64,000 bases of DNA from the NCBI GenBank assembly GCA_947384285.1, contig CANDGI010000009.1, positions 1 to 64,000 on the forward strand, in the 5' to 3' direction. Within the stretch, counting starts at the first letter, position 1. The number at the start of each line of letters is the position of its first letter. The position numbers and the translations under genes are program-made. Source of the stretch: an uncultured Lachnospiraceae bacterium. Lineage in GTDB: Bacteria > Bacillota > Clostridia > Lachnospirales > Lachnospiraceae. Under the pieces are notes generated by a model. It was not told where the DNA came from. It saw nothing but the letters and a program-made list of their open reading frames with translations, and searched no databases. Positions 1 to 64,000 of the stretch are shown in pieces.

Positions 1-758
1 TACCAGATACCAAAGGCGGAGTGAAATTCAATCCAGACGGTACTCTGGACAGAGGCGCAATGCTTACTATCATGAATCCAGACGATAAGGCTGGGCTGGA
101 AGCAGCGCTTAGATTAAAAGAACAATATGGCGCAGAAGTTACCGTACTTACCATGGGGCTTCCCAAAGCAGACGAAGTTCTCCGTGAAGCTATGGCAATG
201 GGCGCTGATAAGGGTATCCTTGTAACAGACAGAGTTTTAGGAGGAGCAGACACATGGGCTACCTCTACAACAATTGCAGGAGCAATCAGGAATCTGGAGT
301 ATGATTTAATTATCACCGGACGCCAGGCAATTGACGGCGACACCGCACAGGTTGGCCCGCAGATTTCTGAACATTTGGACATTCCTGTAATTTCCTATGC
401 ACAGGAAATCAAGATTGACGGGGACTATGTAGTAGTTCAGCGTCAGTATGAAGATAGATATCATGAATTAAAGGCAAAAATGCCATGTCTGATTACCGCT
501 CTTTCCGAGTTAAATGAGCCGCGTTATATGACGCCAGGCGGAATTTTTGACGCTTACGACAAAGAGGTAACTGTATGGGGCAGAGCAGATTTGAAAGATG
601 TAGATGATTCTGACCTTGGATTGAAGGGATCACCTACCAAGATTGCAAAAGCATCCGATAAGGTAAAGAAGGGCGCTGGAGAAAAAGTTGTTCCCGATAC
701 GCCAGAAGATGCAGTTGCCTATATTACAGGTAAATTAAAAGAGAAACACGTAATCTAA
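1..758 (+). CDS. etfB: Electron transfer flavoprotein, beta subunit (5' partial)
   Basis: Small subunit of the heterodimeric electron transfer flavoprotein that passes electrons to or from acyl-CoA dehydrogenases in the cytoplasm; in butyrate-forming clostridia it usually works with butyryl-CoA dehydrogenase in flavin-based electron bifurcation. The reading frame is already open at base 3 (PDTKGG before the first possible GTG at 21), so the true start lies outside the window; 251 residues are visible. The nucleotide-binding fold shows in the segments ITGRQAIDGDTAQVGPQ and QRQYEDRYHELKAK, the latter close to the EtfB family signature. etfA follows 77 bases downstream of the stop, so the two are probably co-transcribed. 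An acyl-CoA dehydrogenase gene upstream is expected but not visible. Family assignment is secure; the bifurcating role is inferred. Confidence 0.95.
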   Translation, partial: PDTKGGVKFNPDGTLDRGAMLTIMNPDDKAGLEAALRLKEQYGAEVTVLTMGLPKADEVLREAMAMGADKGILVTDRVLGGADTWATSTTIAGAIRNLEYDLIITGRQAIDGDTAQVGPQISEHLDIPVISYAQEIKIDGDYVVVQRQYEDRYHELKAKMPCLITALSELNEPRYMTPGGIFDAYDKEVTVWGRADLKDVDDSDLGLKGSPTKIAKASDKVKKGAGEKVVPDTPEDAVAYITGKLKEKHVI

Positions 759-835
759 TGAAACTTTTTAAAAGCTCATGATGAGTGTTAAATGGATTGC
801 GAATATCCGTAAAAATAAGGAAAGTGGTGAAAAGA

Positions 836-1882
836 ATGGGTTTAGAAGCATATAAAGGAGTATTTGTCTTTGCACAGCAGGTAGACAATGTATTAAGCGG
901 AATTGCTTTTGAATTACTGGGCAAGGCAAAAGACTTGGCAAAAGATTTAAGCACAGATGTAACGGCAGTATTGATTGGTTCTGGTGTAAAAGATTTGGCA
1001 GACCAGCTGGCAGAGTATGGCGCTGACAAAGTAATTGTTGTGGATGATCCAGAGTTGAAGGAGTACAGGACTGAGCCTTATACACATGCCCTTGCATCTG
1101 TCATCAATGAATACAAACCGGAGATCATGTTAGTAGGCGCTACGGCAATTGGACGTGACCTTGGCCCCCGTGTATCCGCAAGGGTAAAAACAGGCCTTAC
1201 CGCGGACTGTACCGTACTGGAAATCGGTGATTTCCCACTGAATCCTGTTCCAGGAAAAGAAGATGAGCAGAAGCACAACCAGCTGTTGATGACCCGTCCT
1301 GCATTCGGCGGAAACACCATCGCAACAATTGCATGCCCGGATAACCGTCCACAGATGGCAACAGTACGTCCTGGCGTTATGCAGAAAATTGATCCGATTC
1401 AGGGTGCAAAAGCCAATGTGGTTGAGTACAATCCTGGATTTGCCCCCAATGACAAATATGTTGAAATCTTAAACGTTGTGAAGGCTGTAAAAGAGACAGA
1501 AGATATTATGGAAGCAAAAATCCTGGTTTCCGGCGGCCGCGGCGTTGGAAATGCAGAGAATTTCCAGATGCTTCAGGATCTTGCAGATGTTATCGGCGGA
1601 ACCGTAAGCTGCTCCCGTGCAGTTGTGGAAAATGGATGGAAGCCAGTTGATTTACAGGTTGGACAGACAGGCAAGACCGTCCGCCCCAACGTATACTTTG
1701 CAATCGGTATTTCCGGGGCAATCCAGCACGTAGCAGGTATGGAAGAAGCAGACATCATCATCGCAATCAACAAAGATGAAGATGCTCCAATCTTTGACGT
1801 AGCAGACTATGGCGTAGTCGGGGATTTACATAAAGTTGTTCCGGCTTTGACCGAGGCTTTAAAGGCTGAGATGGCAAAATAA
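836..1882 (+). CDS. etfA: Electron transfer flavoprotein, alpha subunit
   Basis: Large ETF subunit, partner of the EtfB encoded just upstream. The N-terminal half is the EtfB-like domain. The C-terminal FAD domain runs from about residue 220 and contains LVSGGRGVG, GQTGKTVRPNVYFAIGISG and INKDEDAPIFDVADYG, which contact FAD in the family. The frame is open back to 785, but the start at 836 is preferred: GGAAAGTGGTGAAAAG stands just before it and the protein then begins MGLEAYKGV, giving 348 residues, normal for EtfA. A Rho-independent terminator about 110 bases downstream closes the unit. Confidence 0.95.
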   Translation: MGLEAYKGVFVFAQQVDNVLSGIAFELLGKAKDLAKDLSTDVTAVLIGSGVKDLADQLAEYGADKVIVVDDPELKEYRTEPYTHALASVINEYKPEIMLVGATAIGRDLGPRVSARVKTGLTADCTVLEIGDFPLNPVPGKEDEQKHNQLLMTRPAFGGNTIATIACPDNRPQMATVRPGVMQKIDPIQGAKANVVEYNPGFAPNDKYVEILNVVKAVKETEDIMEAKILVSGGRGVGNAENFQMLQDLADVIGGTVSCSRAVVENGWKPVDLQVGQTGKTVRPNVYFAIGISGAIQHVAGMEEADIIIAINKDEDAPIFDVADYGVVGDLHKVVPALTEALKAEMAK

Positions 1883-1994
1883 ATTTTTTCAGGAAATATG
1901 GCAGAGTTTCATGCCGTGTATCTTGAAATGAAAAACTGCATATGCTATAATGCCAATAGGAAAAAAGTAACGAATAGTCCATGCATGACGGCAG

Positions 1995-2025
1995 AAAACC
2001 CTGGTGTTGCAGCACCAGGGTTTTT
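1995..2025 (+). terminator. Rho-independent terminator after etfA
   Basis: An 8-bp perfect stem (CCCTGGTG with CACCAGGG, loop TTGCAG) is followed by TTTTT. It lies between etfA and gpmI and should end the etfBA transcript. Confidence 0.85.
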
Positions 2026-2193
2026 AAGGATTATAAATATTGTATTTTTCCTTCGGGTTGTGTTATAATTTGCTTTGAGGAGGGATCCGGCGCAAAACGA
2101 AAATGGAATCAAAATGCGGGCAGCCGGGAGGAGCCCTGAAAGCTTGGCTTGAGGAAAAAATATCATTTTAGAGAAAGGGAGATGTGGAATTTT

Positions 2194-3735
2194 ATGAGCA
2201 AAAAACCTGCAGTATTAATGATTTTAGATGGATTCGGATTAAATGAAAAGCACGAGGCAAATGCAGTATATGAGGCAGATACGCCCAATATCGATGGACT
2301 GATGAAGGATTGTCCTTTTGTCCGGGGTTATGCAAGCGGGCTTTCGGTAGGCCTGCCGGATGGACAGATGGGCAATTCTGAGGTAGGCCATTTGAATATG
2401 GGTGCAGGAAGAATTGTATACCAGGAACTGACCAGAATCAGCAAGGAGATTGAGGATGGTGATTTCTTTAAAAATGAAGCATTGCTGAAGGGCATGAAGA
2501 ATGTAAAAGACAACAATTCCGCCCTTCATTTGTATGGGTTATTATCAGACGGGGGCGTACACAGCCATATCACCCATTTATATGGATTGCTGGAAATGGC
2601 AAAGCGGGAGGGCATTGAGAAGGTTTATGTGCACTGTTTCCTGGATGGGCGCGATACCTCCCCGACTTCCGGTAAAGGTTTTATGGAGCAATTGGAAGAT
2701 AAGATGAAGGAAATCGGTGTCGGCGAGATTGCAACCGTGATGGGACGTTACTATGTGATGGATCGCGACAACCGTTGGGACCGGGTAGAAACCGCTTACA
2801 AAGCCCTTGCTTATGGTGAAGGAAAACGTGCTGCCAATGCAGTGGAGGCAGTAGCCGCTTCCTATGCAGAGGATGTTACAGATGAATTTGTGGTTCCCAC
2901 TGTCGTGGAGAAGGATGGCAAGCCAGTTGCAGCGATTAACGACAAGGACAGCATTATTTTCTTTAATTTCCGTCCTGACCGGGCAAGGGAGATTACAAGA
3001 ACCTTCTGTATGGAAGAGTTTGAAGGATTTGACCGAGGCTCCAGGAAAGATGTGACTTATATCTGCTTTACCGAATATGATGTGACAATTCCAAACAAAA
3101 CTGTGGCATTCCATAAGGTGGAACTGACCAATACCTTCGGACAGTTTTTGGCAGACCATGGCAAGACTCAGGCAAGAATTGCCGAGACAGAAAAATATGC
3201 CCATGTTACCTTCTTCTTTAACGGCGGCGTGGAGGAGCCCAACCAGGGAGAAGACAGAATCCTTGTAAATTCCCCGAAAGTGGCAACTTATGACTTGAAG
3301 CCGGAAATGAGCGCTTACGAGGTCTGCGACAAGCTGGTGGAAGCAATCAAATCCGATAAATATGATGTGATTATCATTAACTTTGCAAATCCAGACATGG
3401 TAGGCCATACCGGTGTAGAAGCCGCTGCAATCAAGGCAGTAGAAGCAGTGGATACCTGCGTAGGCAAGGCTGTAGCAGCTCTGAAGGAAGTGGATGGCGT
3501 AATGTTCCTTTGTGCAGACCACGGAAATGCAGAGCAGCTGATTGACTATAACACAGGGGAAAGCTTCACCGCCCATACCATCAATCCGGTACCCTTTATC
3601 CTGATTAATTACGACGACAGCTATACGCTGCGGGAAGGCGGCTGCCTGGCAGATATCGCCCCCACCTTAATTGAAATTATGGGCATGGAGCAGCCAGAAG
3701 AAATGACAGGAAAATCCTTGCTGGTAAAACGCTGA
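2194..3735 (+). CDS. gpmI: 2,3-bisphosphoglycerate-independent phosphoglycerate mutase
   Basis: Interconverts 3-phosphoglycerate and 2-phosphoglycerate in glycolysis using two Mn ions and a phosphoserine intermediate. Alkaline-phosphatase-type metal motifs are visible: LMILDGFGL at the N-terminus, the catalytic serine in MGNSEVGHLNMGAGR (Ser62), FLDGRDTSP, and late metal ligands in NFANPDMVGHTG and CADHGNAEQ. The start at 2194 (MSKKPAVLM) is chosen over an in-frame ATG at 2149 because AAAGGGAG precedes it and family members begin there; the product is 513 residues, the usual size. In many Firmicutes gpmI sits directly beside eno; here PilZ and three purine genes lie between them. Confidence 0.97.
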   Translation: MSKKPAVLMILDGFGLNEKHEANAVYEADTPNIDGLMKDCPFVRGYASGLSVGLPDGQMGNSEVGHLNMGAGRIVYQELTRISKEIEDGDFFKNEALLKGMKNVKDNNSALHLYGLLSDGGVHSHITHLYGLLEMAKREGIEKVYVHCFLDGRDTSPTSGKGFMEQLEDKMKEIGVGEIATVMGRYYVMDRDNRWDRVETAYKALAYGEGKRAANAVEAVAASYAEDVTDEFVVPTVVEKDGKPVAAINDKDSIIFFNFRPDRAREITRTFCMEEFEGFDRGSRKDVTYICFTEYDVTIPNKTVAFHKVELTNTFGQFLADHGKTQARIAETEKYAHVTFFFNGGVEEPNQGEDRILVNSPKVATYDLKPEMSAYEVCDKLVEAIKSDKYDVIIINFANPDMVGHTGVEAAAIKAVEAVDTCVGKAVAALKEVDGVMFLCADHGNAEQLIDYNTGESFTAHTINPVPFILINYDDSYTLREGGCLADIAPTLIEIMGMEQPEEMTGKSLLVKR

Positions 3736-3840
3736 TTAGAGTTCTTCATTTATGCCAGCCAACTGTGAGGATAGCAGGACTGGTGATTTCAGCAGGATTG
3801 CTTTATCAATGGTTAATTGTAATTTATTCTGTAAAATCAA

Positions 3841-3938
3841 GGGGTTATCGGGAAATGATAAGTTATCCACAATATATATTGTGACGTTTTCAACAGCACA
3901 ACCATATATTGTAGAAAAATTCCATTTCCCGGCACCCC
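3841..3938. repeat. Palindromic repeat family A, copy 1
   Basis: A roughly 98-bp near-palindrome. The left arm GGGGTTATCGGGAAATG pairs with the right arm CATTTCCCGGCACCCC, with inner arms around CCACAATATATATTGTG and CATATATTGTAG, so it can fold as one long hairpin. TTTTTAT follows the right arm, so it may also stop transcription 105 bases after gpmI. Copies of the same element lie at 24713-24805 and, as a half copy in reverse orientation, at 30721-30783. No open reading frame of substance is inside. Confidence 0.85.
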
Positions 3939-4265
3939 CTTTTTATATCTTTTGAATTAGCGGCTCTTTAACAAGAGATTTGGTGATATAAGAATTTGAG
4001 GAAAAATTTGGGAACTTGCATATTTTTATATTGTTATTGGGAGATATGTGGTACACGTTTATAACGTTGCAGTATTTGCTGTTGCAAAAAGAGACGGAGA
4101 GCGGATATTTTTAACCGATATAAATCTGAAAATGTATTATGGAAAACAATTCTTGAAAAAAGCTGAAAGAACTTATTCCTAATCTGCAGGCGGCAGACAA
4201 GAGAGATGAAGACGTGCAGAAAAGATTGTTCCGTATCCCAATATTGAAAATTCTTTTTGATATAG
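3939..4265. other. Non-coding stretch with one doubtful small frame
   Basis: No recognised gene. A 44-codon frame at 4048-4182 (+) starts with GTG after GGGAGA and contains AKRDGERIFLTDINLKMYYG, which looks mildly protein-like, but the spacing to the start is poor and I do not recognise it. It could be a gene relic. Confidence 0.3.
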
Positions 4266-4313
4266 AAAAAGCTGCCGTACAAGAATTTCACATTCTGCTG
4301 CGGCAGCTTTTTT
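4266..4313. terminator. Bidirectional terminator beyond the PilZ gene
   Basis: AAAAAGCTGCCG pairs with CGGCAGCTTTTTT around a 23-base loop. T-tracts flank the stem on both strands. It lies just past the stop of the minus-strand PilZ gene and probably ends that transcript. Confidence 0.75.
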
Positions 4314-4323
4314 GTGCCTCATC

Positions 4324-4704
4324 TTATGTACAAGGAATAAAATGAGCGCAGCTAGCTGTTTTTTCGTTGTCATTCATATACTCTTGGATAGAACTACGGA
4401 AAGAATCTTCCAATTCAATAAATTCACAGCCATATGCATATCGGCTATGTTCCACTGCAGAACAATGGAGAATGTTCAATGTTACCAAAAATCCTGGCAT
4501 GGCGCCCAGCGTAAGGCAGGCGTGAAATTGGTATTGCGGCGGAAGGATACTCTCAGAAATAAATCCAACGCCATGCTCAGAAATATGTGTCAGCACAAGG
4601 GGGACTTCCAAATGATAAATGCCGTTTGCATCCTGTCTGTAAAGATCACAGATATCAAGATGAACTTCGCTAGGAATTCGTTGGCTTCTGCGTTTTTCCA
4701 GCAT
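4324..4704 (-). CDS. PilZ domain protein, probable c-di-GMP receptor
   Basis: A 126-residue single-domain protein. PilZ domains bind cyclic di-GMP and alter motility or envelope functions. The two binding motifs are recognisable: RRSQRIPSEV near the N-terminus (RxxxR type) and THISEHGVGFISES (D/NxSxxG type, with the first position changed to H). The start is supported by AAAGGAGGTTTAAGAAACC directly before the ATG. It is transcribed alone, with its own promoter-like sequence and a terminator. An HD-GYP gene (36.7 kb), cheV and the flagellar operon in the same window fit a c-di-GMP/motility role, but the target is unknown. Confidence 0.8.
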   Translation of the reverse strand: MLEKRRSQRIPSEVHLDICDLYRQDANGIYHLEVPLVLTHISEHGVGFISESILPPQYQFHACLTLGAMPGFLVTLNILHCSAVEHSRYAYGCEFIELEDSFRSSIQEYMNDNEKTASCAHFIPCT

Positions 4705-4749
4705 GGTTTCTTAAACCTCCTTTATAATTTTTTGTAGTATTTTGGTACT

Positions 4750-4778
4750 AGTCTATCATGAGTTTCCCAAGATGGCAA
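4750..4778 (-). promoter_or_regulatory. Probable promoter of the PilZ gene
   Basis: On the minus strand TTGCCA and TAGACT are separated by 17 bases, about 50 bases upstream of the PilZ start. The match to the sigma-A consensus is moderate. Confidence 0.45.
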
Positions 4779-4792
4779 GTAAAAAATATTCA

Positions 4793-4822
4793 TTGACGAA
4801 TCAAAACCCCCTGTATTATAAT
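4793..4822 (+). promoter_or_regulatory. Sigma-A type promoter of purC
   Basis: TTGACG, an 18-base spacer and a perfect TATAAT, with the purC start 55 bases further on. It probably drives purC-purF-purB. No purine riboswitch fold was recognised in the short leader. Confidence 0.75.
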
Positions 4823-4877
4823 AAACCCGATACATGAGCAGGATGCCAAAACAGGGACAGGAAGAATGGAGGAAACA

Positions 4878-5756
4878 ATGAGTATTCAGGAATTTAAACC
4901 AGTAAAAGAAGGAAAAGTACGTGAGGTCTATGACAACGGAGATAATCTTATTATTGTGGCAACCGACAGAATATCAGCTTTTGATGTGATTTTAAAAAAC
5001 AAAATCACCCAGAAAGGCGCAATTTTAACACAGATGTCCAAATTTTGGTTTGACTTTACCAAGGATATTGTGCCAAACCATATGCTTTCTACCAATGTGG
5101 CGGATATGCCTGAATTTTTCCAGAATGAGAATTTTGATGGAAACAGCATGAAATGCAGGAAATTGGAGATGCTGCCGGTAGAATGCATTGTCCGGGGATA
5201 TATTACCGGAAGCGGCTGGGAGAGTTATCAGAAGAACGGGACAGTATGCGGAATCCAGCTGCCGGAAGGCTTAAAGGAATCGGACAAGCTGCCAGAGCCT
5301 ATCTATACGCCTACCACCAAGGCGGAGCTGGGGCTTCATGACGAACACATTACCTTTGAAGAAAGCGTGGAGATTTTAGAAAAGCTTCATCCAGGCAAAG
5401 GCGCAGATTATGCGAAGCAGATTCAGGAATGTACGATTAATTTATATAAAAAATGTGCGGAATACGCACGGAGCAAGGGAATCATCATTGCAGACACCAA
5501 ATTTGAGTTTGGTTTGGATGAAAATGGAACGGTAGTCCTGGGGGATGAAATGCTGACGCCGGACAGCTCCAGGTTCTGGCCCCTGGATGGATACGAGCCG
5601 GGAAAATCACAGCCTTCTTTTGACAAGCAGTTTGTCCGGGACTGGCTGAAACAGAATCCAGACAGTGATTACCTGCTGCCGGAAGAAGTGGTAATGAAAA
5701 CAGTGGATAAGTACAAAGAAGCATATGAGCTTTTGACAGGAGAGAAGTTTGCATAA
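4878..5756 (+). CDS. purC: Phosphoribosylaminoimidazole-succinocarboxamide synthase
   Basis: Joins CAIR and aspartate with ATP to give SAICAR in de novo purine synthesis. Family motifs are clear: KEGKVREVYD, ATDRISAFDV, the substrate-binding segment VECIVRGYITGSGWESY, IIADTKFEFG and LTPDSSRFWP. The start at 4878 (MSIQEFKP) is preferred to the ATG at 4866, because the latter codons themselves form the ribosome binding site GGAGGAA. The protein has 292 residues, typical of the longer PurC type. It is the first gene of a purC-purF-purB block with short gaps. Confidence 0.95.
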   Translation: MSIQEFKPVKEGKVREVYDNGDNLIIVATDRISAFDVILKNKITQKGAILTQMSKFWFDFTKDIVPNHMLSTNVADMPEFFQNENFDGNSMKCRKLEMLPVECIVRGYITGSGWESYQKNGTVCGIQLPEGLKESDKLPEPIYTPTTKAELGLHDEHITFEESVEILEKLHPGKGADYAKQIQECTINLYKKCAEYARSKGIIIADTKFEFGLDENGTVVLGDEMLTPDSSRFWPLDGYEPGKSQPSFDKQFVRDWLKQNPDSDYLLPEEVVMKTVDKYKEAYELLTGEKFA

Positions 5757-5766
5757 AAGGTAGAGA

Positions 5767-7215
5767 ATGATTATGGACAGCAGGATGGAGTTAGGCATGG
5801 ATTCCGACAGGCTGCATGAGGAATGCGGCGTGTTCGGCATCTATGATTTTGATGGAAATGACGTGGCCTCCACCATTTATTACGGGCTCTTTGCATTGCA
5901 GCACAGAGGGCAGGAAAGCTGCGGCATTGCAGTCAGCGACACCAGGGGTCCCAAAGGCAAAGTGGTTTCACAGAAGGGAATGGGGCTGGTCAACGAGGTT
6001 TTTACCCAGGAATCTTTTGCGGATATGAAAGGGGATATCGGCGTGGGCCATGTGCGCTATTCCACAGCCGGGGCTTCCACCCGGGAAAATGCTCAGCCTT
6101 TGGTGTTGAATTATGTGAAAGGGACGCTGGGCCTTGCCCACAACGGGAATTTAATCAATGCCAATGAGCTGCGGCAGGAATTGGCATATACCGGAGCGAT
6201 TTTTCAGACAACCATTGATTCGGAAGTGATTGCCTACCATATTGCCAGGGAACGGCTGAATACCCATGCGGTGGAGGATGCGGTGCGCCGGGCGGCAGAG
6301 AAATTGAAAGGAGCCTTTTCTCTGGTGGTCATGAGCCCCAGGAAGCTAATCGGAGCCAGGGATCCGTTCGGGTTTAAGCCCCTATGCATTGGAAAGAGGG
6401 AGAATGCCTATATCATTACCTCTGAAACCTGCGCATTGGAGACTATCGGGGCAGAATTTGTGCGGGATGTGCTTCCCGGGGAAGTGGTGGCCATCACGCC
6501 GGAAGGAATCAAGTCGGATACCAGTCTTTGCCTGCCCAGGGAGCGGGAGGCAAGATGCATTTTTGAATATATTTATTTTGCAAGGCCAGACAGCCATATC
6601 GACGGGGTAAGCGTATATGCCGCCAGAATTCGTGCCGGACAGTTTTTGGCTATGGATTCCCCCGTGGAAGCAGATTTGGTGGTGGGCGTGCCAGAGTCTG
6701 GAAATGCAGCGGCTTTGGGATACGCCATGGAATCCGGCATTCCCTATGGCAATGCATTTGTGAAAAATGGCTATGTAGGCCGCACTTTTATCAAGCCTGG
6801 GCAAAGCAGCAGGGAATCCAGTGTAAGGGTGAAACTGAACGTGCTGTCAGAGGCAGTACGGGGAAAACGGGTGATTATGATTGACGATTCCATTGTAAGG
6901 GGCACCACCTCCGGCCGGATTGTAAGGCTGCTCCGGGAATCCGGGGCAGCTGAGGTGCATGTGCGCATTTCTTCTCCGCCTTTTTTGTGGCCCTGCTACT
7001 TTGGAACGGACATTCCCGAAAGGGAGCAGCTGATTGCCTGCCACCGTTCGGTGGAGGAAATCCGTCAGATTATCGGCGCGGATTCCCTGGGATATTTAAG
7101 GATTGAACGCCTTGGACAGATGGCGGAAGGGCGGCCTATCTGCAAAGGCTGCTTTACCGGGGAATATCCGCTGGAACCGCCGAAAGAGGATATCCGCGGA
7201 GATTTTGAAAAATAA
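5767..7215 (+). CDS. purF: Amidophosphoribosyltransferase
   Basis: Catalyses the first committed step of purine synthesis, PRPP plus glutamine to phosphoribosylamine. It has an N-terminal glutamine amidotransferase (Ntn) domain whose nucleophile is the Cys in HEECGVFGIYD (Cys20); the 19 residues before it form a propeptide removed by autoprocessing in this family. The PRPP motif VIMIDDSIVRGTTS lies in the C-terminal phosphoribosyltransferase domain. Cysteines in RCIFEY, PCYFGT and CKGC match the 4Fe-4S type of PurF found in Bacillus. Length 482 is normal. It starts 10 bases after purC. Confidence 0.96.
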   Translation: MIMDSRMELGMDSDRLHEECGVFGIYDFDGNDVASTIYYGLFALQHRGQESCGIAVSDTRGPKGKVVSQKGMGLVNEVFTQESFADMKGDIGVGHVRYSTAGASTRENAQPLVLNYVKGTLGLAHNGNLINANELRQELAYTGAIFQTTIDSEVIAYHIARERLNTHAVEDAVRRAAEKLKGAFSLVVMSPRKLIGARDPFGFKPLCIGKRENAYIITSETCALETIGAEFVRDVLPGEVVAITPEGIKSDTSLCLPREREARCIFEYIYFARPDSHIDGVSVYAARIRAGQFLAMDSPVEADLVVGVPESGNAAALGYAMESGIPYGNAFVKNGYVGRTFIKPGQSSRESSVRVKLNVLSEAVRGKRVIMIDDSIVRGTTSGRIVRLLRESGAAEVHVRISSPPFLWPCYFGTDIPEREQLIACHRSVEEIRQIIGADSLGYLRIERLGQMAEGRPICKGCFTGEYPLEPPKEDIRGDFEK

Positions 7216-7289
7216 GGGATTGGGAATTCACAGAAAGAAAACATTTGCAGAGATTTAGAGAAAAATATAAGCTAGGAAGGAGAAAAACA

Positions 7290-8741
7290 ATGGCAGCAGA
7301 CAGATACAACAGCCCATTGTCAGAGCGGTATGCAAGCAAGGAGATGCAGTATATTTTTTCCCCGGATATGAAATTTTGTACCTGGCGGAAATTGTGGATT
7401 GCTCTTGCAGAAACGGAAATGGAGCTGGGCTTAAGCGAGAATGGAAAGCCTGTGATTACGCAGGAACAGGTTGATGAACTGAAAAGCCATGCAGAGGATA
7501 TCAACTATGAGGTGGCAAAAGAGCGGGAAAAACTGGTAAGGCATGATGTGATGAGCCATGTATATGCTTACGGCCAGCAGTGCCCAAAGGCAGCTGGAAT
7601 TATCCATTTGGGGGCAACCTCCTGCTATGTAGGGGACAATACAGACATTATTGTGATGCATAAAGCGTTAAAGCTGGTGCAGAAAAAGCTGGTGAACGTG
7701 ATTGGCAAGCTGGCAAAGTTTGCAGATACCTACAAGGAGCTGCCCACCCTTGCATTTACCCATTTCCAGCCAGCGCAGCCTACCACAGTGGGAAAGCGTG
7801 CTGCCTTGTGGCTGCAGGAATTCCTGATGGATTTGGAGGATTTGGAGTATGTACTGGGGAGCCTGAAGCTGCTGGGCTCCAAAGGAACCACTGGAACCCA
7901 GGCAAGCTTTCAGGAATTATTTGCAGGAGACCAGGAAACCATTGATAAGATTGATCCCATGATTGCAGAAAAAATGGGATTTGCAGAGTGCTATGCCGTA
8001 TCCGGCCAGACTTATTCCAGGAAGGTGGATACCAGGGTATTGAATGTTCTGGCGGGCATTGCAGCCAGCGCCCATAAAATGTCCAATGACATCCGCCTTT
8101 TGCAGCATCTAAAAGAAGTGGAAGAGCCTTTTGAGAAAAATCAGATTGGCTCCTCCGCCATGGCCTACAAGCGCAACCCCATGCGCAGCGAGCGGATTGC
8201 TTCTCTGGCCCGCTATGTGATGGTGGACGCCTTAAACCCAGCCATCACCTCTGCCACCCAGTGGTTTGAGCGGACCTTGGACGATTCCGCCAATAAGCGA
8301 CTGTCGGTGCCGGAAGGATTTCTTGCGGTGGACGGAATTCTGGATTTGTGCCTGAATGTGGTGGACGGGCTTGTGGTATATGAAAAAGTAATCCGCAAGC
8401 ATATGATGGCGGAGCTTCCCTTTATGGCAACGGAAAATATTATGATGGATGCAGTGAAAAACGGCGGCAGCCGCCAGGAAATGCATGAAAAAATCCGTCA
8501 GCTTTCCATGGAAGCAGGCAGGCATGTCAAGGAGGAAGGGAAAGAGAATAACCTTCTGGAGCTGATTGCAGCAGATCCAGCTTTCCATCTGACCCTGGAA
8601 GAATTGGAGGGTTCCATGGATCCGGCGAAATATGTGGGGCGGGCGCCCATTCAGGTGGAGAAGTTTTTGGCACAGGCGGTACAGCCGGTGCTGGAGGGGC
8701 ATAAAGATATGTTAGGCATGACGGCTGAGATTAATGTGTAG
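7290..8741 (+). CDS. purB: Adenylosuccinate lyase
   Basis: Cleaves SAICAR to AICAR and adenylosuccinate to AMP, releasing fumarate. The fumarase/aspartase superfamily signature GSSAMAYKRNPMRSE is intact and contains the flexible catalytic loop serine; the substrate-contact segment FTHFQPAQPTTVGKR is also present. The start at 7290 follows GGAAGGAG and gives MAADRYNSPLSERY, where family proteins begin, rather than the upstream in-frame ATG at 7245. The product has 483 residues. A strong hairpin follows, so this is the last gene of the purC-purF-purB unit. Confidence 0.96.
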   Translation: MAADRYNSPLSERYASKEMQYIFSPDMKFCTWRKLWIALAETEMELGLSENGKPVITQEQVDELKSHAEDINYEVAKEREKLVRHDVMSHVYAYGQQCPKAAGIIHLGATSCYVGDNTDIIVMHKALKLVQKKLVNVIGKLAKFADTYKELPTLAFTHFQPAQPTTVGKRAALWLQEFLMDLEDLEYVLGSLKLLGSKGTTGTQASFQELFAGDQETIDKIDPMIAEKMGFAECYAVSGQTYSRKVDTRVLNVLAGIAASAHKMSNDIRLLQHLKEVEEPFEKNQIGSSAMAYKRNPMRSERIASLARYVMVDALNPAITSATQWFERTLDDSANKRLSVPEGFLAVDGILDLCLNVVDGLVVYEKVIRKHMMAELPFMATENIMMDAVKNGGSRQEMHEKIRQLSMEAGRHVKEEGKENNLLELIAADPAFHLTLEELEGSMDPAKYVGRAPIQVEKFLAQAVQPVLEGHKDMLGMTAEINV

Positions 8742-8748
8742 AGAATGG

Positions 8749-8782
8749 TTCCGCTGTCCAAAAGTTTTGGACAGCGGAATTT
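8749..8782 (+). terminator. Terminator after purB
   Basis: TTCCGCTGTCCAAAA pairs with TTTTGGACAGCGGAA in a near-perfect hairpin, followed by a short T-rich stretch. Confidence 0.75.
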
Positions 8783-8853
8783 GGAATAATAAAGGAAATT
8801 TCGATAAAATATAAATTTGTTTTTGGTCGGCATAATATTATATTGAAGAGGTT

Positions 8854-8988
8854 ATGTTGGCATTAGCGGGGACGATACAAGGAAATACAGTAATCATTGA
8901 GAATGATGATATCATAAATTATGATGGGAAAGATGTGATATTGACAATTCTTGAAGATCCATATAGACAAGACAGAAAAATAAGATGA
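8854..8988 (+). CDS. Small antitoxin-like protein
   Basis: A 44-residue frame starting MLALAGTIQGNTVIIEND and ending near GKDVILTILEDPYR. This pattern (short beta strands, NTVIIEND, GKDVILTIL) resembles the N-terminal DNA-binding part of small antitoxins that accompany PIN-domain toxins. GAAGAGG precedes the start. Its stop codon overlaps the start of the next frame by four bases (ATGA), the coupling usual in toxin-antitoxin pairs. The match is by pattern only, with no named family claimed. It may be functional or part of a relic. Confidence 0.45.
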   Translation: MLALAGTIQGNTVIIENDDIINYDGKDVILTILEDPYRQDRKIR

Positions 8989-9137
8989 AAATATTTTTTG
9001 TGAGTAATTATAATTCAGGTAAAAAGTTTGCAACTTCGGCAATTACAATAGAGGAATACGCCATTATCCCATACCGGGAGCATAATAAGAAACTGTTGGA
9101 TGATTTTGACGCGTTTTTGTTAGATGCTGAAACTTAA
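8985..9137 (+). pseudogene. PIN-domain (VapC-like) toxin relic
   Basis: A 50-residue frame coupled to the antitoxin-like gene. It begins MKIFFVSNY where PIN toxins have MKIFFDTN, then jumps to TSAITIEEYAIIPYREHNKK, which resembles the centre of PIN toxins (TSAITxxEY). The first catalytic Asp is replaced and the C-terminal acidic residues are missing, so it looks like a toxin shortened by internal deletion and a premature stop. If so it is inactive. An unrelated small protein is possible. Confidence 0.4.
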
Positions 9138-9173
9138 AAATCATTTCTGCCATACGCATCGAATTCCGCATAA

Positions 9174-10556
<1,383 letters not shown>

Positions 10557-10582
10557 CCATGTAAACCAAACATCCTGCTTAT

Positions 10583-10648
10583 CCTGCCGTTGGGCGGGCT
10601 GGGCAGCCATCCTGCGGAGGAATAGGCTGCTGCTCTGGAAGGGATAGG
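10583..10648. repeat. Two-hairpin repeat family B, copy 1
   Basis: CCTGCCGTTGGGCGGG forms a short stem (CCTGCC with GGCGGG), followed by GCAGCC paired with GGCTGC downstream. Related blocks lie at 16696, 25096 and 59257, always between genes. The rest of 10649-10897 holds nothing I recognise. Confidence 0.5.
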
Positions 10649-10897
10649 ATAAATCCTAATGCATTGGCGGTTCTTTCTTCTGCTGCCAGGCGGAGGAAAG
10701 AACGAAAGTGATTGCCCTTGTGAAAGACAGATTTTCTGCCTCCTTGGACAGGAGCTGCACTTCCTGTCCATAGGTGAGGCATTTCGCTGCCTTCTAGTTT
10801 TTCAAGTTTATGAAATAAATAGACGTTGCACCTGACCTGTGACAGACTTACATTCCAGCAATAAATATAAGTCACAATATAGAAAGCAGGTGATTGC

Positions 10898-11032
10898 ATG
10901 GCTGGCAAAGCAGTCGTGAACCTTATCCGCAAACTGAAAGAAAAGGGTATGAGCAGTGATGAAATGCTTGAGCTTATAGAGTATATAGAAACTCACGATC
11001 CGAAAGAGCAAGAGAGATATATCTGCCAATGA
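10898..11032 (+). CDS. Small conserved-looking protein, function unknown
   Basis: A 44-residue frame, MAGKAVVNLIRKLKEKG to ERYICQ, preceded by AGCAGGTG at good spacing. Composition is that of a soluble helical protein rich in charged residues, with an amphipathic helix pattern in the first half (VVNLIRKLKEKGMSSDEMLELIEYIE). It stands alone between eno and secG; a weak hairpin with a T-tract (around 11082-11101) follows. No function is proposed. Confidence 0.5.
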   Translation: MAGKAVVNLIRKLKEKGMSSDEMLELIEYIETHDPKEQERYICQ

Positions 11033-11197
11033 AACAATAAGCATAATGCAAGGTGTAAAGTCTATAAAATATTAAGTTATTCAGGCTTTATGCCTTTTTA
11101 ATTATGGGCGTTTGCCTGCCGGGTGCATCGGAGCTTTCCCAAAGGAAGGTGATTTTAAGGACAAACCAAATTTGCGGAACTCAAAATGAAAAAATCC

Positions 11198-11226
11198 TTG
11201 AAAAATATTCCCAGGTATGGTACGAT
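11198..11226 (+). promoter_or_regulatory. Probable promoter of secG
   Basis: TTGAAA, a 17-base spacer and TACGAT, 43 bases before the secG start. Confidence 0.55.
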
Positions 11227-11268
11227 AAAACAAGTTATGGGCAGGAAAGTTACAGGAGGTACGAAAAA

Positions 11269-11508
11269 ATGGCAGTGTTGAAAACGATTTTAACCATAAT
11301 ATTTATTTTAGTAAGCATTGTACTGACAGTTATTGTTTTAATGCAGGAAGGCAAATCCGCAGGGCTTGGGACAATCAGCGGTGCAGCAGACACCTACTGG
11401 GGAAAGAACAAAGGACGTTCCAGGGAAGGGATGCTGGTGAAGGTCACCCGGGTATTGGTTGCCCTGTTTTTGATTATTGCAGCTGTATTGAATATCGGAA
11501 GCTTTTAA
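11269..11508 (+). CDS. secG: Protein translocase subunit SecG
   Basis: Small membrane subunit of the SecYEG channel. 79 residues with two membrane segments (about 3-23 and 56-76) joined by the conserved cytoplasmic loop MQEGKSAGLGTISGAADTYW. The frame is open back to 11104, but ACAGGAGGT stands just upstream of 11269 and the protein MAVLKTILTI is the normal SecG start. It precedes rnr and smpB, the arrangement common in Firmicutes. Confidence 0.93.
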   Translation: MAVLKTILTIIFILVSIVLTVIVLMQEGKSAGLGTISGAADTYWGKNKGRSREGMLVKVTRVLVALFLIIAAVLNIGSF

Positions 11509-11557
11509 ATGCGGCTCCAGCGCCGGATTGGGAAGGCATTTGTATTCCACGTAAGAG

Positions 11558-11582
11558 ACTGTCGGTTTTCGGCAGTTTTTTT
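11558..11582 (+). terminator. Terminator or attenuator between secG and rnr
   Basis: ACTGTCG pairs with CGGCAGT around GTTTT, followed by seven T residues. rnr starts 18 bases later, so read-through is likely if the genes share a promoter. Confidence 0.6.
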
Positions 11583-11600
11583 ATGTGATAGGAGAATGAT

Positions 11601-13793
11601 ATGGAGAAAACATTATTAGAAAGCAGAAAGAAAATGATATATGAGTTCATCTGCAGCGACCTTTATGTACCTATGAAGGTGAAAGAGATGGCTGTCTTGA
11701 TGGACGTGCCCAGAGAAGACAGAGGGGATTTGCAGCAGGTGCTTTCAGAACTGGTGGAGGAAGGGAAGATAGAGGTTTCCAAACGGGGCAAGTATACCAA
11801 GCAGGAAGGAAAATCCCTCTGCGGCATATTTACTGGAAATGCCAGGGGCTTCGGGTTTGTCACGGTGGAAGGGGAAACAGAGGATATCTATATACCGGAG
11901 GATGAGATTCACGGCGCGATTCATGGGGATAAGGTAAAAATTGCCCTGCTGCCGAAAAAACCAGGCTCCGGGAAACGCCGGGAAGGAACGGTTGTAGGAA
12001 TATTGGAACGGGGCATGACCCGGGTGGTAGGCACCTTCCAAAAAAGCAAGACCTTTGGCTTTGTGGTGCCGGATAACGTAAAGCTTGGGCAGGATATTTT
12101 TATTCCCATTGAGCATTCCAATGGGGCTGTGGACGGCCACAAGGTTGTGGTGGAAATTACCGATTATGGCAGTAAGAGAAAGAAGCCCGAAGGAAAGGTG
12201 ACGGAGATTATCGGGCACATCAATGACCCAGGGACAGATATCATGTCCATTGTAAAAGGATACGAGCTTCCGGTGGAATTTCCACCCAAGGTATTGCGGC
12301 AGGCGGAAAATGTAGGGAAGCCTGTGAGTATGGCGGACATGGCAGGACGAAAGGACATCCGGGACTGGCAGATGGTTACCATAGACGGGGAGGATGCCAA
12401 AGATTTAGATGATGCCGTGTCTCTCACAAAGGAAGGGGAGCATTACCGCTTGGGCGTGCACATTGCGGATGTAACCAATTATGTCCAGGAGCGCAGCGCA
12501 TTGGATGTGGAAGCCTTAGAGCGGGGAACCAGCGTTTATCTGGTAGACCGTGTGATTCCCATGCTGCCCCATCTTTTATCAAACGGCATTTGCTCTTTAA
12601 ATGCTGGGGAGGACCGGCTGGCGTTAAGCTGTATCATGGTGATTGACAAAAAGGGAAATGTTATTGACCATGAAATTGCAGAAACCATAATACGGGTAAA
12701 TCAGCGCATGACCTACACCAGCGTGCGGAAAATATTGAAAGAAAAGGATGAACAAGAACGGGAAACCTACAAGGAACTGGTTCCCATGTTTGAAGGGATG
12801 GAAGAGCTTGCAGCTATTTTACGGGAAAAGCGCAGGAAGAGAGGCTCCATTGACTTTGATTTCCCCGAAACGAAAATCATTTTGGACAAGCATGGAAGGC
12901 CGCTGGACATCAAGCCTTATGAGCGGAATGTAGCCACTAAGCTGATTGAGGATTTTATGCTGATTGCCAATGAGACCGTGGCACAGGACTTTTTCTGGCA
13001 GGAAATCCCCTTCGTGTACCGTACCCATGATACGCCAGACCCGGTGAAAATCCAAAAGCTGGGCCTGTTTATCAACAATTTCGGCTATTCCATCCGCATT
13101 GGGCAGGAGGAGATTCATCCCAAAGAATTGCAGAAGCTTTTGGAAAAAATAGAAGATACGCCGGAGGAACCCCTAATCAGCCGTCTAACATTGCGTTCCA
13201 TGAAGCAGGCAAAATATACCACGGACAACACAGGGCATTTCGGCCTTGCCACCCAATATTACTGCCATTTTACCTCGCCCATCCGCCGCTACCCGGATTT
13301 GCAGATTCACCGGATTATCAAGGAAACGCTGAGAGGGAAAATGACGGAAAAGCGGATTTCCCATTATGAAAGCATCCTGCCGGAGGTCGCAGCCTGGTCC
13401 AGCGCACGGGAGCGGCGTGCAGAGGAAGCAGAACGCGAGACCGACAAGCTGAAAAAAGTGGAATACATGTCGGAGCATATCGGGGAAGCCTTTGAGGGTG
13501 TTATTTCCAGCGTCACATCCTTTGGGATGTATGTGGAGCTGCCCAATACGGTGGAAGGCATGATACATGTAACCAATCTGCGGGATGACTATTACCATTA
13601 TAACGAATCGGATCATGAACTGGTTGGGGAAGCAAAAGGGAGGCGGTTTAAACTGGGGCAGAAGCTGCAGGTTGTTGCTGCAGACACCGATCTATTTATG
13701 CGCACCATAGATTTTGTGCTGCCAGAGGATGCCGAAGCCTGGGGGCTGGACGTGCCGCCGGAGGATATTGGACGGTACAGGGCTGAAGGATAA
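11601..13793 (+). CDS. rnr: Ribonuclease R
   Basis: 3'-5' exoribonuclease that degrades structured RNA and takes part in tmRNA-linked mRNA decay. Domain order: N-terminal helix-turn-helix-like region (1-65), two cold-shock/OB domains (about 70-230), RNB catalytic domain with [13 protein letters not shown] carrying the metal-binding aspartates, and a C-terminal S1 domain (about 635-715, [16 protein letters not shown]). 730 residues, normal. GATAGGAGAATGAT precedes the start. Its position beside smpB and ssrA fits its joint action with trans-translation. Confidence 0.96.
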
Positions 13794-13807
13794 GAAAGGA
13801 AAAGCCA

Positions 13808-14275
13808 ATGGGAAAAGAAAGTAAAAAACTGATTGCAAACAATAAAAAAGCATTTCACGACTATTTTATCGAAGATAAATATGAAGCAGGAATCAGTCTG
13901 GCAGGGACGGAGGTTAAGTCCCTGCGCATGGGGAAATGTTCGGTGAAGGAATCCTTTATCCGTATTGAAAACGGAGAGGTTATCATATACGGGATGCATA
14001 TCAGCCCTTACGAGAAAGGAAACATTTTTAATAAAGATCCTCTGCGTCCCCGGAAGCTTCTTATGCATAAGTATGAAATCAATAAGATTGCCGGAAAAAT
14101 GGCGGAAAAGGGCTACACAGTAGTGCCGCTGCAGGTGTATTTCAAGGGAAGCCTGGTGAAGGTTGAGATTGCCCTGGCACGCGGGAAGAAGCTCTATGAT
14201 AAACGCCAGGATATTGCCAAAAAGGATATGCGCAGGGAGTCAGAACGGGAATTCAAGGTGAAGAACCTGTATTAG
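13808..14275 (+). CDS. smpB: SsrA-binding protein SmpB
   Basis: Binds tmRNA and brings it to stalled ribosomes. 155 residues with the family blocks [51 protein letters not shown] and the basic C-terminal tail [18 protein letters not shown], which enters the mRNA channel. It begins 14 bases after rnr with AGAAAGGAAAAGCC as ribosome binding site. ssrA lies 1.8 kb downstream, separated by two lineage-specific genes. Confidence 0.97.
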
Positions 14276-14383
14276 AGTGTGCGTCTGGCATCCTTTTTCC
14301 CCGATATTTGTCTGCGTTTGATGTTAAGAAATGGAAAAAGCATGACGAAATAATAAGAGAAGAATTCGGACGCAGGAGGACAA

Positions 14384-14461
14384 ATGGTACAGGAAAGAGC
14401 AGGTGTTCATTATGAATATGTTTACAGTCAGTACTGGAAAAGGCGGCCGCAGCAATTATAA
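14384..14461 (+). CDS. Short upstream frame overlapping the next gene
   Basis: A 25-codon frame (MVQERAGVHYEYVYSQYWKR...) with an excellent ribosome binding site, CGCAGGAGGACAA. It overlaps the following gene by 50 bases in another frame. It could be a leader that couples or tunes translation, or it may mark a frameshift that removed the original N-terminus of the next gene. No function is known. Confidence 0.3.
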   Translation: MVQERAGVHYEYVYSQYWKRRPQQL

Positions 14462-15221
14462 AACCGCCAGTGTGTATGCGGGGAATCTGCCAGGGATTCA
14501 TAACAGCATATTAAAGAGCACACAGGAAAAAATGGAGCGCCAGCAGAAGGCGGGAAATGAGATTGCATTTTGGGAAAAGCAGAAAGAAAACCTGAAAAAT
14601 AAAGAATGCGGTACGGTGGAGGAGATCGCCAAGAAATTAGAAATGTTCCATACTTATGAGGATGAGATTACAGCGGTGAAACAGGCTTACAATAATGAGC
14701 AGATGTCCCATATTTTGGATGAGGCACAGGAACAGGGCGAGCGGAACGCCAAGGCAGCGGAAAAGCTGGAGCCGAAGACACCGGAAGAAAGACGGGAAGA
14801 AATGGCAGAGGAAGCGTTGGGAACAGAAGAGAACGAGGGCGTTCTGGAAGAGGTTATGGACGAAATGTCAGAATCCATCGAGGAAGTCCAGGAAGAGCTT
14901 CTGGAATCTCAAGAGGAGCTTTTGGAATCCCGGGAGGAGCTTTCGCAATCCCAGGAGCAGCTTTCGGAAAATCTGGCGAAGGAGCAGACGGCCGGTATGC
15001 CAGGCCAGCTTTTGGAGAATGTGCCAAAAGGGCAGGCATCCAGCATGGCAGAGCAGCCTTTGGAAAATCTGCCAGAAGGGCAGGCATCCAGCATGGCAGA
15101 GCAGCTGGAAAAACAGGCAGAAAGAATCGAAGAAGAATCTGCTGAGTTAAGGGAACTGCAGAACCTGGCCCAGCAGCAGAGACGAGGAATCATTTACCAG
15201 GGATTTGATGTTAAGGTGTGA
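14412..15221 (+). CDS. Repetitive acidic coiled-coil protein, function unknown
   Basis: About 269 residues, very rich in Glu, Gln and Lys, with no signal peptide or membrane segment. The N-terminus has a Gly/Asn-containing block (VSTGKGGRSNYKTASVYAG). The middle has heptad-like repeats around EELLESQEELLESREEL, suggesting a long coiled coil. Near 15020-15105 a 48-bp direct duplication encodes two copies of a 16-residue unit around GQASSMAEQ. AGCAGGTG precedes the ATG at 14412. The next gene follows after seven bases, so they form a pair. It looks specific to this lineage; I do not recognise a family. Confidence 0.65.
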   Translation: MNMFTVSTGKGGRSNYKTASVYAGNLPGIHNSILKSTQEKMERQQKAGNEIAFWEKQKENLKNKECGTVEEIAKKLEMFHTYEDEITAVKQAYNNEQMSHILDEAQEQGERNAKAAEKLEPKTPEERREEMAEEALGTEENEGVLEEVMDEMSESIEEVQEELLESQEELLESREELSQSQEQLSENLAKEQTAGMPGQLLENVPKGQASSMAEQPLENLPEGQASSMAEQLEKQAERIEEESAELRELQNLAQQQRRGIIYQGFDVKV

Positions 15222-15228
15222 AAAGGAA

Positions 15229-15951
15229 ATGAAAAAGATATTAGATTTTATAATTGTAATTGCTTCATTGGCTGCAGCGGTTTTTGTGTTCAGCGGATTT
15301 AACATGGAAGGGATTCTGCTGAAAATGAATGGGCAGGAGGCTGTCAGCAGCCAGGAAATAGAGGATAACCCGGGCGTCCCATATATGGGGCGTCCGTCGG
15401 GAGAAGGCATCCAGGAAATCAGCAGCCAGGCAGAGTGGGAAGAGGTGCTGAATGATGTGGATTATGTGGCCGTGAAGCCAAAGTCCATACAAAAGACCAA
15501 CGTATACAGCCTGGCAGAATGGGCAGATGCCTTCAAGAGACGGCGCAACGGAGCCATCGGGAAACAAAAAGCATCCGTGAAACAGGTGCCTTTGGATTTG
15601 TCCTTGGACTATGTTCCTTATTATATATTAGAGTTGGAAGATGGGAGCCATATCCTTGCGCAAGTCAGCCAAAACACAGCCAAAGAGATGAAAAAAGGAA
15701 AGACAGACGCCGTTCCTCTTGGCAGGAAGCATGGATTTTCCCAGGGAGCCAAGAATCTGCTGGCGCCCATCTGTGAAGAGTACCAGGCTTCTACGGATTA
15801 TATCTGGTATGCCATTGACAATGAGTGGCAGGAGAAGCATTCGTTTGAAATTTTGATTGGCAAGGCTGTGGCGGCAGTTGTATTTTTCTTTGTGCTGGCA
15901 GTTATCTTAGAATTGCTGGCAGACAAAATTTTCCGACGGACAAAAGAGTAG
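15229..15951 (+). CDS. Membrane protein with extracytoplasmic domain, unknown function
   Basis: 240 residues: an N-terminal membrane segment (about 4-22, LDFIIVIASLAAAVFVFSGF), a soluble region of roughly 180 residues, and a second membrane segment near the C-terminus (about 208-230, AVAAVVFFFVLAVILELLA) followed by a basic tail. Both ends would be on the same side. The frame extends back to 15205, but that start lies inside the previous gene, so 15229 (MKKILDF) is chosen. It is probably co-transcribed with the coiled-coil gene. No family recognised. Confidence 0.65.
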   Translation: MKKILDFIIVIASLAAAVFVFSGFNMEGILLKMNGQEAVSSQEIEDNPGVPYMGRPSGEGIQEISSQAEWEEVLNDVDYVAVKPKSIQKTNVYSLAEWADAFKRRRNGAIGKQKASVKQVPLDLSLDYVPYYILELEDGSHILAQVSQNTAKEMKKGKTDAVPLGRKHGFSQGAKNLLAPICEEYQASTDYIWYAIDNEWQEKHSFEILIGKAVAAVVFFFVLAVILELLADKIFRRTKE

Positions 15952-15978
15952 AAATGCAGGAGGAAATGTGGTTTTTTC

Positions 15979-16008
15979 TTGACAAAACCAGAACTATACG
16001 CTTATAAT
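15979..16008 (+). promoter_or_regulatory. Sigma-A promoter of ssrA
   Basis: A perfect TTGACA and a perfect TATAAT, 18 bases apart, 31 bases before the 5' end of tmRNA. Such a strong match fits an abundant stable RNA. Confidence 0.85.
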
Positions 16009-16039
16009 ATACAAAAGCGGAACAACATCAGCTTAACCA

Positions 16040-16383
16040 GGGGTTGTACTGGTTTCGACGGGGGTTGTGCAGCTGTGGAAGCCATTGGCGGCTCCTGACC
16101 GCCTCACCAACGGGAACAATAAATATAAACGCTGAAGATAATTTAGCAATCGCTGCCTAGTTGCAGCAGTCGGCCTTAGATCACCTGCAGTTTAAGTAAC
16201 CGGCTTCGACGATGCGGGAAACGACATATCCTAAGCTTTGCGGGTATGGGCGTAAGATGAAGCTACTGAAACCGGAAGCCTGTCATTCGGCGTCTGGCGG
16301 AGGGAATGAGAAAGGAATGACTGTAATGGGAGATGCCATAGTGAATTGACTTTCGGACAGGGGTTCGATTCCCCTCAGCTCCA
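16040..16383 (+). ncRNA. ssrA: Transfer-messenger RNA (tmRNA)
   Basis: Rescues stalled ribosomes with SmpB. The 5' end GGGGTTGTACTGGTTTCGACG and the 3' end GGTTCGATTCCCCTCAGCTCC are the canonical tRNA-like half; GGGGTTG pairs with CAGCTCC as acceptor stem. The T-arm loop GTTCGATTC is intact. The encoded proteolysis tag ends at TAG 16158-16160 and reads ...NAEDNLAIAA; the exact resume codon cannot be fixed by eye. The discriminator A is followed by TTA, so CCA is not encoded. About 344 nucleotides, usual for a one-piece tmRNA. Confidence 0.97.
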
Positions 16384-16458
16384 TTAATTGTGGTAAGGAA
16401 GGATCCGCGCAGTGGAGGATGCCTTATCGCTGAGTGTGGCAGGGAGGCGGCTTTTATT

Positions 16459-16578
16459 ATGTCTTTAGAAGAGCAAAGGGAAGCAGCGATTAACAGGTAT
16501 GCAGATTTAATGCGTATAAAAGCCTATGAGACAGGTGAGAATAAGGAGCTTGATTATCAGATTAAGCTGCCAAAGTGA
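16459..16578 (+). CDS. Small protein of unknown function
   Basis: A 39-residue frame (MSLEEQREAAINRYADLM...) with AGGGAGGCGG about nine bases upstream. The frame is open further back to 16390, but that part overlaps the immediate tmRNA downstream region and has no ribosome binding site. Charged, helical, no membrane segment. Between it and the next gene (16579-16853) lie only repeat family B and sequence without recognisable content. Confidence 0.4.
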   Translation: MSLEEQREAAINRYADLMRIKAYETGENKELDYQIKLPK

Positions 16579-16695
16579 AATTATCTAGTTTTGGAATTGA
16601 TTATTCAGAGCTTGAGTTTTAAAACGAAGTGGTTCCATATAAAAATTATCGGTAGAGCAAACAAGAATTAAATAGCAAATCAGCCATCATGCTCA

Positions 16696-16751
16696 GCCTG
16701 CCGTCTAGCGGGCCGCATGGCCATCCATGCCGTGAAAGCTTTAGCTTCCAC
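16696..16751. repeat. Two-hairpin repeat family B, copy 2
   Basis: CCTGCCGTCTAGCGGG (stem 1), then GGCCGCATGGCC (small palindrome), then GTGAAAGC-TTTA-GCTTCCAC (stem 2, one mismatch). The core GCGGGCCGCATGGCC is shared with the copy at 25096. Confidence 0.6.
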
Positions 16752-16853
16752 AGTAGGCAATACCGGGCGCAAGTCTATGATAGGCTTACGTCCGTGTTTT
16801 TGTATACAGGAGATTAATACTCAAATAGCAATAAAACGAAGCAGGAGTTTCAT

Positions 16854-17543
16854 ATGAAAAAGAACAGAATTGTAGTAAACGGCTTTGCTTTTACAGACCG
16901 CCAGACAGCCCAAAAGGCGATGAAGGAAGCAGAAAGCATACAGTATGTAAAAGAGAAATTAGATATGAAAAATCCCAGGATGGTATTGGAAATGTACCGC
17001 AAATTGGTTAGGGAGAAGGTGTTTGCAACTCCGGTGGGGCTGATTTATCTAAAACAGCTGCAGGATTACCTTTCTAATATACCGGAAATGAAAGCAGAGG
17101 GGCTAGAGCCGATCCAGGCGGAAAGCATGCAGAGCTTAAGCGGGGCAGCTAGAAATTATCCGGCTGGGAAGGAAGCAGGCTTGTCCCAGCCAGGGACTGT
17201 GCAGCAAAAAGATGCATACAAGGCTTCTAGCCCAGAAGAGATGGCAGAGTGGTATGAGGAGAAATTAGAGCAGGAAAAACAGAAAAGACGGGCGGCGGAG
17301 ATGAAGCAGAGGCAGACGGAACAGGGTCTTAGGAGAAAAAAAGAATTTTTCCGTTTCAGCGTTATCCTGAATGTTTTTCTCCTGCTTGTGGTAGTGGGAA
17401 TGCTTGTGATTACCTTGATGGATAACACCCCCAATATGGTTGATTATGAAAACAAGATTGTTGACAAATACGTGGAATGGGAGCGGGAATTGGAAGAACG
17501 GGAAGAGCGGATGAAGCAATGGGAGAAAGAGCTGGGACAGTAA
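16854..17543 (+). CDS. Single-pass membrane protein, unknown function
   Basis: 229 residues. A soluble N-terminal part (MKKNRIVVNGFAFTDRQTAQ..., about 1-80) is predicted to be helical; a charged coiled-coil region (about 125-162, EEKLEQEKQKRRAAEMKQ) leads to a membrane segment (about 168-189, FSVILNVFLLLVVVGMLVITL) and a second charged helix at the C-terminus. GCAGGAGTTTC precedes the ATG. It is the gene just before a response regulator, but a repeat element lies between them. I do not recognise the family. Confidence 0.7.
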   Translation: MKKNRIVVNGFAFTDRQTAQKAMKEAESIQYVKEKLDMKNPRMVLEMYRKLVREKVFATPVGLIYLKQLQDYLSNIPEMKAEGLEPIQAESMQSLSGAARNYPAGKEAGLSQPGTVQQKDAYKASSPEEMAEWYEEKLEQEKQKRRAAEMKQRQTEQGLRRKKEFFRFSVILNVFLLLVVVGMLVITLMDNTPNMVDYENKIVDKYVEWERELEEREERMKQWEKELGQ

Positions 17544-17546
17544 GCT

Positions 17547-17586
17547 CCATGGGCATTCTTATTATGGAAAACGAAGGCTTTTATAG
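17547..17586. repeat. Degenerate second-hairpin part of repeat family B
   Basis: CCATGGGCATTCTTATTATGG followed by TATGGAAAACGAAGGCTTTTATA resembles the second half of the copy at 59257-59313, with several mismatches in the stem. Only the second hairpin is present. Confidence 0.35.
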
Positions 17587-17681
17587 CATTGGCTGAGCAG
17601 GAAATTTCACAGATTTGCCATAATCATATGATATGATGGGAAAGCTAAGAATGATTGATGGAAGCGGAAGGTGTGAAACGG

Positions 17682-18359
17682 ATGGAGAAGCTGAAAATAC
17701 TGGTAGTAGATGACGAGAGCAGGATGCGGAAGCTGGTGAGGGATTTTCTGGTAAAGAAAGATTTTGAAGTGGTGGAAGCGGAGGATGGAGAAGAGGCCCT
17801 GAATAAGTTCTATGAGCAGAAAGATATTGCATTGATTATCCTGGATGTTATGATGCCAAAGATAAACGGGTGGGAAGTCTGCAAAGAAATACGGGAGAGC
17901 TCCAAGACTCCCATTATCATGCTGACAGCCAAGGGAGAAGAGAGCGACGAGTTGATGGGATTTGACATCGGGGCGGATGAATATATTTCCAAGCCTTTCA
18001 GCCCAAAGATTCTGGTTGCCCGGGTGGAAGCCATTTTAAGGCGCACTGGCAAGAAGGAAGAGGAGAACCTGGAAATCAGCGGCATTACCATTGACAGGCT
18101 TGGACATCAGGTGCTGGTGGATGGAAAAGAGCTGGAATTAAGCTACAAGGAGTTTGAGCTTTTAACTTATTTTATAGAAAACAAGGGGATTGCCCTTTCC
18201 AGGGAAAAGATTTTAAACCATGTATGGAATTACGATTATTTTGGCGATGCCAGAACCATAGACACTCATGTGAAAAAGCTACGCAGCAAGCTGGGGGAGA
18301 AGGGCGGCTACATTAAAACCATCTGGGGGATGGGCTACAAGTTCGAGGTGGGCGAATGA
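17682..18359 (+). CDS. OmpR-family response regulator
   Basis: DNA-binding regulator, 225 residues. Receiver domain 1-120 with the acidic pocket VVDDES, the phospho-acceptor Asp in LIILDVMMPKINGWE, the conserved Thr/Lys in MLTAKGE and SKPFSPKIL. The C-terminal winged helix (about 130-225) includes LSYKEFELLTYFIENKG, DARTIDTHVKKLRSKLG and the terminal KTIWGMGYKFE. The start at 17682 follows GGAAGGTG; an ATG at 17655 is possible. The partner kinase would be expected directly downstream, but the next kinase is 2.7 kb away, beyond a transporter/protease cassette. Confidence 0.93.
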   Translation: MEKLKILVVDDESRMRKLVRDFLVKKDFEVVEAEDGEEALNKFYEQKDIALIILDVMMPKINGWEVCKEIRESSKTPIIMLTAKGEESDELMGFDIGADEYISKPFSPKILVARVEAILRRTGKKEEENLEISGITIDRLGHQVLVDGKELELSYKEFELLTYFIENKGIALSREKILNHVWNYDYFGDARTIDTHVKKLRSKLGEKGGYIKTIWGMGYKFEVGE

Positions 18360-18821
18360 AAGCAGTAGACATCAAGCATTGATTTCTGCTCATTCCAAGG
18401 ATGTCGGCTTACGTCTAAACAGGCGGTTTTAACCAGAATACTGCCAAAAATGAGGAATTTATGGAAGATAAGTTCTGTTATTATATCAAACTGCTCATTT
18501 GTACAGAACCCCAAAAGTGATATCATCGTTAAGTATTTTGATATAGGGGAGTATGACAAACAATTCATAGATAGAAAGGGCAGTGACATAGAGTGACTGG
18601 AGGCATTTTCATTAAGTGCATCAGATATGGATGGTTATAAGCAAATTATATAAACAAATGGATTGAGAAAAATAAATAAGGATTTTTGCAAATGATGATG
18701 GCAGCCGCAATTTAAAGCGGCTGTCATTTTCTTCGTGTTAAATTTTTTATGTATAGCAGGATTTGCATGTATAATACAAGAGGGAACCTAAAGATTTTAA
18801 TTTGAAACGGGGGAGGTGTAT
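18360..18821. other. Gap with a relic-like frame, a terminator and a promoter
   Basis: This is the left part of the sequence that separates the regulator from the kinase. A 48-codon frame at 18450-18596 (+) contains NPKSDIIVKYFDIGEYDKQF and a second frame over the same stretch contains MEDKFCYYIKLLICTEPQK, so a frameshifted gene relic is possible. A hairpin with ATGGCAGCCGC and GCGGCTGTCAT at 18698-18733 ends in a T-rich run. A TG-extended TATAAT at 18770-18775 probably drives the ABC gene. No Walker A coding sequence was found here in any frame. Confidence 0.5.
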
Positions 18822-19541
18822 ATGGAAGAATTACGCACAAGAGCAGCAAATGAACACATTGGGATGGTTTCTGTTATGGGAAAAGAACCTTCCAAATATG
18901 ATTCGGATGTTTACGCTTCTTTTGGCATGGTATTGGATAATGACGGGTTATATGACAGGCTCAGCTGTTATGATAACTTAGATTTATATGCAAGGATTTA
19001 TTCTATCCGCAACCGGCAGAATAAAATATATGAGCTTTTGGAGGAGGTTGAGCTTTCAGAGGAATCAAAAAAAAGCGTTTCTGCTCTTTCAAAGGGAATG
19101 CGCCAAAGATTATCCTTCGCCCGGGCAATTCTCCATTCACCTAAAATTGTTTTTTTAGATGAGCCTACAAGCGGATTAGATCCTGCGACCACATTAAAAA
19201 TACATTCCTTAATGAGAAGATTAAAAGAAGAAGGTACTACGTTTTTTTTGACAACCCATAATATGGCCGAAGCACAGCAGATGTGCGGCCATATCGCGCT
19301 GCTGCATGAGGGACGCATTGTGGAAGATGGCACGCCGGAAGCCATTTGCCTGCGCCACCGCCCGGAATGCAAAGTCTCAATTGAGATGGATGATGGGAAT
19401 TGTTATGAAACCGATGCAGGAAATTTGGCGGATCTGCTTCAGAAAATAAAGAAGCCCCAGAACGATATCCTTCGGATTCATTCTAATGAGCCAAATTTGG
19501 AAAGCGTGTTTATCAAGATTACAGGGAGAAGGTTAGAATGA
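18822..19541 (+). CDS. ABC transporter ATP-binding protein lacking Walker A
   Basis: 239 residues that align with the second two thirds of a drug/peptide-type ABC ATPase. Present: the Q-loop-proximal region VYASFGMVLDNDGLYDRL, the C-loop LSKGMRQRLSFARA, Walker B IVFLDEPTSGLDP, the H-loop TTHN and a C-terminal domain ending NLESVFIKITGR. Absent: the first strands and the P-loop (GxxGxGKS/T); the protein begins MEELRTRAANEHIGMVSVMG, just after where Walker A should be. A strong GGGGGAGGTG precedes the ATG at 18822. It is coupled by a four-base overlap to a permease. Either a 5'-truncated pseudogene or a protein with a lost P-loop; it should not hydrolyse ATP alone. Confidence 0.85.
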   Translation: MEELRTRAANEHIGMVSVMGKEPSKYDSDVYASFGMVLDNDGLYDRLSCYDNLDLYARIYSIRNRQNKIYELLEEVELSEESKKSVSALSKGMRQRLSFARAILHSPKIVFLDEPTSGLDPATTLKIHSLMRRLKEEGTTFFLTTHNMAEAQQMCGHIALLHEGRIVEDGTPEAICLRHRPECKVSIEMDDGNCYETDAGNLADLLQKIKKPQNDILRIHSNEPNLESVFIKITGRRLE

Positions 19542-20236
19542 GTGCATTACATCATATTGCGGCTGTCTTTCACAAACAAGTGAAGGACTCTTTTAAAAAC
19601 AGATTGATTTTAGTTGTGTTTTTCATGTTTCCTGTATTGGCAATGGTTTTTAAAGAAATTGTTTCCAAAGAGGAGCTTGACTTTATGCTGCCTTCTTTTA
19701 TGACTATGAATACGGTCATGATTCCGATTATTTTTATGTCCAGCATTATAGCGGAAGAAAAAGAGAAAAAGACGCTGAGAATGCTGATTATGTCGAATGT
19801 CCGCTCTTGGGAATATCTGCTGGGCGTGGGGATATGCGTGTTTCTGCAGGCATTGTTAAGCACCTGTGTGTTCCTGGCAATTATTCCAAATTCTATGGAT
19901 GAGGCAATAGATTTTATCGTTGTGTCAACCATAGGGATTATCTGCTCCCTGCTCATTGGCGCGATTCTTGCAATTATCGCTAAAAATCAGATGAGCGTCG
20001 GCCCAGTCACAGCTCCTGTCTCTATGCTGATCGGGCTGCTTCCAATGTTTTCAGCCATGAATGATAAACTGGAACATGCGGCAAAAGCATTTTATTCCTA
20101 TTATGTAAGAGAATCATTTGTATCCCATTCCTTGGAAATTGATGAATCGTCCTGGGCTGTTATTGGCTTGAATTTTGCCGTTTTGCTTTTTCTTTTCATT
20201 ATTCTTTATAAATATAAGGGTTTAGGCAATGAATAA
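19538..20236 (+). CDS. ABC-2 type transporter permease
   Basis: 232 residues with about six membrane segments (near 20-38, 55-70, 95-118, 125-150, 155-175, 205-225), the size and layout of an ABC-2 permease. The cytoplasmic motif IIAEEKEKKTLRMLIMSNV after the second segment is typical of this type (EEKEKKTLE...LxxxP/S). It overlaps the ATPase gene (ATGA) and the protease gene downstream by eight bases, so the three are translated as one unit. Together with an M50 protease this resembles peptide-export or immunity loci; the substrate is unknown. Confidence 0.85.
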   Translation: MSALHHIAAVFHKQVKDSFKNRLILVVFFMFPVLAMVFKEIVSKEELDFMLPSFMTMNTVMIPIIFMSSIIAEEKEKKTLRMLIMSNVRSWEYLLGVGICVFLQALLSTCVFLAIIPNSMDEAIDFIVVSTIGIICSLLIGAILAIIAKNQMSVGPVTAPVSMLIGLLPMFSAMNDKLEHAAKAFYSYYVRESFVSHSLEIDESSWAVIGLNFAVLLFLFIILYKYKGLGNE

Positions 20237-20906
20237 ACGAAGATGCACAAGATATGAACGGTTTGAGGCTTCTTCTGGAACGAGATACTATGATCGCAGA
20301 AATCATGCTGTTGTGGAGGAGGTTATATCAGAGGATAGGGTAACTTGGGAGCAGGAAGATATCTGTGCTGCATCCTGTTATCCGCATAAATTACTGTCCA
20401 AAATAAAAATCCATCCGTTAGTGATAGACCTGGCAATCCTATGGATTCTTATGGCATACATATGGCATTTTGCAGATTTAAGGTTTGTAACTGCTGTTCC
20501 TAAGGGGCACAGCATATGTTATGCGGCAGCTGTAGAACTGTCCATTTTGGTTCTTTCTATTTTTTTACATGAAATGTCTCATGGAATAGCCGCAGTATCC
20601 CAAGGCGCTTTTGTGGCGGAAATCGGAGTGGCAAAGGCAGGATTTGGATTTCAGTATTTCACAAAAGTAATATGGGACAGCCCTGCAAAATGGGAGAAAA
20701 TGCGTTTCTTTTTCAGCGGTGTTGCTATGAATATGTTTTTAAGCGTTATTGGCATCGTATTGTTTACAGAGTTGGACCGGCAGTGTGGTTTTTATCTATA
20801 TCTTACAAATACCTTCTTTTCTGTGTTTAATTTACTGCCGGTCAAATGTATGAATTCCGATGGATATCATATGATGCAATTGGTTTTGCAAAAAAAAGAA
20901 GAATAA
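20229..20906 (+). CDS. M50 (site-2 protease type) membrane metalloprotease
   Basis: 225 residues with membrane segments at about 62-80, 95-118, 145-170 and 175-195. The zinc-binding motif HEMSH lies in FLHEMSHGIAAVSQG, and the third ligand is in the C-terminal NLLPVKCMNSDGYHM (family NxxP...DG). Intramembrane proteases of this kind occur in RiPP and epipeptide clusters of the YydFGHIJ type, where M50, ATPase and permease genes stand together. Here no radical-SAM enzyme or clear precursor peptide is visible. The N-terminal 45 residues are soluble and basic. A hairpin with a T-tract at about 20906-20952 follows. Confidence 0.8.
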   Translation: MNKRRCTRYERFEASSGTRYYDRRNHAVVEEVISEDRVTWEQEDICAASCYPHKLLSKIKIHPLVIDLAILWILMAYIWHFADLRFVTAVPKGHSICYAAAVELSILVLSIFLHEMSHGIAAVSQGAFVAEIGVAKAGFGFQYFTKVIWDSPAKWEKMRFFFSGVAMNMFLSVIGIVLFTELDRQCGFYLYLTNTFFSVFNLLPVKCMNSDGYHMMQLVLQKKEE

Positions 20907-21100
20907 AAAACGTCAGAAGTGAGCCGTTGGCACAGGCGCTTTTGGCGTTTTTTATTTTGGCGGAGAACCGGAGCGTGTGGAAACGCATGCGTAAAATATG
21001 TATATTATGTGAAATCACACGAAACAGGTGGAAATCAGAGGGATGAAGTGGTATAAAGGAAGAGAAGGAAAAAGAGACAGGAAGAAGCAGAGGTGAAAGG

Positions 21101-22570
21101 ATGAAGCATTCCATTACGGGAAAGATAACAGCTGTCATGATAGGCATCGTGGCCGGTACAGTGCTGTTGTGCTGGTTTATCAATACATCCCTTCTGGAGG
21201 ATTACTATGTAGAGTACAAACAGCAGAAGCTGCTGTCCACCTTTCAAATGGCGGACCGGGCCAGCAGCGAAGGGGAAATTGGGACAGAAAAGTTTATCAT
21301 CCGGCTGGAAAAGCAATGTGCCAACAGCAATATTACTATGATGATCATAGGCCCCGACCGAACCATCATACACTCCAATGTGGGGGATGACAGAACCCTG
21401 CTGCTGCAGTTTTTGGAGCTTATTTTCAAGGTGGATGAGGATGCGGAGATATTGGAAAATACAGGAGAGTATGTGGTAGAGAAAACCGATGACAGAAGGC
21501 TGAAAACAGATTATCTTGTCTTGTGGGGGAACCTGCAGGATGGGAATCTGATTTTGATGCGCACAGCCGTGGAAAGCATCAAGGAAAGCGTGGAGATTGC
21601 CAACCGCTTTTTGGCATATGTGGGGGTTGTGGCGGTCATTGTCTGCGCGGTGGTTATCTATGTGGTTACCAGAAGGATTACAAATCCGATTTTGCAGCTT
21701 GCAGATATTTCCAAGAGAATGGCTAACCTTGATTTTGATGCCAAGTTCCAAAGCAGGGGGAAAAATGAGGTTGATTTGCTGGGGGAGCATATGAATCAGC
21801 TGTCCGAGACACTGGAAGAGACGATTTCAGAATTGAAAAGCGCCAACAATGAATTAAAGATAGATATTGAGAAGAAAACAGAAATGGATGAAATGCGCAA
21901 GGAATTTATTTCCAACGTGTCCCACGAGCTGAAAACACCCATTGCCTTAATCCAGGGATACGCAGAAGGATTGCAGGAGTGTATCAATGATGATGCGGCA
22001 AGCCGGGAATTTTATTGCGAGGTGATTATGGATGAAGCAGATAAGATGAACCAGCTTGTGAAAAACCTGCTTACTTTGAATCAGCTGGAATCTGGCAGTG
22101 AACAGGTGGTTTTTGAACGGTTTGATTTGATAGAGTTAATCCATGGGGTGATTAATTCCACTGCCATATTACGGGAGCAGAACGGCATTTCCCTGGCAAT
22201 GCATGGGATTGGCCCGGTGTATGTCTGGGCGGATGAGTTTAAGACGGAACAGGTGCTGACCAATTATATCAGCAATGCCATCCATTATGCGCTGGGGGAA
22301 AAGAAAATAGAAATTACAGTCCTGCCTGGCTGGGAGACAGTCCGGGTAGAGGTCTTTAACACTGGAAATCATATTCCAGAGCAGGATTTGGAGCATATCT
22401 GGGATAAATTTTATAAAGTGGACAAGGCGAGAACCAGAGAATACGGGGGGAACGGCATTGGATTGTCTATCGTAAAGGCTATTGCTGATTCTTTCCACAG
22501 GGAATGCGGCGTCAGCAACGTGGAGGGAGGAGTAAAATTCTGGTTTGAATTAGACAGCAGGAGCCAGTGA
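21101..22570 (+). CDS. Sensor histidine kinase
   Basis: 489 residues. Membrane segment 1 at about 9-28, an extracytoplasmic sensor of about 140 residues, membrane segment 2 at about 170-190, HAMP (192-245, RRITNPILQLADISKRM), then the dimerisation/phosphoacceptor helix FISNVSHELKTPIALIQGYAEGL with the H box, and the ATPase domain with N box NYISNAIHYA, G1 FNTGNHIPEQ, F box IWDKFYKVDKAR and G2 YGGNGIGLSIVKAI. AGAGGTGAAAGG stands before the ATG. It is the probable partner of the regulator at 17.7 kb. Its last codons lie inside the first unit of a 28-bp tandem repeat. Confidence 0.92.
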   Translation: MKHSITGKITAVMIGIVAGTVLLCWFINTSLLEDYYVEYKQQKLLSTFQMADRASSEGEIGTEKFIIRLEKQCANSNITMMIIGPDRTIIHSNVGDDRTLLLQFLELIFKVDEDAEILENTGEYVVEKTDDRRLKTDYLVLWGNLQDGNLILMRTAVESIKESVEIANRFLAYVGVVAVIVCAVVIYVVTRRITNPILQLADISKRMANLDFDAKFQSRGKNEVDLLGEHMNQLSETLEETISELKSANNELKIDIEKKTEMDEMRKEFISNVSHELKTPIALIQGYAEGLQECINDDAASREFYCEVIMDEADKMNQLVKNLLTLNQLESGSEQVVFERFDLIELIHGVINSTAILREQNGISLAMHGIGPVYVWADEFKTEQVLTNYISNAIHYALGEKKIEITVLPGWETVRVEVFNTGNHIPEQDLEHIWDKFYKVDKARTREYGGNGIGLSIVKAIADSFHRECGVSNVEGGVKFWFELDSRSQ

Positions 22571-22730
22571 AGGCTTGCGGGGTGCAAAGAGCCAGTGAAG
22601 GCTTGCAGGGTGCAAAGAACCAGTGAAGGCTTGCGGGGTGCAAAGAGCCAATGAAGGCTTGCGGGGTGCAAAGAGCCAGTGAAGGCTTGCGGGGTGCAAA
22701 GAGCCAGTGAAGGCTTGCGGGGTGCAAAGA
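22563..22730. repeat. 28-bp minisatellite, six units plus a partial one
   Basis: Six head-to-tail units of GCCAGTGAAGGCTTGCGGGG+TGCAAAGA, starting at 22563, 22591, 22619, 22647, 22675 and 22703, with at most two substitutions per unit; a degenerate partial unit runs to about 22750. The first unit contains the stop codon of the kinase gene. There are no spacers, so it is not a CRISPR array. Since 28 is not a multiple of three, all reverse frames stay open, producing false ORFs. Beyond it, 22751-22851 holds nothing recognisable. Confidence 0.95.
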
Positions 22731-22851
22731 GGCAAAGGCTTGCAGGAGGATGCAGCAGATATCAGAGAGAGAAACCAGGGAAGCGAAGGGAATCTGTTTT
22801 GGGAAAAACCGTGGGGAAATGATAAATTTCTTCCAGAGGGAAAATTCGTTG

Positions 22852-22880
22852 TTGCCCTGTGGATTAAATGATGGTAGAAT
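22852..22880 (+). promoter_or_regulatory. Probable promoter of the lipoprotein gene
   Basis: TTGCCC, a 17-base spacer and TAGAAT, 45 bases before the lipoprotein start. Confidence 0.6.
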
Positions 22881-22925
22881 AGAAAACAGAAAAGGAATAT
22901 GTAACAATAAAAAGGAGATATACTT

Positions 22926-23651
22926 ATGAAGAAATTCATAAAAAGGGGAACGGCACTGATAGCGGCAGCATTTCTTCTTGCCGGATGCGGGGATGAGATG
23001 GTGGTATTGACGGAGAGTGAAGAGGCGGTTGTTGTCAATTATTCTGCTGGAACCCTTGCAAAGCATAATATCCACCAGCAGGAAGGGATGTCTGGGGTAT
23101 ATCCAAAGGAAGAGGAAGAAGAGCCTCCGGTAGTGGAGGAGGAAAAGAAGGAACAGGAAGGCCAGGAAACCACGAGCCAGGAGACTGAGGGGCAGGAACA
23201 GGCAGGCGGCCAGGCAGAGGATGGCAGCGAAGCCGCTGGCGGAGCAACCTTGACGGAAGCGCTGGCAGTTCCAGGACTAGAATTTTCTTATGTCGATTAT
23301 TCTGTCACCAATAATTATAAGCAGGGAGAATATTTTTCCCTGGATGCAGCAGAGGGAAACACGTTTGTGATATTGAATGTAAATATGACAAATACAGGTG
23401 CGGAAGCGGTTTCCTGTGACTTGTTAAGCAGACAGCCTATCTTCACGTTGAAAATAAATGAGGAGGCAGGCGTGAAGAATGAGGTCACTATGCTTGAAAA
23501 TGATTTGTCCACCTATATCGGCACTTTAGAACAGGGACAGACAGCAGCAGGGATTATATTGTTTGAAGTATCTGCATCAGTTACAGAGAATATATCGTCC
23601 ATTCAGCTTTCCATGCAGATGGGCGAGACTATAACGAATATTGAAATGTAA
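22926..23651 (+). CDS. Lipoprotein with DUF4352-like domain
   Basis: 241 residues exported and lipid-anchored: basic N-terminus, hydrophobic stretch and lipobox LLAGC with the modified Cys at 21. Residues about 55-105 are an acidic, low-complexity linker (EEEEEPPVVEEEKKEQEG, then Gln/Gly/Glu). The C-terminal 120 residues have the immunoglobulin-like pattern of DUF4352 proteins (FVILNVNMTNTGAEAVSCD..., GTLEQGQTAAGIILFEV). AAAAGGAGATATACTT precedes the ATG. Role on the cell surface unknown. It stands alone with its own promoter. Confidence 0.8.
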   Translation: MKKFIKRGTALIAAAFLLAGCGDEMVVLTESEEAVVVNYSAGTLAKHNIHQQEGMSGVYPKEEEEEPPVVEEEKKEQEGQETTSQETEGQEQAGGQAEDGSEAAGGATLTEALAVPGLEFSYVDYSVTNNYKQGEYFSLDAAEGNTFVILNVNMTNTGAEAVSCDLLSRQPIFTLKINEEAGVKNEVTMLENDLSTYIGTLEQGQTAAGIILFEVSASVTENISSIQLSMQMGETITNIEM

Positions 23652-23703
23652 GAAATTTTTATAAAATTGAAAAAATGTTGTATATTTTTCAGAAAGTATG
23701 TGC

Positions 23704-23709
23704 TATAAT
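23704..23709 (+). promoter_or_regulatory. Extended -10 element upstream of cheV
   Basis: TGC-TATAAT, 54 bases before the cheV start, with no good -35 at 17 bases (a TTGTAT lies 20 bases upstream). No sigma-28 box was found. Confidence 0.5.
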
Positions 23710-23762
23710 GTAGAAAAGCATATTTGACGCGGAAATATACCGGAGAGGAGAGAGTTACTATT

Positions 23763-24689
23763 ATGGATACAAATATTCTTTTGGAGAATGGCACAAATGA
23801 GCTGGAGGTTTTAGAATTTACATTAGCTGGAAATCATTACGGTATCAATGTAGCGAAAATTCGGGAGATTTTAACATATCAGCCCGTCACTCCGATTCCT
23901 AATGCACATCCAAGTGTGGAAGGTATATTTATGCCAAGAGATACGATGATAACTGTAATTAATCTGCGCAACTGTCTGGCACTGCCGGATATTGACAGGG
24001 ACGGCCTGTTTATCATCACCAATTTTAATAAACTGAACATTGCATTCCATGTAGACGAGGTTTGCGGAATCCACAGGCTTTCCTGGGCAGATATTATTAC
24101 ACCGGATTCTACCATTAATATAGAAGACAATGGAGTATCTACTGGAGTAATTAAGCTGGAAGACCGGCTGATTGTTATTCTGGACTTCGAGAAGATTGTA
24201 ACAGATATCAGCCCGGAAACAGGCTTGCAGGTATCTGATTTAGACGATCTGGAAGAGCGTGTCAGAAGCGATTCTCCGATTATGGTTGCAGAGGATTCCC
24301 CGCTGCTGTCCAAATTGATTACGGACTGTCTGAAGAAGTCCGGCTATACCAAGCTGATTGTGAATAATAATGGGCAGGAGCTATGGGATAGGCTTTGCGA
24401 GTTTAGAAAATCCGGGGAACTGGATGACAAGGTACATATGGTAATTACTGATATTGAGATGCCGTTGATGGATGGGCACCGGCTGACTAAATTGATTAAA
24501 GAGGATGACGAGTTAAAGCACATTCCGGTTGTTATTTTCTCATCCCTGGTAAATGAAGAGATGAGGCGTAAGGGTGAAATGCTTGGAGCAGATGCCCAGC
24601 TGACAAAACCGGAGATTGGAAAACTGGTAAGCGCCATTGATGATCTTTTGGATAAGAGGAAAGAAGCATTGGCACGTAAGCAAGGCTGA
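23763..24689 (+). CDS. cheV: Chemotaxis protein CheV
   Basis: Couples chemoreceptors to CheA and adapts the signal by phosphorylation. 308 residues: an N-terminal CheW-like domain (about 10-165, VLEFTLAGNHYGINVAKIREIL, HPSVEGIFMPRDTMITVINLR) and a C-terminal receiver domain (about 175-305) with EDSPLLSKL, the acceptor Asp in MVITDIEMPLMDGH, VIFSSLVNEE and the Lys in DAQLTKPEIG. The start at 23763 follows GGAGAGGAGAG. It is isolated from the flagellar operon at 58 kb. A palindromic repeat 24 bases downstream may act as its terminator. Confidence 0.94.
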   Translation: MDTNILLENGTNELEVLEFTLAGNHYGINVAKIREILTYQPVTPIPNAHPSVEGIFMPRDTMITVINLRNCLALPDIDRDGLFIITNFNKLNIAFHVDEVCGIHRLSWADIITPDSTINIEDNGVSTGVIKLEDRLIVILDFEKIVTDISPETGLQVSDLDDLEERVRSDSPIMVAEDSPLLSKLITDCLKKSGYTKLIVNNNGQELWDRLCEFRKSGELDDKVHMVITDIEMPLMDGHRLTKLIKEDDELKHIPVVIFSSLVNEEMRRKGEMLGADAQLTKPEIGKLVSAIDDLLDKRKEALARKQG

Positions 24690-24712
24690 TACGGCAGATA
24701 AAAATAGAAGAG

Positions 24713-24805
24713 GCTGCCGGGAAATGGTAAGTTATCTACAATATATTGTGGTGCTTTCAGTGGCACAACTATATATTGTAGACAAATTTCATTTCCCGGC
24801 AGCCC
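24713..24805. repeat. Palindromic repeat family A, copy 2
   Basis: About 93 bp. The left arm GGCTGCCGGGAAATG and the right arm CATTTCCCGGCAGCC are perfect complements. The inner parts around TCTACAATATATTGTGG and CAACTATATATTGTAGA pair with few mismatches, ending at GTGC and GCAC around a short loop. The flanks AGAG and CTCTTT extend the stem and give a short T-tract. It lies 24 bases after cheV. The following 24806-24944 holds nothing else recognisable. Confidence 0.85.
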
Positions 24806-24944
24806 TCTTTGCGTCATCCCCCTCCTTTATTTTTCTTCACGGGTTCCATACCCCGCATTGACACATGAGAGCATATAAGCTATCGGATAAACTGATAAAG
24901 GAGAGAATATATTGTACGAGGTTTATTCGAGAAAAGGAGCAGGG

Positions 24945-25094
24945 ATGATGGACAATGTAAAGAAAATTTCCTCAGTGGGAGAAAGCTGGAGCGGATACAG
25001 AAAGAAGCATCATATGGCGGAAGAAATTGGTCGATTTCTTTCTTGTAATAGAGAAAGCTACGTGGTAGAATGGCATAGTAAACTATCGTGCTAA
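24945..25094 (+). CDS. Possible small protein
   Basis: A 49-residue frame starting MMDNVKKISSVGESWSGYRK, with AAAAGGAGCAGGG as ribosome binding site; an extended version starts with TTG at 24912 after AAGGAGAG. It is basic, ends in WHSKLSC, and its stop touches repeat family B. It has no recognisable domain and could be non-coding. Confidence 0.3.
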   Translation: MMDNVKKISSVGESWSGYRKKHHMAEEIGRFLSCNRESYVVEWHSKLSC

Positions 25095-25095
25095 G

Positions 25096-25122
25096 CTAGC
25101 CGTTTGGCGGGCCGCATGGCCG
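25096..25122. repeat. Repeat family B, copy 3 (core)
   Basis: GCCGTTTGGC (stem 1) followed by GGGCCGCATGGCC. The 15-base core GCGGGCCGCATGGCC is identical to the copy at 16696; the second hairpin is missing. Confidence 0.5.
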
Positions 25123-25180
25123 CAGGAATGTTGTGCAAGAGACAGAGACACCAAGCATAAGGAGGATACCAGGAGTGAAC

Positions 25181-25888
25181 ATGTTATCGTTGGAAACAGA
25201 ATTAAAGGGTAATTCTTATCCCGGAAGAGGAATTGTAATTGGAAAGTCAAAAGATGGTAAATATGCAGTTACCGCTTATTTTATTATGGGAAGAAGCGAG
25301 AACAGCAGGAACCGCATTTTTGTGGAGGATGGAGAGGGAATCCGCACACAGGCTTTTGACCCGTCCAAACTGAGCGATCCCAGTCTTATTATTTATGCGC
25401 CGGTACGGGTGCTGGGCAATAAGACAATTGTGACCAATGGAGATCAGACAGATACCATTTATGAGCTGATGGATAAGCAGCAGACTTTTGAGCAGTCGCT
25501 GCGTACCAGGGAATTTGAACCAGATGCACCCAACTATACGCCTCGCATTTCTGGTATTATGCATGTGGAGCAGGGCAGTTATAATTATGCAATGTCCATT
25601 TTAAAGAGCAGCCATGGGAACCCCAAGTCCTGTAACCGTTATACCTTTGCTTATGAAAACCCAGCAGCCGGGGAAGGGCATTTTATCCATACCTATATGG
25701 GCGATGGAAATCCTCTGCCCAGCTTTGAGGGAGAACCGAAGCTTGTGGAGCTGGACGGGAATATTGATGAGATTGCAGGAAAAATCTGGGACAGCTTAAA
25801 TGAGGAGAACAAAGTCTCCCTGTTTGTCAGATACATTGAGATTGAAACGGGAAAATACGAAACCAGAATTATCAATAAGAACCAATAG
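25181..25888 (+). CDS. IMP cyclohydrolase, PurO type
   Basis: 235 residues, resembling the archaeal-type IMP cyclohydrolase that closes the ring of FAICAR to give IMP, the last purine step. Segments characteristic of the clostridial form: GNSYPGRGIVIGKSKDGKYA near the N-terminus, YFIMGRSENSRNRIF, NGDQTDTIYEL, and ENPAAGEGHFIHTYMGDGNP. The start at 25181 is set by CCAGGAGTGAAC before the ATG; an upstream frame exists to 25133. The next gene encodes the AICAR formyltransferase, so the two replace the bifunctional PurH of most bacteria. Assignment by motif memory; the pairing makes it convincing. Confidence 0.85.
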   Translation: MLSLETELKGNSYPGRGIVIGKSKDGKYAVTAYFIMGRSENSRNRIFVEDGEGIRTQAFDPSKLSDPSLIIYAPVRVLGNKTIVTNGDQTDTIYELMDKQQTFEQSLRTREFEPDAPNYTPRISGIMHVEQGSYNYAMSILKSSHGNPKSCNRYTFAYENPAAGEGHFIHTYMGDGNPLPSFEGEPKLVELDGNIDEIAGKIWDSLNEENKVSLFVRYIEIETGKYETRIINKNQ

Positions 25889-25902
25889 TGAAAGGAAAAA
25901 TT

Positions 25903-27081
25903 ATGCAGGAATTAGAATTAAAATACGGATGCAACCCCAACCAGAAGCCATCAAGAATTTATATGGAAGAAGGGGAGCTTCCCATTAAAGTGTTAAACGG
26001 CAAGCCAGGTTATATTAATTTTCTGGATGCATTCAATGGGTGGCAGCTGGTGAGAGAATTGAAGAAAGCTGCAGGGCTTCCGGCAGCAGCATCTTTTAAA
26101 CATGTTTCCCCGGCAGGAGCGGCAGTAGGCCTTCCCATGTCGGAGGTGGAAAAAAAGATTTACTGGGTAGATGATATGGATATGGAGTTTACCCCTCTTG
26201 CAAATGCATATGCAAGAGCCAGAGGTGCAGACCGTATGTCCTCTTTCGGAGATTTTATCTCTTTGTCTGATGTGTGTGATAAGGCCACAGCATTGATTAT
26301 CAAGCGGGAGGTTTCGGATGGCGTGATTGCGCCTGGATACGAGCCGGAAGCACTGGAAATTTTGAAAGGGAAGAAAAAAGGCAGCTACAATGTGATTGAG
26401 ATAGATCCGGATTATGTGCCGGCTCCGGTGGAGCGGAAGGAAGTCTTTGGCATCACCTTTGAGCAGGGAAGGAATGAGCTGAACATTGATAAGGATTTCT
26501 TTGGCAATGTGGTGACGGAGAATAAGGAGATTCCGGAATCAGCCAAGATAGACCTTGCCATTGCAATGATTACGTTAAAGTATACCCAGTCAAACTCTGT
26601 ATGTTATGCCAAGGGAGGGCAGGCCATCGGCATTGGCGCCGGGCAGCAGTCCAGAATCCACTGCACCCGCTTGGCCGGGCAGAAAGCAGACAACTGGTTC
26701 CTGCGCCAGGCTCCTAAGGTGCTGGAGCTGCAGTTTGCAGAGGGCATTGGCCGGGCAGACAGGGATAATGCCATTGATTTGTATATTGGCGAGGACTATA
26801 TGGATGTTTTGGCGGACGGTGCCTGGGAGAAGATTTTTAAGGTAAAGCCAGAGGTGTTTACCAGGGAAGAAAAGAGGGCATGGCTGGATCAGATGACAGG
26901 TGTGGCTCTTGGTTCCGATGCATTTTTCCCGTTTGGGGATAATATTGAGCGGGCGCACAGAAGCGGCGTTACTTATGTGGCAGAGCCGGGAGGCTCCATA
27001 CGTGACGACCATGTCATTGAGACCTGCAATAAATATCACATGGCAATGTGCTTTACGGGAATCCGCCTGTTCCATCATTAA
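25903..27081 (+). CDS. AICAR formyltransferase (stand-alone, PurH-like)
   Basis: 392 residues corresponding to the transformylase part of PurH, which formylates AICAR with 10-formyl-THF to FAICAR. Family blocks: ELKYGCNPNQKPSRIY, the catalytic region AASFKHVSPAGAAVG (Lys-His), YTQSNSVCYAKGGQAIGIGAGQQ, DAFFPFGDNIERAH and GVTYVAEPGGSIRDDHVIE. The IMP-cyclohydrolase (MGS-like) N-terminal domain of bifunctional PurH is absent. It starts 15 bases after the PurO-type gene with GAAAGGAAAAATT as ribosome binding site. Convergent with the following minus-strand gene. Confidence 0.92.
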   Translation: MQELELKYGCNPNQKPSRIYMEEGELPIKVLNGKPGYINFLDAFNGWQLVRELKKAAGLPAAASFKHVSPAGAAVGLPMSEVEKKIYWVDDMDMEFTPLANAYARARGADRMSSFGDFISLSDVCDKATALIIKREVSDGVIAPGYEPEALEILKGKKKGSYNVIEIDPDYVPAPVERKEVFGITFEQGRNELNIDKDFFGNVVTENKEIPESAKIDLAIAMITLKYTQSNSVCYAKGGQAIGIGAGQQSRIHCTRLAGQKADNWFLRQAPKVLELQFAEGIGRADRDNAIDLYIGEDYMDVLADGAWEKIFKVKPEVFTREEKRAWLDQMTGVALGSDAFFPFGDNIERAHRSGVTYVAEPGGSIRDDHVIETCNKYHMAMCFTGIRLFHH

Positions 27082-27105
27082 GGAGGAATTTTTTGCCAGC
27101 TCCTT

Positions 27106-28563
27106 TTATAAGAGCGCCAAGGGCTGCTGGTAATCATTTTTCAGCCGGTTGTCCCCTTTTGCAGCCAGACCGACCCGGTATAGGCCAGAGGCCGCCAGAT
27201 CCTGGGAAAGAAGCGCCCTGGCAGGATCGTCCAGGATCCCCTCGGCGGCGGAGGGGCTGGTGATAAGCGGAAGCTTCCCCTGGGACTTTATGGCGGCAAG
27301 CAGGGGGGCGGCTTGTCTGCGAAAGCCCAGGATCCGCAGGTAGGCGGGTTCTGGGAATGGCTGGTAATCTTCCTGATAAATATTTAAAATTACGTGCAAA
27401 AACATCCGGCTTAGGCGGGCATATGTGGTGTTTTTGCTTTTTAAATGGCCGCAGAAGCTGCTCCAGGAAAGGAAAGAACCTATTTCTTTTTTTATCCGCC
27501 TGGCAAGGTCAAAAGAAATATCTGCATAGCGGGAAAGCTGGCTGGCAGGTTCTGTGAGCAGTTTGTAGTGGAGCAGTGGGGAAAAATCATTTTCCTGCAA
27601 AAAGGGATGAGGATAATTTCTTAAAATTTCAAAAGCCGCGCTGGGCAGGGCATGTTCCAAAGTATCCAGCTTAGAATTCCTGGCAGAGAAGTTTTCTTGT
27701 TTCTCTCCCAAAATGCTGGCGTGTATGGCAGAAACAGAGGAGGAGTTCTCTTGCTCCAGGATGCTGGCGCGTATGGCAGAAGAAGAGGAAGGGTGTCCTT
27801 CTCCCAGAATGCTGGCGCGTATGGCAGAAGCAGAGGAGAATTCCTGCCCGGGAGAGGTATCATGGTATCCCTGCCCCTGGCGGAGCAAAGGGCAGGGGTG
27901 TATGCTGGAATGATAGCGTTCCAAAGCCTTCAGGTATTCAATAGCCAGGATATTATTTGGAGAAGCTAATATATGTTTTGGCTCTGTGGTTTCATTCCTC
28001 TTCATGGGTTTCATGCCCAGTTGCTTGCAGCATTCTGAAGAAGAAGCCAGGGCAGGATGCTCCGTATGCTTGCATCGGGGTGGTTCATCGGACATTGCTT
28101 TTTCTTTTTCCAGGCAGGCTTCTACGGCTTGGGAGCGTGCAGCAGGGAAGGAAAGGCCATTTTTCAGCCCTTGCTGCAAGGCTTTCGTAAAAGGTTCTGG
28201 CTGGCGGTTCAAAAGATCTGCGATTTCCTGCAGCAAGCCAAAGTCCCTGGTTTCAGTTCCAAACCCAAGATGTGTCACTACACCGGCGCTTTCTAACAGA
28301 GCCACGCCTCCCCGGGCGAAATGCTCGGCGCTGGCAGCAGCATAAATGCTTGGAAGCTCCAGGACAAGATCCGCGCCGCCGCTTAAAGCCATCCGGGCGC
28401 GGCTGTATTTTTCCATCATTGCGGGGGCGCCCCGCTGTACGAAATTTCCGCTCATGGCAATGATGGTGTAATCGGCATTTATTTCTTTTTTTAAAGCGGC
28501 TATCTGATAGGCATGTCCCTTATGGAATGGATTATATTCTGCAATAATTCCAAGAACCTTCAT
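27106..28563 (-). CDS. tmcAL: tRNA(Met) cytidine acetate ligase, enlarged form
   Basis: Makes N4-acetylcytidine at the wobble base of elongator tRNA-Met from acetate and ATP. The N-terminal nucleotidyltransferase motif IIAEYNPFHKGHAYQI (HxGH), MSGNFVQRGAP, LPSIYAAASAEHFARGG and the SPNNILAIEYLKAL block identify it. At 485 residues it is about 80 longer than usual. Two insertions explain this: roughly 45 residues before PNNILAIEYL, and a tandem triplication of 16 residues at 27684-27849 around the conserved SATAIR-like site (SAIRASIL repeated three times, 48-bp units). The core motifs are intact, so it may still work. Confidence 0.88.
   Translation of the reverse strand: MKVLGIIAEYNPFHKGHAYQIAALKKEINADYTIIAMSGNFVQRGAPAMMEKYSRARMALSGGADLVLELPSIYAAASAEHFARGGVALLESAGVVTHLGFGTETRDFGLLQEIADLLNRQPEPFTKALQQGLKNGLSFPAARSQAVEACLEKEKAMSDEPPRCKHTEHPALASSSECCKQLGMKPMKRNETTEPKHILASPNNILAIEYLKALERYHSSIHPCPLLRQGQGYHDTSPGQEFSSASAIRASILGEGHPSSSSAIRASILEQENSSSVSAIHASILGEKQENFSARNSKLDTLEHALPSAAFEILRNYPHPFLQENDFSPLLHYKLLTEPASQLSRYADISFDLARRIKKEIGSFLSWSSFCGHLKSKNTTYARLSRMFLHVILNIYQEDYQPFPEPAYLRILGFRRQAAPLLAAIKSQGKLPLITSPSAAEGILDDPARALLSQDLAASGLYRVGLAAKGDNRLKNDYQQPLALL
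27684..27849. repeat. 48-bp tandem triplication inside tmcAL
   Basis: ATGCTGGCGCGTATGGCAGA recurs at 27713 (one mismatch), 27761 and 27809, exactly 48 bases apart, with similar flanks. In frame on the minus strand it adds 16-residue units. Confidence 0.9.
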
Positions 28564-29037
28564 AAAATGTTTCCCCCTATCTGGTAAATGAGCCTTTGTG
28601 CGGCAAAATGAAAAGTTTTGTTACAAATTATAAGAGGTTTGAATGGAAAAGTCAATGAGATTGTGAACCACTGGGGCTGCATAACCTATTGAAAGATTTC
28701 ACTTTTTATCATCCTGGCATACAGTATAATAAATTTACACGATATAGGGGATAAACCCCATACCATTTCCAGGCTGCTGTGACAGTGAAGTACAAAGGCA
28801 CTGGGAAAAAACGGAATATCACTGTGTATGGCCATAGCTGGAAGGCGCACGAGATGGTGCTTTTTTATGCCAGCCGCCAGGAACGGGAAAAGGCGGCTGG
28901 AAAAAGGAATGTACCATTTAGAAATGAACGGTAATCTGCTATACTGTGTTTGATTCAATGAAAGGATTTATCAGATAATTGGATCATGTGGGAAGGGTAT
29001 AATGAAATGTCTGTCTTAATGATGATGAGGTGGCGCA
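28564..29037. other. Gap without a recognised gene
   Basis: 474 bases between tmcAL (minus) and the relic at 29038. One plus-strand frame (about 28754-28932, no ATG start) reads VTVKYKGTGKKRNITVYG and may be a scrap of a secreted-protein gene. GCACGAGATGGTGC near 28848 is a small palindrome. Nothing else is supported. Confidence 0.4.
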
Positions 29038-29334
29038 TTGATTCATATTGCAATTTGTGATGATGAAACATATATGTCCAGCCATATAAAAGCAATAGCC
29101 GCCGGCACAGAAAAACATATCCATGTATCCGGGCGCATCCAGGGAGATTTTCTAATGATGGAGATTGAAAACAGTTTCCATGGAAAAGGAGCGTTCAAGG
29201 AAGGCATAGGCTTGTCTAATATAAAAATGATAACAGAAAAATATGGCGTGGCCATGAGTATAGAGACATTGGGAAGTGTGTTCATCCTCCATGTATTGCT
29301 GATTATTCCCCATGGCAATGCTGGCGCTGCCTGA
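29038..29334 (+). pseudogene. Agr-type regulator/kinase relic (fused by deletion)
   Basis: 98 codons from a TTG start. The first 22 residues, MIHIAICDDETYMSSHIKAI, are the start of an AgrA/LytTR-type response regulator (IAICDDE). From about residue 32 the sequence becomes the end of a GHKL (AgrC-type) histidine kinase: GDFLMMEIENSF, then KEGIGLSNIKMITEKYG (G2 box) and a final FILHVLLIIP. The regulator body and most of the kinase are missing, so a deletion has joined pieces of a former two-gene system. No cognate genes are nearby. Almost certainly non-functional. Confidence 0.7.
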
Positions 29335-29455
29335 ATTGGAATCATCCCACAGCATTCAGATGGCATCCCACAGCAAATGGATTAATCTGCTGCTTCCTAC
29401 CGTCGAAAAAAGAAAAAGGAAGCTGTCAATTCACTGAAAAAGGAGGAACATACTT

Positions 29456-30052
29456 ATGGCAATGCAGATTAATGAAAACTATAATCATTCCAAAATTGAT
29501 TATGCACAGAGGCTGAAGGAGAAACAGGCTGCCGAGAAGGCGGAAAAGGCAAAGGAGGCAGGGGCAGAAAGCTCCGGCAAGCTGCCCGAGCCCCAGGATG
29601 AATACATCAGCAGTGAGAAATCAAGGAAAAAGCCTAACGGATTGTACTGGGTAGGCCAGGACGAGAAGGGCAGCCGGAAAATCTTTTTTGATGATCCAAA
29701 AGCTGTCCGTGGGGAGGAAGAACTGAAAGCCGCTGGCGCAAAGGAAGAGGAGGATCCAAACGCACAGGAAGCTCATTCTAAAAAAAGTGCAGATGGAAAA
29801 GAGCCGAAGATAGGAGGAGACAGCCAGGAAGAGCCGGAAACATGCGTCGGCAATACCAACGCGGTGGATAGGGAAATCAGAAAACTGAAGGAGAGGAAAC
29901 AGAAGCTTGAGCAGCAGATTCAGTCAGCTTCCGGGGATGAGAAGAAAACGAAAGAGCTGGAGAAAAAACTGGCGCAGGTAGAGCAGGAGTTAAGCCAGAA
30001 GGACAATGACACATACAGACGGCAGCATACCGTTTTTTCCCAGGCAGAATAA
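29456..30052 (+). CDS. Charged helical protein, unknown function
   Basis: 198 residues, MAMQINENYNHSKIDYAQRL..., highly charged (Lys/Glu), without signal or membrane segment. Residues 15-35 form a Lys/Ala/Glu helix, the region KPNGLYWVGQDEKGSRKIFFDDP (about 58-80) looks like a small folded motif, and residues 135-185 are a probable coiled coil (EIRKLKERKQKLEQQIQ). AAAGGAGGAACATACTT stands before the ATG, and a clear terminator follows, so it is expressed alone. A lineage-specific protein; no function assigned. Confidence 0.7.
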   Translation: MAMQINENYNHSKIDYAQRLKEKQAAEKAEKAKEAGAESSGKLPEPQDEYISSEKSRKKPNGLYWVGQDEKGSRKIFFDDPKAVRGEEELKAAGAKEEEDPNAQEAHSKKSADGKEPKIGGDSQEEPETCVGNTNAVDREIRKLKERKQKLEQQIQSASGDEKKTKELEKKLAQVEQELSQKDNDTYRRQHTVFSQAE

Positions 30053-30074
30053 ATTAAAAATTTTGTGCAGCAGG

Positions 30075-30119
30075 AATACCGGGGAACGACAGCGCTTGTA
30101 CGCTGTTTCCCGGTATTTT
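30075..30119 (+). terminator. Terminator after the 29.5-kb gene
   Basis: AATACCGGG-GAACGACAGCG pairs with CGCTGTTTCCCGGTATT around CTTGTA, followed by TT and C. A long stem with a short T-tract. Confidence 0.75.
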
Positions 30120-30411
30120 CAATGGTTCTGCAGGTGTGGCGAATGGCTTGGGCATTTGGATGATAACGGCATTTACGAAGATTCCAGCGGCATTTGAGTG
30201 GTGTGCGAAGCTGCCTGTAAAGCCCTTGATCCTCAGATATTTGATTGCCTATGTTCCTTCACAGATGCGTTGGTTCTGCCTTTAGCATGATAAAATAGGT
30301 GCAGATATCCGTGATAGAATAATAGTTGCGTTGAATGGATATAGTGATTTTTTGGAGGAGCTATTGCAAAAATTGAATTGATATATCATATAGCCATTTT
30401 TAACTGCTGCT
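30120..30411. other. Eroded gap with gene scraps
   Basis: No intact gene. A plus-strand frame without start (about 30292-30380) reads GADIRDRIIVALNGYSDFLEELL, which looks like the C-terminus of a lost protein. Frequent stops in all frames. Confidence 0.35.
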
Positions 30412-30720
30412 ATGAAAAAAATTGGAAGTTGTAAAGGAGGACCTCCTATAAAAAATATATGTTTAGAGGCTGAAAAAATAATGATTGAACGGTTTGGAAA
30501 AGACACTGTTATTGCATTGGCAGCAGTTGAGGGCGGAGTTCCATATGTAAGAAGTGTAAATGCATACTATGAAAATGGAGCATTTTATATAAGACGGGTG
30601 AAAAAACTATGCTTACTTGGAATTGCCGCCGCACTTCTTAATCTTTGATGAATATGCAGCATATATGGAAATGCTGACGACAAAGGAAAATGCGGCTGTC
30701 CGTAACAAGCTGAAATAGAT
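30412..30720 (+). pseudogene. Pyridoxamine 5'-phosphate oxidase-like relic
   Basis: The frame at 30412-30648 contains AEKIMIERFGKDTVIALAAV and EGGVPYVRSVNAYYENGAFY, the N-terminal pattern of flavin-binding PNPOx-like proteins, then continues with RRVKKLCLLGIAAALLNL, which does not fit the family. The next piece in another frame ends AVRNKLK at 30718. The gene is therefore broken by a deletion or frameshift after about 55 residues. A half copy of palindromic repeat A touches its 3' end, so the repeat may have arrived here. Confidence 0.55.
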
Positions 30721-30783
30721 AGTTGTGCTATTGAAAACGTCACAATATATATTGTGGATAACTTATCATTTCCCGATAACCCC
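30721..30783. repeat. Palindromic repeat family A, half copy in reverse orientation
   Basis: Read on the minus strand, the sequence from 30783 back to 30721 matches the first 63 bases of copy 1 (from 3841) with only one or two differences. The second arm is absent. It lies between the PNPOx-like relic and the hsp20 promoter. Confidence 0.85.
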
Positions 30784-30801
30784 AAAAGTTATCAGAAATA
30801 A

Positions 30802-30828
30802 TTAGCACTCACCACTTGACAGTGCTAA
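30802..30828. promoter_or_regulatory. CIRCE operator (HrcA site)
   Basis: TTAGCACTC, nine bases, then CAGTGCTAA. This is the CIRCE inverted repeat with one mismatch, the binding site of the heat-shock repressor HrcA. It overlaps the -35 box of the hsp20 promoter. Confidence 0.93.
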
Positions 30829-30844
30829 CAATAAGTGTTATAGT
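30816..30844 (+). promoter_or_regulatory. Promoter of hsp20
   Basis: A perfect TTGACA inside CIRCE, 17 bases, then TATAGT. The transcription start would lie about 110 bases before the hsp20 start codon. Confidence 0.85.
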
Positions 30845-30963
30845 ACACTTAGAACAAAACAAAAGCAAGACACACAGGAATATAACAATTGCCTTTGTTT
30901 TGGAATAAACCTATCAAAACAACAAACAATAGACATAGAAGTATTTGTAAGGAGGAAGGACTT

Positions 30964-31413
30964 ATGTTAGTACCAAGTATTTTTAACACCAATCTTAGCA
31001 ATGATTTTTTCAACGACTCTTTTGAACATATGTTCCGGGATGCGTTCCGTTCACCATTTGGCAGCATGAACAGCACGGCCTGCATGTCTACGGATATTCA
31101 GGATTTAGGAGACAAATACCAAATGGAAGTGGAATTGCCGGGATACGAGAAGAAAGATTTGAAGGCAGATTTAAAAGATGGATATTTGACAATTTCTGCA
31201 GAGCGCAGTGTTAACAAGGAAGAGAAAGATGAAAAAGGGAAGTTTGTACGCCGGGAACGTTATATGGGCAGCTGCCAGAGAAGCTTCTTTGTAGGGAAAG
31301 AGGTAAGGCAGGAGGACATTCATGCCAGCTTTGAGAATGGCGTTTTGAAGCTCACAGTTCCCAAGAAAGAGATTCCTGCCGTGGAAGATAGAAAGTATAT
31401 CACGATTAAATAA
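30964..31413 (+). CDS. Small heat shock protein, Hsp20 family
   Basis: ATP-independent chaperone that holds unfolding proteins. 149 residues: a short N-terminal region (MLVPSIFNTNLSNDFFNDSF), the [15 protein letters not shown] domain (about 40-140; MSTDIQDLGDKYQMEVELPG, LKDGYLTISAERS, RRERYMGSCQRSFFVG) and the conserved FENGVLKLTVPK. AGGAGGAAGGACTT precedes the ATG at 30964. CIRCE control is uncommon but known for hsp20 genes; most CIRCE sites serve groE and dnaK operons. Confidence 0.95.
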   Translation: MLVPSIFNTNLSNDFFNDSFEHMFRDAFRSPFGSMNSTACMSTDIQDLGDKYQMEVELPGYEKKDLKADLKDGYLTISAERSVNKEEKDEKGKFVRRERYMGSCQRSFFVGKEVRQEDIHASFENGVLKLTVPKKEIPAVEDRKYITIK

Positions 31414-31444
31414 ACCTGCATTCTGCGGAGGATATTGTTAAATT

Positions 31445-31505
31445 AAAAATAAAGAAATCATGTTCCTGTTTAGGAATTGCAGGGATATGGTTTCTTTATT
31501 TTTTT
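31445..31505 (+). terminator. Terminator after hsp20
   Basis: AAAAATAAAGAAATCAT pairs almost perfectly with ATGGTTTCTTTATTTTT, with a run of T residues at the 3' end. Confidence 0.8.
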
Positions 31506-31559
31506 GCAAAAACCCCTTTTTATTCGTAGAAAATAGTTGTATAATAAGAAAACGTGCTG

Positions 31560-31586
31560 CCGCTTTTGCAAGAAGTGCAAAAGCGG
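31560..31586 (+). promoter_or_regulatory. Perfect 11-bp hairpin in a leader
   Basis: CCGCTTTTGCA-AGAAG-TGCAAAAGCGG has no T-tract. It lies 15 bases after a TATAAT (31540-31545) and 50 bases before the small gene at 31637, so it is probably near the 5' end of that mRNA and may stabilise it or bind a regulator. Confidence 0.5.
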
Positions 31587-31636
31587 TTACAGCAATATAG
31601 TCCTGCATGGCTGCAGGAAGAAAGGAGAAAGCAGAC

Positions 31637-31801
31637 ATGGATATGGATATCAAAGAAGAAGACCTGCGGGAAATGTTTGAAGTTTCCAAGCGGCAGCTAG
31701 AGAAGGGATTTCAGGAGAAGGATCTGGAAGCCATTCATGATGCGGCGATTGGATTGTCTGAGATAACTTATATGCTGGACTTTTTTAATGTAGAGATATA
31801 A
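31637..31801 (+). CDS. Small acidic helical protein, unknown function
   Basis: 54 residues, MDMDIKEEDLREMFEVSKRQ..., entirely helical by composition, acidic, ending YMLDFFNVEI. AAGAAAGGAGAAAGCAGAC gives a strong ribosome binding site for the ATG at 31637. It has its own leader with a hairpin and is followed after 23 bases by a secreted protein gene, with which it could be co-transcribed. No family recognised. Confidence 0.6.
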   Translation: MDMDIKEEDLREMFEVSKRQLEKGFQEKDLEAIHDAAIGLSEITYMLDFFNVEI

Positions 31802-31824
31802 ATAGAAGAGACAGGAGAGAATCT

Positions 31825-32745
31825 ATGAAAGCTTTTAAGAGATTAGCCCTGGTGTTCCTTGCCGTATTTTTGATAGCCGGAGCGCTGCCGATACAAGGGG
31901 AGGCCGCTGAGGTTAAGCTGAATAAGACGAAGGCTGCGCTTTATGTGGGAAAGAGCATTACCCTGCAGGTAAAAGGGACTTCTGCCAAAGCAAAATGGGA
32001 GAGCAGCAGAAAATCTGTTGCCACGGTAAACAGCCAAGGAAAGGTGACGGCCAAAAAGGCTGGCACAGCCGTGATTACGGCGAAAATAAAATCAAGTTCT
32101 TTCCAGTGCAGGATTACGGTGAAAAATCCCTGCCTGAATAAAAAGGAAATCACTCTTTCCAAAGGGAAAACCTTTCAGTTAAAAATTACAGGCACGTCGG
32201 CAAAATCCTGGAAGAGTAATAAGCCGTCAGTTGCCGCAGTCAATAAAAATGGAAAAGTAACGGCCAAAAAGGCTGGGACAGCTGTCATTACCTGTAACGG
32301 AAAAAACGGGAAGTCCTACAAATGCAAAGTCAGGGTGAAAAGCAAAAGCAGTTCCGGGCTAAGCGAGAAGCAGGTTTACAAGGACATGATTGCCATGAAG
32401 TCCAAGTATCCAGAAGGGATGAGCTGGACAAACAGTAATTATTATGGATGGAAGGGCGGCATTTACAGCGGAGGTTATGGGTGCGCAGGATTCGCCTTTG
32501 CCATCAGTGATGCGGCCTTTGGCAGCCTGCCAGCCCGGAAGCATACAGATTTTTCCAAGATACGGACAGGGGATATTGTGCGTATGGATTATAATACCCA
32601 TTCCGTCATTGTATTAGAAGTAAAGGACAATGGAGTGGTCGTTGCAGAAGGGAATTACAACCGTTCCGTACATTGGGGAAGGAATATCAGCTTTTCAGAA
32701 ATTCAAAGTTCAGGGACTTACGTGATGACCAGATATCCTCAGTAA
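31825..32745 (+). CDS. Secreted protein: two Ig-like (Big_2) domains plus cysteine-peptidase-like domain
   Basis: 306 residues. Signal peptide 1-27 (FLAVFLIAGALPIQGEAA). Two bacterial Ig-like Big_2 repeats follow (about 28-98 and 100-172), each with the pattern KSVATVNSQGKVTAKKAGTA. The C-terminal domain (about 185-306) resembles a papain-fold peptidase/amidase: a Cys in GGYGCAGFAFAISD, a His in NTHSVIVLEV and an Asn in VVAEGNYNRS could form the catalytic set. Probable wall-associated or secreted enzyme. The two Ig repeats are very similar at DNA level around GTGACGGCCAAAAAGGCTGG, suggesting recent duplication. Confidence 0.8.
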   Translation: MKAFKRLALVFLAVFLIAGALPIQGEAAEVKLNKTKAALYVGKSITLQVKGTSAKAKWESSRKSVATVNSQGKVTAKKAGTAVITAKIKSSSFQCRITVKNPCLNKKEITLSKGKTFQLKITGTSAKSWKSNKPSVAAVNKNGKVTAKKAGTAVITCNGKNGKSYKCKVRVKSKSSSGLSEKQVYKDMIAMKSKYPEGMSWTNSNYYGWKGGIYSGGYGCAGFAFAISDAAFGSLPARKHTDFSKIRTGDIVRMDYNTHSVIVLEVKDNGVVVAEGNYNRSVHWGRNISFSEIQSSGTYVMTRYPQ

Positions 32746-32819
32746 GCTATGGTATTTTTGCGGATATCAGAAATGGGAAGTGTAATTTTAAAAAATTTTC
32801 ATAGGAAAGGAACAGGGCT

Positions 32820-34280
32820 ATGAGTAAAATTAGAACCAGATATGCGCCAAGCCCCACAGGGAAAATGCATGTGGGCAACCTGCGCTCTGCTTTATATGAA
32901 TTTTTGATTGCCAAGCATGCAGGGGGAGATTTTATGCTCCGCATTGAGGATACAGACCAGGAGCGGTTTGTAGAGGGAGCCACGGAAATCATTTACCGCA
33001 CCCTGGATCAGGCGGGCCTTCACCATGACGAAGGGCCGGACAAGGACGGCGGATTCGGGCCTTATGTGCAGAGCCAGCGCATGCAGACAGGGATTTACAT
33101 GAAATATGCAAAAGAATTGGTGGAGAAAGGGGAGGCCTATTACTGCTTCTGTGAGAAGGAACGCCTGGACTCCCTGAAAACAGAGATTGTGGAAGGCAAG
33201 GAGATTATGATGTATGACAAGCATTGCATGTCATTATCCAAAGAAGAAGTGGAAGCAAACCTTGCAGCAGGAAAGCCCTTTGTCATCCGCCAGAATATCC
33301 CGAACGAGGGAACCACCACCTTCCACGATGAGTTATATGGGGATATTACCGTAGAAAATGCAGAATTGGATGATATGATCCTCATCAAATCCGATGGGTA
33401 TCCCACCTACAATTTTGCAAATGTGGTGGACGACCATACCATGAACATCACCCATGTGGTAAGGGGAAATGAATATCTGTCCTCCTCCCCCAAATACCAG
33501 AGGCTTTATGATGCCTTTGGATGGGAATCCCCGGTATATATCCACCTGCCTTTGATTACCGATGAAAACCATAAAAAACTCTCCAAGCGGAGCGGACATG
33601 CTTCTTTTGAGGAATTGTTAGAGCAGGGCTTTGTCACAGAGGCTGTGGTAAATTTCATTGCGCTGCTGGGGTGGAGCCCGGAGGAGAACCGGGAAATATT
33701 TTCTTTGGAAGAGCTGATACAGGAATTTGATTACCGAAGAATCAGCAAATCCCCCGCGGTATTTGATATGGTAAAATTAAAATGGATGAACGGGGAATAC
33801 TTAAAAGCCATGGAGTTTGACAGGTTTTATGAGATGGCAGAGCCCTATTTAAAAGCAGCCGTCCATAAAAGCTATGATTTGAGAAAGATTGCAGCGATGG
33901 TGAAGACCAGGATTGAGATTTTCCCGGACATTCCAGGGCATGTGGACTTCTTTGACGCAGTGCCGGAATATGATATTTCCATGTATGCCCATAAAAAGAT
34001 GAAGACGACGCCGGAATCTTCCCTGGAGGTATTGCGGGAACTTCTGCCGTTGTTTGAGGGGCAGGAGGATTATTCCAACGACGCGTTGTACGGCTTGCTC
34101 TGCAATTATGTAAAAGAAAAAGGCTGCAAGAATGGGTACGCCATGTGGCCGGTGCGTACGGCGGTTTCTGGAAAGCAGATGACGCCGGGAGGAGCCACGG
34201 AGCTGATGGAGGTTCTTGGCAAGGAGGAATCCTTAGCAAGGCTTCGGGCAGCCATTGAGAAGCTGGAGAAGGAATTATAG
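32820..34280 (+). CDS. gltX: Glutamate-tRNA ligase
   Basis: Charges tRNA-Glu. 486 residues, class I synthetase. The HIGH-type motif is HVGN in [20 protein letters not shown] and the KMSKS-type motif is KLSKRSG, with [14 protein letters not shown] and [21 protein letters not shown] between them. The start follows AGGAAAGGAACAGGGCT. Its last 60 bases are duplicated twice downstream (34227-34398). Whether it also charges tRNA-Gln cannot be judged from this window. Confidence 0.96.
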
Positions 34281-34398
34281 TTAGTGTGGAAGAATCCTTA
34301 GCAAGGCTTCGGGCAGCCATTTCAGAGAAGGAATTATAGTTAGTGTGGAAGAATCTTTGGCAAGGCTTCGGGCAGCCATTTCAGAGAAGGAATTATAG
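34227..34398. repeat. Three tandem copies of the gltX 3' end
   Basis: GAATCCTTAGCAAGGCTTCG recurs at 34227, 34292 and 34351 (GAATCTTTGG in the last). The first copy (65 bp) is the coding end of gltX with its stop; the two later copies (59 bp) lie outside it, lack six bases, and each again contains AAGGAATTATAG. The last copy supplies the sequence directly before the helicase start. Confidence 0.93.
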
Positions 34399-34401
34399 TT
34401 T

Positions 34402-36267
34402 ATGAGTTTAAATAAATCTCAGGCGGAGACAGCCAGACATGGCGCCGGGCCCATGCTTGTATTGGCGGGCCCGGGGTCTGGCAAGACCAAGGTCATCACA
34501 GAACGGACGAAATATCTCATTGCAAATCAGGGGATAGATCCATCCCACATTCTTGTCATAACTTTTACAAAAGCGGCAGCAGCTGAAATGCGGGAGCGTT
34601 TCTGCCGTCTGATGGGCGGCAGGAAATATCCGGTCACCTTCGGAACCTTCCATGCCGTTTTTTTCCAGATTTTAAAACATGCCTATGGGTTTCGTGGAGA
34701 AAATATCATCCGGGAGGAGCAGAAATTCCAGCTTATGCGTGAAATCATCCAGCGCATGCATTTAGAATACCAGGATGAAACTGAATTTATCGGAGAACTG
34801 TTAGGTGAAATCAGCCTGATGAAAAATACAGGGATTTCTTTGGAGCATTATTATCCCAAAAGCTATGCAAAAGAAATCTTTGAGCAGATTTACCGGAATT
34901 ATGACGGCAGGATGAAGAGGCAGCGGCTCATTGATTTTGATGATATGCTGGTGTATTGTTATGAACTGTTTAAACAGAGGAAGGATATCCTTTCGGCCTG
35001 GCAGCAGAAATACCAGTATATTTTGATTGATGAGTTCCAGGATATCAACCATTTGCAGTTTGATATTGTAAAGATGCTTGCAATGCCGAAAAACAACTTG
35101 TTTGCGGTGGGAGATGACGACCAGTCTATTTACCGGTTCCGGGGAGCCAAGCCGGAATTGATGCTGGGCTTCCAAAAATCATACCCGGATGCCGCCAAGG
35201 CGCTTTTGGATGTGAATTACCGTTCCAGGAAATCTATCGTGGACACATCCCTGCGGCTGATTTCCCATAATCCAGAGCGGTTTGAAAAGAAAATAACTGC
35301 CGGAAGAAAAGAAAGCCCAGAGGAGGGCACAGGAGCGGTGCACTATTGCCTTTGGGAAAACCAGCAGGAGGAAGGGAAAGCGGTGATTGAGCAGATCCTA
35401 AAGGACTGCAGGCATGGCTGCAGCTACAATGACTGCGCCGTATTATTCCGCACCAATACCCAGCCCCGCCTTTTTATGTCCCAGCTGATGGCGTACAATA
35501 TTCCCTTCCGTACCAGGGACAACATTCCAAACCTTTACGAGCATTGGATTACCAGGGATATCCTCGCTTACATACGCCTTGCCCAGGGAAGCCGTGCCAG
35601 GAAGGACATGCTGCAGGTGATGAACCGTCCCAACCGGTACCTGGCCAGGGAGAGCCTGATGGAGGATACGGTGGCCTTTGACGTATGGGCGGATTATTAT
35701 TATGAGAAGGAGCAGCACTGGGTGGCAGAGCGGATTGAACAGCTGGAGGCGGATTTACGGGTGTTAAGCCGGATCGGCCCTTATGCAGCCATCAATTACA
35801 TCCGCATGGGAATCGGGTATGAGGGATACTTGAAGGAATATGCCCAGTACCGGAGAATCAGCCAGGAGAATTTGCTGGAGGTATTGGAGGAGCTGCAGGA
35901 CGGCGCCAAGGGCTTTGCCGCTTACGAGGCCTGGTTTGCCCATATGGAAGAGTACACTAGGGAACTGAAGCGGCAGAAGAAGGAGCAGGAGCTTTTGACA
36001 GATTGCATTTCCCTGGCAACGCTCCACAGTGCCAAAGGCTTAGAATATGAAAATGTGCATATCCTGGATGTGAATGAGGAGCTGATGCCTTATAAGAAGG
36101 CGGTTCTGGACGCGGATGTGCAGGAGGAGCGCAGGCTGTTCTACGTGGGGATTACCAGGGCAAAAGAACATTTATATATTCACAGCGTGAAAAAGTACAA
36201 TGGAAGGGAAATGGATCAATCCCGGTTCATAGAGGAAATGCAAAAGGAAGGGGCTGCATCAGGGTAA
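34402..36267 (+). CDS. UvrD/Rep-type superfamily 1 DNA helicase
   Basis: 3'-5' DNA helicase, 621 residues. Motifs in order: Q motif NKSQAETA, Walker A LAGPGSGKT (about 21-29), Ia ITFTKAAAAEMRER, II LIDEFQDINHLQF, III VGDDDQSIYRFRGA, IV YRSRKSIVDTSLRL, V TLHSAKGLEYENV and VI RRLFYVGITRAKEHLYI. It is shorter than PcrA/UvrD (about 720), lacking much of the 2B and C-terminal part, as in other clostridial UvrD paralogues. It begins three bases after the gltX-derived repeats and ends in a convergent terminator. Confidence 0.9.
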   Translation: MSLNKSQAETARHGAGPMLVLAGPGSGKTKVITERTKYLIANQGIDPSHILVITFTKAAAAEMRERFCRLMGGRKYPVTFGTFHAVFFQILKHAYGFRGENIIREEQKFQLMREIIQRMHLEYQDETEFIGELLGEISLMKNTGISLEHYYPKSYAKEIFEQIYRNYDGRMKRQRLIDFDDMLVYCYELFKQRKDILSAWQQKYQYILIDEFQDINHLQFDIVKMLAMPKNNLFAVGDDDQSIYRFRGAKPELMLGFQKSYPDAAKALLDVNYRSRKSIVDTSLRLISHNPERFEKKITAGRKESPEEGTGAVHYCLWENQQEEGKAVIEQILKDCRHGCSYNDCAVLFRTNTQPRLFMSQLMAYNIPFRTRDNIPNLYEHWITRDILAYIRLAQGSRARKDMLQVMNRPNRYLARESLMEDTVAFDVWADYYYEKEQHWVAERIEQLEADLRVLSRIGPYAAINYIRMGIGYEGYLKEYAQYRRISQENLLEVLEELQDGAKGFAAYEAWFAHMEEYTRELKRQKKEQELLTDCISLATLHSAKGLEYENVHILDVNEELMPYKKAVLDADVQEERRLFYVGITRAKEHLYIHSVKKYNGREMDQSRFIEEMQKEGAASG

Positions 36268-36287
36268 GCCTGGTGCAGCCCCTTCTT
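36250..36287. terminator. Convergent terminator
   Basis: GGGGCTGCATCAGG pairs with CCTGGTGCAGCCCC; the helicase stop codon is in the loop. T-rich tracts lie on both sides, so it can serve the helicase and the DUF1292 gene on the other strand. Confidence 0.75.
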
Positions 36288-36299
36288 GCAGGCAGGGAC

Positions 36300-36641
36300 T
36301 TATTCATCTTCCAAGAGCGCATCCCATTCTGCTTCGTCTAGCAGCTCGTCAAAGCGGTCGGTGACTGCTTCGTATTCCTCCTCATCTTCAATATTTTCTA
36401 AAGAAGGATTTCCATCTTCATCTTCCAGATAGCGGTAGATGAAGACTTCGCCGTCTTCATTCTCATCTCCGTTTTCATCCAGGGGAAGCAGGACGATATA
36501 GTCCTGATCGTCCAGTTCAAAGATGGTTAAGATGCTGCATTCCACTTCGGAATCGTCATCCATGGTTAAGGTGACCAGTATGTCGGAACCGTCATCTTCT
36601 ACTGCATCGTTTTCTGGATTGGTGTTTGGTTTTTCACTCAT
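36300..36641 (-). CDS. DUF1292 protein
   Basis: 113 residues, strongly acidic. The DUF1292 pattern is visible: ILVTLTMDDDSEVECSILTI, FELDDQDYIVLLPLDE, EVFIYRYLEDEDGNPSLENI and EEYEAVTDRFDELLDE. These small cytoplasmic proteins are common in Firmicutes and have no established function. The start follows AAAGAGAGGTAAAACC on the minus strand. The HD-GYP gene lies 16 bases upstream, so the two may be co-transcribed. Confidence 0.88.
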   Translation of the reverse strand: MSEKPNTNPENDAVEDDGSDILVTLTMDDDSEVECSILTIFELDDQDYIVLLPLDENGDENEDGEVFIYRYLEDEDGNPSLENIEDEEEYEAVTDRFDELLDEAEWDALLEDE

Positions 36642-36657
36642 GGTTTTACCTCTCTTT

Positions 36658-37785
36658 TTATATGATTGATTGAATGTAAAGCTCGGGATGTTTGCTTAAA
36701 TCCAGGTATTTATCCGTTGCGGTGCTGACCACGGGACGGGAAAGAGCCTGCCGGTTAATTAAAATTACTTTTCCTGAGGAGCCGTCGTTGAGCAGGACCG
36801 TATTTCCAATATAGGTATCAATGATGTGGGTCAAAAATGGCAGCAGGTATTTGGAATCATACCGCTCAAACCCAATCCGCTCAAAGGTGGCAATCACCTC
36901 AAAAGGACAGAAGCCCTTCCGGTAGCAGCGGTTGCTGGTCATAGCATCATATACGTCGGCAATGGCAACGATTTTGGCAAATTCAGAGATTGCCTCCTTG
37001 CGCAGGCCGGAAGGATACCCGGAGCCGTCGCATCGTTCATGGTGCATAAGGACGGCGGAACGCACCCGTTCATCCAGAGGAAAGTCCTCAAGGATTTTTA
37101 TGCCCAGGGCAGGATGCTTTTTGATCTGTTTGAATTCCTCCGAGGTCAGCGGCCCGTTTTTAGAAAGTATCTGCGGGTCGATTTTGCACTTCCCAATGTC
37201 GTGGAGCAGGCCTGCCAGGGTGAGCAGCTCCAAATCCTTTTCCGGAAATTCCAGCCATCCTCCTAATATCCGGCTGATGATGGCTACATTGATGCAGTGT
37301 GCATAGGTAGTATCGTCAATCTGGCGCATGTTATGTAGCATATCAAAAACAGAAAGAGAGGTTAGGTGGTTGGAATACAGGCTGCTGACCTGGTCCAACA
37401 GCACATCAGAGTCAAGGGACTGTGTTTTGTCAATCAGATGGCTGAATGAATCCTTCAATGCGTCCGTCTTTTTGGAATAATCCACCTTAAAGGTATGGAA
37501 TTTCCGGCTTCGTTTTATTTTCTGAGAGTAGGATTCTGTGTCAGGATCCGGCTCAGGGACAGCGCTGCCTGAAATGGAAGATTCCGGAACTTCCGTGCCA
37601 GAGGATTCGTTGATTTCACTTTCTGGAATGACCTGTACCCATAAGACACCGTAAAATTCTAAATAGGAAATTTGCTGGGAGGTTAGTACGGTATTTGCAG
37701 GAAACAGCCTTTGGCCCGTGTTGCTGTAGATTGGCGTAGCAGTAACCATTCCTGCCGTTAACTCCTTGATTGACATTTTTATCAC
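36658..37785 (-). CDS. HD-GYP domain phosphodiesterase, probable c-di-GMP hydrolase
   Basis: About 375 residues. The HD-GYP domain (about 150-330) has the metal-binding HD in LAGLLHDIGK, HPALGIKIL, LMHHERCDGSGYPSG (GYP motif) and AIADVYDAMTSNRCYR, as in enzymes that open cyclic di-GMP. The N-terminal part (SIKELTAGMVTATPIYSNTG) is the DUF3391-like or accessory region usual in such proteins. The start is uncertain: GTG at 37785 has AAAGGGGGA at good spacing, ATG at 37776 is next, and the frame is open to 37851. A c-di-GMP function fits PilZ and the flagellar genes. Confidence 0.88.
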   Translation of the reverse strand: MIKMSIKELTAGMVTATPIYSNTGQRLFPANTVLTSQQISYLEFYGVLWVQVIPESEINESSGTEVPESSISGSAVPEPDPDTESYSQKIKRSRKFHTFKVDYSKKTDALKDSFSHLIDKTQSLDSDVLLDQVSSLYSNHLTSLSVFDMLHNMRQIDDTTYAHCINVAIISRILGGWLEFPEKDLELLTLAGLLHDIGKCKIDPQILSKNGPLTSEEFKQIKKHPALGIKILEDFPLDERVRSAVLMHHERCDGSGYPSGLRKEAISEFAKIVAIADVYDAMTSNRCYRKGFCPFEVIATFERIGFERYDSKYLLPFLTHIIDTYIGNTVLLNDGSSGKVILINRQALSRPVVSTATDKYLDLSKHPELYIQSII

Positions 37786-37935
37786 TGTGTATTCCCCCTT
37801 TATCATCGGCCATGCTTTGTACCGTGTAAAACATAAGCCTTTTTCTGTCATAAATGGGAAGTCAAAGACTTCTATAAATATAGAATATCACATACAAGAA
37901 AGAAAAGCCATAGACATTTGAAAAAGGAATAAAAA

Positions 37936-37980
37936 TTTGATTGACAAAGTAAATTTTTGTGATATACTTTGAGTATCAAA
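37936..37980. promoter_or_regulatory. Promoter and FabT-like operator of the fab operon
   Basis: TTGACA at 37941-37946, 16 bases, TATACT at 37963-37968. The perfect palindrome TTTGA-GTA-TCAAA at 37968-37980 touches the -10 box and covers the start point. A second, one-mismatch copy TTTGA-TTG-ACAAA at 37936-37948 covers the -35. This pattern matches sites of MarR-type FabT repressors of fatty-acid genes. The regulator gene is not in the window. Confidence 0.65.
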
Positions 37981-38010
37981 ATATTTGAAGATAAAAAGGA
38001 GAAAATAGAA

Positions 38011-38241
38011 ATGTTAGAGAAAATGAAAGAAATTATTGCAGAACAGTTGAATACAGAGGCAGAGGGCATTACCCTGGACACATCCTTTAAGGATGATTTG
38101 GGTGCAGATTCCTTAGATTTATTTGAGCTGGTAATGGCATTGGAGGATGAATATTCCGTAGAAATTCCTTCTGAGGATTTGGAGAAGCTGGCAACGGTTG
38201 GAGATGTGGCAGAGTATCTGAAAGAAAAAGGCGTGGAATAA
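38011..38241 (+). CDS. acpP: Acyl carrier protein
   Basis: 76-residue carrier of growing acyl chains. The phosphopantetheine attachment Ser is in [17 protein letters not shown] (DSL motif). AAAAGGAGAAAATAGAA precedes the ATG at 38011; the frame open back to 37969 overlaps the operator and is not used. First gene of the fab/acc operon. fabH, which often stands first in such operons, is absent here. Confidence 0.96.
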
Positions 38242-38253
38242 GAGGTGTTGCAA

Positions 38254-39186
38254 TTGAAGACAAGAATTACAGAACTGTTACAGATAGAGGTTCCTATTAT
38301 ACAAGGAGGAATGGCATGGGTGGCGGAACACCATTTGGCGGCGGCGGTGTCAGCCGCCGGCGGATTAGGGATTATCGGCGCTGCCAATGCCCCGGCAGAT
38401 TGGGTACGGGGGGAAATCCGAAAGGCCAGGGAGATGACAGATAGGCCGATCGGGGTAAATGTGATGCTGCTAAGCCCCTATGCAGATGAGGTTGCAAAGG
38501 TATTGGTGGAAGAAAAGGTTCCTGTGATTACCACCGGAGCTGGAAACCCAGGAAAATATATGGAGATGTGGAAGGCTGCAGGGAGCAAAGTGATTCCAGT
38601 GGTAGCCAGCGTTGCATTGGCAAAGATGATGGAGCGGGGCGGCGCGGATGCAGTGATTGCAGAAGGAACAGAATCCGGCGGCCATATCGGCGCGGCTACC
38701 ACCATGACGCTGGTGCCCCAGGTTGTGGATGCAGTGAAGGTTCCGGTGATTGCAGCTGGAGGAATCGGGGATGGAAGAGGAATGGCGGCCGCTTTCATGC
38801 TTGGCGCGGAGGCGGTACAGCTTGGAACCCGGTTTGTGGTGGCAAAGGAATCTATCTGCCATTCCAATTACAAGGAACGGATTATCAAGGCCAAGGATAT
38901 TGATTCAGCAGTAACTGGAAGAAGCCATGGCCATCCCATCCGCCAGCTCCGCAATCAGATGACAAAGGAATACATACAAAAAGAGCAGGAAGGGGTTCCC
39001 TTTGAGGAGCTAGAACTGTTGACGGTGGGATCCCTGCGCAATGCCGTGATGGACGGGGATGTGAAGCATGGAACCGTGATGGCAGGGCAGATTGCAGGTT
39101 TGATCCACAAGGAACAGACCTGCCAGGAAATCATAGAAGAAATGACAAAAGAAGCCAAAGCTTTGATGCAAGGAGTAGGAAGATGA
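38254..39186 (+). CDS. fabK: Enoyl-ACP reductase II (FMN-dependent)
   Basis: Reduces trans-2-enoyl-ACP with NADH through FMN; replaces FabI in many Firmicutes. 310 residues, TIM barrel. Diagnostic parts: VPIIQGGMAWVAEHHLAAAV, GVNVMLLSPYADEV, EGTESGGHIG (catalytic His region), VIAAGGIGDGRGMAAAFMLGAEAVQLGTRF. The start is TTG at 38254 after AAGAGGTG, giving MKTRITELLQIEVPI, the usual family N-terminus; a GTG nine bases earlier is the alternative. It follows acpP by 12 bases and overlaps fabD by four. Confidence 0.94.
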   Translation: MKTRITELLQIEVPIIQGGMAWVAEHHLAAAVSAAGGLGIIGAANAPADWVRGEIRKAREMTDRPIGVNVMLLSPYADEVAKVLVEEKVPVITTGAGNPGKYMEMWKAAGSKVIPVVASVALAKMMERGGADAVIAEGTESGGHIGAATTMTLVPQVVDAVKVPVIAAGGIGDGRGMAAAFMLGAEAVQLGTRFVVAKESICHSNYKERIIKAKDIDSAVTGRSHGHPIRQLRNQMTKEYIQKEQEGVPFEELELLTVGSLRNAVMDGDVKHGTVMAGQIAGLIHKEQTCQEIIEEMTKEAKALMQGVGR

Positions 39187-40115
39187 GGAAAATTGCATTT
39201 ATGTTCCCAGGCCAGGGGGCGCAGTACACGGGAATGGGAAGGGATTTTTACGAAAATTTTGACAGGGCAAAGGAAGTATTTGCCATTGCAGGAAAAGTAT
39301 CTGGAATGTCTATGGAGGAACTGATTTTCAAAGAAAATGAAAACCTCCATATTACAAAATATACACAGGCTGCCATGCTGACGGTGGAGCTTGCCATCTT
39401 AAAGGTATTGGAAGAAAAAGGAATCACATCTTCCGTAAATGCAGGTTTAAGTTTAGGAGAATATGCAGCATTGACGGCATCCGGCGGTCTTTCAGTGAGG
39501 GAAGCATTGGAGCTTTCCGTAAAGCGGGGCCTTTTTATGCAGGAGGCGGTTCCCACCGGCGGAGCCATGACGGCAGTGATGGGGCTTGAGGCTGGCGTGG
39601 TGGAAGAAATCTGTGAGAACACGAAAGGAATTGTGTCCATAGCTAATTATAACTGCCCAGGGCAGATTGTCATAAGCGGTGAAAAGAAGGCAGTGGAAAA
39701 AGCGGCGGAAAGCCTGCAGAAGGCCGGGGCAAAGCGGTGCATCCCCTTAAAGGTAAGCGGGCCGTTCCATTCCGAAATGCTGAAAAAGGCCGGAGAACAG
39801 CTGGCAGAAGAGCTGGAGAAGGTAGAAATCAGGGAGATTGCAACACCCTATATTTCCAACGTGACAGCAGCCTATGTCCTGGACAAAGAAGAGGTAAAGG
39901 GGCTGCTTACGAAGCAGGTTTCCTCTCCGGTGCGGTGGCAGCAAAGCGTGGAGCTTATGGCAGCAGAAGGGGTAGATGCGTTTATTGAAATCGGGCCGAA
40001 GAAAACCTTGTCTGCATTTGTGAAAAAAATCGTGCCCCAGGCGGAAATCTTCCATGTGGAAACCGTGAAGGATATGGAGGAGCTTTTGGAAACTCTGAAA
40101 ACAGAGAGAAAGTAA
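39183..40115 (+). CDS. fabD: Malonyl-CoA:ACP transacylase
   Basis: Loads malonate onto ACP. 310 residues. The start [19 protein letters not shown] carries the conserved PGQGAQ; the nucleophile Ser is in [11 protein letters not shown] (GxSxGE), and the catalytic His is in [10 protein letters not shown]. Its start overlaps the fabK stop (ATGA), indicating coupled translation. Confidence 0.96.
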
Positions 40116-40138
40116 GAAAGCCAGAAAGGATATCAATC

Positions 40139-40882
40139 ATGAAATTAACAGGAAAAACAGCCTTGGTTACCGGGGCCTCCAGGGGCATTGGAAAAGCCAT
40201 TGCAAAGGCTCTTGGGGCTGCAGGCGCCATGGTGGTTGTCAATTATAACGGCTCAGAGGAGGCCGCAGGCCAGGTAGTGGCAGAGATTCAGGAGGCTGGC
40301 GGCAAAGCCGTAAGCCTGGGCTGCAATGTTGCAGATCCAGATGAAGTGGAAGCTATGATAAAAAAAGTTATATCAGATTATAAATATTTGGATATTCTTG
40401 TGAATAACGCAGGGATTACAAAGGATAATTTGATTTTGAAAATGAAGGAAGAAGAGTTCGACGCGGTGCTTGACACCAATTTGAAAGGCGTGTTCCATAC
40501 CTGCAAGCATGCGGCAAAGCAGATGCTTAGGCAGAAATCAGGGAGTATTGTAAATATTTCCTCAATTTCCGGTATTGCAGGCAATCCGGGGCAGACAAAT
40601 TATGCAGCTTCCAAGGCGGGCGTCATTGGATTTACCAAGTCATTGGCCAGGGAGCTTGCTTCCCGGGAAATCCGCGTCAACGCAGTTGCGCCTGGATTTA
40701 TCGAGACGGAGATGACAGAAAAGCTATCCGATTCCGCCGTAGAAGCCGGAAAAGCCCAGATTCCCTTCCGGCGTTTTGGAAGGCCGGAGGAAGTGGCGAA
40801 GGCAGTCTGTTTTCTGGCCTCCGACGAGGCGTCCTATATCACTGGGCAGGTACTGCAGGTAGACGGCGGCATGGGAATGTAA
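40139..40882 (+). CDS. fabG: 3-oxoacyl-ACP reductase
   Basis: NADPH-dependent reduction of 3-ketoacyl-ACP. 247 residues, short-chain dehydrogenase. Cofactor motif [20 protein letters not shown], catalytic Ser in [23 protein letters not shown] with the Tyr-x-x-x-Lys pair, and the C-terminal [26 protein letters not shown] precedes the ATG. Third reductive-cycle gene in the operon. Confidence 0.96.
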
Positions 40883-40895
40883 GGAAGGAGACAGC

Positions 40896-42131
40896 ATGAA
40901 AAGAGTTGTAGTGACCGGCATGGGAGCCATTACTCCCATCGGATTAAATACAGAAGAATTTTGGGAAGGGCTGAAAAGCGGGAAGACAGGGTTCGGAGAG
41001 ATTACCCAGTTTGACACTTCCGATTTCAAAGTGAAAATTGCTGCAAGCGTCAAAGGCTTTGAGGGAAAGAACTATATGGATGTAAAATCTGCCAGGCGGA
41101 TGGAATTGTTCTGCCAATATGCCGTTGCAGCAGCCAAGGAGGCCTTGGAGCAGTCTGGTATTTCCATGGAACAGGAAGACCCTTACCGGATAGGCTGTGC
41201 CATTGGCTCTGGCGTGGGAAGCCTGCAGGCGGTGGAGCGGGAACATAAAAAGCTCTTGGAAAAGGGGCCGGGCAGGATTAATCCTTTGCTGGTTCCGCTG
41301 ATGATTACCAATATGGCGGCAGGAAATGTGTCCATCCAGTTCGGGCTGAAAGGAAAAAGCCTGAACGTGGTAACTGCCTGTGCCACCGGAACCCATTCCA
41401 TCGGAGAAGCTTTCCGCACAATTCAGGCGGGGGATGCAGATGTGATGGTAGCTGGAGGGACGGAAAGCTCCATTACCCCCATTGGAATTGGCGGTTTTTC
41501 CGCTTTGACCGCTTTATCCTCCAGCAGTGATGTGAACCGTTGTTCTATTCCCTTTGATAAAGACCGCAGCGGATTCGTTATGGGCGAGGGGGCAGGAGTG
41601 GTAGTGCTGGAGGAGCTGGAGCACGCCAAGAGCCGCGGCGCCCGCATTCTGGCAGAAATTGCTGGATATGGGGCTACCAGCGACGCTTACCATATTACTT
41701 CCCCGGCGGAAGACGGCATGGGGGCTGCAATGGCAATGCAGTATGCCCTGCGGGATGCAGGAGTATCCCCGGAAGAAGTGGAATATATCAATGCCCATGG
41801 AACCAGCACCCACCACAATGATTTGTTTGAGACAAGGGCAATCAAGATTGCCTTTGGAGAACATGCATACCATATGAAAATCAATTCCACCAAATCCATG
41901 ATTGGGCATCTCCTCGGCGCTGCAGGGGCAGTGGAAGTGATTGCATGTATTCTGCAGATGCAGCATGACTATATCCATGCCACCGTTGGATTGCAGGAAT
42001 CAGAGGAAGAGCTGGATTTGGACTATATGAAGGAGAAAGGAATTAGCAAAAAAATTAATTATGCCTTAACAAATTCACTTGGATTCGGCGGACATAACGC
42101 CAGCCTTTTGGTGAAAAAGTTTGAAGGATAG
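40896..42131 (+). CDS. fabF: 3-oxoacyl-ACP synthase II
   Basis: Elongating condensing enzyme, 411 residues, thiolase fold. Catalytic Cys in NVVTACATGTHSIGEAF, the two His residues in YINAHGTSTHHND and NSTKSMIGHLLGAAGAVE, and the closing NSLGFGGHNASLLVKK. AAGGAAGGAGACAGC gives a strong ribosome binding site. With no fabH in this operon, initiation must be encoded elsewhere. Confidence 0.96.
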   Translation: MKRVVVTGMGAITPIGLNTEEFWEGLKSGKTGFGEITQFDTSDFKVKIAASVKGFEGKNYMDVKSARRMELFCQYAVAAAKEALEQSGISMEQEDPYRIGCAIGSGVGSLQAVEREHKKLLEKGPGRINPLLVPLMITNMAAGNVSIQFGLKGKSLNVVTACATGTHSIGEAFRTIQAGDADVMVAGGTESSITPIGIGGFSALTALSSSSDVNRCSIPFDKDRSGFVMGEGAGVVVLEELEHAKSRGARILAEIAGYGATSDAYHITSPAEDGMGAAMAMQYALRDAGVSPEEVEYINAHGTSTHHNDLFETRAIKIAFGEHAYHMKINSTKSMIGHLLGAAGAVEVIACILQMQHDYIHATVGLQESEEELDLDYMKEKGISKKINYALTNSLGFGGHNASLLVKKFEG

Positions 42132-42141
42132 GAGTAGACAG

Positions 42142-42600
42142 ATGGAATTTGAAAATCTTGTGAAGCTGATTCAGGCAGTATCGGAGTCTGAGCTGACCCG
42201 GTTTTCCTACGAGGAGAACGGGGTAGCCATTTCCATGAAAAAAGATAAAAAACAGAAATTAGTTACCATAAATAATGTGGCTGAGAATGCGCCGGCGTCT
42301 CTCCCTCTCCTTCCCGCTGGCGAATCTTTGGGCGCTGCCCAGGAAGAGAATGGCTGCAAAGGGAATATTGTGAAATCTCCGTTGGTAGGCACGTTTTACA
42401 GTGCGCCGGATCCGGAATCAGAGCCTTTTGTAAAGGCAGGGGATCATGTTTCCAAAGGGCAGGTGCTTGGGATTGTGGAAGCCATGAAATTGATGAACGA
42501 AATAGAAAGCGAGTATGAAGGCGTCATCAAGCAGGTACTGGTATCCAATGGAGATGTGATAGAATACGGCCAGCCGCTGTTTGTAATTGATGGAAAGTAG
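42142..42600 (+). CDS. accB: Biotin carboxyl carrier protein of acetyl-CoA carboxylase
   Basis: 152 residues. N-terminal region MEFENLVKLIQAVSESELTR, a flexible Ala/Pro/Leu linker (about 50-75), and a C-terminal biotinyl domain with the biotin-accepting Lys in LGIVEAMKLMNEIES and the preceding thumb-containing part SPLVGTFYSAPDPESEPFV. The start at 42142 follows GGATAGGAGTAGACAG. Carries CO2 between AccC and the AccDA carboxyltransferase encoded downstream. Confidence 0.95.
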   Translation: MEFENLVKLIQAVSESELTRFSYEENGVAISMKKDKKQKLVTINNVAENAPASLPLLPAGESLGAAQEENGCKGNIVKSPLVGTFYSAPDPESEPFVKAGDHVSKGQVLGIVEAMKLMNEIESEYEGVIKQVLVSNGDVIEYGQPLFVIDGK

Positions 42601-42640
42601 GACATAACAATTAAATTTTGATGAAAATAGGAGAACTCTT

Positions 42641-43069
42641 ATGTCAATTATGGAAACCAAGGAAATTATGGAGATTATTCCTCATCGGCATCCATTTCTG
42701 CTGATCGATGCGATAGAAGAGCTGGAACCAGGAAAACGCGCGGTAGGGAAAAAGTGCGTCACCTACAATGAACCATTTTTTGCAGGGCATTTTCCAGGGG
42801 AGCCGGTGATGCCGGGAGTTTTGATTGTGGAGGCGCTGGCTCAGACCGGAGCGGTGGCAATTTTAAGCCAGCCGGATTTTAAGGGAAAGACAGCATATTT
42901 TGGAGCCATCAACAACGCCCGGTTTAAACAAAAGGTAGTGCCAGGAGATGTGCTGATGCTGGAATTGGAGATTGTGAAACAGAAAGGCCCGGTAGGAGTC
43001 GGAAGCGCAAAGGCCACGGTAAATGGGAAGGTTGCCGTCCAGGCAGAGCTTACCTTTGCCGTTGGCTGA
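42641..43069 (+). CDS. fabZ: 3-hydroxyacyl-ACP dehydratase
   Basis: Removes water from 3-hydroxyacyl-ACP. 142 residues, hot-dog fold. [20 protein letters not shown], the catalytic His in [23 protein letters not shown] with Glu in the following helix, and the [13 protein letters not shown] region are all present. AGGAGAACTCTT stands before the ATG. Confidence 0.96.
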
Positions 43070-43086
43070 AGAAAGGGGCATTTTAT

Positions 43087-44460
43087 ATGTTTCAGAAAAT
43101 ATTGATTGCAAACCGGGGAGAGATTGCAGTGCGGATTATCCGTGCCTGCAGGGAAATGGGAATCCTATCTGTTGCAGTATATTCAGAAGCAGACCGGGAA
43201 GCGCTGCACACACAGCTTGCAGATGAGGCCATCTGCATTGGGAAGGCTCCCGTGTCAGAAAGCTATCTGAATATGGAACGGATTTTAAGCGCGGCCATTG
43301 CCACCAAATCCCAGGCAATCCATCCAGGATTTGGATTTTTGTCAGAGAATGAACATTTTGCCGATATGTGCCAAAGCTGTGGGATTGCCTTTATCGGGCC
43401 CTCCGGTGATATTATCGGGAAGATGGGCAATAAATCCCAGGCAAGGCTTACCATGATGGAAGCCGGGGTTCCTGTGGTTCCAGGGACAAAGGAGCCTGTC
43501 TATGAATGGAAGCAAGGTTTGGAGATTGCAGAGGATGTGGGTTATCCGGTGATGATAAAGGCTTCCTCCGGCGGAGGCGGCAAGGGTATGCGGATTGCCA
43601 GGGACGCCGGGGAATTTGAGAACCATTTCCGGCTGGCTCAGCAGGAGTCCCTGCATGCCTTCGGGGACGATACCATGTATATCGAAAAATACATTGAAGA
43701 GCCAAGGCATATTGAGATTCAGGTTCTGGCAGATAAATACGGGAAAGTCCTCTGGCTTGGGGAGCGGGACTGCTCCATTCAACGGAGGCATCAGAAGATG
43801 CTGGAGGAATCTCCCAGTGCAGCCATAACAGGAGAGCTGCGCCAGCGTATGGGCCAGACAGCTGTTTTGGCGGCAAAAGCAGCCCATTACGAGAATGCAG
43901 GAACCATAGAATTTCTGCTGGACAAAAACAAAAATTTTTATTTTATGGAAATGAATACCAGAATCCAGGTGGAGCATCCGGTTACAGAGATGGTCACAGG
44001 GATTGATTTGGTGAAGGAGCAGATCAGGATTGCAGCCGGGGAGCATCTGCAGATGAACCAGGAAGATATTGTGTTAAAGGGCCATGCCATCGAGTGCCGG
44101 ATTAATGCAGAAGACCCGGAAAAGAATTTTATGCCCTGCCCTGGAACGGTGAAGGATCTGCATTTTCCAGGAGGAAACGGAGTCCGTATTGAATCCGCCC
44201 TCTATAATGGCTACAGGATTCCAGCCTTTTATGACTCCATGGTGGCAAAGGTAATCGTCCATGGAGAGAACCGGGAGGATGCCGTAAGGAAAATGCGCAG
44301 TGCGCTGGGAGAGGTAGTGGTGGATGGAATCACTACAAATCTGGATTTCCAGTATGATATCTTAAATCATCCGGTATTTTTGTCTGGAAATACCAACACA
44401 CATTTTATTTCGGATTATTTTGAATCACAGGAAAGCGGGGAAATAAATGCTGAAATTTAA
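43087..44460 (+). CDS. accC: Biotin carboxylase of acetyl-CoA carboxylase
   Basis: ATP-dependent carboxylation of biotin on AccB. 457 residues, ATP-grasp enzyme. [29 protein letters not shown], the glycine-rich ATP loop [71 protein letters not shown]. Complete, normal size. Overlaps the next gene by 14 bases. Confidence 0.96.
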
Positions 44461-46132
44461 GAAAACAAGTTCTGCTCTCCTGACGGGAAAAGAGCCGGAG
44501 GTGCCAAAAGGCCTGTGGATTAAATGCGACGCCTGCGGAGAGCTTCTCTATAAGGAGGATGTGAAGCAGAATCATTATGTATGCTACAAATGCGGGAAAT
44601 ATTTCCGCATTACCACAAAGAAGCGTTTGCGGATGGTCATGGATAAAGGCTCTTACGAGAAGTGGGAGGAAGGGATGGAATGTAAAGATCCCTTGGGTTA
44701 TCCAGAGTATCAGGAGAAAACAAAGGCTTTGCAGGAAAAGCTTGGGATAGACGAGGCTGTCACCTGCGGCAAGGGCACAATCCACGGGGAACCTGCGGTG
44801 GTCTGCGTCTGTGACGGCAGGTTCCTGATGGGAAGCATGGGCTATATCGTGGGAGAGAAAATCACAAGGGCAGTAGAGCGGGCCACCCGTGAAAAGCTTC
44901 CAGTGATTATCTTTACCTGTTCCGGCGGCGCAAGAATGCAGGAGGGCATGGTTTCCCTGATGCAGATGGCAAAAACCTCGGCAGCCTTAAAACGCCATTC
45001 CAATGCGGGGCTTTTATACATTTCCGTGCTGACAGACCCTACCACCGGAGGCGTAACCGCCAGCTTTGCTATGCTTGGGGACATTATTCTGGCAGAGCCA
45101 GGGGCGTTGGTGGGATTTGCAGGACCCAGGGTCATCGAGCAGACCATACGCCAGAAGCTGCCGGAGGGCTTTCAGAGGGCGGAGTTTTTGCTGGAGCATG
45201 GGTTAATCGACAATGTTGTGGAACGGGAGGATTTAAAGGAAACCCTTGCAAAATTGATTGCCATGCATAACCAGGTGGAGCCGAAGGAGGCTTTGATTCC
45301 CAACCGGAGGAAAAACTCTGCCAGGCTGGAAGAGAGAAAAAGCAAAGAACAGGTATCTGCCTGGGAGAGGGTGCAGCGTGCCAGGGACAAAGACCGTCCT
45401 GGGGCTTTGGAATATATCCAGGAGATTTTCACGGATTTTACCGAACTTCACGGAGACCGCCACTTTGCGGATGACGGGGCAATTGCAGGCGGTATTGGGT
45501 ATCTGGATGGATGCCCGGTTACGGTCATTGGACAGCAGAAGGGAAAGACCACCAAGGAGAACATTACCAGGAATTTTGGCATGCCTTCCCCGGAAGGCTA
45601 CCGGAAAGCACTGCGTTTGATGAAGCAGGCGCAGAAGTTCCACCGCCCTATTATCTGTTTTGTAGATACGCCGGGAGCATTCTGCGGCATGGAAGCGGAA
45701 GAGAGGGGGCAGGGAGAGGCCATCGCCAGAAATCTTTTTGAAATGTCGGATTTGACGGTGCCTGTTTTGAGCATAGTCATTGGCGAAGGCGGCAGCGGCG
45801 GAGCACTTGCACTGGCTGTCGGAAATGAAGTGTGGATGATGGAGAATGCCACCTATACGATTTTATCCCCGGAGGGCTTTGCATCTATTATGTGGAAGGA
45901 TGCCTCCAAGGCCCCGGAAGCGGCAGAGCAGATGGGGGTGACAGCCCAGGAGTTAAAGGAGCTTGGGCTGATTGAGAAGATTATCCCGGAAGCTCAGCCA
46001 GCCAATCCAAAAAATCTTGCGAAAATAGCAGGAATTATGCAAGAAGAAATCCGCAGGTTCCTCCATAAATACCTGCCGTTGGATGGCCAGCAATTGGCGC
46101 AGCAGCGGTATGAGCGTTTTCGGAATATGTAG
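44447..46132 (+). CDS. accDA: Acetyl-CoA carboxylase carboxyltransferase, fused beta and alpha subunits
   Basis: 561 residues combining AccD and AccA, which are separate in most bacteria. Residues 1-280 are the beta part: zinc finger CDACGELLY...CYKCGKYF, then the crotonase-type block [18 protein letters not shown] and [19 protein letters not shown] linker rich in Arg/Lys/Glu (about 285-310) leads to the alpha part: [67 protein letters not shown]. No stop or frameshift separates them. Transfers CO2 from biotin to acetyl-CoA. Last enzyme of the malonyl-CoA/fab operon. Confidence 0.94.
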
Positions 46133-46215
46133 GCAGGAAGAAAGTCAGGCGCTTGCCAGGAATCTGCCAGAAATAGAAGCGCCTGGTACATACAGGCAGA
46201 AAGGTGGAGAAGCTA

Positions 46216-47274
46216 TTGGTAATCAGAGATTTAAAGGTTCCAGTTCCGGTGATACAGGGCGGCATGGGCGTAGGCGTGAGCCTTTCCAATCTGGCTGGAA
46301 ATGTTGCAAAATGCGGTGGAATCGGGATTATTTCTACTGCGCAGATTGGATATCAGGAACCGGAGTTTGACGCAGATCCCATCGGCAGCAATTTAAAGGC
46401 CATTGTAAAGCAGATGAAGCGCGCAAAGGAAATTGCAAGGGGCGGGATTGTGGGCGTCAATATTATGGCAGCAACCAAAAAATATGAAGAATATGTACGT
46501 GCAGCGGTGAAAGCAGGCGCTGATCTGATTATTTCAGGCGCGGGGCTTCCTGCGCTGCTGCCTGCCCTGGCGGCACAGTCCCGGACAAAGATAGCCCCCA
46601 TTGTGTCTTCGGTCAAGTCGGCCTCGGTGATTTGTAAGCTGTGGGACCGGAAATTCAAGCGATGCCCCGATCTTATCGTTATCGAGGGGCCTAAGGCTGG
46701 AGGCCATCTTGGGTTTTCCCTGGAGGAATTGGAGCATTTTCAGGAAGAATCTTATGAATCGGAGATAACAGGCATTCTTAAGCTGGCAAAAGAGTACAGC
46801 GAGAAATATCAGTACCATATCCCCGTGGTGTTTGCCGGAGGGATTTATGATGGGAAGGATATGAGGGAGGCGCTGAAGCTTGGGGTGGATGGCGTGCAGG
46901 TAGGCACCCGCTTTGTAACAACCTGGGAATGCGATGCCAGCCAGGCTTACAAGCAGGCTTATCTTGATGCCGGAAAAGAGGATATCCAGATTGTAAAAAG
47001 CCCTGTGGGAATGCCAGGCCGGGCAATTTTCAATGAATTTATCAAAAAAACCCAAAGGGGAGAAAAAAAGGAGCATTGGAAGTGCCGCCAATGCTTGGAG
47101 AAATGCAATCAAAAGGATATTCCCTACTGTATTACAGATGCTTTGGTTTCTGCGGTCAAAGGCCATCTGGATCAGGGGCTTATTTTTTGCGGCGCCAACG
47201 CCTGGCGGTCAAAAAAGATGGAGCATGTGTCTGAAATTATGGAAGAATTCAAGGAAGAATTCGAAAAAATGTAA
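46216..47274 (+). CDS. Nitronate monooxygenase-like FMN protein
   Basis: 352 residues, same TIM-barrel superfamily as FabK and 2-nitropropane dioxygenase. VPVPVIQGGMGVGVSLSNLA, GVNIMAATKKYEEYV, SGAGLPALLPALA, IEGPKAGGHLGF (His near flavin), FAGGIYDGKDMREALKLGVDGVQVGTRF. A C-terminal CRQCLEKCNQKDIPYC cluster of four cysteines may bind metal; it is not in FabK. The preferred start is TTG at 46216 after AAAGGTGGAG; GTG at 46204 is possible. It stands 83 bases after accDA, with a CAGGCGCTT/AAGCGCCTG stem between, so it may be a tail gene of the fab operon. Substrate unknown. Confidence 0.8.
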   Translation: MVIRDLKVPVPVIQGGMGVGVSLSNLAGNVAKCGGIGIISTAQIGYQEPEFDADPIGSNLKAIVKQMKRAKEIARGGIVGVNIMAATKKYEEYVRAAVKAGADLIISGAGLPALLPALAAQSRTKIAPIVSSVKSASVICKLWDRKFKRCPDLIVIEGPKAGGHLGFSLEELEHFQEESYESEITGILKLAKEYSEKYQYHIPVVFAGGIYDGKDMREALKLGVDGVQVGTRFVTTWECDASQAYKQAYLDAGKEDIQIVKSPVGMPGRAIFNEFIKKTQRGEKKEHWKCRQCLEKCNQKDIPYCITDALVSAVKGHLDQGLIFCGANAWRSKKMEHVSEIMEEFKEEFEKM

Positions 47275-47363
47275 AACTCCTGGAAAAATGTCTTTCCAAA
47301 CTTTGCGGAAGTTGTTATAATGAAGCTGAGAACTAAAGTGAAGGACATCAAAGGGAGGCACAT

Positions 47364-49325
47364 ATGAATTTTCAAATCTGTTCCGGAAATCAAAGAGAAG
47401 CAGGCGTAACGAAACATAGAGACATCATTTCATTTTCCAGACAGGCGGCGGAAGATTCTATCTGCTTTCTGCTGTTATATCCCAAAGACAACAGCCCAGT
47501 GATAAAAGTTCCTATGAAAGCCCGGAAAAATTACGGTACCACATACACCGTTGGGATTCAAGGATTAGACTGGAAGAACTATGATTACAATTTTGAAGTA
47601 AACGGAGAAGAAGTAACGGATATTTATGCCCGTAAAGTGACTGGAAGGGAAGTCTGGGCAGATGATTCCCGAAGGCCCGGGGAACCAAAAATCGAAGCGT
47701 TTGTCCCACAGAAAGAAAGACGGAAAATAGAGAGCTTTCCGAAGGCAGATCCTCTGCCCAAAGAGGGAACGACAGAGGAAAAGGATGCCGGGAAAATTAA
47801 AAGTTCATTTTATTTTTCGGATTTCAAGTGGAAAGATGATGGGTACGAGGGAATCAAAAAAGAAGACATGGTAATTTATAAGCTTCATGTACGGGGGTTT
47901 TCCAAAGGAATGCAGGGAAATGACAGCCGGCGTGGGACGGTAGAGGCAGTAGAGAGGAAGCTGGATTATTTGAAGAATCTGGGAATCACCACTTTACTGT
48001 TTATGCCGTTATATGAGTTTGAAGAGATCCTTATGCTGGATAAAAGCAAGGAGATGGCCAAACCAAAAGATTTAATTAATTATTGGGGATATACAACAGG
48101 AAGCTATTTTGCGCCGAAAGCTTCATATCTTGGGAAAGACTATAATCCAGACAATTTAAAACGCCTGATTCAGAAAATGCACCAGAGGGAAATGGAATGT
48201 ATTTTGGAGTTTTATTTCCCAGAAAAAACAAATCCACATTTAATTGTTGATGTATTGCGCTATTGGAAACGGGAATATCATGTAGATGGTTTCCGCATAT
48301 TGGGAAGCTCGCCGGTTTCAAGGCTGTTGGCCCAGGACAGCCATTTGAATGGCTGCAAGCTGTTTTTTGAGGGGTTCCAGGAGGAATTAGCAGAAGACAG
48401 CCAGAGGTTCGGCCCCAAGCTGTTTTCCTATAATGAAAGGTTCCTCTATGAGATGCGCAGGATATTGAACCGGCAGGGAGGCAGTATTTATGAGTTTGCC
48501 TGCCAGATGCGCAGGCAGCAGGAGCATCAGGGATTTATCAATTTTATTGCGGAGAATAACGGCTTTACGCTCTGGGATTCCTTTTCCTACGAGCACAAGC
48601 ATAACGAGCAAAACAGAGAAGAGAACAAGGATGGGAATGACTGGAATTTCAGCGGAAACTGCGGCCAGGAGGGAATCAGCCGGAAGCGCCAGGTCAATGA
48701 ACTGCGCAAGCGCCAGGTGAAAAATGCCCTTGCAGTGCTTTTTCTGGCTCAGGGCATCCCTATGCTTTGGATGGGGGATGAATGCGGCAACAGCCAGCAA
48801 GGGAATAACAATGCGTATTGCCAGGACAATGAGACTGGATGGAAGGAATGGAAGCGTTCTGCCCTTTCCAGGCAGCTTACCGATTATGTCAGCGGGCTTT
48901 CTAGAATCCGGCGGGAATGGGCGGCGCTGCGCAGTCCGCATCCCTTTCAGCTTCAGGATTATAAGAATAAGGGATGCCCGGATCTTTCTTATCACAGCGA
49001 TGGCGCATGGAAGATGGATTTTGGCATGAACCGGGGATTTATCGGGATGTTTTATTCCGGCGCCTATGCAGGAAGCCCAAAGAGCCTGTATGCAGCTTAT
49101 AATTTCCAGACGGTTCCCCAGAAATTTGCGCTGCCAGGAGGAATGGAGTGGGAGCTTTTGCTGGATACGTCCCAGGAGAATCCGATTCCCAAGGAGCCTG
49201 AACAGATGAAGGATATCAGGGAACTGATGGTAAAAGAACAATCGGTTTGTCTGCTGAGCGGAAAAGCCTTTTCGGAAAAACCTAAAAAGAGGGTGAGGAA
49301 GAAGAAAACAGGAGAGCAGGGATGA
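47364..49325 (+). CDS. GH13 (GlgX/pullulanase)-like protein with lost catalytic residues
   Basis: 653 residues. An N-terminal beta-sandwich like CBM48 (about 15-105, SFSRQAAEDSICFLLLYP, WKNYDYNFEVNGEEVTDIYA, WADDSRRP) is followed by a GH13 barrel: MVIYKLHVRGFSKG, LKNLGITTLLFMPLYEF, NYWGYTTGSYFAPKASY, YHVDGFRILGSS, FIAENNGFTLWDSFSYEHKHN. In active debranching enzymes the nucleophile Asp follows FRF (DGFRFDLA), and the third acid is in HDGFTL; here they are L and N. Region I (DVVxNHT) is also gone and about 80 residues after it are missing. Likely non-catalytic glycan-binding or regulatory protein. The C-terminus is basic (KKRVRKKK). Confidence 0.8.
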   Translation: MNFQICSGNQREAGVTKHRDIISFSRQAAEDSICFLLLYPKDNSPVIKVPMKARKNYGTTYTVGIQGLDWKNYDYNFEVNGEEVTDIYARKVTGREVWADDSRRPGEPKIEAFVPQKERRKIESFPKADPLPKEGTTEEKDAGKIKSSFYFSDFKWKDDGYEGIKKEDMVIYKLHVRGFSKGMQGNDSRRGTVEAVERKLDYLKNLGITTLLFMPLYEFEEILMLDKSKEMAKPKDLINYWGYTTGSYFAPKASYLGKDYNPDNLKRLIQKMHQREMECILEFYFPEKTNPHLIVDVLRYWKREYHVDGFRILGSSPVSRLLAQDSHLNGCKLFFEGFQEELAEDSQRFGPKLFSYNERFLYEMRRILNRQGGSIYEFACQMRRQQEHQGFINFIAENNGFTLWDSFSYEHKHNEQNREENKDGNDWNFSGNCGQEGISRKRQVNELRKRQVKNALAVLFLAQGIPMLWMGDECGNSQQGNNNAYCQDNETGWKEWKRSALSRQLTDYVSGLSRIRREWAALRSPHPFQLQDYKNKGCPDLSYHSDGAWKMDFGMNRGFIGMFYSGAYAGSPKSLYAAYNFQTVPQKFALPGGMEWELLLDTSQENPIPKEPEQMKDIRELMVKEQSVCLLSGKAFSEKPKKRVRKKKTGEQG

Positions 49326-49978
49326 CAGAGCAAAAATTTGGCGTCAGCGGATTTGCGCTGAAGTGGATTGCCATAATTTCCATGTTGATTGACCATACAG
49401 GCGCAGTATTGTTTCCCCAGTATCTGCAGCTTCGGATGATTGGGCGGCTGGCCTTTCCGATTTACTGTTTCCTTTTGGTAGAAGGGGCGGCCCATACCAA
49501 AGATATCCGCAAATATGAGATACGGCTGCTTTTATTTGCACTTTTGTCAGAGCTGCCGTTCGACCTGGCATTTTTCGGCCGGCTCTATCTGGGGCATCAG
49601 AATGTATTCTTTACATTGTTTTTGGGCTTGGTGGTAGTGGAGCAATACCAGAAAAGAAGACAGAAGTTAAGTTCATTTTTAATTTTTGTGGCAGCCATGG
49701 CGGCAGCGGAGCTTCTGCACACGGACTATGGAGCTGCTGGGATAATTTTCATTTTGCTGTTCTGCCTTTTGTACCCTTACGCAGTTGGGAAGCAGGCAGC
49801 TTTTGCGGCAATGAATTTTCTGTTGTATGGGGCGGGCGTCCAGGCCTATGCAGGGCTTGCAGCATTTCCCATGCTTTTGTATAACGGGAAGCGGGGACCC
49901 TCCATGAAATATTTCTTTTACGCCTTTTACCCCTTGCATCTGCTGGCGCTTTATGTGATATGCAGAATGATTTATTGA
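49322..49978 (+). CDS. TraX-like membrane protein
   Basis: 218 residues with about seven membrane segments. The N-terminal block FALKWIAIISMLIDHTGAVL followed by MIGRLAFPIYCFLLVEGAAHT matches the TraX family, named after the F-plasmid pilin acetylase but frequent on Firmicute chromosomes with unknown role. It starts within the stop of the GH13-like gene (ATGA overlap), so the two are co-translated, which suggests a linked function at the envelope. No conjugation genes are nearby. Confidence 0.85.
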   Translation: MTEQKFGVSGFALKWIAIISMLIDHTGAVLFPQYLQLRMIGRLAFPIYCFLLVEGAAHTKDIRKYEIRLLLFALLSELPFDLAFFGRLYLGHQNVFFTLFLGLVVVEQYQKRRQKLSSFLIFVAAMAAAELLHTDYGAAGIIFILLFCLLYPYAVGKQAAFAAMNFLLYGAGVQAYAGLAAFPMLLYNGKRGPSMKYFFYAFYPLHLLALYVICRMIY

Positions 49979-50006
49979 GTGAAATTCAGACAGGAGTGTG
50001 CGAGAA

Positions 50007-50558
50007 ATGAAAGCCTGGGAACATTTTAAAACCATCACAAACCATAAGATACTCGTCATGAAAGGTTGTTTCAAGGTAGGCTTATATAAGCAGGGCCTGC
50101 TGCATGATTTGTCCAAATATACGCCTACGGAATTCCTGGTAGGATGCAAATATTTTCAAGGAAATTTAAGCCCAAATAATATCGAGCGGAAGGAAAAGGG
50201 CTATTCTTCCTCCTGGCTGCACCACAAAGGCAGGAATAAGCATCACATGGAGTATTGGATTGATTACGGCGCGGGGGAAAACAAAACCATGACCGGCATG
50301 AAAATGCCCATCAAATATGTGGTGGAAATGTTTATCGACCGGATGTCGGCGTCAAAAATTTACAAAAAGGGGGACTACACCAACAGCAGCCCCCTGGAAT
50401 ACTACGAAAACGGCAAAGCCTACCACATCCTCCACAAAGACACCAGGATTCTCCTGGAACGCCTGCTGCACATGCTGGCAGAGCAAGGAGAGGAAACCAC
50501 CTTCCGCTACATTAAGAAAGTAGTGCTAAAGAAAAAGGACTACGGAAAGCACCCCTGA
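50007..50558 (+). CDS. DUF5662 protein
   Basis: 183 residues, His-rich helical protein. HDLSKYTPTEFLVGCKYF, SSWLHHKGRNKHHMEYWIDY and MPIKYVVEMFIDRMSASKIY form the pattern of DUF5662, seen in Firmicutes and their phages. The His and Asp residues recall an HD-type metal site (RNKHHMEYW, LLHDLSK), but a catalytic activity is not established. The start at 50007 follows CAGGAGTGTG. It is followed by a convergent small gene on the other strand. Confidence 0.75.
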   Translation: MKAWEHFKTITNHKILVMKGCFKVGLYKQGLLHDLSKYTPTEFLVGCKYFQGNLSPNNIERKEKGYSSSWLHHKGRNKHHMEYWIDYGAGENKTMTGMKMPIKYVVEMFIDRMSASKIYKKGDYTNSSPLEYYENGKAYHILHKDTRILLERLLHMLAEQGEETTFRYIKKVVLKKKDYGKHP

Positions 50559-50638
50559 TGCCGCATCCTGCCCAGCGCTGCCCATGGCATCACGGCGCCG
50601 GGCAGAATACGGGCAGCCCCTCCAGGAAAAACAAAAAA

Positions 50639-50815
50639 CTATAAGAACTGGTTCCTGTCCGCCTGGTAATGATAATCAATCGCCCCCAAAGAGGCCGTCA
50701 CCTCTTCCATGGAAATATCCAAGCTTTTACAAAGCTCCTCCAAGGAAGGATAACGGTCTCTTAAATGCGTATTAATAAAACTTAAAAGAATTACAGGGTC
50801 TTTCGGAATATTCAT
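50639..50815 (-). CDS. DUF4250 small protein
   Basis: 58 residues, MNIPKDPVILLSFINTHLRD...AIDYHYQADRNQFL, the typical DUF4250 pattern. It is a small helical protein of unknown function found widely in Firmicutes. GGAAGGAGTGAGTG lies upstream on the minus strand; a GTG start three codons earlier is possible. It stands alone. Confidence 0.85.
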   Translation of the reverse strand: MNIPKDPVILLSFINTHLRDRYPSLEELCKSLDISMEEVTASLGAIDYHYQADRNQFL

Positions 50816-50824
50816 TATAATCAC

Positions 50825-51130
50825 TCACTCCTTCCGCCTTTCTCCGACACAAATGGCAAAAATAAATTTTATTTTTCACACTACAATACCTCCTATTCCG
50901 CATTATTGCAGCCTGCGGCAGAATTACCACAGGGACAGGCATCAACAGCAATACCCATTATTCCACACTATATTGTAACGCCTGTACAACAATATCACAA
51001 GCATAAAATAAAGAAATCCCCCATTGTAACCACTATGGCAGAGCCGCACAAAAACTATTTTCCAGTTGGAAAGGCACTTCAAAGCTTGATTTTTCATAGA
51101 ATGTAATAAATCAGCTTAGAGGTGCTTTTT
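50825..51130. other. Gap before sigK
   Basis: 306 bases without a supported gene. A 66-codon frame at 50906-51106 has no ribosome binding site and repetitive His/Pro/Lys content, and looks accidental. Promoters for sigK and the minus-strand small gene must lie here; I could not identify a sigma-E type box with confidence. Confidence 0.5.
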
Positions 51131-51751
51131 TTGAAAACATTTTTAATGCCGCTAAACGCCGAGGAAGAAAAATATTACCTAAAAAAAATGAAAGAGGGCA
51201 GCCTTGAAGCGAAAAACACCCTGATTGAACGGAATCTAAGGCTGGTAGCGCATATTTCCCGGAAATACCAGAATGGGGAAGAGGACATGGAGGATTTGAT
51301 TTCCATCGGGACCATCGGGCTGATTAAAGCGATATCTACATTTAATTATGAACGGGGAAACCGGCTTGCCACCTATGCAGCCAGATGCATCGACAACGAG
51401 CTTTTGATGTATTTTAGGGGGAAGAAAAAAACCTCCCGGGAAGTATCCTTGTATGAGCCCATCGGAACGGACAAAGAAGGGAACCAGATTAATTTGATGG
51501 ATGTGGTGGAAAGCACGGACCGGGATGTCTTTGAGGTAATTGAGCTTAAGGGAAATACAAGGAAAGTCTATGAGGCCATTCCCAAGGTTTTAAACAGCCG
51601 GGAACGAGAGATTATTGAGTGGAGGTATGGGCTTTACAACCGCAAACCGGTGACGCAGCGTGAGATTGCAGATAAGTTAGGGATTTCCCGCTCTTACGTG
51701 AGCCGGATTGAAAAGCGGGCGCTGGAAAAATTAAAGGGATGTTTTGAATAA
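51131..51751 (+). CDS. sigK: Sporulation sigma factor SigK, uninterrupted and without pro-sequence
   Basis: 206-residue sigma-70 family factor, late mother-cell sigma-K. Region 2: IERNLRLVAHISRKYQNGEEDMEDLISIGTIGLIKAI and FNYERGNRLATYAARCIDNELLM; region 4: LNSREREIIEWRYGL and TQREIADKLGISRSYVSRIEKRALEKL. AGAGGTG is seven bases before TTG at 51131, giving MKTFLMPLNAEEEKYYLKKMKEG. The roughly 20-residue membrane pro-sequence of Bacillus SigK is missing and no skin element splits the gene. Its presence implies the organism can form spores. SigE is an alternative, but the N-terminus fits SigK. Confidence 0.85.
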   Translation: MKTFLMPLNAEEEKYYLKKMKEGSLEAKNTLIERNLRLVAHISRKYQNGEEDMEDLISIGTIGLIKAISTFNYERGNRLATYAARCIDNELLMYFRGKKKTSREVSLYEPIGTDKEGNQINLMDVVESTDRDVFEVIELKGNTRKVYEAIPKVLNSREREIIEWRYGLYNRKPVTQREIADKLGISRSYVSRIEKRALEKLKGCFE

Positions 51752-51859
51752 AAATGTTTTACAGTTGTTGCAGGATAGAAAGAAACATGGTATGATAAAA
51801 TCATCTTTTTTCAAAGGGCGTATCTGCCCGGATTCCCAAACCAGCAAGAGGGAGGAATT

Positions 51860-53407
51860 TTGTATAGTATTGTATCCACAGCGATTGTCTTCGGCATCCA
51901 GAGTGTTTTCGTGCAGGTGGAAGCGGACGTATGTGACGGGATGCCTGCCTTTGAGATGGTTGGCGCTTTGTCCCCGGAGGTGCGGGAGGCAAGGGAGCGG
52001 GTGAAAGCGGCATTCCGAAACAGCGGCATTTCACTGGCTCCGAAAAAAATTACGGTAAACCTATATCCAGCGGACATCCGCAAAACAGGAACCGGGTTTG
52101 ACCTGCCCATTGCCCTTGCCGTGTTATCTGCCTACGGAAGGATTTCAAAGGATTGTTTCAAAGAGATTATTTTTGCAGGGGAGGTCAGCCTGAATGGAGA
52201 GATACGGCCGACGGCAGGCATCCTTCCCATAGTCCTTGCAGCCCGGGAGGCAGGAGGGCGGACCGTCTGCGTTCCCAGGGAAAATGTAAAAGAAGCCAGG
52301 GTTGTGAAGGGAATGGCGGTATTGCCTGCGGATAATCTAAACCAGGTGATAGCCATGGTAGAAGAATTTCACCGCATGCCGGAGAAATACCAGGCAGAAT
52401 CCGGGATAAATGCAAAAAGACAGGTGAAAGAACATGCCAAAGAGTGGGATTTTGCCAAAATCCACGGACAGAAGGTTTTAAAACGCGCCTGCCAGGTGGC
52501 AGCCGCAGGCAGGCACCATATGCTGATGGTTGGTGCGCCTGGCGCAGGAAAAACCATGGCAGCCCAGGCAACGGCAGCCATTCTTCCAGCATTGTCGGAG
52601 GAAGAGGCATTGGAGCTGGCAAAAATATACAGCGTCAGCGGCAGGTTTGAGCAGAGGGAACAGGAATTTTGGGAAAGGCCGTTCCGTAATCCCCATCATA
52701 CCATCACCGTCGCTGGACTTGCCGGAGGCGGAGGGACGCCAAAGCCAGGAGAATTGAGCCTTGCCCATAAGGGCGTGCTGTTTCTGGACGAGCTTACGGA
52801 ATTTAAACGGGAGGTCTTGGAGACGCTGCGGCAGCCCTTGGAGGAAAAAGCCATACGGCTGGTAAGAAGCACTGGGGTCTATCGGTATCCTGCGGACGTG
52901 ATGCTGATTGGCGCCATGAACCCTTGCGGCTGCGGCTATTATCCAGACCGGAATAAGTGCACATGCTCCCCTGCCGTCATCAGCCGCCATCAGAACAAGC
53001 TCAGCAAGCCCCTGCTGGAGCGCATGGATCTTACAGTGGAGGTGAAACGGCTGCCCCTTGCCGATATGGTAAGCACAGAGCCAAAGGAAACCTCAGAGAC
53101 AATCAAAAAGCGCGTGCAGGAGGTACAGGAAATACAGAAAGAACGGTTCAAAGGAAGCGGCATTGTTTCCAACAGCGGGATTCCCGTACCATATATGGAA
53201 GAATTCTGTCCCATGGAAGGGGAAGCCAAGAAGCTTCTGCAGGAATATTTTGAGCGTTTGGAAATGAGTGCAAGAGGCTATTACCGGACAATCCGCGTCG
53301 CGCGCACCATTGCGGATATGGAGCATTCCAGCCGGATCTGCCGGGCACATATTATGGAAAGCCTGATGTACCGGGGCATGGACAGGAAGGCATGGGAGAT
53401 GGTATGA
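51860..53407 (+). CDS. comM: ComM/YifB family ATPase (Mg-chelatase-like)
   Basis: AAA+ helicase-like protein that helps branch migration during natural transformation in Gram-negatives; role in clostridia unclear. 515 residues: N-terminal Lon-like fold domain (about 1-165, FVQVEADVCDGMPAFEMVG), central ATPase with Walker A MVGAPGAGKTMAAQA and Walker B LFLDELTEFKREVLE, CxCG segment NPCGCGYYPDRNKCTC, and a C-terminal lid domain (YYRTIRVARTIADMEHSSRI). Starts with TTG at 51860 after GAGGGAGGAATT. It overlaps dprA by four bases. Confidence 0.92.
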   Translation: MYSIVSTAIVFGIQSVFVQVEADVCDGMPAFEMVGALSPEVREARERVKAAFRNSGISLAPKKITVNLYPADIRKTGTGFDLPIALAVLSAYGRISKDCFKEIIFAGEVSLNGEIRPTAGILPIVLAAREAGGRTVCVPRENVKEARVVKGMAVLPADNLNQVIAMVEEFHRMPEKYQAESGINAKRQVKEHAKEWDFAKIHGQKVLKRACQVAAAGRHHMLMVGAPGAGKTMAAQATAAILPALSEEEALELAKIYSVSGRFEQREQEFWERPFRNPHHTITVAGLAGGGGTPKPGELSLAHKGVLFLDELTEFKREVLETLRQPLEEKAIRLVRSTGVYRYPADVMLIGAMNPCGCGYYPDRNKCTCSPAVISRHQNKLSKPLLERMDLTVEVKRLPLADMVSTEPKETSETIKKRVQEVQEIQKERFKGSGIVSNSGIPVPYMEEFCPMEGEAKKLLQEYFERLEMSARGYYRTIRVARTIADMEHSSRICRAHIMESLMYRGMDRKAWEMV

Positions 53408-54558
53408 CGGAAAAAAATACAATACATAAAAAGGACGCATCCTGCCAAGGCTTTCCTAATAAGTACGAATGCTGGTTTGCAGGGCTTCCTGGTATCTCCG
53501 GTAAAAAGAAAATCCATATCCGGGCAGTATTCCCAGAAATAGAAGAATTATACCGGATAAAACCGGGACAATTAGAAAAAATTTCCTGGCTGGCAGAGAA
53601 GGAGCGGGGAGCCATTGTAACCGGGCAGGAGGCGCCGGAACCAGAGCTGGAGAAGCAGAGGCAGTATTGCATACACAATGGGATAAAGCTGGCGGTTTGG
53701 CAGGATAAGGATTATCCCAGGCGTTTGAAGCATATTTACAATCCGCCTTATGGGATTTATTACAAAGGAAGCCTGCCGCCCGAGAAGGCTTTTGCAGTTG
53801 CGGTGGTCGGGGCAAGGAACTGCTCTGCTTACGGCAGGAGGGCGGCACAGGAGATCGGATTTTCCCTGGCAAAGCAGGGGGTGTCCGTCATCAGCGGCAT
53901 GGCGGCAGGCATCGACGGAGTGGGGCATCAGGGCGCTCTCCAGGCAGGGGGCAGGACATATGGGGTGTTAGGGTGCGGCGTGGACGTGTGTTATCCTGCC
54001 AGGCACCAGAAGCTGTATGAAGCCATCCCAGGAAAGGGCGGCCTTCTCTCGGAGTATCCGCCCCATAGGAAGCCTCTGGCCTTCTGTTTTCCTCAGAGGA
54101 ACCGGATTATCAGCGGCCTGTCGGAGGTGGTTATTGTGGTGGAGGCCAGGGAGAAAAGCGGCGCGCTGATTACGGCGGATTTTGCCTTGGAGCAGGGAAA
54201 AGAGGTCTATGCGGTGCCAGGAAGGATTGGAGACGCCTTAAGCCAGGGAACCAACCGGCTGATTGGGCAGGGGGCGGGAATTTTTCTTTCCCTGGAAGAT
54301 TTTCAGAAAGAAATGGGAATTTTTACAGATTTTATAGAACCTGCCGCCAGAAAAGAAAAATTATCTCTTGAAAAATCAGAAAGGTTGGTGTATAGTTGTC
54401 TGGATTTAAGTCCAAAAAATCTGGACGAGCTTATGGCAGAGACAGCTTTTTCTTTTCTGGAGCTTGTGGAAATTTTGGAATCTCTTACAAGGAAAGGCTG
54501 TATACTAGAAGTATATAAAAATTATTTTATCAGGTCAGAAATTTTTGGTTTTTCATAA
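53404..54558 (+). CDS. dprA: DNA-processing protein DprA
   Basis: Loads RecA on incoming single-stranded DNA. 384 residues. N-terminal SAM-like region (about 15-90), Rossmann-like DprA core (VVGARNCSAYGRRAAQE, ISGMAAGIDGVGHQGAL, GVLGCGVDVCYPARHQ, PQRNRIISGLSEVVIVVEA, SGALITADFALEQGKEVYAVPG) and a C-terminal winged-helix part. The ATG overlaps the comM stop. Together with comM and topA it forms a cluster common in Firmicutes; it does not prove competence. Confidence 0.94.
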   Translation: MTEKNTIHKKDASCQGFPNKYECWFAGLPGISGKKKIHIRAVFPEIEELYRIKPGQLEKISWLAEKERGAIVTGQEAPEPELEKQRQYCIHNGIKLAVWQDKDYPRRLKHIYNPPYGIYYKGSLPPEKAFAVAVVGARNCSAYGRRAAQEIGFSLAKQGVSVISGMAAGIDGVGHQGALQAGGRTYGVLGCGVDVCYPARHQKLYEAIPGKGGLLSEYPPHRKPLAFCFPQRNRIISGLSEVVIVVEAREKSGALITADFALEQGKEVYAVPGRIGDALSQGTNRLIGQGAGIFLSLEDFQKEMGIFTDFIEPAARKEKLSLEKSERLVYSCLDLSPKNLDELMAETAFSFLELVEILESLTRKGCILEVYKNYFIRSEIFGFS

Positions 54559-54588
54559 AGCAACGAACTGTTAAAGGAGCAAGGACAC

Positions 54589-56661
54589 ATGGCGAAATAT
54601 CTGGTTATCGTGGAATCACCAGCAAAGGTGAAAACAATTAAAAAATTTTTGGGAAAAAATTATGAAGTGGCAGCATCCAACGGGCATGTGAGAGATTTGC
54701 CGAAAAGCCAGCTTGGGATTGACGTGGAACATGATTATGAGCCGAAATATATTACCATCCGGGGAAAAGGGGATATTCTTGCCAATCTCAGGAAAGAGGT
54801 AAAGAAAGCAGAAAAAGTATATCTGGCAACGGACCCGGACCGGGAGGGGGAAGCAATTTCCTGGCATCTGTCAAAAGCCTTGAAGCTTGAGGATAAGAAT
54901 ATTTACCGGATTAGCTTTAATGAGATTACGAAAAATGCGGTAAAAGCCTCTTTGAAGCAAGCCAGGAAGATTGACATGAACCTGGTGGACGCCCAGCAGA
55001 CCAGGCGCATGCTGGACCGCATGGTAGGCTACCGGATCAGCCCCGTGCTGTGGGCGAAGGTGAAGAGAGGCCTAAGCGCCGGCAGGGTGCAGTCGGTGGC
55101 TTTACGGATTATCTGCGACAGGGAAGAGGAAATTAATGCATTTATTCCAGAAGAGTATTGGACCTTGGAGGCGCAGTTTGCAATTCCAGGGGAAAAGAAA
55201 GCCTTAACCGCCAAATTTTACGGAGATAAAAATGGAAAGATTGCCATCCGCTCCAGGGAAGAGATGGAACAAATCTTAAAGGAGCTTAAAGAGGAACAGT
55301 ACCAGGTGCTGGATGTGAAGAAGGGGGAGCGCACCAGGAAGGCGCCTCTGCCCTTTACCACAAGCACGCTGCAGCAGGAGGCGTCAAAGGTTTTGAACTT
55401 TTCCACCCAGAAAACCATGCGCCTGGCCCAGCAGTTATATGAGGGCGTGGATGTAAAGGGGCAGGGAACCGTTGGCGTCATTACCTATCTGAGAACGGAT
55501 TCCGTGCGTATCTCCGAGGAAGCAGACCAGGCAGCCAGAGAGTATATAGGGTCCAATTACGGAGAGAAATACCTGGCAAAGGGCGGCAGGGAGCAAAAGG
55601 GCGCTGGAAAGATACAGGACGCCCATGAAGCCATCCGGCCTTCGGACATCACAAGAACCCCGGTCATCCTCAAAGAATCCTTAAGCAGGGATCAGTTCCG
55701 GCTGTACCAGCTGATTTGGAAACGGTTTGCTGCAAGCCGTATGAGCAGCGCCGTGTATGAGACCACTTCCATTACCATCGGTGCTGGGGATTACCGGTTC
55801 CATGTGTCCGCTTCGAAGGTTGCCTTTGAAGGCTTCATGTCTGTCTACACCAGCGAGGAGGATGAGAAGGGTGAGAACAATGTGCTCTTAAAGTCCGTGG
55901 ACAAAGACACAGAACTAAAGGTAAAGGAGTTGGAGGAGAAGCAGCATTTCACCCAGCCCCCGGCTCATTTTACAGAAGCCTCCCTGGTCAAAGCGCTGGA
56001 GGAGCAGGGGATTGGCCGGCCCAGCACCTATGCGCCTACCATTACCACCCTTTTGGGCAGGCGGTATGTGGTAAAGGAGAACAAAAACCTTTACATTACC
56101 GAGCTGGGCGAAGTGGTAAATTCCATTATGTTAGAGGCATTTCCAACCATTGTGGATGAGAATTTTACTGCCAATATGGAATCCCTGCTGGATAAGGTGG
56201 CAGAAGGGAATGTAGGCTGGAAAGCGGTCATCAGCAATTTTTACCCGGATCTGGAGCAGGCGGTCCAGGCGGCAGAAAAGGATTTGGAAAAGATACAGAT
56301 TGAAGACGAGGTCACAGATGTGGTCTGCGATTTGTGCGGCCGGAATATGGTGATAAAATACGGCCCCCATGGAAGGTTTTTGGCCTGTCCCGGGTTCCCG
56401 GAATGCCGCAATACCAAGCCGTACCTGGAAAAAATAGGGGTGGAATGCCCAAAATGCGGAAAAGAAATCGTAATGAAAAAGACGAAGAAGGGCAGGAAGT
56501 ATTACGGGTGTGAGGACAATCCTGACTGTGATTTTATGAGCTGGCAGAAGCCCTTCAAGGAAAAGTGTCCGGAATGCGGCGGATACATGGTAGAAAAAGG
56601 CAATAAACTGGTATGTGCAGATGCCCAATGCGGATTTGTCAAAGAAAAGGAAGAAAAGTAA
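54589..56661 (+). CDS. topA: DNA topoisomerase I
   Basis: Relaxes negative supercoils. 690 residues. N-terminal Toprim domain (KYLVIVESPAKVKTIKKFLG, ATDPDREGEAISWHL), catalytic Tyr about residue 300 in VITYLRTDSVRIS, RMLDRMVGYRISPVLW and GIGRPSTYAPTITTLLGR. The C-terminus has three four-Cys zinc ribbons (CDLCGRNMV...CPGFPEC; CPKCGKEIV...CEDNPDC; CPECGGYMV...CADAQC). AAAGGAGCAAGGACAC precedes the ATG. Confidence 0.97.
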   Translation: MAKYLVIVESPAKVKTIKKFLGKNYEVAASNGHVRDLPKSQLGIDVEHDYEPKYITIRGKGDILANLRKEVKKAEKVYLATDPDREGEAISWHLSKALKLEDKNIYRISFNEITKNAVKASLKQARKIDMNLVDAQQTRRMLDRMVGYRISPVLWAKVKRGLSAGRVQSVALRIICDREEEINAFIPEEYWTLEAQFAIPGEKKALTAKFYGDKNGKIAIRSREEMEQILKELKEEQYQVLDVKKGERTRKAPLPFTTSTLQQEASKVLNFSTQKTMRLAQQLYEGVDVKGQGTVGVITYLRTDSVRISEEADQAAREYIGSNYGEKYLAKGGREQKGAGKIQDAHEAIRPSDITRTPVILKESLSRDQFRLYQLIWKRFAASRMSSAVYETTSITIGAGDYRFHVSASKVAFEGFMSVYTSEEDEKGENNVLLKSVDKDTELKVKELEEKQHFTQPPAHFTEASLVKALEEQGIGRPSTYAPTITTLLGRRYVVKENKNLYITELGEVVNSIMLEAFPTIVDENFTANMESLLDKVAEGNVGWKAVISNFYPDLEQAVQAAEKDLEKIQIEDEVTDVVCDLCGRNMVIKYGPHGRFLACPGFPECRNTKPYLEKIGVECPKCGKEIVMKKTKKGRKYYGCEDNPDCDFMSWQKPFKEKCPECGGYMVEKGNKLVCADAQCGFVKEKEEK

Positions 56662-56718
56662 GAAAATTTAACGAAAGCGCCCAGAAAGGCATTGCCGGTT
56701 TTTGGAAAAAATAACAGA

Positions 56719-56733
56719 AATAGTTTGAAAATT
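56719..56733. promoter_or_regulatory. Possible CodY box upstream of codY
   Basis: AATAGTTTGAAAATT matches the CodY consensus AATTTTCWGAAAATT with three mismatches, 43 bases upstream of the codY -35 box. Suggests autoregulation, but one degenerate site in an A/T-rich region is weak evidence. Confidence 0.35.
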
Positions 56734-56775
56734 GAAAAAATTGATAAAAAAGCCCGGAAAAATAAAAGAAACTTA

Positions 56776-56804
56776 TTGAAATTTGTCAAAAACCATGGTA
56801 GAAT
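56776..56804 (+). promoter_or_regulatory. Promoter of codY
   Basis: TTGAAA, 17 bases, TAGAAT, 48 bases before the codY start. Confidence 0.6.
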
Positions 56805-56852
56805 TCAAAATAATACAACAGGTGTAACGTTTAAAAATTTGGGAGGAGTTCT

Positions 56853-57641
56853 ATGAGTGTCCAGTTACTAGACAAGACAAGGAAGATCAATAAGCTGCTG
56901 CATAATAACAGTTCCTCAAAAGTAGTCTTCAGTGATATCTGCGAAGTCCTGACAGAGATTTTGGAATCCAATATCCTGGTAATCAGCAGGAAGGGAAAGG
57001 TGTTGGGAACCAGTCATGAAGAGGGGACGGAGGAGATTAAAGAACTGATTGCGGATGAGGTGGGCGGATTTATTGATCCGTTATTGAATGAACGCCTGCT
57101 GGGCATTTTATCTACCAAGGAGAATGTCAATCTGGAGACGCTGGGATTTGTTTCCGAAGACGTACGCAGCTACCAGGCAATTATTACACCAATTGATATT
57201 GCCGGCGAACGGCTGGGAACCTTGTTTGTATACCGCCAGGAGAAGCAGTACGATATTGATGATATTATCCTAAGCGAGTATGGAACCACGGTAGTGGGAT
57301 TGGAGATGATGCGTTCTGTCAATGAGGAGAATGCAGAGGAGAATCGGAAGGTACAGATTGTAAAGTCCGCCATTGGAACCCTTTCTTTTTCAGAATTGGA
57401 AGCCATCACACATATTTTTGATGAGATGGAGGGGAAGGAAGGAATTTTAGTTGCCAGCAAAATTGCTGACCGGGTAGGCATTACCAGAAGCGTTATCGTC
57501 AATGCACTCAGGAAGTTTGAGAGCGCCGGGGTTATAGAATCCCGCTCTTCCGGTATGAAAGGGACTTACATCAAGGTACTGAATGATGTGGTGTTTGACG
57601 AGCTGGATAAGATAAAAAAGCAGAATATGAAACATAACTAA
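56853..57641 (+). CDS. codY: Global nutrient-responsive regulator CodY
   Basis: Represses many stationary-phase genes when GTP and branched-chain amino acids are abundant. 262 residues: N-terminal GAF ligand domain (1-155) beginning MSVQLLDKTRKINKLLH, a linker helix, and a C-terminal winged helix with ASKIADRVGITRSVIVNALRKFESAGVIESRSSGMKGTYI. TGGGAGGAGTTCT precedes the ATG. It stands between topA and the flagellar operon, an arrangement close to that of Bacillus, where codY directly precedes flgB. Confidence 0.96.
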   Translation: MSVQLLDKTRKINKLLHNNSSSKVVFSDICEVLTEILESNILVISRKGKVLGTSHEEGTEEIKELIADEVGGFIDPLLNERLLGILSTKENVNLETLGFVSEDVRSYQAIITPIDIAGERLGTLFVYRQEKQYDIDDIILSEYGTTVVGLEMMRSVNEENAEENRKVQIVKSAIGTLSFSELEAITHIFDEMEGKEGILVASKIADRVGITRSVIVNALRKFESAGVIESRSSGMKGTYIKVLNDVVFDELDKIKKQNMKHN

Positions 57642-57877
57642 AGGGAATTGGTTATTTACAAGAAAAGGGATTTGTAGGTGAGAACTATAAGTCCTTTTTG
57701 TACGCAAAAAAGGGAAAACAGCATGAAAGAAGGGAAGGGAGACAGCGAAACCTTTAATAAGTAGGAAGAGAATCAGGAAAAATGTGGATAAGGAGGCAGA
57801 AGATACCGCAAATAGCGCCTGTCTCGACAATATGACACAAGATAAGGTAAAAATTCTTGAAAAACTGCAAAAAGGGC
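57642..57877. other. Gap between codY and the flagellar promoter
   Basis: No gene is supported. The A/T-rich stretch contains several unrelated short frames and no convincing terminator with a T-tract. Confidence 0.5.
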
Positions 57878-57906
57878 TTGCAATCTTATCTAGTTAATTA
57901 TAATAT
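57878..57906 (+). promoter_or_regulatory. Promoter of the flagellar operon
   Basis: TTGCAA, 17 bases, TAATAT (with overlapping TATAAT two bases upstream at shorter spacing), 68 bases before flgB. It is of sigma-A type; no sigma-28 box was seen. Confidence 0.6.
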
Positions 57907-57973
57907 ATAGAATAGAATGTAATTAAAAATCGGGGTACTAGGGCAGATATTAGAAGATGGAAGGAGCAATCGT

Positions 57974-58372
57974 ATGTTAAGCAGTGGTATTTATGATTAT
58001 ATTGATGTAATGAATAAAGCCGCGGATGCCACATGGCTGCGGGATACTGCCATCAGTAACAATATTGCGAATGGCGATACGCCAGGCTATAAACGGCAGG
58101 ATGTGGATTTTGAAGGAGTCTTTCAGAGGGAGCTTGGCAAGATGAAGTATGTTTCCCTGGATGAGAAGATGAGTGACATCAATGAGGGGCATATGACCCA
58201 TTTGGATGCGCAGATTTATACCGATGCGGAGAATTATTCCTATCGGTTAGATAAGAATAATGTAGACCCGGAGCAGGAATATGCAGAGCTGGCGTCCACA
58301 AGAATTAAGTATAACGCTTTGATAGACAGTATGACCAGGGAGTTTCAGAGAATTAAGAGTGTCATTAAGTAG
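57974..58372 (+). CDS. flgB: Flagellar basal-body rod protein FlgB
   Basis: Proximal rod subunit of the flagellum. 132 residues; N-terminal rod motif NKAADATWLRDTAISNNIANGDTPGYKRQDVDFE with the typical NIANxxTPGYK, and a C-terminal helix. GGAAGGAGCAATCGT precedes the ATG. First gene of the flagellar operon, followed by flgC and fliE. Confidence 0.96.
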   Translation: MLSSGIYDYIDVMNKAADATWLRDTAISNNIANGDTPGYKRQDVDFEGVFQRELGKMKYVSLDEKMSDINEGHMTHLDAQIYTDAENYSYRLDKNNVDPEQEYAELASTRIKYNALIDSMTREFQRIKSVIK

Positions 58373-58411
58373 GATCAGGCTACATAAGAATAGAAAATAG
58401 GAGGAATCAGT

Positions 58412-58852
58412 ATGTCGCTATTTCAATCGTTTGATATTAACACGTCCGCGCTGACGGCACAGCGGTTCCGGATGGATGTGATTTCTGAAAATGTTGCAAA
58501 TGTTACAACGACAAGGACCGAGGATGGTACGCCTTACCGGCGTAAGATTGTAACATTCCGGGAGAAGAATGTTACGCCGTTCAGCAGGGTGTTGAGCAAT
58601 ACCAGGGAAGCTTATCTGGGAAACGGCGTGAAGGTGTCAAAAGTTTCCGAGGATACAGAAAGTGAATTTGTGATGAAGTATGACCCATCCCATCCAGATG
58701 CGGATGAAAATGGATATGTATCTTATCCCAATGTAAATATCATCACAGAGATGACCAATATGATAGACGCCAGCCGGTCCTATGAGGCAAACCTTACTGC
58801 TTTTGAGACAAGTAAGGCCATTGCATTAAAGGGACTGGAGCTTGGAAAATAA
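58412..58852 (+). CDS. flgC: Flagellar basal-body rod protein FlgC
   Basis: Rod subunit, 146 residues. FDINTSALTAQRFRMDVISENVANVTTTRTEDGTPYRRK is the rod N-terminus; the C-terminus has YVSYPNVNIITEMTNMIDASRSYEANLTAFE, characteristic of FlgC. AGGAGGAATCAGT precedes the ATG. Confidence 0.96.
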   Translation: MSLFQSFDINTSALTAQRFRMDVISENVANVTTTRTEDGTPYRRKIVTFREKNVTPFSRVLSNTREAYLGNGVKVSKVSEDTESEFVMKYDPSHPDADENGYVSYPNVNIITEMTNMIDASRSYEANLTAFETSKAIALKGLELGK

Positions 58853-58922
58853 ACGGAATGGACTTGCCGTTTAATGGCAGACAGGCCGGAAGATGAATGA
58901 TAATGTCAGGGAGGCTTTTTAA

Positions 58923-59234
58923 ATGGATATATCAGTATTGAGCAGCGTTGGGTCACAGTACATTAAGAATGCGGCAATGGAAAATGACCAGCTTACAGTC
59001 AAGGATAAAGGGTTTGACAGTTTGCTTCAGTCAGCAATGGGCATGGTGAACGAAGCCAGTGATTTGCAGAACAAGGCAGAAGAAGCGGAAGTCCAGTTTA
59101 TGCTGGGGTATGCCACGAATACCCATGATTTGAATGCAATACAGGAAAAAGCAGATATTGCTTTGAATTATACGATAGCAGTCAGGGACAAAATGATTGA
59201 AGCATATAAAGAGATTATGAATATGCAGATTTAA
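58923..59234 (+). CDS. fliE: Flagellar hook-basal body complex protein FliE
   Basis: Joins the MS ring to the rod. 103 residues; C-terminal helix with LNAIQEKADIALNYTIAVRDKMIEAYKEIMNMQI is the FliE signature. Preceded by GGGAGGCTTTTTAA. A family B repeat follows directly, before fliF. Confidence 0.95.
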   Translation: MDISVLSSVGSQYIKNAAMENDQLTVKDKGFDSLLQSAMGMVNEASDLQNKAEEAEVQFMLGYATNTHDLNAIQEKADIALNYTIAVRDKMIEAYKEIMNMQI

Positions 59235-59256
59235 TGGGAAATGGCCATCTTTCCAG

Positions 59257-59313
59257 GCCTGCCGCCTGGCAGGCTTTTGGCCGTCCATGCTTATGGAAGC
59301 CGAAGGCTTTCAT
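59257..59313. repeat. Two-hairpin repeat family B, copy 4 (best preserved)
   Basis: GCCTGCC-GCCT-GGCAGGC (perfect stem 1), TTTTGGCCGTCCATGCT, then TATGGAAGCC-GAA-GGCTTTCATA (stem 2, one G-U pair). It sits between fliE and fliF inside the operon, so it is transcribed; stem 1 followed by TTTT could act as a partial terminator or RNA-stability element. Confidence 0.7.
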
Positions 59314-59350
59314 AATTTAAGTTGTTTAGAACGGGATGGGTGAAGGTTAT

Positions 59351-60958
59351 ATGCAGGAGAGAATTAGAGAGGTGCCGAAAAGGATACTGGAATGGTGGAA
59401 TAAATTTTCGGTAAAGCAGAAGACATTGCTTGCAAGTATTGCGGTTGCTGTGATTGTCGGCCTGGTGATTGTTTCAAAGATACTTACAACACCTACGATG
59501 GTATCCATCCGCAAGTGTGCGGATACCAAGGAAGCAGCAAAGGTAAAGGAATTATTAGAGGGAGAGGGCATTGATGCAGAAGTCTCTGATGATGGCCTTG
59601 AGTTTTGGGTAAAAGCCCAGGAGCAGGCCAATGCAGCGATTCTGCTGGGAGAGAATGGAATCCCAGCGTCTACATATGATTTGGAAAATGTATTTTCCGG
59701 CGGCTTCAGCAACACAGAGTCAGATAAGACTAAGCGTTACCAGCTCTATATGGAGAAGCAGCTGGAGGAAGATTTGGAACAGTTAGATGCGGTACGGACG
59801 GCTACCGTAAACTTAAGCGTGCCGGTGGATGACGGAACCGTATTGGCGTTGGAGGAAGATTCCTACGCGGCTGTTTATTTATCCTTGACAGATGAGATGG
59901 ACAGCGAGGTTGCGGCAGGACTGGCAAGGTGGATTGCAACGGCAATCGGCAATAAGGGGACAGACGACATTACGATTATGGACACCTCGGGGAATATGCT
60001 TTTTTCCGGCGGGGATTCCGCCACTGCCATGGGCAATGCCAGCACACAGCTTGCTTATAAGACCAAGGCGGAATCGGCGGTGAAAAGCCAGGTCAAGGAT
60101 GTCATGATGGGAACGAATGTGTTCAACAATGTTTCCGTAGGGTTGAATCTTGATGTGAATTTCAGAGAGACAAAGGACACGGATCATGAGTATTATACGC
60201 CGGAGGACACGGATCATGGCCCGGTTGCCAGCAGAAGGCTGTTTGAATCAGAAACTACGGGCGGCGTGCAAGGAGTTCCTGGGACAGACACTAATGATGA
60301 TGATACCGGGTATATGCTGGAGGACGGAGCAGCCTCTTCCCAGGCAACCAGTGAGACAAATGAACAGTATAATACCAGCGAGCGGATTAGAGAGACAATC
60401 GGCGGCGTGGGAGAAATCAATTACGAGACCTCTTCCATTACAGTAGTGGCCAGCCAGTACCGGAATTACAGCGAGGATGCCCTCAGAGCCAGCGGCCAGC
60501 TGGACGATATGACCTTTGACGAGTTTGTGGCACAGAACCGTGAACGGGTAAAGATGGAATTAGACGAGGACTTTGTGCAGATGGTAGCACGGGCGACCGG
60601 GTTTCCGGAAGAAAATGTCATGGTGGTCGGATACGAAGTGCCCTTTTTTGAGTATTCAGACAGCGGAAACAGAGGCGTGATGGATTACCTGCCGGTAGCG
60701 ATTGCCCTTATCATTATGGCAATGCTGGGCTATGTGGTATTCCGAAGCACCAGGCGGGAGCAGGCTGCAGAGGTGGAACCTGAGCTTTCCGTAGAGACTT
60801 TGCTGGCGTCTACGAAAGAGGCAGAAGAAGATTCCTTAGAAGATATTGGATTCTCTGATAAATCTGAGACACGTATCCTGATTGAGAAATTTGTAGATGA
60901 GAATCCAGAAGCAGTGGCGTCATTACTGCGAAATTGGTTGAACGAGGAGTGGGAATAG
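59351..60958 (+). CDS. fliF: Flagellar MS-ring protein FliF
   Basis: Forms the membrane ring on which the flagellum is built. 535 residues: membrane segment 1 at about 22-44 (LLASIAVAVIVGLVIVSKIL), large periplasmic-side ring-building domains (45-440, with ILLGENGIPASTYDLENVFSGGF and QLYMEKQLEEDLEQLDAVRTATVNLSVP), membrane segment 2 at about 443-463, and the C-terminal FliG-binding tail (ENPEAVASLLRNWLNEEWE). The ATG at 59351 follows GGGTGAAGG; an ATG 15 bases earlier is possible. Confidence 0.96.
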   Translation: MQERIREVPKRILEWWNKFSVKQKTLLASIAVAVIVGLVIVSKILTTPTMVSIRKCADTKEAAKVKELLEGEGIDAEVSDDGLEFWVKAQEQANAAILLGENGIPASTYDLENVFSGGFSNTESDKTKRYQLYMEKQLEEDLEQLDAVRTATVNLSVPVDDGTVLALEEDSYAAVYLSLTDEMDSEVAAGLARWIATAIGNKGTDDITIMDTSGNMLFSGGDSATAMGNASTQLAYKTKAESAVKSQVKDVMMGTNVFNNVSVGLNLDVNFRETKDTDHEYYTPEDTDHGPVASRRLFESETTGGVQGVPGTDTNDDDTGYMLEDGAASSQATSETNEQYNTSERIRETIGGVGEINYETSSITVVASQYRNYSEDALRASGQLDDMTFDEFVAQNRERVKMELDEDFVQMVARATGFPEENVMVVGYEVPFFEYSDSGNRGVMDYLPVAIALIIMAMLGYVVFRSTRREQAAEVEPELSVETLLASTKEAEEDSLEDIGFSDKSETRILIEKFVDENPEAVASLLRNWLNEEWE

Positions 60959-60962
60959 AGTT

Positions 60963-61973
60963 ATGGCAAATTCAGAAGAATATAATGGCGTCCAGAAAGC
61001 GGCGATTCTGCTTATTGCATTGGGGCCGGAAAAATCAGCTTCTATCTTCAAGCATTTGAAGGAAGAGGAAATCGAAGAATTAACCTTGGAAATTGCCAAT
61101 ACCAGAAGCATCTCTCCCCAGACAAAAGAGGATGTATTGAATGAGTTTTATCAGGTTTGTCTGGCGCAGCAGTATATTGCAGAGGGCGGTATCGGTTATG
61201 CGAAGGAACTGTTGGAGAAGGCGCTGGGACAGGAAAAAGCCCAGGGCGTTATTTCGAAGCTTACTGCTTCCCTGCAGGTGCGGCCCTTTGAGTTTGTGCG
61301 TAAGACAGACCCAGCCCAGCTTTTAAACTTTATCCAGGATGAACACCCTCAGACAATTGCTATGATTCTTTCCTATTTGTCCGCAGGGCAGGCGGCTATG
61401 ATTATTGGTTCTTTGCTGCCGGAGAAGCAGGCGGACGTAGCAAAACGTATTGCAATGATGGACAGAACTTCACCAGACGTTATAAAGGAAGTGGAGCGCG
61501 TGTTGGAACGGAAGCTTTCTACTTTGGTAAATCAGGATTACACGATTGTGGGCGGCGTGGATGCGATTGTTTCTATTTTAAATACCGTAGACCGCTCCAC
61601 CGAGAAGCATATTATGGAAACGCTTGAAATTGAAGAGCCCGAATTGGCAGATGAAATCCGTAAGAAGATGTTCGTATTCGAAGATATCCTTCTTTTGGAC
61701 GACCGTGCCATCCAGCGTGTACTCCGTGATGTGGATAACAATGAATTGGGAGTTGCCTTAAAGGCAGCCAATGAAGATGTACAGAATGTAATCTTTAAGA
61801 ATATGTCCAAGCGTCTGGCTACCATGATTAAAGAAGATATGGAATTTATGGGGCCGGTGCGTATGAAGGACGTAGAAGAAGCACAGCAGAAGATTGTAGG
61901 TATTATACGTAAGCTGGAGGATTCCGCAGAAATCGTAATCTCCAGAGGCGGAGGTGACGAGATCGTTGTCTAA
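60963..61973 (+). CDS. fliG: Flagellar motor switch protein FliG
   Basis: Torque-generating C-ring protein on the cytoplasmic face. 336 residues; N-terminal FliF-binding part (YNGVQKAAILLIALGPEKSASIFKHL), middle domain with EHPQTIAMILSYL (EHPQ motif), and the C-terminal motor domain with MFVFEDILLLDDRAIQRVLRDVD carrying the charged residues that meet MotA. Starts four bases after fliF. Confidence 0.97.
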   Translation: MANSEEYNGVQKAAILLIALGPEKSASIFKHLKEEEIEELTLEIANTRSISPQTKEDVLNEFYQVCLAQQYIAEGGIGYAKELLEKALGQEKAQGVISKLTASLQVRPFEFVRKTDPAQLLNFIQDEHPQTIAMILSYLSAGQAAMIIGSLLPEKQADVAKRIAMMDRTSPDVIKEVERVLERKLSTLVNQDYTIVGGVDAIVSILNTVDRSTEKHIMETLEIEEPELADEIRKKMFVFEDILLLDDRAIQRVLRDVDNNELGVALKAANEDVQNVIFKNMSKRLATMIKEDMEFMGPVRMKDVEEAQQKIVGIIRKLEDSAEIVISRGGGDEIVV

Positions 61974-62790
61974 TTTGTATAAGCAGCGGTATATCGTTGC
62001 CAATAACAGTAATGCAAGGGTAATCAATTCCAACGATAGAATTGAAGAGCGGATGCAGGAGCTGCGAAAAGAAATAGCCAGGCAGGGGTTCTTGGAACAA
62101 TCCAAAGATGGGTTTGTTGCGGGGCTGCAGGCGGATGTTGTGGAGGCAGTGCCGAAGGAGGAAGAGATATCTCCAGAGGAACTGTTAGAGCAAGCCAGGG
62201 AAGAGTCCGAGGCGATTCTTGCCAAGGCCAGGGAGCAGGCAGACGCCCTTCTGGCGGAAGCGAAAGAGGAAGCGGTTTCCATCCGGAAGCAGGCAGAAGA
62301 ATCAGGCTATGAAAACGGTTATGGGAACGGGCTTCAGGAGGGGAGTGAGAAGGCCGAAGCAGAGCTTGCCCTTGAGAAAAACCGGATGGAGGAAGAGCAG
62401 AACCAAATCAAAGAGGAGTACCGGCAGAAGATTGAAGAGTTAGAGCCTTATCTGGTGGATATTGTAGCGGATGTATTTGAAAAAGTGTTTCATGTGCAGT
62501 TTGATGATAAAAAGGAAATATTGATTTATCTGATCCAGCAGGCAATCTTAAGCGCGGAAGGAACCAAGGACTTCCAGGTACGGGTGAGCTTAAAAGATTA
62601 TGAGTTTATGGAAAACCACAAAAAAGAAATCACAGAGCGGGTTGGAGAAGCTGTCAACGTTGAAATTATGGCGGATGCGAGCCTGAAAGAAAGGCAGTGT
62701 ATGATTGAGACGGATTCCGGCGTATTTGACTGTGGTTCAGACGTCCAGCTCGACAATTTGATTAAAGCACTGCGGTCATTAAGTTTGTGA
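61966..62790 (+). CDS. fliH: Flagellar assembly protein FliH
   Basis: Regulates the export ATPase FliI. 274 residues: N-terminal [18 protein letters not shown], a long Glu/Ala/Lys coiled coil (about 60-160, with [26 protein letters not shown] containing GxxxG-type repeats), and a C-terminal V-ATPase-E-like domain ([18 protein letters not shown]). The likely start is TTG at 61966, inside fliG, after GGAGGTGACGAGATCG; GTG at 61954 is the alternative. Confidence 0.92.
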
Positions 62791-62800
62791 GGGAAATATC

Positions 62801-64000
62801 GTGACATATAATTTGGATAAATATTATCAGCTAGCAGATAAAAATTATTACAGACATTTAGGGAAAGTAGTAAAAATTGTAGGACTTACCATTGAATCTG
62901 TGGGACCCAACGCAAAACTAAGTGACTTGTGCCGTATTATTGTTGATAAGAACAGAAACATTTCCATTATGGCAGAAGTAGTGGGATTCCGGGACAAAAG
63001 ACTGCTTCTTATGCCTTATGAGAGTGTGGAGGGACTGGGCGTAGGATGTATCGTAGAGAATACGGGACATCCTTTGTCTGTTTATGTAGGCGAAGAAATG
63101 CTTGGGCATACCTTGGACGGCATGGGAAGGCCTACCGATATTGAGGAGCTGGCATTGCGGGAGGAGTATCCGGTGGATGCAGCCCCCCCTGACCCTATGG
63201 AACGGGTCATTATCAGTGATGTGCTTCCCCTGGGGGTAAAGGCGGTAGACGGCCTGATTACCGTCGGAAAAGGACAGAGGATTGGCATTTTTGCCGGGTC
63301 TGGCGTTGGGAAGAGTACGCTCCTTGGAATGTTTGCCAGGAATACCAGGGCAGATATCAATGTCATCGCATTGATCGGGGAGCGGGGCAGAGAAGTGCGT
63401 GAATTTATCGAACGGGATATGGGAGAGGAAGGAATGCGCCGCTCTGTTGTGATTGTGGCAACTTCCGACCGCCCGGCTCTTTTGCGGCGCAACGCAGCAA
63501 AAACCGCTACGGCTATCGCAGAGTATTTCAGGGATCAGGGCAAGGATGTGCTGTTGATGATGGATTCCCTGACGCGTTTTTCCATGGCGCAGCGGGAAAT
63601 CGGCCTTGCGTCCGGGGAACCTCCGGTGACCAGAGGATATCCCCCAAGCGTATATTCCGAGATGCCAAAGCTTTTAGAGCGTGCGGGCAACTCTGACAAG
63701 GGTTCCATTACGGGATTATATACGGTGCTGGTAGACGGAGATGATTTTAATGAACCTATTACAGATACTGCACGAAGCATCCTGGATGGGCATATTATGT
63801 TAGATAGGAAGCTGGCTCACAAGAACCATTATCCAGCCATTGATGTATTGCAGAGTATTTCCCGTGTTATGAGTTCCATTGCAGACAGCAAGCATAAAGA
63901 GGCGGCCGGGAAATTGAAGAATGTAATGGCAACCTATCAGGAAGCGGAAGATTTGATTAATATTGGCGCCTACAAGGCAGGATCCAACAAAAATATAGAT
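62801..64000 (+). CDS. fliI: Flagellum-specific ATPase FliI (3' partial)
   Basis: ATPase of the flagellar type III export apparatus. The GTG start at 62801 follows GTGAGGGAAATATC. The first 400 codons are visible and the frame is still open at the window end, out of about 435-440 expected. Walker A is [18 protein letters not shown]; also seen are LGRTLDG-like [48 protein letters not shown], Walker [20 protein letters not shown], and [15 protein letters not shown]. It follows fliH directly. Confidence 0.96.

What the first reader, a model, noticed from the sequence alone, without database searches (positions are those of the whole stretch)
18360..21100. A transporter/protease cassette splits a response regulator from its histidine kinase
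The OmpR-type regulator ends at 18359 with the ATGA arrangement usual before an overlapping kinase start, yet the kinase begins only at 21101. The 2.7 kb between holds an ABC ATPase, an ABC-2 permease and an M50 protease, all coupled by overlaps. ATGAAAGCA right at the regulator end and ATGAAGCA at the kinase start form a near-repeat that could be an insertion scar. The gene trio recalls YydH-YydI-YydJ of Bacillus epipeptide clusters, but no radical-SAM gene or precursor is present. It may be a peptide export/immunity module placed under envelope-stress control, or a decaying RiPP locus.
Basis: partly seen in the sequence, partly recalled or inferred. Interest (0 to 1): 0.7.

Follow-up and report, generated by a model that had tools for sequence, protein, structure and literature searches.

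The report
Decaying transporter cassette splitting sensor operon
In a gut bacterium, a block of three foreign genes that once probably processed and pumped a small peptide landed between the two halves of a sensor-regulator gene pair; the sensor gene now seems to have its own switch, and the foreign block is falling apart.

Summary
The kinase does start 2,741 bp after the regulator, and the gap holds an ABC-2 permease, an M50 protease and an ABC ATPase. But the ATPase has lost its Walker A motif (about 50 N-terminal residues), and a 456-bp non-coding spacer with a strong terminator-like hairpin separates it from the regulator. In close relatives (HK identity 72% or more) the usual state is a 4-bp regulator/kinase overlap (15 of 22 loci). 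The trio is an insertion shared only with the sister species Lachnospiraceae bacterium 3-1, where 511 bp of the same insert remain. In the permease pieces kept there, 34 of 46 differences fall at third codon positions, so the protein was under selection before it decayed. The closest locus found with the same gene order lies in a YcaO RiPP-type cluster; the window's draft genome shows no YcaO and its contig no radical SAM, so a stranded RiPP export/immunity end is the best reading. A second terminator and a promoter-like block lie between trio and kinase, arguing against operon read-through. That block was found only before this kinase, in split loci. Insertion plus decay is well supported; function and transcription are inferred.

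The parts
17655..18359 (+). OmpR-type response regulator (likely start ATG at 17682)
   Evidence: Pfam Response_reg and Trans_reg_C; 96% identical in the sister species
18360..18815 (+). left spacer of the insert, no recognisable gene, GC 35%; a 21-bp stretch at 18450-18470 is also in the sister's relic
18697..18728 (+). terminator-like hairpin before the trio
   Evidence: folding z -5.3
18816..19541 (+). ABC ATPase remnant without Walker A (likely start ATG at 18822)
19538..20236 (+). ABC-2 permease, full length compared with homologues of 228-240 aa
   Evidence: Pfam ABC2_membrane_3 47.2 bits, cut-off 31.6
20229..20906 (+). M50 (site-2 type) membrane protease with HEMSH; no N-terminal RRE-like part
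   Evidence: Pfam Peptidase_M50 36.6 bits, cut-off 27.2; weak NCBIfam daptide and YydH/LiaK matches
20904..20954 (+). terminator-like hairpin after M50
   Evidence: 20934-20950; folding z -4.9; a similar sequence in the sister
21005..21057 (+). promoter-like block before the kinase (TGGAAA, 17 bp, TATAAA), also in strain 3-1, Eubacterium sp. 14-2 and L136
21090..21095 (+). GAGGTG ribosome-binding motif of the kinase; in the 4-bp-overlap loci it lies inside the regulator's last codons
21101..22570 (+). sensor histidine kinase (HAMP, HisKA, HATPase_c)
   Evidence: 90% identical in the sister

Best explanation
In the common ancestor of this species and Lachnospiraceae bacterium 3-1, a foreign, self-contained unit (ABC ATPase, ABC-2 permease, M50 membrane protease; probably the processing, export or self-protection end of a RiPP cluster) was inserted at the 4-bp overlap of an OmpR-type regulator and its kinase. 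The regulator's end and the kinase's ribosome-binding site both survived, and the kinase is now probably read from its own promoter just inside the right end of the insert. The unit was kept by selection on its proteins for much of the time since the two species split. It is now eroding independently: the window's ATPase has lost Walker A, so it can hardly power transport, and strain 3-1 has lost all but about 0.5 kb. Shown: insertion, shared origin, past constraint on the permease, ATPase truncation in this assembly. Inferred: foreign origin, peptide export/immunity function, separate kinase transcription, loss of transport.
For: 4-bp overlap in 15 of 22 close loci; M50 only in this genome among 80 relatives and 397 genomes of the family. 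Window and strain 3-1 are sisters, 100/99, and 3-1 keeps, in order, a 21-bp piece of the left spacer, two permease pieces, the M50 3' end and the right spacer. 34 of 46 permease differences at third codon positions (p 2e-8 against one third). Walker A missing. GC 35-42% in left spacer and trio against 46%. Same gene order in a YcaO cluster with full-length ATPase at 50% identity. Terminator-like hairpins on both sides; promoter-like block before the kinase.
Against: The homology of the M50 genes is thin: 31% over 74 residues, E 8e-6, and the G677 M50 as query does not find the window genome at E 1e-5. In the 60 bp of M50 kept by strain 3-1 only 6 of 10 differences are at third positions. Nothing shows that the remnant ATPase is not made or that the trio is silent. 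The generic promoter scan finds no excess of promoter-like sites (13 against 12.1 expected) and its rule excludes this block; it lists another weak site at 20978-21006. The draft is 83% complete, so a YcaO could be missing.
Confidence: 0.72

Rival explanations
1. The trio still works: permease and M50 act with an ATPase from elsewhere, or the protease alone acts, giving immunity or peptide processing.
For: Permease and M50 frames are open and the permease was under constraint; the genome has another full-length ATPase/permease pair, 46% and 38% identical (L082); the remnant ATPase frame is open with a good ribosome-binding motif.
Against: Walker A is lost; the sister has deleted nearly everything, so the unit is dispensable there; no modification enzyme found on the contig for radical SAM or in the genome for YcaO.
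Confidence: 0.15
2. The ATPase truncation, or the whole arrangement, is an assembly or binning error of this draft genome.
For: The window is from a draft of 74 contigs, 83% complete; only one genome has the trio.
Against: Strain 3-1, a separately sequenced genome (KE159596.1), carries the relic with the same junction order, so the insertion is real; the truncated frame is clean. The truncation itself rests on this assembly alone.
Confidence: 0.08
3. The trio is ancestral between regulator and kinase and was lost in the other relatives.
For: Gaps over 200 bp occur at 11 of 69 loci.
Against: It would need many losses that all restore the same 4-bp overlap; the other long gaps that I looked into hold unrelated genes or none; the tree puts the overlap on both sides.
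Confidence: 0.03

Closest known systems
Relic locus in Lachnospiraceae bacterium 3-1 (KE159596.1; L111, G023)
   Same: Same insert at the same place: 21 bp of left spacer, permease pieces, M50 3' end, right spacer and promoter-like block, in order
   Different: 511 bp instead of 2,741; ATPase gone, permease and M50 only fragments
YcaO RiPP-type cluster of genome G677 (L074)
   Same: ATPase-permease-M50 in the same order, 50%, 37% and 31% (74 residues) identical
   Different: Full-length ATPase with Walker A, YcaO, three small Ala/Gly-rich ORFs, HTH/TPR regulator; M50 is 354 aa with a longer N-terminal part
yydFGHIJ (epeXEPAB) epipeptide operon of Bacillus subtilis
   Same: An M50-type protease and an ABC transporter side by side (PMC7026026, abstract and passages seen)
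   Different: Order protease-ATPase-permease there (recalled); radical SAM epimerase and precursor there, none on this contig; M50 far below the family cut-off
Daptide clusters (MpaP protease)
   Same: Best NCBIfam match of the M50 protein is the daptide protease, 24.2 bits; ABC transporters co-occur (PMC10036551, passages seen)
   Different: Cut-off 300 not met; no RRE-like N-terminus in the 225-aa protein; other daptide enzymes not sought

Membership tests
Functional ABC-2 exporter | ATPase with Walker A (P-loop) | tested here: not met
   Absent from the ORF and from six frames of 18360-18900
Functional ABC-2 exporter | ABC-2 type membrane protein beside the ATPase | tested here: met
   ABC2_membrane_3 47.2 bits against 31.6
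M50 (site-2 type) protease | Pfam Peptidase_M50 above cut-off and HExxH | tested here: met
   36.6 bits against 27.2; HEMSH in the sequence
Epipeptide cluster (yydFGHIJ) | YydH/LiaK protease above the equivalog cut-off | tested here: not met
   19.1 bits against 225
Epipeptide cluster (yydFGHIJ) | Radical SAM epimerase nearby | tested here: not met
   26 Radical_SAM matches in the genome, none on the window's contig C9
Epipeptide cluster (yydFGHIJ) | Precursor peptide gene | tested here: inconclusive
   No precursor-like ORF of 20 aa or more in 18360-18815 by eye; precursors are hard to recognise
Daptide cluster | Daptide protease above the equivalog cut-off | tested here: not met
   24.2 bits against 300
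Daptide cluster | Aminotransferase, oxidoreductase and methyltransferase genes | not tested
   Not sought
YcaO RiPP cluster as in G677 | YcaO enzyme | tested here: not met
   No PF02624 match in G000 (83% complete) or G023
Regulator-kinase pair | Response_reg with Trans_reg_C; HisKA with HATPase_c | tested here: met
Regulator-kinase pair | Cotranscription of the pair | not testable with these tools
   Hairpins and promoter-like block suggest separate units

The most novel reading that the evidence does not exclude
The 3' end of this regulator gene is a recurrent integration target in Lachnospiraceae: elements that land there leave a copy of the regulator's 3' end beside the kinase and bring, or select for, a kinase promoter with the same TGTGAAA-type box seen upstream of the regulator, so the sensor stays under its regulator after the operon is broken. 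Support: of 48 loci with a gap or an unlinked regulator, 8 score above 21 for a regulator-end copy beside the kinase; the best are L162 50, L145 37, L111 30, L148 28, L130 26, reached by 0, 1, 1, 2 and 2 of 559 control gene starts, whose four highest are themselves true regulator ends. The same 43-53-bp block stands before the kinase in three split lineages: window plus 3-1, Eubacterium sp. 14-2, and the Roseburia-labelled L136. The window's own copy (score 20, 11 of 559) is weak.
Probability: 0.17. Interest if true: 0.65.

Novelty: new member of a known kind. Interest (0 to 1): 0.42.

Why it matters
It catches an operon break at several stages in close relatives (uninterrupted, filled, nearly healed), with evidence that the cargo was once under selection. 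It suggests how a regulator-kinase pair with overlapping genes survives being split: the kinase gets its own promoter. If the recurrent-target reading holds, a regulator gene end would join the list of integration sites, and the split loci would become a natural experiment on kinase-regulator coupling.

Tried and rejected
M50 homologues: no match in plasmids; none confirmed among 2 pattern stretches in viral contigs or among 22 in the first GTDB contig scan. The G677 M50 as query found 4 of 397 family genomes (G121, G336, G372, G250) and not the window's own. Rfam on 16500-24000: nothing. Left spacer as a decayed known gene: no Pfam family above its cut-off (one chance-level RHIM match, E 0.03). 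Left spacer DNA in relatives: own genome plus two short weak matches (E 4.9e-4, 6.8e-4) among 41 genomes. Right spacer DNA in the genus: 7 of 29 genomes match at E 0.01, but apart from the window itself only strain 3-1 matches at this locus (7.9e-11) and the rest are short matches elsewhere; this search missed the 14-2 block that the pattern search found. Element-borne replacement of the regulator 3' end in Eubacterium sp. 14-2: last 39 bases 30 of 39 identical to its near relative against 598 of 660 before, too little to claim. The idea that 14-2's 19-kb insert is the parent of the cassette: no M50 match in that genome, and its nearest row on the tree keeps the overlap. TGTGAAA/TTTCACA box: 9 of 23 kinases in split or unlinked loci and 25 of 72 regulators against 26 of 602 control ORFs (Fisher 9e-7 and 3e-13); but the motif was chosen after looking, and 18 of 58 adjacent kinases also show it, which I put down, untested, to the regulator's own coding sequence (HVKKL codons) lying upstream. 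Structure prediction was not run.

Full report
What is there. The window lies in a 3.23-Mb draft genome of 74 contigs, 83% complete. Close relatives carry the names Lachnospiraceae bacterium 3-1, Lachnospiraceae bacterium A2, Petralouisia muris and Eubacterium sp. 14-2. Regulator (17655-18359) and kinase (21101-22570) are intact. Between them lie 456 bp without a recognisable gene, an ABC ATPase remnant (18816-19541), an ABC-2 permease (19538-20236), an M50 protease (20229-20906) and a 194-bp right spacer. GC is 35-42% in left spacer and trio, 44% in the right spacer, and 46% in the regulator, the kinase and the window as a whole.

The ATPase is broken in this assembly. Pfam ABC_tran is matched only from profile position 40. 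The six full-length homologues aligned begin about 50 residues earlier and carry GLLGPSGAGKTT; the window protein starts right after that motif. No such motif lies in six frames of 18360-18900. The signature (SKGMRQR), Walker B (FLDEPTSG) and H-loop regions remain. The ATG at 18822 follows a good ribosome-binding motif (sequence itself), so the remnant may still be translated.

Ancestral state. Of the 80 best kinase loci in the GTDB 220 contig set, 22 have 72% or more kinase identity, which I take as genus level: 15 overlap the regulator by 4 bp, 4 have gaps of 17-75 bp, and 3 have gaps of 431, 511 and 19,252 bp (the last). Over all 80, a same-strand regulator was found upstream in 69, with gaps over 200 bp in 11; the other 11 have no such regulator in the stretch held, in some because the contig ends and in two because it is divergent. 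The genes that I saw in the long gaps are unrelated to the trio (acyltransferase-like, aldo/keto reductase-like, repeat protein and others, named by eye). Splits recur, but the trio is private to this lineage.

Same insert in the sister. Strain 3-1 is sister to the window with 100/99 support in a regulator+kinase tree of 26 rows. Its 511-bp gap keeps, in the window's order, a 21-bp stretch of the left spacer (20 of 21, E 0.001 in that pairwise search), permease pieces of 61 and 192 bp, the M50 3' end, the right spacer and the kinase start. The permease pieces differ at 46 of 253 positions, 34 of them third codon positions (p 2e-8 against one third). For comparison the kinase has 163 of 232 and the regulator 78 of 99 differences at third positions. 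The 60 bp of M50 do not show it (6 of 10). The permease was thus under protein-level constraint for much of the time since the split, and the loss in 3-1 is comparatively recent.

Origin of the trio. The M50 protein finds only itself among 80 relatives and among 397 genomes of the family. Permease homologues occur in 56 of 392 genomes of the order, own genome included. Of 20 neighbourhoods fetched, 19 have an adjacent ATPase with a Walker A pattern (the twentieth only a 75-aa piece), and 1 (L074, genome G677) has an M50 protein that the window's own detects, in the same order. The match is thin (31% over 74 residues, E 8e-6), and the reverse search with the G677 protein does not find the window at E 1e-5. 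That locus is a RiPP-type cluster: YcaO (Pfam 9.6e-48), three small Ala/Gly-rich ORFs (recognised by eye), an HTH/TPR regulator, and a 354-aa M50 with a daptide-protease match of 5.6e-18 that stays below the equivalog cut-off. In daptide clusters an RRE-fused site-2 protease removes the leader (PMC10036551, passages seen). In B. subtilis the protease YydH is thought to release the epipeptide, while YydIJ was postulated as immunity and LiaIH was found to matter more (PMC7026026, abstract and passages seen). The window's genome has no YcaO match, its contig no radical SAM match, and the spacer no precursor-like ORF by eye. A stranded export/immunity end of a RiPP cluster is the most likely identity, by homology only.

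Transcription. Hairpins with U-rich tails stand before the trio (18697-18728) and after M50 (20904-20954), both far stronger than shuffles (z -5.3 and -4.9). A 53-bp block at 21005-21057, with TATAAA 17 bp after TGGAAA, lies before the kinase. The strict pattern occurs at four distinct places in the loci then held (3.18 Mb counted on both strands, with redundancy), each within about 110 bp upstream of this kinase and each in a split locus: window, 3-1, Eubacterium sp. 14-2 and the Roseburia-labelled MAG L136. The 14-2 insert is independent of the window's, because its neighbour on the tree has the 4-bp overlap; independence of L136 is inferred from its distance (61% kinase identity) and was not put on the tree. 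The generic promoter scan finds no excess (13 against 12.1 expected); its rule excludes this block, and it lists another weak site at 20978-21006. Box counts are post hoc. Separate kinase expression is an inference.

Junctions. Over 48 loci with a gap or unlinked regulator, 8 show a regulator-end copy beside the kinase scoring above 21, the highest control once four controls that are true regulator ends are set aside (the 12 loci rescored there were picked). Many gaps show none, for example L131, L146, L180, L181 and L182. Part of each copy is the kinase's own ribosome-binding site, so selection can keep it without site-specific recombination. I identified no recombinase gene in the window's insert; the 14-2 insert region holds a recombinase-like fragment, named by eye.

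Literature. Searches for YcaO with M50 and Lachnospiraceae, YcaO with site-2 protease, split two-component operons, daptides, epipeptides and the named strains showed no listed title about this locus; for three papers I saw passages, for the rest only listings. The library is open-access only.

Verdict. The insertion is real, shared, once selected and now decaying; its biochemical role and the kinase promoter are inferences.

Noticed in passing
L107 (G121:C5), 1266-8034: Daptide-like cluster with unusual partners: two daptide-type proteases (4.8e-39, 6.3e-37), a daptide-type methyltransferase (6.7e-33), all below their cut-offs, beside a YcaO (125.9 bits, domain cut-off 75.65) and a ThiF-like protein (2.6e-30), and a small ORF ending in Thr.
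   Followed up: partly
L074 (G677:C22), 726-7998: RiPP-type cluster: YcaO, three Ala/Gly-rich small ORFs, ATPase, permease, M50 protease, HTH/TPR regulator; product unknown.
   Followed up: partly
window 22561-22731: Six copies of a 28-bp tandem repeat start at the last bases of the kinase gene.
   Followed up: no
L130 / G024:C2, between about 73,250 and 92,510: 19,252-bp insertion between regulator and kinase in Eubacterium sp. 14-2, with transposase-like and recombinase-like fragments (named by eye) and an extra copy of the regulator 3' end.
   Followed up: partly
L016 and L033/L043, just after the regulator stop: The 431-bp gap of G016 and the start of the 14-2 insert carry a similar palindromic sequence around CACGCTAAAGCGTG.
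   Followed up: no
L177 and L178, about 4948-6001: The regulator gene lies divergently to the kinase instead of co-directionally.
   Followed up: no
L082 (G000:C1:167000-177000), 4407-5962: The window's own genome has a second, full-length ATPase/permease pair (46% and 38% identical) beside two small ORFs of 146 and 160 aa.
   Followed up: no
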